From Fragilaria crotonensis (Eukaryota; Bacillariophyta; Fragilariophyceae; Fragilariales; Fragilariaceae): DNA of 34,611 bases. The number at the start of each line of letters is the position of its first letter. Within the stretch, counting starts at the first letter, position 1. Location of the stretch: the NCBI GenBank assembly GCA_022925895.1, contig JAKSYS010000660.1, forward strand, positions 1 through 34,611, written 5' to 3'. Made by a program: the position numbers and the translations under genes. This document shows positions 1 to 34,611 of this stretch, piece by piece. The notes under the pieces are model-generated. The model worked only from the letters and a program-made list of their open reading frames with translations. It did not search any database and was not told the DNA's origin.

Positions 1-439
1 TCCTCAGCAATTTGATGCTGACTCACCTCACGATATATCCTTCCCGGATTGAGAGCTGAGGATTCCCTTGGAGATGGAGGCGTGGTCTCGTATTTTACTT
101 CGAGAAGACCAACTGACGATGAGATGCCAACTGTACGCGGCTGGAAATGACGTCTGATGCGGCGTGGGATCCTAGATCACCACACTTTCGTCAGGCTGAG
201 ACCCAACTCCGCGAGCGCACCGACTTCAACGTTTCTATGGTCAGCACCACGATGCAGCTTTCGGGGACAGGAACGCGGGAAACCTGCACGAAGTGATGAG
301 TTTGATGACTCGAGGGAAATTTTGGCTGTCGCAAGTGCAGACGATGGATTACTAGCGGAGCGACTCGAATGGTGCAAGTCTCAGGCGGTGACTTGAGAGG
401 AGATGGGATCTGCATGATTGGTTTGGAACACGAGCTCTA

Positions 440-1437
440 TGCAGTGGCGACGTCGTCACCTGATTCCGTTATCACGAAGGAGGTCCTGGCGAAACGTTGG
501 GGATTGGGATTGAGACTGCAAAGCGAACGCTGGAGGTTACGACGCAAGTCGGAGTAAGGAAGCGTGCATCCAGTGTCGCGGCGATTCAAGACGAGGCAGC
601 AGGCGATACGTTATCCAAGGTTGTCGGGGAAATTCTACACCGATACGATGTTTTCTCCGACGACGTCATTGCGTGGATACACTTGTGCCCAGGTCTTCAC
701 AGATGGGTACGGGTACGACGAGTTCTACCCTTTGAAGCGAAGGCGGACGCCTCCCGGGACTTCTCGGTTTCATCCAAGAGTCTGGGGTACCGGGTTGGCT
801 GATTTCGGATGGCGCCTTGGAGCAGAGAACTAGGCACTGGCAGGACGTCGTCCGCGACTACCAGATCCGCCAAACTCTGACGGAGCCGTATAGCCCGTGG
901 CAAAACAAGGCGGAGAGTTCCATTCGTGCTATCAAGCGTGGAATTCGTCGGTTCATGCAAGCCGAAGGATCACCAAAGCGAACTTGGTGCTTCTGCGGCG
1001 AATGGTATGCCGGAACAAGGCGACTGACGGCGCACGATACGCCGGTTCTGAATGGTCGTGTTCCGGCGGAAAGGGTGGATGGTGACACGCCCGACATCTC
1101 GATGTACGTCCAGTTCAGTTGGTACCAATGGGTACATTACATGGATCATGACGGAGAGGTGAAGCTTGGTCGTTGGTTGGGACCGGCAAGAGGGATTGGG
1201 AGCGGCAACTGCCATTGGGTATTGCCAATCTCCTGCCGTCCGATCGCAAGGTCAACGGTCTTTCTGATCGGGGACGAGATCGAGCGGATGCAGCACACGA
1301 TTGAGGCAAAGGAACGCTTCGACGAAGAGGTGCAAGACAAGATCGGCGACAGTAGCGCCAATCAGAGGTTGACGACGACTTCGACGGGTTGTTCCCTCGA
1401 TCGAAGAAGTTCAGGAGGCGGAACGGGATGCGGATGA
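440..1437 (+). pseudogene. Copia integrase, frameshifted
   Basis: This is the retroviral-type DDE integrase that would insert the cDNA. Reading across frames gives a pre-core segment (ETAKRTLEVTTQ near 500-560) and then the core. The first catalytic Asp is in FYTDTMFS near 630-655, the second in LISDGA near 797-815, and the Glu in NKAESSI near 905-925. Downstream, DTPDISMYVQFSWYQWVHY and KLGRWLGPA (about 1085-1190) mark the copia integrase C-terminal region. Frames change near 560, 780 and 820, so no single protein results. The three acidic residues survive, which makes the family call firm even though the gene is broken. Confidence 0.85.
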
Positions 1438-2165
1438 CGATCTCGAACCCCTCGAACCTGAGTCAACCAGGAAGGATGCAGACGACTACACGCCTGAGTC
1501 GATGGACGAATACATCTCGGCAAGCGTGCTTCTGCCGTGGCGAAGACGTGGTACGCGCAAAGGTCATTGGTCGGATGCACGGAAGAGACGGTAATCCACT
1601 TGGCATGCGGCACTCGAATCCTATCTTGGACACCCGGGAGTACCAGGTTGAGTTTCCGGACGGATCGACTGCGACGTATGCCGCGAATGTGATTGCCGAA
1701 AACTTGTATTCACAGGTGGACGACGAGGGTCGCCACTTTGCCATTTTGCAAGAGATCACCGACCACAAGAAAGATGGATCGGCCCTGTCAAAGGACGACG
1801 GTTTCATTGAGAACCGTCATGGGCAGCGTCGTCCCAAGCTGACGACGAGGGGTTGGAAACTCTTGGTCTCTTGGAAGGATGGTACTTCGGATTGGATTCC
1901 GTTGAAGGACTTGAAAGAAGCGAACCCCGTTGAGGTGGCGGAGTATGCGGTTGCCAACAAGATCGCAGAGGAACCTGCATTTGCTTGGTGGGTTCGCGAT
2001 GTGCTACGCCGCCGGGATCGTGTAATCAAGAAGGTAAAGTCCACCAAGTATTGGCTGAGGTCGCACAAGTATGGCGTGGAACTGCCGAAGACTGTGGCCG
2101 AGGCGCTTGCGATTGATCGCAGAACGGGACTACCTTTTGGCGTGATGCCATTGAAAAGGAGATGA
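1438..2165 (+). pseudogene. Copia pol linker with chromo-like segment
   Basis: One open frame of about 240 residues joins integrase to RT. It holds YQVEFPDGSTATYAANVIAEN near 1640-1700, then GWKLLVSWKDGTSDWIPLKD near 1853-1912 and VEVAEYAVANKIAEEPAFAWW. The pattern 'LVxWxDGTxxWxPLxxL' resembles a chromodomain-type fold, and such modules occur in pol of some LTR elements. That comparison is my inference. The segment ends in ELPKTVAEALAIDRRTG, the usual approach to the RT domain, where a frame change at about 2130-2165 breaks the reading. Confidence 0.7.
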
Positions 2166-3002
2166 GAAATGTAACCCGCCGGTTGGATTTGCAAAAGCGA
2201 CATGTCACATGATATTCGACATCAAGTTTGATCTGACGAGGAAGGCGCGATTGGTCCTGAATGGCGCGAAGCATGATGTGCCGAAGGAAATGACCTTCTC
2301 GAGTGTCGTCTCACGCGACAGCGTTCGTATCGCTTTCACTCTTGCGGCTTTGAATGGGCTCGATATCTTGGCGGCCGACATCCAGAATGCCTATCTCTCG
2401 GCGCCGACTGAGGAGAGGTTATATGTCGTTGCTGGGTTGGAGTTCCCACCCGATTTAAGAGGACGACCAGCGAAGATAGTGCGTGCACTTTATGGAATGA
2501 AGTCGTCAGGGAGCGATTCAGGGACCACCTTGCTGCGTCGCTGCGGGATATGGGCTACAAGAGTTGTAAGGCGGACCCGGACGTGTGGATGAAGGCCGCG
2601 ACGAAGGCCGATGGAACCAAGTTCTACAGCTATGTTCTGGCGTACGTTGATGACATCCTCTGCCTCGATACTAATCCGAAGAATGTGATGGACGCTTTGT
2701 CGAAGGTTTACAAGCTAAAGGATGGGAGCGTGAAGGCGCCTGACGTATATCTTGGGGCTGAGATCAAGCAGTTCAAGATTCCCGAGTCGGACGAGCCGGG
2801 AAAGATCAGGTGGGCCATGTCTTCATCCAAGTATGTGGCGAGGGCTGTCAAGGATGTTGAGACAGAGTTGGAGAACGTGGGGTTGGGGTTGCCGAAACGC
2901 ACCACGACTCCATTAAGTCAGGGGTATCGACCAGAGTTGGATCAGACGGCGGAGTTGGATGCACAGCGGCTCAATTACTACCAAGGTTGGTCGGCGTCTT
3001 AA
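2166..3002 (+). pseudogene. Copia reverse transcriptase, frameshifted
   Basis: This is an RNA-dependent DNA polymerase domain. The first part (2209-2520) reads FDIKFDLTRKARLV, then SSVVSRDSVRIAFTLAALNG and ADIQNAYLSAP with the first catalytic Asp, and ends ALYGMKSSG. A frame change near 2515-2550 leads to the second part, which carries the catalytic YVDD at 2643-2654. A further frame break follows at about 2985-3002 (the motif here is YQGWSAS, where copia elements normally read YQxxIGxLRW). The active-site residues are intact, but the protein is not. Confidence 0.88.
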
Positions 3003-3728
3003 GGTGGATCTGTGAACTTGGGCGAGTGGACATCCTGATGCCGGTTTCTCTGATGTCACGATATCTTGTGTCTGCCAGGGAGGGCCATCTTCAGCAGTTG
3101 TTCCATGTCTTTGCATATCTGAAACAGTATGACCGATCAACGATGGTGTTTGATGACACAGAGCCGAGCTACGACCCGCGACGGTTTGCCACACAGGATT
3201 GGTCGAAGTACTACCCCGATGCGAAGGCGATACCGGAGAACATGCCTGAACCGCGAGAAGCCAGTTATGATGACTTGTTTTGTCGACGCTGATCATGCAG
3301 GTTGTCAGTTGACGCGTCGGTCGCATACTGGTGTGATCCTTTATATCAATCGTGCGCCAATCATTTGGTACTCCAAGCGGCAGAACACGGTGGAATCCTC
3401 CACGTTTGGCTCGGAGTTCATCGCCATGAAGATTGCGGTTGAGTTAATTGAAGGGTTGCGGTACAAGTTAAGGATGATGGGTGTTCCGGTTGAGGATCCG
3501 TGCAATGTTTTCTGTGATAATGAAGCGGTCGTCAAGAATTCTACCAGGCCGGAGTCAACCTTGAAAAAGAAACATCAGGCGATTGCATATCATCGGACTC
3601 GTGAGGCTCAAGCTGCGGGGACTGTGCGAAGTGCTAAAGAAGATGGTGAGACGAACCTGGCAGATATCTTTACGAAGCTCTTGGCAGGACCGAAACTTCG
3701 GGATTTATCGCAACGCATCCTATGGTAA
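2987..3728 (+). pseudogene. Copia RT C-terminus and RNase H, frameshifted
   Basis: The segment 2987-3290 reads LRWICELGRVDILMPVSLMS, the conserved copia connection between RT and RNase H. After a frame change near 3270 the RNase H follows: CFVDADHAG (first Asp), ESSTFGSEFIAMK (Glu), FCDNEAVV (Asp) and the terminal NLADIFTKLL. The coding part stops at 3728 with ...RILW. All visible catalytic residues are retained. Confidence 0.87.
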
Positions 3729-4707
3729 TGGGATGGCTTTTGGCCTGCGAAGCAGGTGGCTGGCCTTGGCCTACGAGCGTAGGTGTGGATGGGCTAATAC
3801 TATTCGGTAATGGATGTCCGAACGGCCTCTGGTGTTACGTGATATTTGGTGTTTTGTGTGGAGTACGAATCCGGGGACGAGCGAATCACCGATGGATCGG
3901 TATTTTGCTCGCGGGGACTGAACGAATGCTACTGTGTCTGCGTCATATTGGGCTACGGCCAGACCAAGTGGGGTTTCTCCGGACTTAGTTTATAATCTTG
4001 TTCTATCCTAATCACTAATGCCATGCTGCCCCACAATGATGGATTTCCAGTAGTAACGGTAGGTTTTATTCAAGACATCCAGCACCGGAATCCCGCTTCC
4101 GTCGTGTGTGTACGCGGGAACTACGAACGGCATTCCGTTGGCAACGCGCACGATCCAGAATCTACAGTATCCGAACGACAGTAAATCGCCCGACAAGAAA
4201 CTACAATTGTTTGATGATGTAGATGGCGATTGGACGACTGTAAGTAAGAGAGAAAGGAGAGTTAAAAGAGGAGTTAAGATCATCTCCAACCAAGACAAGA
4301 GATCCCTGTCTGGGAAGGTTGGCAGGACTGATCTGAGAAGTAACTAAAGTAGTTACAATATTTGGAACCGGAATTTAGAGTCGGTGGTATTGTCAGTTTA
4401 TCTACAGTAAGGTAGAGTTAGTACGTGCGTACGATGCAGGAGATATCTGGGATTCTCAACATGTATCTGCAGAGCTCGCGAAACCTTTTTTATAAGTGTA
4501 AACGTTGTGTATGATGAATTAAGATAAATTTAACGGTGAAAACGGTTATCCCTAACCCCAGTATGAAGGATTTCCGCATGTCCCTGAATTCATCAGTTCT
4601 GTGATGTCATGATTGACGTCAATTCCTTGCATTCTAGTCGCCACCGCCGTTGGACGCCACCCATTTGCAATACAGACTGGCTGCCCATATGCCGCGGACC
4701 CTGGTGT
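3729..4707 (+). other. Non-coding 3' region of the first copia element and junction to the next
   Basis: No convincing gene. A purine-rich stretch at about 4238-4275 could be a polypurine tract, which would place a 3' LTR after it; the reading frame at 4108-4347 is probably chance. The stretch 4560-4707 holds TGACGTCA-like words and ends in CCCTGGTGT directly before the LTR at 4708. The true end of the first element cannot be fixed without a second LTR. Confidence 0.4.
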
Positions 4708-4840
4708 TGTTATCCCCGGGGAACCCGGAGGGTCATTGTGATTACGTCACAGGACGCAGCACTATGCCCAAGTCCAGGGCCACCCAAATCTAGCTCATAA
4801 TTTATGTAGCACACCGTTTTGAACGACAAGCACTTCAATA
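4708..4840 (+). repeat. 5' LTR of the second copia element (133 bp)
   Basis: It starts TGTTATCCCCGGGG and ends CACTTCAATA (the formal TG...CA end would be three bases earlier). It matches 28703-28918 base for base except one substitution and the insertion at 28775-28857. It is short for a copia LTR. A TGATTACGTCA motif near 4738-4748 could be a CRE/bZIP-type site; this is inference. Confidence 0.85.
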
Positions 4841-4964
4841 GAGCTACATAACCTTTTCACCCATCGGCGTCGAAAACGATCGCCGTTTCATCCGAGATAG
4901 TCATCCATACTACTCGTTGTCGATTGTCGTGTGTCGAGCTCCTCCTCCACCGCCTTCCACCGTC

Positions 4965-5269
4965 ATGGCGTCTTCTACGAAATTCAATTTCCCATTCACC
5001 ACATTAACGCCCATCACTGGGAAGCCAACCAACACAACCTTGCAACTCTTGCAACGCCAGCTTTTCACCAACGCTCGCTCTGTCCCCTCCGCCCGAGGCG
5101 GTGGCCTCCACGGGCATTTGGCCATTTGCTCAGCGAGCCTGATTACATTGCTCGCGTCGGCGTCGCTTTTGATATTCCTCAGCATCCTGGCCCACCACCC
5201 GTTGCCGGTGGTTCTGCCGCTGCCATTGCCGTTGCCCTAGCTACGCGCCTACACGGATGCCCTCGACGA
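4965..5269 (+). pseudogene. Copia gag, 5' part, interrupted by the TIR element
   Basis: The capsid-type gag start is at 4965 (MASSTKFNFP). The conserved diatom copia gag wording follows: ITGKPTNTTLQLLQRQLF, NARSVPSARGGGLHGHLA, then in another frame LSEPDYIARVGVAFDIPQHP, and back in the first frame TDALDD at 5253-5270. Two frame changes occur in 300 bp. The sequence then runs straight into the inverted repeat at 5270. The missing continuation is found at 23823 (DVALYNNLRSAL), 18.55 kb downstream. Confidence 0.85.
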
Positions 5270-5295
5270 CATCACAAGGCGGCGGCTTTTACATG
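5270..5295 (+). repeat. Left terminal inverted repeat
   Basis: It begins CATCACAAGGCGGCGG and ends TTTTACATG. It pairs with the reverse complement of 23797-23822 at 21 or more of 26 positions. Differences fall at C/T in the middle and in the two to four bases before TACATG. Confidence 0.8.
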
Positions 5296-5689
5296 GACTC
5301 CTACATAGTACATTATTTTACAAATTATGTCCAAACTTTTTACAATTTGTACCTTTATGTATTTTACATTAATATGGAATTTTCAACCAAAACCATTCAA
5401 AATAAGTGTACCACCTATGGTACGCCAATTTTGTATTTCAAACATATCCATGCATATAGTGAACACCTCTATGTATGAAGTGTTCTGTTTCTTTTTTTGT
5501 ATTCGCAACTTTCTTGGTATCGGTGTACCACTTCATTTGTGTCATTCTCAACCTACATGCAAGGGTTTTCTGTTTAAGTCGCTCGTCCTTGTCTGTTGTT
5601 CATTTTGATGCCACCACCATGAGCCTCAGGCCAGGCTTTCACGTCGGATCGAAAATTCACGCAGGAGAAATGCCAAGAAAGTCCTCATG
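5296..5689. other. AT-rich left subterminal region
   Basis: No gene is supported. The stretch is AT-rich and contains repeated ACAT/GTAC words and the inverted pair GTACCACCTATGGTAC near 5408-5423. This resembles the subterminal transposase-binding regions of CACTA-type elements, which is inference. Right-end counterparts lie at 23386-23796. Confidence 0.4.
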
Positions 5690-7265
5690 TTATCCCCAGA
5701 GAAAGACCAATGTATTTCATGTGGTTTGTTGTTGCTGGCCCAATGGGTCTGTCCCGTCATCTCTCAACGCATCCTCAGTGTTCCTTGGATTACTCAAAAG
5801 ATCCTTCCATTCATGGTGGCATAATGGACGCACCACCCCTTCATCACCAACAAACCAATGCGAGCTTTCATGCTGCCTTGTCATCTGTTACTGGTGCCCA
5901 TGCAAACAACGATCACATATCTTTACTACCCTTGCACGTTGAGGATGATTTTGTTAGTACCTCGTCATTTGCTGATGTTGATGAAAATGACCCTTTACTA
6001 TCCATCGCTGAGGACTCCACCACCTTTGCATCCAACCATCCCAACAGCAGTGTCCTATGTCTGCTGCTGAGATTGGCGATGCCCCTTCTTTCTGATACAT
6101 TCAAGGATCCATGGTCAAATGATCACGATGATGGCCTTGAACTGTCGTTGTTTTCTGTTGAAGAAAAGGTTCAGATTGATCTCCTTCAGACCCTGAAGAG
6201 ACTCAAAGCTCCAATGATTGCTTATGACGAGGTTATGAAGTGGGCTGTTAGATCCTGCTCAGAAGGACACATTTTCGCGACATGCCGATCACTTCACGTA
6301 AGACGGTTATGGACAAGCTGCGTGGACGTGTTGGCCTCGATTCTTTGACTCCCATTGTGAAAGAGCTCTACCTCCCTTATTCAAACTGCCACATTGAGGT
6401 TGTTTATTTTAGTGCCCATGCCGTATTCAGTTCTCTTCTTTCTTGTCCGGACCTTAACCAGGACGAGAACTATATATTTCACGACCCCAACAATCACCAC
6501 CTTGACCCATTTGCAAAACCGTCCGGGTCAGTTTTGGGTGATATCAATACTGGCATGTCCTACCTGAAAACCCGACAAGCTTATCAAGAATCCTGAGGAT
6601 ATGTTACTTCCATGCATACTTGCAATTGATAAGACAACATGCGACATTGGTGGCGGTGGTAGGTTGAGTTTGGAACCCATTGTTCTTTCCTATGGACTGA
6701 TGAAGCATGACATTCGCAAGACACCCGCCGCAATGAGGGTGTTGGGTTTCATCAACACAACTCCTGTGAAGGAACGTGATTCCTCTCCTGGTGTTCCAAA
6801 GCCAATACGCCACTCCCAATTGTATCATCTTCACTTGTTTCTGATGCTTGCTACCGCGTAAATGAATATCACCTTCAAATTGACTTCATTCTTCGTGAGT
6901 CAGGATATCTTCAACTCCAAGAAACAGGTATGAAATGGAACCTTCGTTATCGCGGTAAATCTTTCCCTGTTGTCTTGCACCCTTACGTTCCATTCATTGT
7001 TGGAGACACTGAGGGACATGACACTCTCTGTGGTCATTATCGATCTCGCACAGCAGGTGTTGCACAGCTATGTCGTGCTTGCGAGTGTCCAACTGGGAAA
7101 TCAGGTTATTCCAAGGCACGTGCCTATCCAAAACGCACACCCAAGTCCGTCAATGAAATGGTCACCAAGCGACAGTTTGACTTGTTGAAGTCCAATTCTC
7201 AACAGTTTCTGATCAATGCATTCGATTCTGAGTCACAGTCGTTGACTTTGATCCACGTATCGTAA
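5690..7265 (+). pseudogene. CACTA/Plavaka-like transposase remnant
   Basis: DDE-type transposase, broken by about four frame changes and 3'-truncated. At the N-terminus CISCG (5711 on) followed in another frame by GLSRHLSTHPQC suggests a C2HC/C2H2 zinc finger. An acidic region follows, then EEKVQIDLLQTLKRLKAP (about 6160-6215). The core reads CILAIDKTTCDIGG...GRLSLEPIVLSYGLMKHDIRK (6608-6722) with a likely first catalytic Asp, and later FIVGDTEGHDTLCGHY (6990-7040) with a likely second Asp, followed by LCRACECPTGKSGY, a Cys-rich knuckle. The wording 'DKT...G...P...GL...IRK' and 'GDxEGxD...C...CxCP' fits Plavaka/CACTA; a KDZ (Zisupton-type) relative is possible. Reading stops after SQQFLINAF near 7225, so the third acidic residue is missing. 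Confidence 0.6.
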
Positions 7266-7989
7266 GCACACCCGTATGACTGGACATGAGGATACTGGGT
7301 CTTACACGCAACCATCCGAACGTAATACCATGGAACATCCAATATCCATTCCACACCAGTACGGAGTGTTGTGAACCCCGGTAAAAACAACTTCCAGAAC
7401 TCTTCGAAGTGGTATTGCAAATGAGGACATGGAACCAAGATGTGCGATGCGCGAACCAAATGAGACGCCGTGACCTCCGATGGTTGCAGGATATCAAAGA
7501 GTGTTTCCGATTCTCCATTCCTGCTGCAAAGGAAATATGGATAATAAATTCGAACATCGAAGCCACTCCCATCGTTGATTGGCCGATGCAGATATCGACA
7601 AGCATATCCGGGAGTTCGACGCCCACCCGTAAGGCCACGAGGAGGGGCAAGAGGTTCGCAGTCCAACATCGTTCGATAGCGGCCACCCGCACAAACAAAA
7701 TGAAGAGCATCTCGTTTACTTCCCCGGTTGTTCACGCACAACAAATCACACACCCACACGTCTCTTGCCCCACCAGAGGAAGCAAGTTGGGCAGCCCTTT
7801 CGTGGACTCGTGATGAACAGCTTTTTCACAGTTCCGTTCCAGTGTCAATGAACGGGCGGATATTTTGCCGATCGTCACCGCATCATCAACTTTCTTGAGA
7901 TGCAACGTTGTTGTCGTGCGTAGAGTTGACACCACCGTAATCATCTTCAGGTGCTGATGAAGATGGGGCATCACATGAAATAGCCGTGT
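7266..7989. other. Unassigned stretch between the convergent transposase and antisense gene
   Basis: Several frames are open for up to 186 codons on the minus strand (7199-7759) and 134 on the plus strand, but none shows a recognisable motif or continues the flanking genes. I cannot tell whether this is decayed transposase C-terminus, 3' end of the antisense gene, or junction sequence. Confidence 0.3.
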
Positions 7990-10358
7990 GCATGGAAGCG
8001 GAGTTCCGACAATTGTCCCAAACAAGTAAGTCGTCAGACACCCCTCCCCAACAGCATCAGAAGCTGGGACTCCTTCATCAACACTGCTGTCGTCTTCATC
8101 ATCGCCCTCGTCTCCAAGACCGAGATCAGATTCAAATCCATCCATCCAATTGCATGCCAATGATGGGAGACGCCGCAACGTCAACAAGAACGCCATCGAC
8201 ATCACCAACAACAACTTTCGATTCCTCAGTTGGCGTTTCATCAACGATACCTTCGGGTAAATCCTCAGCATCAGACGGGGTGCAACACTCCAGTTGTGCT
8301 TCCCACCTGCCCACGTCGCTTTTGCTCCAAAGCGATGGCCGTTACACCATACCGAACGATGGCTGTCTTTGCCGCCAAAAAGTGCCATAAACATGACAGT
8401 CCTTCTTTCTTTGCATCATAGAGGTGCAGTGCCTAATCAGCCTCCCATCCCAGCATAAGGACACCGTGAGTTAGCTTTATTGCCATGCCGTTGTATGTTG
8501 TACCAGCACTATTTTTTCCCGAAGACATTGGGAAGCACAAAGTACCAATCTGTTGTGGTACCAGGCTCATCTTCAGTCCAGATGCTGAACCCTTGCGACG
8601 CGTCGTTAACGTCATAGTGGGAGGAGTTTGCCAAATCAACACTAACATCCATTGTATGGGACACACGACAAGATGCACCATCACCCCTCATGCCACCCGA
8701 AGGTTTCAGGTCGGCATCATCTTCCATGTCCTGCATGACCCTTAGCACAGCAGGAACCGATTCCGAGGCCAGCTGGGCTGCAGCTCGAACACACGCCCCA
8801 AGAACCGGACGGTCCAAAAGAGTAGAAGATGCAACATATTGTGTTCTAGTCACAAGATCCCTTTCAATTCGAGTCCCCACCGGGTGCATAGACCCAAGAT
8901 CACCCTGGTTTGCCCTTACCCCCGAAGCACCACGACTTCGACGAACACTGGCAGCATGGTCACGAACAAGTCCAACCAGATCAAGGGCACCCCTGCCAAG
9001 TGCAGGAAGGTACCTTACCTGTATCACAGAATCGCGAAATAGGGCAACCATATTGTTCCCTGATGGTGACGAATATGAACGGAAACATTGACATCCACAT
9101 CGCCTTCCTTTTCAGGATCAATGATCCAAACCGAATCTGGATTTATATGGTGATGGAGGTATCCCGCAACATAATGACGGCAGCCTCTTCTTGCCGATGT
9201 TGACTGTAAATACTTTTCAAGGTAGTCTCGCCGAAGCTCTTGTGTATTCCTTGTGGAATGAAAGTCCGCCCCAAATATAGTCCGGTGGTAAGCGGGAGAA
9301 TCCTCGTCGGCACATTGCTGTACATGATACACAGACTTGGGTGGAGATTTGTCGAAAGTGATTCCGACAGCATTACCAGTGAGACGGTCGGGAATGACAA
9401 GTTTCGGCGAACCCCGATGGATCCTCCATCTCCAGACACAGTCAGGATCACCACCCCACAGACGTGTCACATAACCACCTTTCCCAAATCTCCTCTCCTT
9501 CTTCCCGTTCTTGACAACCCGAAGCCAGTTAATGTCAAGTGGTACATGCGTATTTGGCACGCCAACACATACCTTCCTCCTCTCCCGGTGGCAGTAAAAC
9601 ACACCCGCCTCCGGAAGCACAGCGACCAACGCCCTGAAACGGTGGTCGTGACAGGGCTCCTTCAGGGAAATGTCATCAATACGCATCTTGACGGGAGTAT
9701 CAACCGTAGCGCGGGTGGAAGACAATGGCCTTGGAACTTTCTTGGAACGCGCCAAGACAGCATCGAGAACAATGATCTCAAGAACGTGAGGAACAGCCAC
9801 ACCACACGTCTTGTCGCGATCACACTTCATGAATTGGCACTGTTCCACGGAAACATTACCAACACCAAAGGTATCCACTAGTGCTTCGTGAATACTGGAA
9901 ACGAAGGTTTTGCAAACCTGTGCTCCAGGCGGGATGGCATCATGCACCCACTTTGAACCGGCTGTGGGCAATCCCTGATGATGGAGAAAGCGCTTGGTGA
10001 AAGACTCCGACAGATGACGTGGAATGCATTTCGACAACACCGCCGCAGCCTGCACTTGACTAGGGCAGAATGTCTTGCGGCGCGCGGGATCCGAAAAATG
10101 CGACTCATCTCCAGACGAAAGACCGCAAAAGACACGTGGATTTTTGTACCCCGCAATGATATAACGCGAAAGCTCTCCAGGAAACGTTCGGCCCCCAACC
10201 ACATGGGAAGCCACCAACACACGACGACGTACCGGCGAGGCGAGATCCTGAACATCCAAGACATCAGAGTCCGCCTTGCGTTTGCGGTTCTCACAAGGAG
10301 AGGAGCCACATTCCCGAGTATGATTGCAAGAGCGTCTCCCAAATGGTGAAGTAGACAT
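7990..10358 (-). pseudogene. Antisense transposon gene with a dioxygenase-like HxD...H...R pattern, frameshifted
   Basis: Start chosen at 10358 (MSTSPFGRR), because farther upstream the frame runs into the minisatellite. The first segment (10358-9024, about 444 residues) has an early basic patch (ENRKRKAD), several Cys and His, and no motif I recognise. After a frame change or intron near 9020-9050 (an AGGTAAGG donor-like site is present) comes LGSMHPVGTRIERDLVTRTQ, then SVDLANSSHYDVNDASQGF and TDWYFVLPNV (about 8660-8520). A further break leads to GMAIKLTHG and, one frame off, CWDGRLIRHCTSM (about 8490-8425). An acidic Asp/Glu-rich tail follows to about 8000. HYD, then the later His, then Arg 8-9 residues on, matches the iron and 2-oxoglutarate ligands of a double-stranded beta-helix dioxygenase. 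The function is inferred. Confidence 0.5.
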
Positions 10359-10373
10359 AATTGCAAGAACAAC

Positions 10374-12310
10374 AAGCACCGCGTCACTGGATGGCAACGA
10401 CGATCCTCTTCGCAACGTCAGGTACCGCGGCGTCAACAAACAATCGAGCGTCACTGGATGGCAACGACGATTCGTTTCTTCGCAACGTCAAGCAATGGCG
10501 ACAACAATTCTCTTCGCAACGTCAAGCTCCGCGTCACTGGATGGCAACGACGATTCTCCTCGCAACGTCAAGCGATGGCGACAACAATTCTCTTCGCAAC
10601 GTCAAGCACCGCGTCACTGGATGGCAACGACGATCCTTTCGCAACGTCAAGTACCGCGGCGTCAACAAACAATCGAGCGTCACTGGATGGCAACGACGAT
10701 TCGTTTCTTCGCAACGTCAAGCGATGGCGACGACAATTCTCTTCGCAACGTCAAGCTCCGCGTCACTGGATGGCAACGACGATTCTCTTCGCAACGTCAA
10801 GTACCACGGCGTCAACAAACAATCGAGCGTCACTGGATGGCAACGACGATTCGTTTCTTCGCAACGTCAAAGCGATGGCGACGACAATTCTCTTCGCAAC
10901 GTCAAGCACCGCGTCACTGGATGGCAACGACGATCCTTTCGCAACGTCAAGTACCGCGGCGTCAACAAACAATCGAGCGTCACTGGATGGCAACGACGAT
11001 TCGTTTCTCGCAACGTCAAGCGATGGCGACGACAATTCTCTTCGCAACGTCAAGCACCGCGTCACTGGATGGCAACGACGATTCTCTTCGCAACGTCAAG
11101 TACCACGGCGTCAACAAACAATCGAGCGTCACTGGATGGCAACGACGATTCGTTTCTTCGCAACGTCAAAGCGATGGCGACGACAATTCTCTTCGCAACG
11201 TCAAGCACCGCGTCACTGGATGGCAACGACGATCCTTTCGCAACGTCAAGTACCACGGCGTCAACAAACAATCGAGCGTCACTGGATGGCAACGACGATT
11301 CGTTTCTTCGCAACGTCAAAGCGATGGCGACGACAATTCTCTTCGCAACGTCAAGCACCGCGTCACTGGATGGCAACGACGATCCTTTCGCAACGTCAAG
11401 TACCGCGGCGTCAACAAACAATCGAGCGTCACTGGATGGCAACGACGATTTGTTTCTTCGCGAAGTCAAAGCAATGGCGACGACAATTCTCTTCGCAACG
11501 TCAAGTACCGCGTCACTGGATGGCAACGACGATTCTCTTCGCAACGTCAAGTACCGCGGCGTCAACAAACAATCGAGCGTCACTGGATGGCAACGACGAT
11601 TTGTTTCTTCGCAACGTCAAAGCGATGGCGATGACAATTCTCTTCGCAACGTCAAACACCGCGTCACTGGATGGCAACGACGATCCTTTCGCAACGTCAA
11701 GTACTGCAGCGTCAACAAACAATCAAGCGTCACTGGATGGCAACGACGATTCGTTTCTTCGCGACGTCAAAGCGATGGCGACGACAATTCTCTTCGCAAC
11801 GTCAAGCACCGCGTCACTGGATGGCAACGACGATTCTCTTCGCAACGTCAAGTACCGCGGCGTCAACAAACAATCGAGCGTCACTGGATGGCAACGACGA
11901 TTTGTTTCTTCGCAACGTCAAAGCAATGGCGATGACAATTCTCTTCGCAACGTCAAGCACCGCGTCACTGGATTGCAACGACGATCCTCTTCGCAACGTC
12001 AAGAACTGCGGCGTCAACACACAATCGAGCGTCACTGGATGGCAACGACGATTTGTTTCTTCGCGACGTTAAGTTTCCTTTCTTTGCAGCGATGCGAACC
12101 GCGTCACTGGATGGCAGCGACGATTCACTTTGAAACCTTAAGTACAACGTCGGTAAGGGCGACGAAGATTCCTTTCGCACCGTTAAGCGGCACCGCGTCA
12201 GCGAGCGACGGGAACGACAATTCCTCTCGCAACGTTAAGCACCGTGTCACTGGATGGAAGCGACGATTTGATCTTGATTGTTACTGGATGGCAACAAAAG
12301 ATCGTATTCG
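10374..12310. repeat. 150-bp minisatellite, 11 units
   Basis: The word GCGTCAACAAACAATCGAGC or a close variant recurs at 10431, 10659, 10809, 10959, 11108, 11258, 11408, 11559, 11709, 11860 and 12011, that is every 149-151 bp after a first spacing of 228. Each unit holds about three copies of a shorter core related to GATGGCAACGACGATTCTCT followed by TCGCAACGTCAA. The last units (12060-12310) are degenerate. No stop occurs in any forward frame of the consensus, so three overlapping open frames of 436, 524 and 621 codons result. I do not regard these as genes. The array abuts the 5' end of the antisense gene. Confidence 0.9.
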
Positions 12311-12480
12311 TCAAACCTTGTGAACGTGTGTTAATTGCTACAAATTGCGGGGAAAGAAACTAAAAAAGCAGAGCGGTGAAAAAAGTACTAGAGGACTACG
12401 TACAGGCTAGTTCGCAACATATGTTGCACAAACAACAAGACTGCAATGTGGGACTTCATTTTGCCGCTTAAAAACCACAA

Positions 12481-12638
12481 ATTTGCGCTGTACAAGCATA
12501 CATACAAAGAAGGTATCTACATATATGCCATATATGTAGAAACTTAGTTACATAGGGGAATTTGCCATGTACACGCATACATGCAAAGAAGGTATCTAGG
12601 TATATGCCATGTATGAAGAAACTTAGTTACATAGGGAA
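12481..12638. repeat. Imperfect 79-bp tandem duplication
   Basis: Copies at 12481-12559 and 12560-12638 share GCATACAT, CAAAGAAGGTATCTA, TATATGCCAT and GAAACTTAGTTACATAGGG in the same order. Confidence 0.85.
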
Positions 12639-12953
12639 TAAGTTGAAACTTGGAAACCATTTGATAACTGTAGCTTACACTGGCAATACGTGCAAAACGA
12701 CGTATCATAACCGTCGTGGCACTGACATGTTTGCAGTACGTATTGATACGTAGTACGTATCAACCTGTGCTAAGTATCAAAGATATGCATACTACAACTT
12801 GCTCATAATGGGAGCATATGCGCATATGCACGCAAAATTTCGTTCGAAATACTACATACGTGACTATATATCTTTGCATTGAGAAAATGCGTTGCAAACC
12901 GGTGTAGAATTGAATTCAGGTACTATGCCTCAAAGTACCCAGCACAGACATCT

Positions 12954-13399
12954 ACATCATGCTGGTACAAACAAAATTCAAATACCATGCGAGGTACTAA
13001 ACGTACTACAGTAACATAGCAATTCGTACGTGGAGACATATGTATATGTACACCACGTAATAGAACACAAACGTAGTAAATATAGCTGTACATACAGCAT
13101 GTACAGGGAGTAATAGTATGCATACGGTGATTTGAAATCAAATGTACGACCGGTTGTCCTCGCATCCGCCCAACGAAAACATCATGCTGGTACAAACAAA
13201 ATTCAAATACCATGCGTGGTACTAAACGTACTACATACAGTAACATAGCAATGCGTACGTGGAGACATATGTATACACCATGTATAAAATAGAACATAAA
13301 CGTAGTAAATATAGCTGTACATACAGCATGTACAAGGAGTACTACTGGTACGGTGATTTGAAATCAAATGTACGACCGGTTGTCCTCGCATCCGCCCAA
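12954..13399. repeat. Imperfect 225-bp tandem duplication
   Basis: Copy one 12954-13173 and copy two 13179-13399 both run from ACATCATGCTGGTACAAAC to GTCCTCGCATCCGCCCAA with few differences. The second copy ends 23 bp before the ATG of the downstream gene. Confidence 0.9.
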
Positions 13400-13422
13400 G
13401 AACAAAAAGGAGCGCACAAAAC

Positions 13423-13882
13423 ATGAAAAGAAACACAAACTCCAACACATTGTCTGAAACATTGTACGACCAGGTAAGAGGAAACAAGCAATTAAGACGA
13501 ACAGGAATGCCGCCAAAGAGGGTTTGGAATGATGAAAACATAGACCCAGAATCAGGAGGTAGGTTAAAAGATGTGCAGGGAAGGAGAGTACAGCAGAGGA
13601 GGAGTCTGCGCAACTTGAATCAAAATTTGGAACAGCATTTGAACGCAAATGGCAACGAGAGTAGAGGAAGCTCACCATCTAAGTCTGTATTGGAGGAACT
13701 AGACACCCTTTCACAAGATAACTGCTCTAGTAGTGAGGATGACTCTCATGCAGTAGGAGAAGGTCACCATGAGCGGGATCGCCAGCAACAGGAGGGAGGA
13801 CCCCATTTTTCTGGTGATGTGCAAGTCGACGGCATGCCTCCATCCAGAGACATTCCAGGTGACACTTCATATCACCTGAACA
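13423..13882 (+). pseudogene. Unrecognised transposon cargo gene, 5' part, interrupted by a LINE
   Basis: Start at 13423 (MKRNTNSNTLSETLYDQV). The segment is hydrophilic and low in complexity, rich in Gln, Asn, Glu and Ser, with MPPKRVWNDENIDPESGG, RRVQQRRSLRNLNQNLEQ, an acidic SSSEDDSH cluster and GMPPSRDIPGDTSYHLN at the interruption. No catalytic motif is seen; it looks like a disordered N-terminal region. The frame continues exactly at 22101 once the LINE and one copy of the 17-bp duplication are removed (SYHLN then NGNMLQGG). The stop shortly after 13882 lies in LINE sequence. Confidence 0.65.
13866..13882 (+). repeat. Left target-site duplication of the LINE
   Basis: TTCATATCACCTGAACA, repeated exactly at 22084-22100. 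The first one or two T are ambiguous because the LINE ends in T residues. Confidence 0.9.
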
Positions 13883-13969
13883 GAATTTTCACTTAGGAGA
13901 AAATAGTAAGCCCACTAGGTTTTTCTACGTGAATCTTGAGTAGGTCTTGGTACCTGCGCTTCAACGACG

Positions 13970-16021
13970 ATGATGGACCCTTCCGTTCATCATGCCACCG
14001 GACGCCTTCAAGCAACAAGCGATCTTCCATGCGATGACGACGATACCGTAGTTACACCTAACCGTGGAGAAAGTTCAAAGTCAACTGTCAAGTCTAGCGT
14101 CGAAATAACGCTTAGATTTCGTTTTGTTCCATCTCAAAACAACGACAACATTCATCCAGCAATCCTTCATGCAAATTGGATGCATGAAGCTATTATGGCC
14201 TTCGGTAGCGATAAGATTCAGTTCTTCGATAATCGAAATCGCCAAGTCAGTAAGATCGAGCCACTTCGTATTGATCCCGAGATGCATGTCCAGCAGTTTC
14301 ATCTCCATTTCGATCGTCACACTCGCCAGCACAAGAATACTACGTACACCAACAACAGTCAGGACCACAAAAGCGTTTCGACTTATATCGTTCATCGAAT
14401 CCGTTCGGTGGTTTCCTTGAGCGAACTAAAGGCAACCAATTCAATCTTCAAGTTGATGAAAGAACATAATTTCTACGTGAACGAACATCGTTGGAGCGAA
14501 ACGGACTGGGAAACGACACAACTCGGTTTTATCTATGGTCTCGACCCACAGTTCTATGACATTGACCAAGCGACAACCAAGTTCACCAATACCCTACGTC
14601 AGGCGTTACCGCGGATGAAGATCCCCAAATTTAGATTGGTGTATTGTTCCCCAAAGATCAAAACAGCGAAAGGACGCATCGTCAGAACCAAAGCGTACGC
14701 AGTGGAAACTTTGAGAGCAGATCGAGACGAGCTTAGCAAACAATTGAAAGAAGCATACAAAGAAAGCGGAACCTTTGTACCCTTTCAAATGAGATCTCGT
14801 CACCCGGATGCATTCGAGCGTTTCATCAAAGCACAAACTCGAACGTTAGCAACAAACTACGTTATCGTGTTGAATCACATTGGACAAGATGCAATGCACT
14901 ACCTTTCCGAACGCATCATCGCTACATCGGGTGTCATTTCGCTATTACCGTGTCGATCCGTGAATGAGGATGGAAAATACAAAGTATTAGTCCATCAAAA
15001 GAACTATCATCAGGTACGGGAAGTATTGAAAGAGGCGATTCCAAAGTGGTACGAAGAACACGTCGAACCAGATGCTAAAGTTTCGGCAGATCGATACCCT
15101 GGACCTCCAGCAGTATCGCCGATTGAATCCGATGGCATCTCGCAAGGCGATCATTCTTATTTGACAATCAGTATTAATACTGCAATGTCAATCGGCTCGA
15201 ATATCTCAAACGAAAGTCCACCTACATTCATATATCGCAAGGAACAACAGAGCGTTACAGACGAATCTACACTAGGAGGCAGCCAAGCTAATTCATCATA
15301 CGTCGGTAAAGCATCGTGGGCAGATAAAGTCCGTGGATCACAAACTTACTCATCAAGCGAGCAGACTTCCACAGTCGAGTCGGAACAACACAAACTCCTA
15401 CAACAGGAACTCGCTAAAAGTAGAGACGAGGTTGCTGCGTTACGAGAGAGGTTAGCCATGATTGAAGGCAAGCAAGCACAAGACCAAGCAACTATCGAAG
15501 AAAAAGTACAAAGTCAGGTATCGCAGGCCTTGCAAGAACAGTTCAGAGTCTTTACTCATGACATGACAACAATGTTTAGTCAAATGATGATGGCACAGAT
15601 GTCGTCTAATGCATCCAAAAGAAGAGCAACACAAATCGACGAGCCAGATGACGATGATATAAAAAAGGTACAAAGCAATCACATCGAAGGAGCTAAAAGA
15701 TGGGATAACAAAGCAACACCGAGAAAAACGTCAGAATCGAGAGTCGAAAATGAAGACCAAAGAATGTGTATGACACCAACAAAGTTAGCAGCCCAGATGA
15801 TCGACCACCAAGATGGCCTATGGAATGATAAATCGAGCTCAGCGCAAATCAATAAACAAAACAATGGAATCGCCAAGAATAAAGAAGGCGAACAAGACAA
15901 CAAGTCGGACTCAGGAGAGAATGACTTCAATAAGCAAGGCTCTGGCATTGAGAGCAGCAACAAGTCCTCGACATCGGAAACATTCATGGATACAGAGGCA
16001 CACGACAACCACAATGATTAA
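13970..16021 (+). CDS. LINE ORF1 protein, 683 aa, intact
   Basis: This is the only long mobile-element frame here without a break. Residues about 35-330 form a folded-looking region with VEITLRFRFVPSQ, ETTQLGFIYGLDPQFYDID, FRLVYCSPKI, TKAYAVETLRADRDELSKQL and FVPFQMRSRHPDAFERFIKA. Residues about 470-550 are a coiled coil (LLQQELAKSRDEVAALRERL, QVSQALQEQFRVF), followed by MMMAQM and a long hydrophilic Asn/Lys/Ser tail. There is no CCHC knuckle. In LINEs, ORF1 proteins bind element RNA and form trimers through coiled coils; that role is inferred from position and architecture. The stop at 16019-16021 overlaps the ORF2 start. Confidence 0.85.
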   Translation: MMDPSVHHATGRLQATSDLPCDDDDTVVTPNRGESSKSTVKSSVEITLRFRFVPSQNNDNIHPAILHANWMHEAIMAFGSDKIQFFDNRNRQVSKIEPLRIDPEMHVQQFHLHFDRHTRQHKNTTYTNNSQDHKSVSTYIVHRIRSVVSLSELKATNSIFKLMKEHNFYVNEHRWSETDWETTQLGFIYGLDPQFYDIDQATTKFTNTLRQALPRMKIPKFRLVYCSPKIKTAKGRIVRTKAYAVETLRADRDELSKQLKEAYKESGTFVPFQMRSRHPDAFERFIKAQTRTLATNYVIVLNHIGQDAMHYLSERIIATSGVISLLPCRSVNEDGKYKVLVHQKNYHQVREVLKEAIPKWYEEHVEPDAKVSADRYPGPPAVSPIESDGISQGDHSYLTISINTAMSIGSNISNESPPTFIYRKEQQSVTDESTLGGSQANSSYVGKASWADKVRGSQTYSSSEQTSTVESEQHKLLQQELAKSRDEVAALRERLAMIEGKQAQDQATIEEKVQSQVSQALQEQFRVFTHDMTTMFSQMMMAQMSSNASKRRATQIDEPDDDDIKKVQSNHIEGAKRWDNKATPRKTSESRVENEDQRMCMTPTKLAAQMIDHQDGLWNDKSSSAQINKQNNGIAKNKEGEQDNKSDSGENDFNKQGSGIESSNKSSTSETFMDTEAHDNHND

Positions 16022-19000
16022 TAGTAATCCAGGATCGTATATCAGGCAGGCTCATGATAGAAATGTTCACAGGACGCATTCTGTAACGCCTATGGACCGT
16101 CTGAATATCGCACAGACAGAATGGAGGAAGATTTTCACGCAAACTATAGACGACACAGGAACGACTCGGGTTAACAGAGAGATACAATTGTCGACAACGA
16201 ATCAACGAAATAATCATATATGGGGCGATGAAATGGAAAATAAAGGAGACGGAATACTCAGAGTTTATTCGGCAAACGTCAACGGATTTACACTGGATCG
16301 CAGAGGAGGACAATTCGATACATATTGCACAACTTTACAAGAAGTACAGGCGGACATAGCGTGCGGACAAGAACACAACCTCGACTCCATGCAATCACCA
16401 GTTCGAAGTATAGTATTCGATACTACACGTAAGTACTGGCAACGGTCACGGATTAACTTCGCAAACACCCCCGTCGTCTTCAAGAATTTATATAAACCAG
16501 GCGGCACATTCATGATGACAATGGGAAACGCTACAGGCAGAATCAAGTCTACATCACAAGACAAATGGGGTCGATGGACAAGTCAAACATTTCAGGGAAG
16601 AGCAGGTGTTATATTTACAGTAATCTCAGCTTATCAAGTCGTTACAGATAGTCCAGGCAAAGGTTTGATGACAGCGGCATCTCAACAACAAAGTTTTCTC
16701 ATCCAAGAACAAGATCCGGTGATCGCCCCCAGAGAGGCTTTTCGGCGAGATTTGAAACGGTTTCTTCAGCAATGTCGCAGCGAACGTCATGAAATTCTCT
16801 TGGTCGGCGACTTCAATGAGCAAATCGGAGACGAACAAGACTCCATGCAAAAAATAGTAGACGACATTGGCTTAATTGATGTAATGAAGCACCGGCACGG
16901 AGGCAGACTTCCAGCAACTTACGCCCGCGGCCAGAGATGTTTGGATTACGCCCTCGCCACCCCGCATGTAATTAATGCAGTGGAAAAAGCAGGGTATGAA
17001 GCATTCAACGCAAGATACCAAACGGACCATCGAACGTATTTTGTGGATCTTTCGACAGACAAGTTGTTCGGAATTCAGATTCAACCATTATCAAAATACG
17101 AGCCACGAGTGTTGAAGGCAAACAATCTGAAACAGGTGACGGCATACATCAAAGCAAAACACAAGTATCTGGATGCACATAACGTCTTCGACAGGATGAA
17201 ACGCTTAGAATTGCCAGGAATAGACATCGATTTGCAGAAAGACTCGATAAAGATGTAGAAGCGGCGAGCCTTGCAGCTGAACAAACCATTCCTCACTTCG
17301 ACAAACCATTCTGGTCAGTCGACTTAGCACAAGCTAGGAAAAAAGTTCAAGTGGTGAATAAGTGCTTATCAATGGCGAGGACACGATTGGATAATTGGGA
17401 GGTCATACAGCACGAGTGGCAGGACGTTTTTCCATCCGAAGAGATGCCCAGAACCACACAAGCGTGTAAAGAATTACTCAAAGAATTGAAACGCCAAGTT
17501 CAAGAATTGGTCAAATCCAGTTACGAAGTAAGGGCAAGCGAAAGAAGAAAAAAGATCGACGAATTGACAGCATCGGCGGTTGCAAGTGATCAGGATCAAG
17601 CTACAAGGTTGCGACATCTACAAAAAGCGGAAGCCCTCAACCAACTCTTCTCAAAGTTGCGACGATTACGACTGACTCATGAGCGACAAGGCGTTACACG
17701 TATCGAAATACCGACAGATTTGACGATGGATCCAAAAGAGTGCACCTCGTGGCAACAGATTGATATCCCAACTCAAGTTTTGCATCATCTTCGGACACGG
17801 AATCAGAAGCATTTCGGACAAGCGCAAGGGACTCCGTTCACTGTTCCACCGTTGAGTACAGACCTTGGATTCACAGGCCAGCGTTCGGCAGCGAAACAAC
17901 TACTAACAGGAACTTACCAACACGATCCGGAAATGCAAAGCAATCTTCGACTGTTGTTAGATCATTTGAAACAATCAGCAGAAATAGCGACAATGGAACA
18001 CATGGCCTCCATAACCGAGGGCGAGATGAAGAGTAAACTACAAGTATGGCGAGAATCCACTGCGACCTCACCATCAGGATTACATCTCGGGCATTACAAA
18101 GCATTGATAGCAAAGCATCAATATTCCAACATTCCAGAAGATGAAGATGAAGAACACAAAGCCAATCGGGAAGAACTTGACAAAATGCAGTCCGATTTGT
18201 TCCAACTTCATTTGCACTTGATAAACTACGCCCTGACTCGAGGATACTCCTATCGCCGGTGGCAGAAAGTGGCAAATAGTATACTGTTCAAAGAACCAGG
18301 GAACATTCGGATCCATCGTACCAGAGTTATCCATCTGTATGAAGCAGATTACAATCTAGCGATGGGATTAAAATGGCGATCAGCATTGTATCACGCAGAG
18401 AGTCTATCACTTCTAAACGATGGCCAATATGGATCGCGACCTCATCGGAATGCAATAGACCCAGTATTCATCGAAGAACTTCAGTTTGAGATTTCCGCTT
18501 AACAAGAAAAACATTGGTGCAGACGAATTACGATGCAGCCTCGTGCTACGACCGGATTGTTCCAAACTTGGCAATGGTTGCAAGTCAGACATTTGGAGTG
18601 CCCCCTTCAGTGACAGCGTCAAACGCGCGGACGCTAAAGCACGCAAGATATCACATCAGAACCGAAATGGGATTAGCAGAAGAGAGCTACACGCATAGCA
18701 ATACTCACCCAATATACGGAACAGGACAAGGAAGTGGTAATTCTCCTGCTATATGGTGTTTCTTGTCGAGTCTACTTTACGATTGCTATGACCAGAAAGC
18801 AGCAAAGGCAACTTACAAAAATCCAAGTACATCAGAAACAGTGGAACTCGGTATGGTCGGCTTCGTCGATGACTCAAACGGGCAAACCAACCTGTTCGAT
18901 CATGAGGAAACGGAAAATGCACGCCATCAGATTATCACCCAGTTGGAAAATAACGCACAACTCTGGGCGGAACTGCTTGGGATTTCTGGAGGAGCATTAG

Positions 19001-21955
19001 AACCATCGAAGTGCTCGTATCACGTTATGGCTTGGCAATTCACGGTAACAGGAGCCCCTATCCTAATGACGGATTCGTCTCAGTTCAAAGGAGTCCGCGT
19101 AAAAGATCCCGCATCAGGAATCGATCAAGAACTCACGTACTTGTCTCCATATGCATCACACAAAACCTTGGGTCACTACAAAGATCCGGCGGGCACACAG
19201 CGCGAACAATATCGACAACTGAAATCCAAGAGCGATAATTCGGTCGAATTTTTGTATCAATGTTCATTGACCCCAGAAGAAGCATGGACGTTCTATTACG
19301 CGTGCTACTTACCAAGTATCGGTTATCCCCTCGCAAATTCACACTTCACGGCAGCTCAATTAAACAATATTCAACGGAAAGCGATGTCAATCATCATTGC
19401 GAAATGTGGATATAATCGGAACACAAAACGAGCTATCATATACGGTCCATTGGAATACGGCGGCGCTAATTTCAGGAGATTGTATGACCAACAAGGTATC
19501 GGACAAGTTCAATTATTCTTGAGGCATTGGCGCAACAAGACAACAGCAGGAAGGCTACTCCGATGTGCCGTAGCTTGGGCACAATACTGTGTTGGGACCT
19601 CACTACCGTTGATGGAAAATGTGTACGATAATCTCCGCATCTGGAATCCAAATGGTTAAGTTCCCTGCGTGGATATTTGGCCTTTATCAAAGCAGGAATA
19701 CAGTTGGACTACACGGGTGTTGCACCACTAGAGCGACGTCACGATGAATTCATTATGGATCGGATATTAGCATCAGGTCGATTCAGCGATAATGAAATCA
19801 GGCGAATCAATTATTGTCGATTATACCTGGGAGCGCTGACAATATCGGATTTGGCGACGACAGAGGGAACGCAGTTAGATCAAGCAAAACTCACGGGTCA
19901 AGAATCACTGTTCAGCAATCGTCCGAGGTGGATGAAGGTGCATCAAGAGTTACCATCTGCAGTATCATGGAAATTATGGAAAAAAGCAAATGCGCTATGG
20001 AGCTATCCCGACGGCACATTGGTCCAACCCTTGGGGCCTTGGTTACTAACTACCACAGAAAGTCGGATATCTTACCCTGCTTACGTCTACAGATCGACAT
20101 TATACGTGCGACGAATGGGAGGGGAATATGTCAAATGTCGGAAGCTTGAAGACACTCAACGAATGTATAGAGAAAGCAATCTCAATATCGAAGAGGGAGA
20201 TTCCGAATATGGCAGTACCCGTGGAAATTCAGCAGGCAGGAAGAATGCATCGATGGGAAATAATCAACAAGCTGTCTCGGAGTATCCAACCGCGACCGTT
20301 ACCAGTGGCTACGTTTGACGACTACGTTCAACAGCTTGATGCATGGGAGGTCGATCTCCTGCGGCATACAGACTTATTTGTGGATCCGTATACAGCATGT
20401 TTAGAGTTACACCAAGGATTTGAAGCCGGGAGCGATGGTTCCGAGTATGGCACCGACGGATCATTCGGATGGATGATTAGCACATCCCAAGGCGAACGAG
20501 TAGCGACGGGATGGGACCATCAGGGGATACGTAATGGACTCCTACCGAGCAGAATGCAGTGGCATGCTGTCAATTCTGCGATTTTTGTTGAGGCTGTCTG
20601 AATATACAAACATGATTGAACCATGGGACGGTACAATCGGGACAGATAGTCAAAGCATGCTTGACACAATATTCGGACGAGATCGGGACGGGGGCCCTGC
20701 GGCATCTGCCCCGACTGCACTTCCCAGGAATCTCACCCCCCTTGATCCTTTGATACCTGAATGGGATTTACTCGTTGAAATCCGATATGCTCTTACACAT
20801 ATGCCAGGAGTCAAACTGGTCTATGTTAAAGGCCACCAGGACAAGAAGAAGGCGTACAATAGACTTACTCTACGGGCGCAGTTAAACGTCGACGCTGATG
20901 ATTTAGCGGGGAGGTATCAAGATCAATATGGACGCGCACATCCATATGCACTCATGACACCGAATACAGGAGCATTTCTTGTTTATCCAGAGGGAACAAA
21001 AACTTCGAAGTATGCGCAAGATATCCGACACCGGGCGACAATAGGACCATTGCGAGAATACATTCAAGCCAAGTATGGGTACACCGAAGCAACTATGGCT
21101 ACGATTAACTGGCGGGCGCATGGAAAGGCGATGAAACAGATGATAAAGAAACGGATACACATCACAAAACTGGTACACGAGTGCTTACCCACTCTTGAAC
21201 GCTTAAACAAGCAAGAAAGCAGAACACGAATGTGCCCAGGTTGTGGAACATGCCGGGAAACCAGGGACCATATCCTTAAGTGTACGGCCGCAAGTCGTCA
21301 GAATTGGAGGGACAGTTTTCATCACATCATTGATGAGTTCCACGCTAAAGAAGAAACAAATCCATTACTTCGCAATTTATGGAACGAAACAATAAGAGAC
21401 TGGATGGTCACAAATGAGGAAGTCGAGTTTCAAGCATCGCCAATTTTCTTTTCCACTGATGTTCGAGCGTTGATCACCCAGCAAAATTCGATCGGTTGGC
21501 GCCAAACGATCAACGGGAGGTTCAGTGCGGAATGGAGCCGGATTCAAGACGACCATTATGCAAGGTTGCGGTCCCAACGAGGCACACAGGACAGGCGCAG
21601 CGGTCACCGATGGCAAACTAAACTGATTTGTTTGATATGGAAGGAATGGCAAAAGCTATGGAAGATAAGGAACGAAGAGTTACACGGGAGCGACGCAGCA
21701 GACCGTGCCATGCGGGAAAAGCGAGAGATTTCAGCGCAGCTGCGAGAAGTATATGGCAAGCGTCTCCAATATGAACCGAGAGTCCGCGAACTATTACTTC
21801 GTGAAGAACACGAACATATGCATAAGCCACTATGGGTAACTCGGAATTGGCTAACGGTGAATGTACCAATTTTCAAAGAAAGCGCAAAACGAGCAAAGGA
21901 GAAAGCGATAGCAGGGGTGAGATCGATACGGTCTTATTTTGAACCCGTGCGGTAA
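16014..21955 (+). pseudogene. LINE ORF2: APE endonuclease, reverse transcriptase, RNase H, zinc knuckle, frameshifted
   Basis: ATG chosen at 16014, overlapping the ORF1 stop by 8 nt. APE endonuclease: YSANVNGF, GQEHN, ISAYQVV, VGDFNEQIG, LDYALATPHV and TDHR (16265-17035). Frame breaks near 17225, 18490, 19660, 20170 and 20535 split the rest. RT: ATSPSGLHLGHYKAL, VIHLYEADYNLAMG, NYDAASCYDRI (first Asp), YGTGQGSGNSP and the catalytic FVDDSN at 18862-18879. RNase H: DGSEYGTDGSFGW, YRAECSGML, GTDSQSMLD, and VKGHQDKKKAYN with NVDADDLAG (20430-20910). C-terminal zinc knuckle CPGCGTCRETRDHILKC near 21232-21282. All expected active-site residues are present. The first three breaks behave as single-base losses. 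Confidence 0.88.
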
Positions 21956-22071
21956 ATACCGTACAGCGAATTACTGATACTGGACGTGGTCCCACTCGGA
22001 TCATATCTGGTCGTGCGAGTCGACCTTTTATACCACGAAAGAAGCGGCAGCACGTTAACTTAGATTTGAGG

Positions 22072-22085
22072 TTTTTTTTTTTTTT
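22072..22085 (+). other. Poly(T) tract at the LINE 3' end
   Basis: Fourteen T residues follow ATTTGAGG and run into the target duplication. In the sense direction of ORF1 and ORF2 a LINE would normally end in A or an A-containing repeat. Confidence 0.85.
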
Positions 22086-22100
22086 CATATCACCTGAACA
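22084..22100 (+). repeat. Right target-site duplication of the LINE
   Basis: Exact copy of 13866-13882. Confidence 0.9.
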
Positions 22101-23365
22101 ATGGGAATATGCTGCAGGGTGGAAGCAACAGTACTGCAAATATGCAAGTCGGTGGCAGGCCGCCATCTACCGGAGGCAGACCTCCATTCGGAGACAGACC
22201 CGCCGTCCAAACTGCACGTGACCAGAACAGGACACAAGCTCCACTCAATCATTGGACAAGCACACAGTCAGACAACCATGTTCGTCAGAATGGACGATTG
22301 CCTCCATCCAGAGGAAACGACTTCAATGATGACTTGTTGGTCTCTCGACAGCAGCAACCTCCAATGAATCAGGAAATGCACCAGAGACACCACGTGCAGA
22401 ATCAGCAGGAGTCCATTTGGGAACATCACGAAGGTGTTGGACAAGATATCAGGTACAGGGCAGGAGATCGGACACTACTACATGAAGCCGGAAGGCGAGC
22501 CATGTCCTACAGAGCCGCAAAAGCAATGCAGCAGAAACATGTTGCCGATCGCATACAGATTGTGGTGAAAACAAAAGTCTTCGGAAATGCAAGTTCATTA
22601 CAAGCGGGAACACTTCGACAAGGTAATGCAGGTGGTTGTGGATTCGGAGAAACCAGCTGATGCTTCCAAATTTGTGAGGATCTACAAAACATGTGTCGTT
22701 GGAAGCCTGAATACTAAGCGTAGCACATGTGGGCAAGCTGCTACTGAAGCAGTGATGAAACTGCTGAAGATTAAAAACCATGTTGATGAAGTGGAGCCAC
22801 CGCCCTATTCAATGGATATCCTTTGCAAGCTACGGCAGTCACAGTCTGATCTGGAGAGAGCCTTTCTGTGGTTTGCTGGTGAATTGCTGGAATGTGTCAG
22901 TGGAAAGAGGGCATGGGGCGAGGGACAAAGTATAAGGCAATGATATCAGAAGCAACCTCAAACGATACCGGAGAACTGATTGTGACGGTTTCGGACGAAG
23001 CATTTGCGTTGCTTCTATATGAAAATTATATTGACAAGTGGATCAAGAGGTACCACGAGGATCGAAGGGGAGAAGAGAGGTCAAAACGGATTGCTGGGAG
23101 GTACACAAGAAGTAGTGTTGGGTACTGTGAATATGGAGGCTGGAGCGAGGACGGTGTGCTGCGATTCAATGAATTGTGCCAAATGGTGCAAGAGGACAGG
23201 GCCAGTCGAAATGCAAGGGAGGCTGAGGGTAGGCTAATGGCAAGTCTTCGGCAACAAGCAGGACAGGGAGTGGAGAGGAGCAATGAGAGGGAGGTGGATT
23301 ACAGTGATTCGCAAAGGAGTTTGGACCGGAATGAACAAGTAGTCAATGCATTTATTGAGTTGTAA
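22101..23365 (+). pseudogene. Unrecognised transposon cargo gene, 3' part, GGWS-type C-terminus, frameshifted
   Basis: It continues the gene begun at 13423. A Gln/Asn/Pro-rich part (GGRPPSTGGRPPFGDRP) is followed by YRAAKAMQQKHVADRIQIVV. A frame change near 22585 leads to YKREHFDKVMQVVVDSEKP and YKTCVVGSLNTKRS, and another near 22915 to the C-terminal domain: LIVTVSDEAFALLLYENYID, KWIKRYHEDR, GRYTRSSVGYCEYGGWSEDG and VLRFNELCQMVQEDR (23080-23205). A charged tail ends at 23365. The dense pattern of Tyr, Trp and Gly in the last domain looks like a conserved fold, but I do not recognise the family. Its position just inside the right end of the TIR element suggests it belongs to the transposon. 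Confidence 0.6.
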
Positions 23366-23796
23366 CTAGCAACAATTGAACGCAGCGACCCAGTACTATG
23401 AAAAGCAGTATTATTATACAGGGAATGGTACTGTGACAAGATGATACATTGTACCAAAGAATGGACATCCAAAGCATGCGTGGTGCAGTGACAAAAAGGT
23501 GATTGGTGCGTGGTGCAGTGACAAAAAGGTGATTGGTGTAGAATGAATGTTGCAACGCTGTACTGGACTAAAAAAAAACATTGTACAAAGACAAACAAAT
23601 TACGGACAGTAAGCAGGCAATGGTACAATAAAAAAAAATTTACATGTAACATGCACGTCGGGACGATGTACTGGACTCAAAAAATATTGGTACATGCACA
23701 AAAAAATAAACAGGAAAAACAATATGGTACATTGTAATAAGATATTTCGAAGTGTACCGGACTCAAAAAAAAACAGTCTATGTAACAAATATGTTA
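23366..23796. other. AT-rich right subterminal region with repeated motif
   Basis: No gene. The motif TGTACYGGACTMAAAAA occurs three times in direct orientation (about 23561, 23669, 23754), and TGGTAC/GTACC words are frequent. An exact 30-bp tandem duplication lies at 23478-23537. Direct subterminal motif repeats beside a TIR are usual binding sites for CACTA-type transposases; here this is inferred. Confidence 0.5.
23478..23537. repeat. Exact 30-bp tandem duplication
   Basis: Two copies, 23478-23507 and 23508-23537, each from GCGTGGTGCAGTGAC to GGTGATTGGT. Confidence 0.95.
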
Positions 23797-23822
23797 CATG
23801 TACCACCCGCCACCTTGTGATG
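23797..23822 (-). repeat. Right terminal inverted repeat
   Basis: It ends CCGCCACCTTGTGATG, the inverse of the left end at 5270. It is followed by GACGTCGCG, where the GA repeats the GA before the left end. Confidence 0.8.
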
Positions 23823-24633
23823 GACGTCGCGTTATACAATAACTTGCGCTCGGCCCTCACCGCCCAAATCCTAACCGCTGTCAACCCATCGTTTCGCAGT
23901 GCCTTAGAGGACCCAGATTTCGGTTTTGGCGACGTCACTCCGCTCGCCATGTTGGAACACTTTCGCAATGAATACGGCACCATGACCCCGGAGGAGTTGG
24001 AACGCAACCGCGCCGCTCTCTCCGAACCTTGGAATTTAGATGATCCCATTGAGGATCTCTGGGCCAAAATTATCAACATTCAACGTGTCGCAGCACTCGG
24101 GGGCCTACCAATTCCTGATCTCACCGTCATTACCCTCACATTAGCCATGATTGAGAAAACTGGCCTTCTGGTCACCACCACCGACAAATTCCGCCTACGT
24201 CCTACCACCGAATGGACCCTTGACCTCTTCAAGGCCGAATTTAAATTGGGAATCCTCAAGAGCGAATTCGGCGCCTCACCGCTAGCGACGCAGGCTTTCA
24301 TGGCGCCCATCATACCAGTGCCATCACCCCGCCTCCCACCTATGCGGCGGCCGCCAGTGCACCAGCACCCGTTGTGACACCTGTTCCTACGCCTACCCCT
24401 GCACAACACGTTTCTGTGGAAGGTGGCAAACTTCATTATTGCTGGTCTCACGGCTTGTCTCCCAACCGCCAGCACACATCCGCCACATGCTTGCACAAAG
24501 CGAGTGGTCATCGCGACGATGCCACGGCTTTCCGCATGTATGGAGGCAACAACACCATCTCTACCGGTCGTCCACGCCGCATTCCCAGTGCCAATCGCGA
24601 CTGACGACGCGGGGAGCCTACCCTTTGCCCTAG
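23823..24633 (+). pseudogene. Copia gag, 3' part with zinc knuckle, frameshifted
   Basis: Continues the gag of 4965-5269: ALYNNLRSALTAQILTAVNP, MLEHFRNEYGTMTPEELERN and LSEPWNLDDPIEDLWAKI are the standard copia gag (retrotran_gag-type) words, up to about 24369. A frame change near 24310-24375 leads to the knuckle region HYCWSHGLSPNRQHTSATC and KASGHRDDAT, a Cys/His arrangement typical of diatom copia gag. The gag is not closed by a clear stop before protease; in copia elements gag and pol usually form one polyprotein. Confidence 0.82.
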
Positions 24634-24679
24634 CATAGTACCGAGTCCACCACCGCTTAACGTTCTAAACAATGATACT

Positions 24680-26250
24680 GGTCAAACTTGTCTATCTACC
24701 GCCGATGCCGTAGGTCCCCCCACACTAAGTTCAACCCCCGCCGATAGCACAGCCATCGCCGACAGCGGCAGCACTGCGCACTTTTGCACTATAACTGCAT
24801 ACGTTATAAACAAACGCGTCACTAACAACCCAATCGGCATTACTATTCCTAATGGTACGATAATGTATTCCACTCACGAAGCCGACCTTGACCTCCCGTG
24901 CTTACCTCCTGCCGCACGTCGTGTCCACATTGTCCCCGCCCTGCAGACCGCATCGCTTTTGTCCATGGGCCAATTATGTGACGCCGGCTGTGAAGTCACC
25001 TTCGACGCCACCACCGTCAGCGTCCGCCACAACCATACTCTCCTCTTACATGGCAAGCGTCTCCCTCACACCGGGTTATGGCATCTCGACCTCAGCAGCA
25101 CCCCCGTCCCGTGCGCTCCCCCAACGGCACCGCCCAACGTCCACCGTCCTTACGATACGATGCACAGCGTTGCTGCCGTCGCCGTTACCACCCCTGCCGA
25201 CCTCGTCGCGTTCGCCCATGCAAGCCTCTTCTCCCCAGCGCTCTCCACACTCAAAATCGCGCTCGACCGAGGTTTTCTGCCCGACTTTCAAGGTCTCACT
25301 GCCAAAGCGCTCACAAAATATCAATCGCTGTCGGTGCCCATGATAAAAGGCCATCTCGACCAATCACGCAAGAATCAACGGTCGACGCAACGTAGTCCGC
25401 TGGCCCCCACGGACACACCCCCTGTCCCCGCGTCCATCGACGATGCCACCACCAACGATCTCACAGAGCTCGCAAACTTCCCCGAAAGCGACCCCAACAA
25501 CACACGCACGCATCACTGCTTCGCTGCTGTCGTTGAACCAGCTACCGGCCAAATCCACACCGATCAAACCGGCCGCTTTGTTGTCGCGTCCAGCACCGGC
25601 AACAACTACATCCTGGTCTTATACGACTATGATAGCAACAGCATCCTCGTAGAGCCCATGCTCAACCGCACCGGCGCCTGCATTCTCAACGCGTTCCAAG
25701 TCTTGCACGCCCGCCTCGTCACTGCAGGATTGAAACCGCAACTCCAACGCCTCGACAACGAATGTTCCACGGCCCTCAAGACGTTCCTCACCAACGAATC
25801 CATCGACTACCAACTTGTTCCTCCCGGGTTACATCGCCGCAATGCTGCCGAACGCGCTATTCGCACGTTCAAAAACCATTTTATTGCTGGTTTATGCAGC
25901 GTCGACAAAAAATTTCCACTTCACCTGTGGGACAAACTGCTCCCGCAAGCCGAAACGACGTTAAACCTGTTACGAGGATCTCGCATCAACCCCAAATTAT
26001 CAGCGTACGCCCAACTCCATGGCCATTTTGACTACAACCGCACACCCATGGCACCTCCCGGCATTCGTGTACTCGTCCACGTCAAGCCTCAGGATCGCAC
26101 CACGTGGTCCCCACATGGCGAAGACGGTTGGTATACCGGGCCTGCGTTTGAGTCCTACCGCTGTTCACGGTATGGATTTGTGCGTCACGTTCCACCCGCG
26201 TCTGCGACACACTCACATGGTTGCCCACCAAAATTGCGATGCCCGTTGCG
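24680..26250 (+). pseudogene. Copia protease and integrase
   Basis: Aspartic protease site ADSGST at 24758-24775, followed by YVINKRVTNNPIGITIPNG and PALQTASLLSMGQLCDAGC, the usual copia protease wording. Integrase core: HTDQTGRFVVASSTGN (first Asp near 25560), RLDNECSTALKTF (second Asp near 25755) and RRNAAERAIRTFKNHF (Glu near 25850), then LLPQAETTLNLLRGSRINPK, and GEDGWYTGPAFESYRCSRYGF near 26120-26180. Frame holds from protease to about 26190 and is then lost. The DDE residues are all present. The frame without a stop between protease and integrase fits a single polyprotein. Confidence 0.88.
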
Positions 26251-28640
26251 TCGTCCGCGGATCAAATCCTGGCCGGTATTCAAGCTATTGCGCACGCGTT
26301 GCACCATCCGTCCCCAGCGTGGCACCACTCCCCACCACACATCACGACGCGCTGCTGCGTCTTACCGACATCCTCACGTCTATCGTTTCATCCCCACCAA
26401 CGAGTTCGCTCGCACCCGCACCACCACCCGCCGACCGTGCAGCTCCACCGCCTCTGTCCGCCCCTCCAACCACCGAGCCCCACCCTGATCCATCTCTGAG
26501 GGTGCTGGCTGTGCCCACCACCCCCGACGATCCAGCTCTGAGGGTGCCAACGCCCATTGCCCCCATCATCCCGCGTCGTACCGTCCAGTTTGCACCGTTG
26601 CCATCTGACATCATCGTTGCCACGTTCAGCAATTCTACTGGGCTCCACGGAAAACGCCGCCGCAAAGCACAACGTACTCGGGCCCCGCAACGACCATTGA
26701 GTGCATCTCAAACAATCCATCCGAACAAGCGTCCTACCGTCGCCCCACCTCCCAGTCCGCCCGTGCCAGCCACGTCTCCTCCCAACCTCCCTGCACGCCG
26801 CCATTCCCATGGCACCCGTCTCGCATCGCGACTCCGTCACATCTCTGCCGCGGCCCGCAACGTCATTCTCGCCGCCGCTCGCGTCGGCTCCCACCCAGCC
26901 GCACCGTCGCACCATTATGCGCTCCACGGCAACGCTTTTAATCCAGACACCGGCAAGCTTGCTGAATACCGTGAACTCAGCCAATGCAGCGAAGGCCACC
27001 TTTGGCAACAATCCAATGCCGACAAAATCGGGCGCCTCGCCCAAGGCCACGGCGATCAAAAGGGCACCAACACCATGTTTTTCATTAACATCGCTGACAT
27101 CCCAAAAGGCCGCAAGGATACTTATTTACGCGTTGTTGCAGCCACCTGCCCCGAAAAGGTCAACCCTCGCCGCGTCCGTTGGACCGTCGGCGGCGATTGC
27201 ATCGAGTATCCTGACGATGTCAGCACCAAAACAGCGGACCTCACCACCGCCAAGCTTCTCATCAACAGCACCATTTCCACTCCTAATGCGCGCTACATGA
27301 CAGCCGATCTCAAAGATTTCTACCTCGGAACCCCGATGACGCGCTACGAATACATGCGCATCCCGATCGACATGCTTCCAGCAGCCATCATTGAACAGTA
27401 CAACCTACGCCCTCTGTTTCACAACGGGCACGTCTACGTTGAAATTCGCCGTGGGATGTACGGTCTCCCCCAAGCCGGCCGCCTCGCCAACAATCAACTC
27501 ATCGCGTTTCTGGCTCCCCACGGATATCATCCTGTTCCGTTAACACCCGGGTTATGGCGTCACAACACCAAAGACATTGTCTTCAGTTTAGTTGTTGATG
27601 ATTTTGGCATTCGCTACACTTCGCGCCCCGACGCCGAGCATCTCATCGCCACCCTCGAAAGCATGTATCAAGTCAGCACCGACTGGACCGGCTCCCGTTA
27701 TTGCGGCTTAACGTTACAATGGGATTACGTTGCACGCACGTGTGACGTTTCCATGCCGGGCTATATCGAGCGTGCGCTCCATCGCTTTCAGCATCCCGCA
27801 CCAACCAAGCCAGAGCATTCCCCACATCCATGGCAAAAACCGACCTACTACGGCGCCAAAACACAATTCGCCATTGCACCCGATACTACCACCGCCCTCG
27901 ATGCTACCGACAAACGCCGCATTCTTGAAGTTCTCGGCACACTCCTCTACTATGCCCGCGCCATTGATTCCACGCTCCTCACAGCCATCGGCGAGCTCGC
28001 CACCGAACAATCCGAAGGCACCAAAACCACCATGGAAAAACTCGCACAACTCTTAAACTACTGTGCCACCCATCCCGATGCTACCGTGCAATTCACCGCC
28101 AGTGACATGCTCCTCGCCGTCGAGAGCGGTGCCTCCTATCTTTCAGTCGTTAAAGCTCGTTCCCGTGCTGCCGGATGTTTTTATCTCACCAATGCACCCA
28201 CCACACCCACCGCCGCGCTCAAACCAAATGGCGCCATCCACGTCCTCTGCCATATTATGCGCGAGGTTCTTTCCAGCGCCGCCGAAGCCGAACTTGGTGC
28301 TCTTTTTCATAATGGAAAAGAAGCGTGCCCACTACGTATTGCTCTCGAAGAAATGGGCCATCCCCAACCTGCAACCCCAATGGCAACCGACAACAATACC
28401 GCCAGCGGCATCGCAACCGATACTGTTAAACAAAAGCAAATCCAAAGCAATCGACATGCGTTTCTACTGGATTCGCGATCGTGTCCGCCAAGGCCAGTTC
28501 AAAATCTACTGGAGCAAAGGCCAAACCAACCGTGCCGATTATTTTTCTAAACATCACCCAGCATCCCATCATCAAGCCATTCGATCCACGTACTTATATT
28601 TGCATACGAATCCTACGCGCAATTACTTCGACTGCCTCTC
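26190..28640 (+). pseudogene. Copia reverse transcriptase and RNase H
   Basis: After two frame changes (about 26195 and 26330) one frame stays open to 28550. A Pro/Ala/Arg-rich linker with twice-repeated DPxLRV precedes RT. RT: FFINIADIPKGRKDTYLRVV, CIEYPDDVSTKTADLTTAKL, YMTADLKDFYLGTPM (first Asp), GMYGLPQAG and FSLVVDDFG with the catalytic VVDD at 27591-27602. RNase H: ESGASYLSVVKARSRAAG, where the usual catalytic Asp is Gly (28128-28130), SSAAEAELGALF and ATDNNTASG. A frame change near 28445 leads to RFYWIRDRVRQGQF and NRADYFSKHHP. The Asp-to-Gly change together with the breaks marks a dead copy. Confidence 0.87.
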
Positions 28641-28702
28641 CGATGACGTCACACCGCCGCCTCCTGCGGCCAATTCTACAGTGGCCCCTGGTGAGGGTGT
28701 GC

Positions 28703-28918
28703 TGTTATCCCCGGGGAACCCGGAGGGTCATTGTGATTACGTCACAGGACGCAGCACTATGCCCAAGTCCAGGGAGGTCCGGTAAAATGAAGTTTCTTCT
28801 CGTAGCTTCTACATGCAATTAATACCAAGCAGAGGTGCGTGGCCGGACCTTCCAGGGCCACCCAAATCTAGCTCATAATTTATGTAGCTCACCGTTTTGA
28901 ACGACAAGCACTTCAATA
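28703..28918 (+). repeat. 3' LTR of the second copia element, with 76-bp insertion
   Basis: Starts TGTTATCC after GGTGAGGGTGTGC, which may serve as polypurine tract. Identical to 4708-4840 but for one base and the insertion at 28775-28850. Confidence 0.87.
28775..28850. mobile_element. 76-bp miniature insertion with 8-bp inverted ends
   Basis: Starts AGGTCCGG and ends CCGGACCT, a perfect 8-bp inverted repeat, and is flanked on both sides by TCCAGGG (28768-28774 and 28851-28857). The other LTR has TCCAGGG once (4772-4778) and no insertion. This is the structure expected of a very small non-autonomous DNA transposon with a 7-bp duplication. It has no coding capacity. Confidence 0.75.
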
Positions 28919-29349
28919 CCTGGGACACTCACAGCTCACAGCATGGCTTGTGAAGCATACTGAAACGTGTCCTGCGAAGACATCTTCAGTGTACTGGCCT
29001 CGTCATGTCGATGATCACCCCCCTCCTAGAGATAGACCGTCTATTGTGGCAATGACTCATGGCACCTACTGCATAACTGTGTTCAGGGGGATCGCATGCT
29101 GCTTAAATTCCCATGCAAGTATTTCCAAGCCAAAGAGCTAGCGAGAAGTTTCCGAGTGAACGCTGATTCTTCGACACGGAGATGTATTCCTGAACGATAT
29201 GTTTTTAAACTATAGTTTTGTCCTTCAATGCACCCTGGGCTCAACGTAGTAGCCTATCGGAGCAGAGGCATTGAACTTTTGCTGATATTCTCGCGACAAA
29301 TTGGAGCGGCATTCGCTTTATTCAATGCTTTTATCCCCAATTCTCTTGC
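28919..29349. other. Intergenic, between copia 3' LTR and the secreted-protein gene
   Basis: No gene supported. A 63-codon frame (28950-29141) has no motif. The right part is presumably 3' UTR of the minus-strand gene at 29350. Confidence 0.5.
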
Positions 29350-30198
29350 TTACGTCAGTTTTGGGAGCAGCAACATGGTCTGGGTTCCGATGTTGTTCCC
29401 ATAGTTCGGTGTCTGCAGACCAAGGTAATTATTATAGCTCACACCATTGATCTGCGCAATGGGAACATCCTGGTAGACATTCAATATCTTCCCCGCTGCG
29501 TCTGTTGTGTAATTCGTTCGGACCTTCAGCACGGTGAAGGAGATCAGATTGCCGTCGTCGCCCGGACCGTTGGTCCGACCAATCTGATTCCAAATGTTGT
29601 TCACCAATTTGTGGAAACAGACTTTACCAGTCCTGTTGCAATTGAAGTTGGCACCTAAGTCGCCATCAACAGCGCGGAAGTTCCCTCTCTGAATGACCCC
29701 CGGTGATGAACTCTCATCTCCTTGGCCACCGTCCGTCGAGAACTGGCCCATGTGAACAAGAGCGACACTGCCACTATTGAACTGGGGCGTCCAGAGGGTG
29801 TCGCGCCCGTTTTTCTTCCCGAAGGCAATGGGGACCGTGTTCTGCCACGGCTGAGCCCCGTTGAACACGTTGAACTTGAATTTAAATGCTTTACTGGCAA
29901 CGCCATTGTCGCCCGCACCGTTGGTGCGACCCACCGAGACGGTCCCATGCCTGAACAGGACTCTGCCATTCGAATCATCATTGTAGACGTTCACGTCGCC
30001 GCTAGCAGCAGCAGGAACCGAACCTTGTTTGCTCAAGGCGCCCACTTCCCAATTAGCAGTGGCATTGCCGACAAAGATTTCCGCTAACATACGGTGCTGA
30101 ACGCCGTTGGCACTACGAAGGTGGTGATGGTCGTAGTCCACATCGTTGGCAGTGACAGTGGTGAGGAGCCACGGGACAGCGAGAAGAAACGACTTCAT
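29350..30198 (-). CDS. Secreted protein with RXL-type propeptide site, 282 aa
   Basis: Intact frame. Residues 1-17 are a clear signal peptide (MKSFLLAVPWLLTTVTA). A short His-rich propeptide DYDHHHLRSANGVQHRML follows; R-M-L matches the RXL tripeptide after which diatom biosilica-associated proteins are cleaved (established for silaffins and cingulins; its use here is inferred). The mature part contains a twice-occurring GRTNGxGDxG motif (GRTNGAGDNG near residue 85, GRTNGPGDDG near 205), suggesting two related domains, plus FNGAQPWQ, three possible N-glycosylation sites (NAT, NRT, NYT) and only two Cys. No enzyme motif or membrane anchor is seen. The leader closely resembles that of the divergent gene at 32695. 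Confidence 0.8.
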   Translation of the reverse strand: MKSFLLAVPWLLTTVTANDVDYDHHHLRSANGVQHRMLAEIFVGNATANWEVGALSKQGSVPAAASGDVNVYNDDSNGRVLFRHGTVSVGRTNGAGDNGVASKAFKFKFNVFNGAQPWQNTVPIAFGKKNGRDTLWTPQFNSGSVALVHMGQFSTDGGQGDESSSPGVIQRGNFRAVDGDLGANFNCNRTGKVCFHKLVNNIWNQIGRTNGPGDDGNLISFTVLKVRTNYTTDAAGKILNVYQDVPIAQINGVSYNNYLGLQTPNYGNNIGTQTMLLLPKLT

Positions 30199-32694
30199 TG
30201 TCTTTTCGTGTACCAGACAACAAGATTACAGGGAGACAACAAGATCACAGTGAGGACAACTGTCACATTGAAAGGAATTAAGCAGCAAGACGACATGTGT
30301 CGTATGTGTTTGTGGGGTGGGTGATGAAGGACGATGCAGTCTGGTGGGTGCGTGAAATTGGGGGAGTATGAGAGATGTGTGGCCGAGAGTCTCTCAGCGT
30401 CCATCGTTACAGTGCATGTCTCGAGTGATGAGCAATCTGAGGGAGCTCGGACACTCCTCTCTGTTGGAGGAACATAAGATCCCCAGGCTTCGTGAATGCG
30501 CATCCGTGTCTAATAACAATGATGACGACTCACGACTCACGACTCACGATAATCCTAAAAAGCGAAAGGCTTCTCATCGCGGCGAAACCAACGAAAATGA
30601 AGCGAAGACGGCCGATGACACCACACACAAGACATTCAGCACTCCTTTAAAGGAATAAAGATATGGGGAACGCAATGTGGAGGATACGTTAGGTGGTGCA
30701 AAGGACGTTCAAACGAATGATGCGTGATTGGAGAGGCACATCCTAACGGAGAGAGACACGACGTGACAACACGATACACTTAGAAGTGGGGAAGGAGTCC
30801 GATTCAGACACACACAATCTTTGCAACGCAACAACATGTCACATGTCATACGCATGTCATATGAGCTTGTAGTCTCATGGAGTAATGATGAGATGCCATT
30901 GCGACGCGTACCTTTCTGAGAACTTGTTTGAGATTGTGAGCAACTACTATACCATGGAAATTTGGTAATCATCCTACGTACGCTATCTAACCCTAACACA
31001 CGTTTCCTTGTGCCTTGTATGCATACATTACATCTTCCTTAACTTAGCGGACATATGTTCAGTTGTTCGAGATTCAAAACAAAGGCCCAATAAACGCGAC
31101 ACGTACGCATACTTTATATTATTACGATAGTTAAAAATGAACCGAGCATCACACTATAAATGAATTATGCATCAACCGGTACTCACACTATAAATGAATT
31201 ATGCATCAACCGGTACTCACACTATAAATGAATTATGCATCAACCGATACTACCGTAGTACCAGGTATCGTAGTTCAATTGCGGGACCATGCGCGACATA
31301 GTAATTAAATGAACGAAGGCCGGCAGCCGGCGGACGGCGGATCACAGACACGGTGTGTTATATTCGTAGAGGTACAAGTACTTGTACCCACACTTGGGTT
31401 GTATTCCGAGTCAATTGCTGATACTCTTGAAATGGCTCATCCAAAAGTAAACGCTAATAAAATATTTGATGATATATATAGAAAGCTCTATAGAAAGCTC
31501 TTGACGTCTCCCTCCAGCAAAAAGCAAGCTGCTCGAGGGAATGAGATCCCGCGTCACTCGAGATTCGAGATTGACGAGAACTTCAAGTGTTCACAGACAG
31601 TCAGGTATTAATTACTACTAAATAAATATACGAAACGATTTTATCAAGGCGTGCGCATCCTGGGTTTTCGAACCGGATGAAGTTCAGTGCGGGAGCGTAC
31701 AATGCGGTACTCGATGAGTACCGGTCCGTGCTGATACTACCGGTCGTGAACGCGGAAGAAGTTTTACAAATGTTGCGAACTAAACCCGAACCCGCTACAA
31801 GTATTCGAGATTCGTATTCACGCACTCGTGGAATGGTGGTCTTCAATTTTGTGTTCGTTGTATAGAAAGTATTATTCGTGTGTATTAGACCTACTATCAT
31901 AGAGTAAAAAAGGTTCGAGGTGCGACCTGCCATAAAAGCAACAAAAAGCAATCGTATCATATTCACAAGTTTAGCAACGAAACACGAAACTGCTTCTCAT
32001 CATCAAATCATCGATTCAGGATAGCTCCAACACAGTAAACAACACAGGGTAAGTCAATGGCTTGATTGTGGCATCTTTCGTCTCTCGGGACTCTGTCCGC
32101 AAGTGCATTGTGTTCATGCGCGAACCCCATGCATAGTGCTGCATGTTTATGGGAAAGTCGCATTTACTCGTGAGATTCTTCTTGTCTCTCGATCTCATGG
32201 ATCATCGCCATGGTCCATGTCGTCCAGCTTGTGTTTTTTGCCGAGTGTGTGACAGACATGGTCGTCATGGACATGACAGAGAAAAAAAGGGTTCGTTTAC
32301 AAAATGTATGTTCGCCCAGTTTTCCCCTTGCCACAATGGCGTCATCTTTGTATGCATATATATATATGTATGTGGTGACCACACCTTGCAGTTTGTGGTT
32401 TGTGGTACTGTACATGTGAGATACAGTACGTACCCACACCTGTACAATACCTGTCCAGCCGCTTGTCAGTACGTCACACCTGCAGGGCCCAGGTTTCCAA
32501 CCACCACACTTCTGACGACCACGATGCAGTACCTGGTAGTACAATATGCGACTTGTGTGTATTACTTGTAGTGCAGTACTAGTAGTACCATGTACCCGCC
32601 TAACTTTCCTTTTTCATATCGCCTGTTCAACTTTCGACGTATGAATACCAGGTACTGAATACCTCCACCAACAGACTAACAGACAGACAAGGAC
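30199..32694. other. 2.5-kb divergent intergenic region
   Basis: It separates the two secreted-protein genes and should hold both promoters. Small frames at 30368-30658 (with PKKRKASH), 31309-31611 and 31601-31966 lack family features and I do not call them. Notable elements: a heptamer repeat ACTCACG at about 30527-30549, a 34-bp triple repeat, the palindrome GGTACAAGTACTTGTACC at 31371-31388, and a TA-rich run at 32355-32370. No unambiguous TATA box is placed. Confidence 0.5.
31149..31250. repeat. 34-bp unit repeated three times
   Basis: Units begin at 31149, 31183 and 31217, each TCACACTATAAATGAATT followed by ATGCATCAACCG. The third differs at one base near its end. Each contains TATAAAT and the palindrome ATGCAT. 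Confidence 0.95.
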
Positions 32695-34140
32695 ATGAAC
32701 TGGCTGTCTCTCCTCGCAGTCCCGTGGCTGCATCTCACTGCGGTCACTGCCGACTTCCATCACCACCTTCGTCGTGACAACGACTTTGAGCACCGTTTGT
32801 TGCAGCAGACATGTCCTGCGACGACGACGTGCAATCCTATTGTTTTCTCGTGTGATGATCCTGGATACGTATCTGGTTCTGGTCCGTGTTATCAAGTAGG
32901 CCAGCCGTCGTGCCTGACGACGGGGGCAGGTGTGCGGTTCAGGAATCTTGTTTTTAATGGTGCGCAAGAAATATTCATGGGAGCTGGTGATCTTGGATTA
33001 CCTACATTACGGTCGGCTAGTCATGTTGCTTGGTCAAATGGGTGCTACCCATTCAGTTGGACATTCACACCACCACCCGCGGACACTCTCGTTCTCGCTG
33101 GCATTGGTACTCCTAATCCACTGACTATCCCCAGTGTTGCTGCTGTAGTCAATGCCAAGAGTGCTGCTCCTTCGGCTGGATGGAATGGCCTTTCCATTGC
33201 CATGACAAACCGTCCTCCTGCTGGCTACGATGGAAACGTGGATTTGTTGCAGGTTACACTGTCTAAAGCCGATGGTACTGATGAGAAATTACTGGGTGAT
33301 TTCTGTGGGGTCCCTCAAATCTATCTAACTTGGACCATCAAGAACTTTGACTTCTCGGCTGGATACAAGATTTCTGGATTGATTGCGCGGAGAGGAAATT
33401 GGCCTAATAGCCTTGGTCAAGAATCAAGCAAGGTGGATCTGTCTACCATGACGTATTGTTCCGCTTCTCCGACCGATTCTCCAACCGCTTCTCCGACCGC
33501 TTCTCCGACCGCTTCTCCGACCGATTCTCCAACCGCTTCTCCCACCGATTCTCCAACCGCTTCTCCCACTGATTCTCCGACCGATTCTCCAACCGATTCT
33601 CCCACCGATTCTCCGACCGATTCTCCGACCGATTCTCCGACCAATTCTCCAACCGCTTCTCCGACCGATTCTCCGACCAATTCTCCAACCGCTTCTCCGA
33701 CCGATTCTCCAACCGATTCTCCGACCGATTCTCCAACCGCTTCTCCGACCGATTCTCCAACCGCTTCTCCGACCGATTCTCCAACCGATTCTCCGACCAA
33801 TTCTCCCACCGCTTCTCCGACCAATTCTCCAACTGCTTCTCCGACCGACTCTCCGACCAATTCTCCGACCGATTCTCCAACTGCTTCTCCGACCGACTCT
33901 CCGACCAATTCCCCGACCAAATCTCCGACCAATTCTCCCACCGCTTCTCCGACCAATTCTCCCACCGCTTCTCCGACCAATTCTCCCGCTTCTCCGACCA
34001 ATTCTCCCACCGCTTCTCCGACCAATTCTCCAACCGCTTCTCCCACCGCGACATGTCCTGCGACGACGACGTGCAATCCTATTGTTTTCTCGTGTGATGA
34101 TCCTGGATACGTATCTGGTTCTGGTCCGTGTTATCAGTAG
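32695..34140 (+). CDS. Secreted protein with long Ser-Pro-Thr repeat, probably broken at its 3' end
   Basis: Start at 32695 (MNWLSLLAVPWLHLTAVTA), a signal peptide. A propeptide-like DFHHHLRRDNDFEHRLL follows with an R-L-L RXL site, as in the gene at 29350-30198. Residues about 39-255 form a Cys-containing globular domain (PATTTCNPIVFSCDDPGYVS, RFRNLVFNGAQEIFMGAGD, YDGNVDLLQVTLSKADG, YLTWTIKNFDFSAGYKISGL). Residues about 257-452 are SPT[D/A/N/K] repeats, likely O-glycosylated and extended. A second copy of the globular domain begins at residue 453 but stops after 30 residues, because TATCAAGTAG of the first copy is TATCAGTAG here. A cell-wall or frustule-associated role is inferred from architecture. 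The natural protein probably continues past the window end. Confidence 0.75.
   Translation: MNWLSLLAVPWLHLTAVTADFHHHLRRDNDFEHRLLQQTCPATTTCNPIVFSCDDPGYVSGSGPCYQVGQPSCLTTGAGVRFRNLVFNGAQEIFMGAGDLGLPTLRSASHVAWSNGCYPFSWTFTPPPADTLVLAGIGTPNPLTIPSVAAVVNAKSAAPSAGWNGLSIAMTNRPPAGYDGNVDLLQVTLSKADGTDEKLLGDFCGVPQIYLTWTIKNFDFSAGYKISGLIARRGNWPNSLGQESSKVDLSTMTYCSASPTDSPTASPTASPTASPTDSPTASPTDSPTASPTDSPTDSPTDSPTDSPTDSPTDSPTNSPTASPTDSPTNSPTASPTDSPTDSPTDSPTASPTDSPTASPTDSPTDSPTNSPTASPTNSPTASPTDSPTNSPTDSPTASPTDSPTNSPTKSPTNSPTASPTNSPTASPTNSPASPTNSPTASPTNSPTASPTATCPATTTCNPIVFSCDDPGYVSGSGPCYQ
33466..34050 (+). repeat. 12-bp coding minisatellite (SPT[D/A/N/K])
   Basis: About 48 units of TCTCCGACCGAT and variants (ACCAAT, ACCGCT, ACCAAA), kept in frame apart from one 3-residue contraction (NSPASPT). 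Many units differ only at the third codon base of Pro. Confidence 0.95.
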
Positions 34141-34611
34141 GCCAGCCGTCGTGCCTGACGACGGGGGCAGGTGTGCAGTTCAGGAATCTTGTTTTTAATG
34201 GTGCGCAAGAAATATTCATGGAGCTGGTGATCTTGGATTACCTACATTACGGTCGGCTAGTCATGTTGCTTGGTCAAATGGGTGCTACCCATTCAGTTGG
34301 ACATTCACACCACCACCCGCGGACACTCTCGTTCTCGCTGGCATTGGTACTCCTAATCCACTGACTATCCCCAGTGTTGCTACTCGTAGTAGTCAATGCC
34401 AAGAGTGCTGCTCCTTCGGCTGGATGGAATGGCCTTCCATTGCCATGACAAACCGTCCTCCTGCTGGCTATGATGGAAACGTGGATTTGTTGCAGGTTAC
34501 ACTGTCTAAAGCCGATGGTACTGATGAGAAATTACTGGGTGATTCTGTGGGTCCTCAATCTATCTCCAACTTGGACCATCAAGAACTTCTGACTTCTCCG
34601 GCTGGATACAA
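34050..34611 (+). repeat. Second copy of 32808-33369, with many one-base gaps
   Basis: Collinear with the globular-domain coding sequence 1242 bp upstream, running to the window end. Differences include loss of one base in runs AA, GGG, TTT, TTT, GGGG, CCC and AAA, a few substitutions, and some inserted bases that cluster toward 34540-34611. Its frame is destroyed. Confidence 0.9.

Follow-up and report, generated by a model that had tools for sequence, protein, structure and literature searches.

A multi-gene PlavakaB-like transposon family with a predicted TET/JBP-type dioxygenase gene in the diatom Fragilaria crotonensis

Organization of the element

The window, i.e., the whole stretch of 34,611 nucleotides that was analysed (contig C624), contains a transposon of 18,553 bp that measures 10,352 bp without a nested LINE, in line with the approximately 10.3 kb estimated in the first-pass annotation. 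The element is inserted in the gag region of a Copia-like retrotransposon; a second Copia-like remnant lies to its left (736-3728). The features of the locus are as follows.

4800-5269 and 23825-28900: Copia-like retrotransposon hosting the element, gag interrupted by the element
5268-5269: target-site duplication GA, left copy
5270-5295, + strand: left terminal inverted repeat, CATCACAAGG...
5623-7265, + strand: Plavaka-type transposase gene, broken by frame changes
7231-10358, - strand: predicted TET/JBP-type dioxygenase gene, its frame split into several pieces
8611-8619, - strand: HxD motif of the dioxygenase, with metal-binding codons for H (8617-8619) and D (8611-8613)
10373-12069, + strand: tandem array of repeats of about 150 bp
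13423-13882, + strand: N-terminal part of the GGWS-protein gene, truncated by the LINE
13883-22083, + strand: nested LINE, foreign to the transposon
22084-23365, + strand: GGWS-protein gene, C-terminal helical domain, frameshifted
23559-23763, + strand: subterminal repeat TGTACYGGACT, three copies (at 23559, 23667 and 23753)
23797-23822, - strand: right terminal inverted repeat, ...CCTTGTGATG
23823-23824: target-site duplication GA, right copy

The transposase remnant, the antisense dioxygenase-like gene and the GGWS gene of the first-pass annotation are all present in the orientations given there and lie between the same ends; the position of the GGWS gene had to be corrected, as it starts left of the LINE (at about 13423) and is split by it. 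The LINE was delimited by alignment with the copy in C285, which also revealed the split. It ends in oligo-T on the right and is accompanied by a duplication of roughly 17 bp. Its RT and zf-RVT domains gave weak Pfam matches below the cut-off, and ORF1, endonuclease and RNase H parts were recognised by eye. Compared with C285, the window copy lacks 2,909 bp at 7230/7231, within the transposase gene. Because the GGWS gene is split and the transposase and dioxygenase genes are each in several frame pieces, the window copy is most likely unable to make any of the three proteins whole.

The tandem array, directly upstream of the dioxygenase gene, is also present in C285. It is CpG-rich (observed/expected 1.87); the transposase and GGWS regions are CpG-poor (0.65 and 0.60, respectively), and the dioxygenase region has a value of 0.90. 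Elsewhere in the window, two open frames (29350-30225 on the - strand and 32680-34140 on the + strand) have signal-like starts, as judged by eye, and the latter features a long SPTDSPTA-type repeat run derived from a 12-bp tandem repeat.

Ends and target sites

The inverted arms (5270-5295 and 23797-23822), found by a repeat search of the window, are 26 nt long and 85% complementary. When each end was searched separately against the host genome at the DNA level, the matches in other copies stopped at these arms or no more than a few bases away; the arms are the boundaries of a repeat family. Both ends occur at 97-100% identity in C624 (the window), C414, C263, C383, C609 and C285, and at 69 and 73% identity in the diverged copy C152. 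C448 and C12 carry one end each; the left end is common to seven window-family copies, among them C448, which has no right end.

Identical 2-bp target-site duplications flank six of the seven two-ended copies (GA in the window, CA in C414, TA in C263, CG in C383, TA in C609 and AA in C152), the only mismatch being that of C285 (CA/TA). The probability of at least six identical 2-bp flanks in seven copies, at 1/16 each, is 4e-7. The first-pass annotation had proposed a search for the 26-bp ends with 2-3 bp duplications; such ends do recur in the genome, with duplications of 2 bp. The 25-bp flanks vary between copies, and two empty sites were identified. In a Copia relative at C676, the joined flanks of the window element, minus one GA, align over 1,519 bp across the junction. 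The C609 copy is inserted in a relative of the window's LINE, and the empty-site comparison gave one match per junction side at the same offset.

The terminal 14-mer of the right end was found downstream of GGWS, with at least 12/14 matches, in 18 of 30 GGWS loci (17 copies), where CTTGTGATG, CTTCTGATG or CTTCCGATG recur as right ends; in the other 12 loci, no right terminus stood clearly above shuffled controls. The reverse complement of the T form of the subterminal repeat is absent from the left 700 bp of the element. Related end pairs only 1.9-2.9 kb apart (C152:55248-58123, C195:20094-22105, C383:146280-148329 and C111:38044-39974) are likely short non-autonomous derivatives.

Recurrence of the three-gene set

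Searches of the genome (62.1 Mb, 881 contigs) with the three window proteins returned at least 147 transposase, 100 dioxygenase and 169 GGWS matches, which were merged into 126, 85 and 129 clusters, respectively (the GGWS clusters from 150 of the 169 matches). All three genes are present in 6/6 near-identical two-ended copies. Within 20 kb downstream of the 126 transposase clusters, a dioxygenase gene was found in 47 cases, a GGWS gene in 83 and both in 44, against chance expectations of about 0.03 (dioxygenase) and 0.04 (GGWS) per cluster, the copies being partly non-independent (for instance, C183 and C466 have a common right flank). Upstream, the corresponding numbers are 5 and 3. Relative to the transposase, the nearest dioxygenase gene is antisense in 46/47 cases and the nearest GGWS gene is in sense orientation in 83/83. 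Moreover, the identities of the three proteins to those of the window correlate across the 44 three-gene clusters. Joint recurrence of the three genes between such ends, which the first-pass annotation had proposed to look for, is thus found in all six near-identical copies, and in the wider family both partners follow the transposase in 44/126 clusters; the opposite arrangement that it had envisaged, with the genes always in separate elements, does not hold.

Dioxygenase loci were re-merged after two additional queries (n=91). Within 15 kb, 46 lie near both partners, 5 near the transposase only, 10 near GGWS only and 30 near neither, a count that is partly a detection limit, partner loci being lower bounds. 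The partner-less loci (e.g., C63, C121, C659, C594, C137 and C76), several of which fall in multi-copy groups, may represent other transposons, host genes or loci whose partners are too diverged for detection; other transposons may have captured the gene, as has happened in fungi. Among the homologues, dioxygenase P0006 and transposase P0105 come from the same source, for each of which the longest contig is given as 7821 bases; both genes may lie on one metagenome contig.

Encoded proteins

The family identity of the broken window transposase derives from other copies. Of the 33 transposases aligned, 7 come from loci and 26 were taken from 113 homologues; all 33 share an invariant CMCT signature, D, D, C(2)C, H(3-4)H, E. 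The Pfam Plavaka family (PF18759) matches 18/33, exceeding the cut-off in the window-family copy C414; the broken pieces in the window gave no Plavaka match. Genome-wide, 80 Plavaka matches were obtained, 76 of them over the cut-off. KDZ transposase (PF18758) had no match in the genome, control genomes being equally silent in the same search. Motifs and ends identify the element as Plavaka-type with PlavakaB-like ends. Of the earlier designation, CACTA/Plavaka-like, the second half therefore stands; CACTA/EnSpm proper is ruled out by the CATCA (not CACTA) ends and the 2-bp duplication.

The antisense gene, which in C285 is a single open frame of 1115 residues (1047 of them read), probably encodes a TET/JBP-type 2-oxoglutarate/Fe(II) dioxygenase, as judged from its predicted fold; comparison with Pfam and PDB families gave no sequence match beyond chance level. 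The model is a double-stranded beta-helix closest to TET/JBP proteins. TET2 ranks first in VIA-align, and four TET/JBP proteins rank above every AlkB/FTO entry listed. By Z score, CMD1 is tied with CcTET (14.6 vs 14.2), and FTO and ALKBH3 are also significant. The H and D of the HxD motif, the distal His and the 2OG-binding Arg, whose roles we assume from general knowledge of the superfamily, are present in 39/39, 36/37, 28/34 and 33/33 gap-free alignment rows, respectively; HxD, and not the HxE of PE-type enzymes, thus occurs in 36/37 rows. Asp replaces the distal iron-binding His in 6/34 homologues (P0024, P0025 and P0029-P0032), possibly an inactive or altered subgroup.

GGWS long open frames span 475-590 residues; the N-terminus is of low complexity, and the C-terminal domain is helical (model pLDDT 84). 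A search with the predicted structure of this domain found no relative in the PDB, and none of 64 GGWS homologues carries a functional name. A deposited F. crotonensis protein of this family, MHU86_7039 (P0068), is 100% identical over 535 residues to locus L038, and P0075, from the same species, is 100% identical over 341 residues to the window's genome. The GGWS protein most likely binds DNA or RNA and assists either transposition or the dioxygenase, a role analogous to that of TnpA in CACTA elements.

Selection and methylation context

Pairs drawn from different subfamilies (dS 1-2) have omega values of 0.13-0.20 in the transposase (8 pairs), 0.17 in GGWS (2 pairs) and 0.20-0.21 in the dioxygenase (C153 vs two window-family copies), which indicates purifying selection between subfamilies on all three genes. 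Omega is higher in young pairs: 0.65 for the dioxygenase and, for the transposase, 0.56-0.58 (window family) and 0.36-0.44 (C134/C161/C340). The corresponding GGWS values are 0.34 (C321-C482) and 0.61 (C516-C571, dS 0.37), one additional pair with a dS of 0.003 being uninformative. Most of this increase would be accounted for by dead copies that decay, with the GGWS value of 0.61 as the weakest point.

DNA cytosine methyltransferase domains were found on nine contigs of the host assembly, among which contamination is possible. Between two copies of the element, transitions at CpG sites are over-represented, which is compatible with methylation of the elements. No such enrichment was seen in a Copia control of much greater age that is partly coding, and further copies, compared at their left ends, show too few changes for a judgement.

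Interpretation

We consider it probable (approximately 0.72) that the element is a copy of a multi-gene PlavakaB-like cut-and-paste family in F. crotonensis, in which a TET/JBP-type dioxygenase would counter silencing with GGWS as a helper. This reading builds on the observed ends, target-site duplications, empty sites, recurring gene set, transposase motifs, predicted TET-like fold, active-site residues and selection; 5-methylcytosine as the substrate, counter-silencing and the helper role of GGWS are the parts that we infer. A DDE transposase of the CMCT clade would recognise ends starting with CATCAC (CATCAG or CATCGG in other subfamilies, judging from their right ends) and make 2-bp target duplications. 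The predicted dioxygenase would most likely oxidise 5-methylcytosine on the element's own DNA, leaving CpG methylation unable to silence it, and the putative helper GGWS would bind DNA or RNA and aid transposition or the dioxygenase, in a role comparable to that of TnpA in CACTA elements. The model suggests that the elements bring their own anti-silencing tool. Several points weigh against it: the TET assignment comes from a predicted fold, C285 has mismatched flanks, many dioxygenase loci lie away from both partners, 6/34 homologues have Asp for the distal His, omega is raised in young pairs, the Copia control differs in age and coding content, and a review suggests that diatoms may lack TET (PMC9033121).

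In the same transposon, the enzyme might instead produce or repair a different mark, through CMD1-like glyceryl-5mC formation, oxidation of 6mA or thymine, or AlkB/FTO-like demethylation. The Z scores of CMD1, FTO and ALKBH3 point in this direction, and Kojima allows, in the accessible text, for another activity of the fungal PU and PE types (PMC12730594); the VIA-align ranking, topped by TET2, argues for TET/JBP, and we regard a different mark as a clearly less likely alternative. It is rather unlikely that the dioxygenase gene was acquired from the host in a single capture and travels as a passenger of no use to the element. The 30/91 loci near neither partner would favour this view, since the gene may therefore also live elsewhere, but it keeps its place and orientation even in subfamilies whose dioxygenase identity is as low as about 30%, many long open frames persist, and C153 compared with the window family gives an omega of about 0.2. 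Nesting is common at this locus, where Copia, the element and the LINE are stacked, so a chance nest of separate transposons with matching outermost ends was also considered. This explanation is refuted by the six near-identical copies with differing flanks and all three genes, which would require assembly errors in all six, and by the empty sites at C676 and for the C609 insertion; we give it almost no weight.

With its dozens of copies, this defined diatom family opens transposon counter-silencing to direct testing in algae. The family may also bear on the raised expression of mobile-element genes in F. crotonensis at high pH, where, in the available part of one study, 48 mobilome genes are reported up at pH 9.2 (PMC9732472). 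A broader proposal is doubtful at present: transposons would be a main source of diatom TET-family enzymes, and the HxD-type TET of the Plavaka lineage, guided by GGWS to the subterminal repeats, would form a self-contained counter-silencing module, separate in origin from the fungal HxE captures and widespread in diatoms.

Comparison with known systems

CACTA/EnSpm elements proper have CACTA termini, a 3-bp target-site duplication, a CMC-type transposase, a TnpA-like second gene and subterminal repeats. The diatom element resembles them in its CMC-type transposase, accessory gene and subterminal repeats and differs in its CATCA ends and 2-bp duplication; no relation between GGWS and TnpA emerged from the analysis. 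It shares large size, accessory genes and nested insertions with the giant EnSpm/KDZ elements of brown and red algae, for which the accessible text mentions no TET-type gene (PMC12477816).

A review, in its accessible part, reports no significant change in 5hmC in the diatom Haslea and raises the possibility that diatoms lack TET; it also cites a thesis for TET homologues in Phaeodactylum (PMC9033121). No paper describing a diatom transposon of the TET+ kind was found in CC-licensed PMC text, and among the papers found such transposons have been described from fungi only. The available sections of one study report them in three fungal lineages, all TET+ Plavaka elements being of the PlavakaB type (Kojima 2025, PMC12730594); the words "algae", "stramenopile" and "diatom" are absent from its main text. 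The first-pass annotation had regarded the extra genes as foreign to standard transposons, yet because fungal transposons, including Plavaka, carry TET/JBP genes, the gene set is less foreign than assumed. The Kyakuja and Zisupton (KDZ) elements are likewise DNA transposons with a TET/JBP gene but have another transposase family and duplications of 7 and 8 bp, respectively (PMC12730594, accessible text).

PlavakaB elements are defined there by 5'-CATCA..TGATG-3' termini, a 2 or 3 bp duplication and a Plavaka transposase. Window-family copies have the ends CATCACAAGG..CCTTGTGATG; the right ends of other subfamilies are CTTCTGATG or CTTCCGATG, the latter being a departure. As far as the available text describes the fungal TET+ PlavakaB elements of Agaricus bisporus and Gymnopus confluens (PMC12730594), these and the diatom element share the termini, the 2-3 bp duplications, a Plavaka transposase with the CMCT motif and a TET/JBP gene inside the element. 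In contrast to the fungal PE-type enzymes, those reported for Plavaka, in which HxE replaces HxD, the diatom element has HxD. It further differs in its diatom host, its nearly always antisense dioxygenase gene, its subfamilies with CATCG right ends, and a third gene, GGWS, encoding a helical fold without a match.
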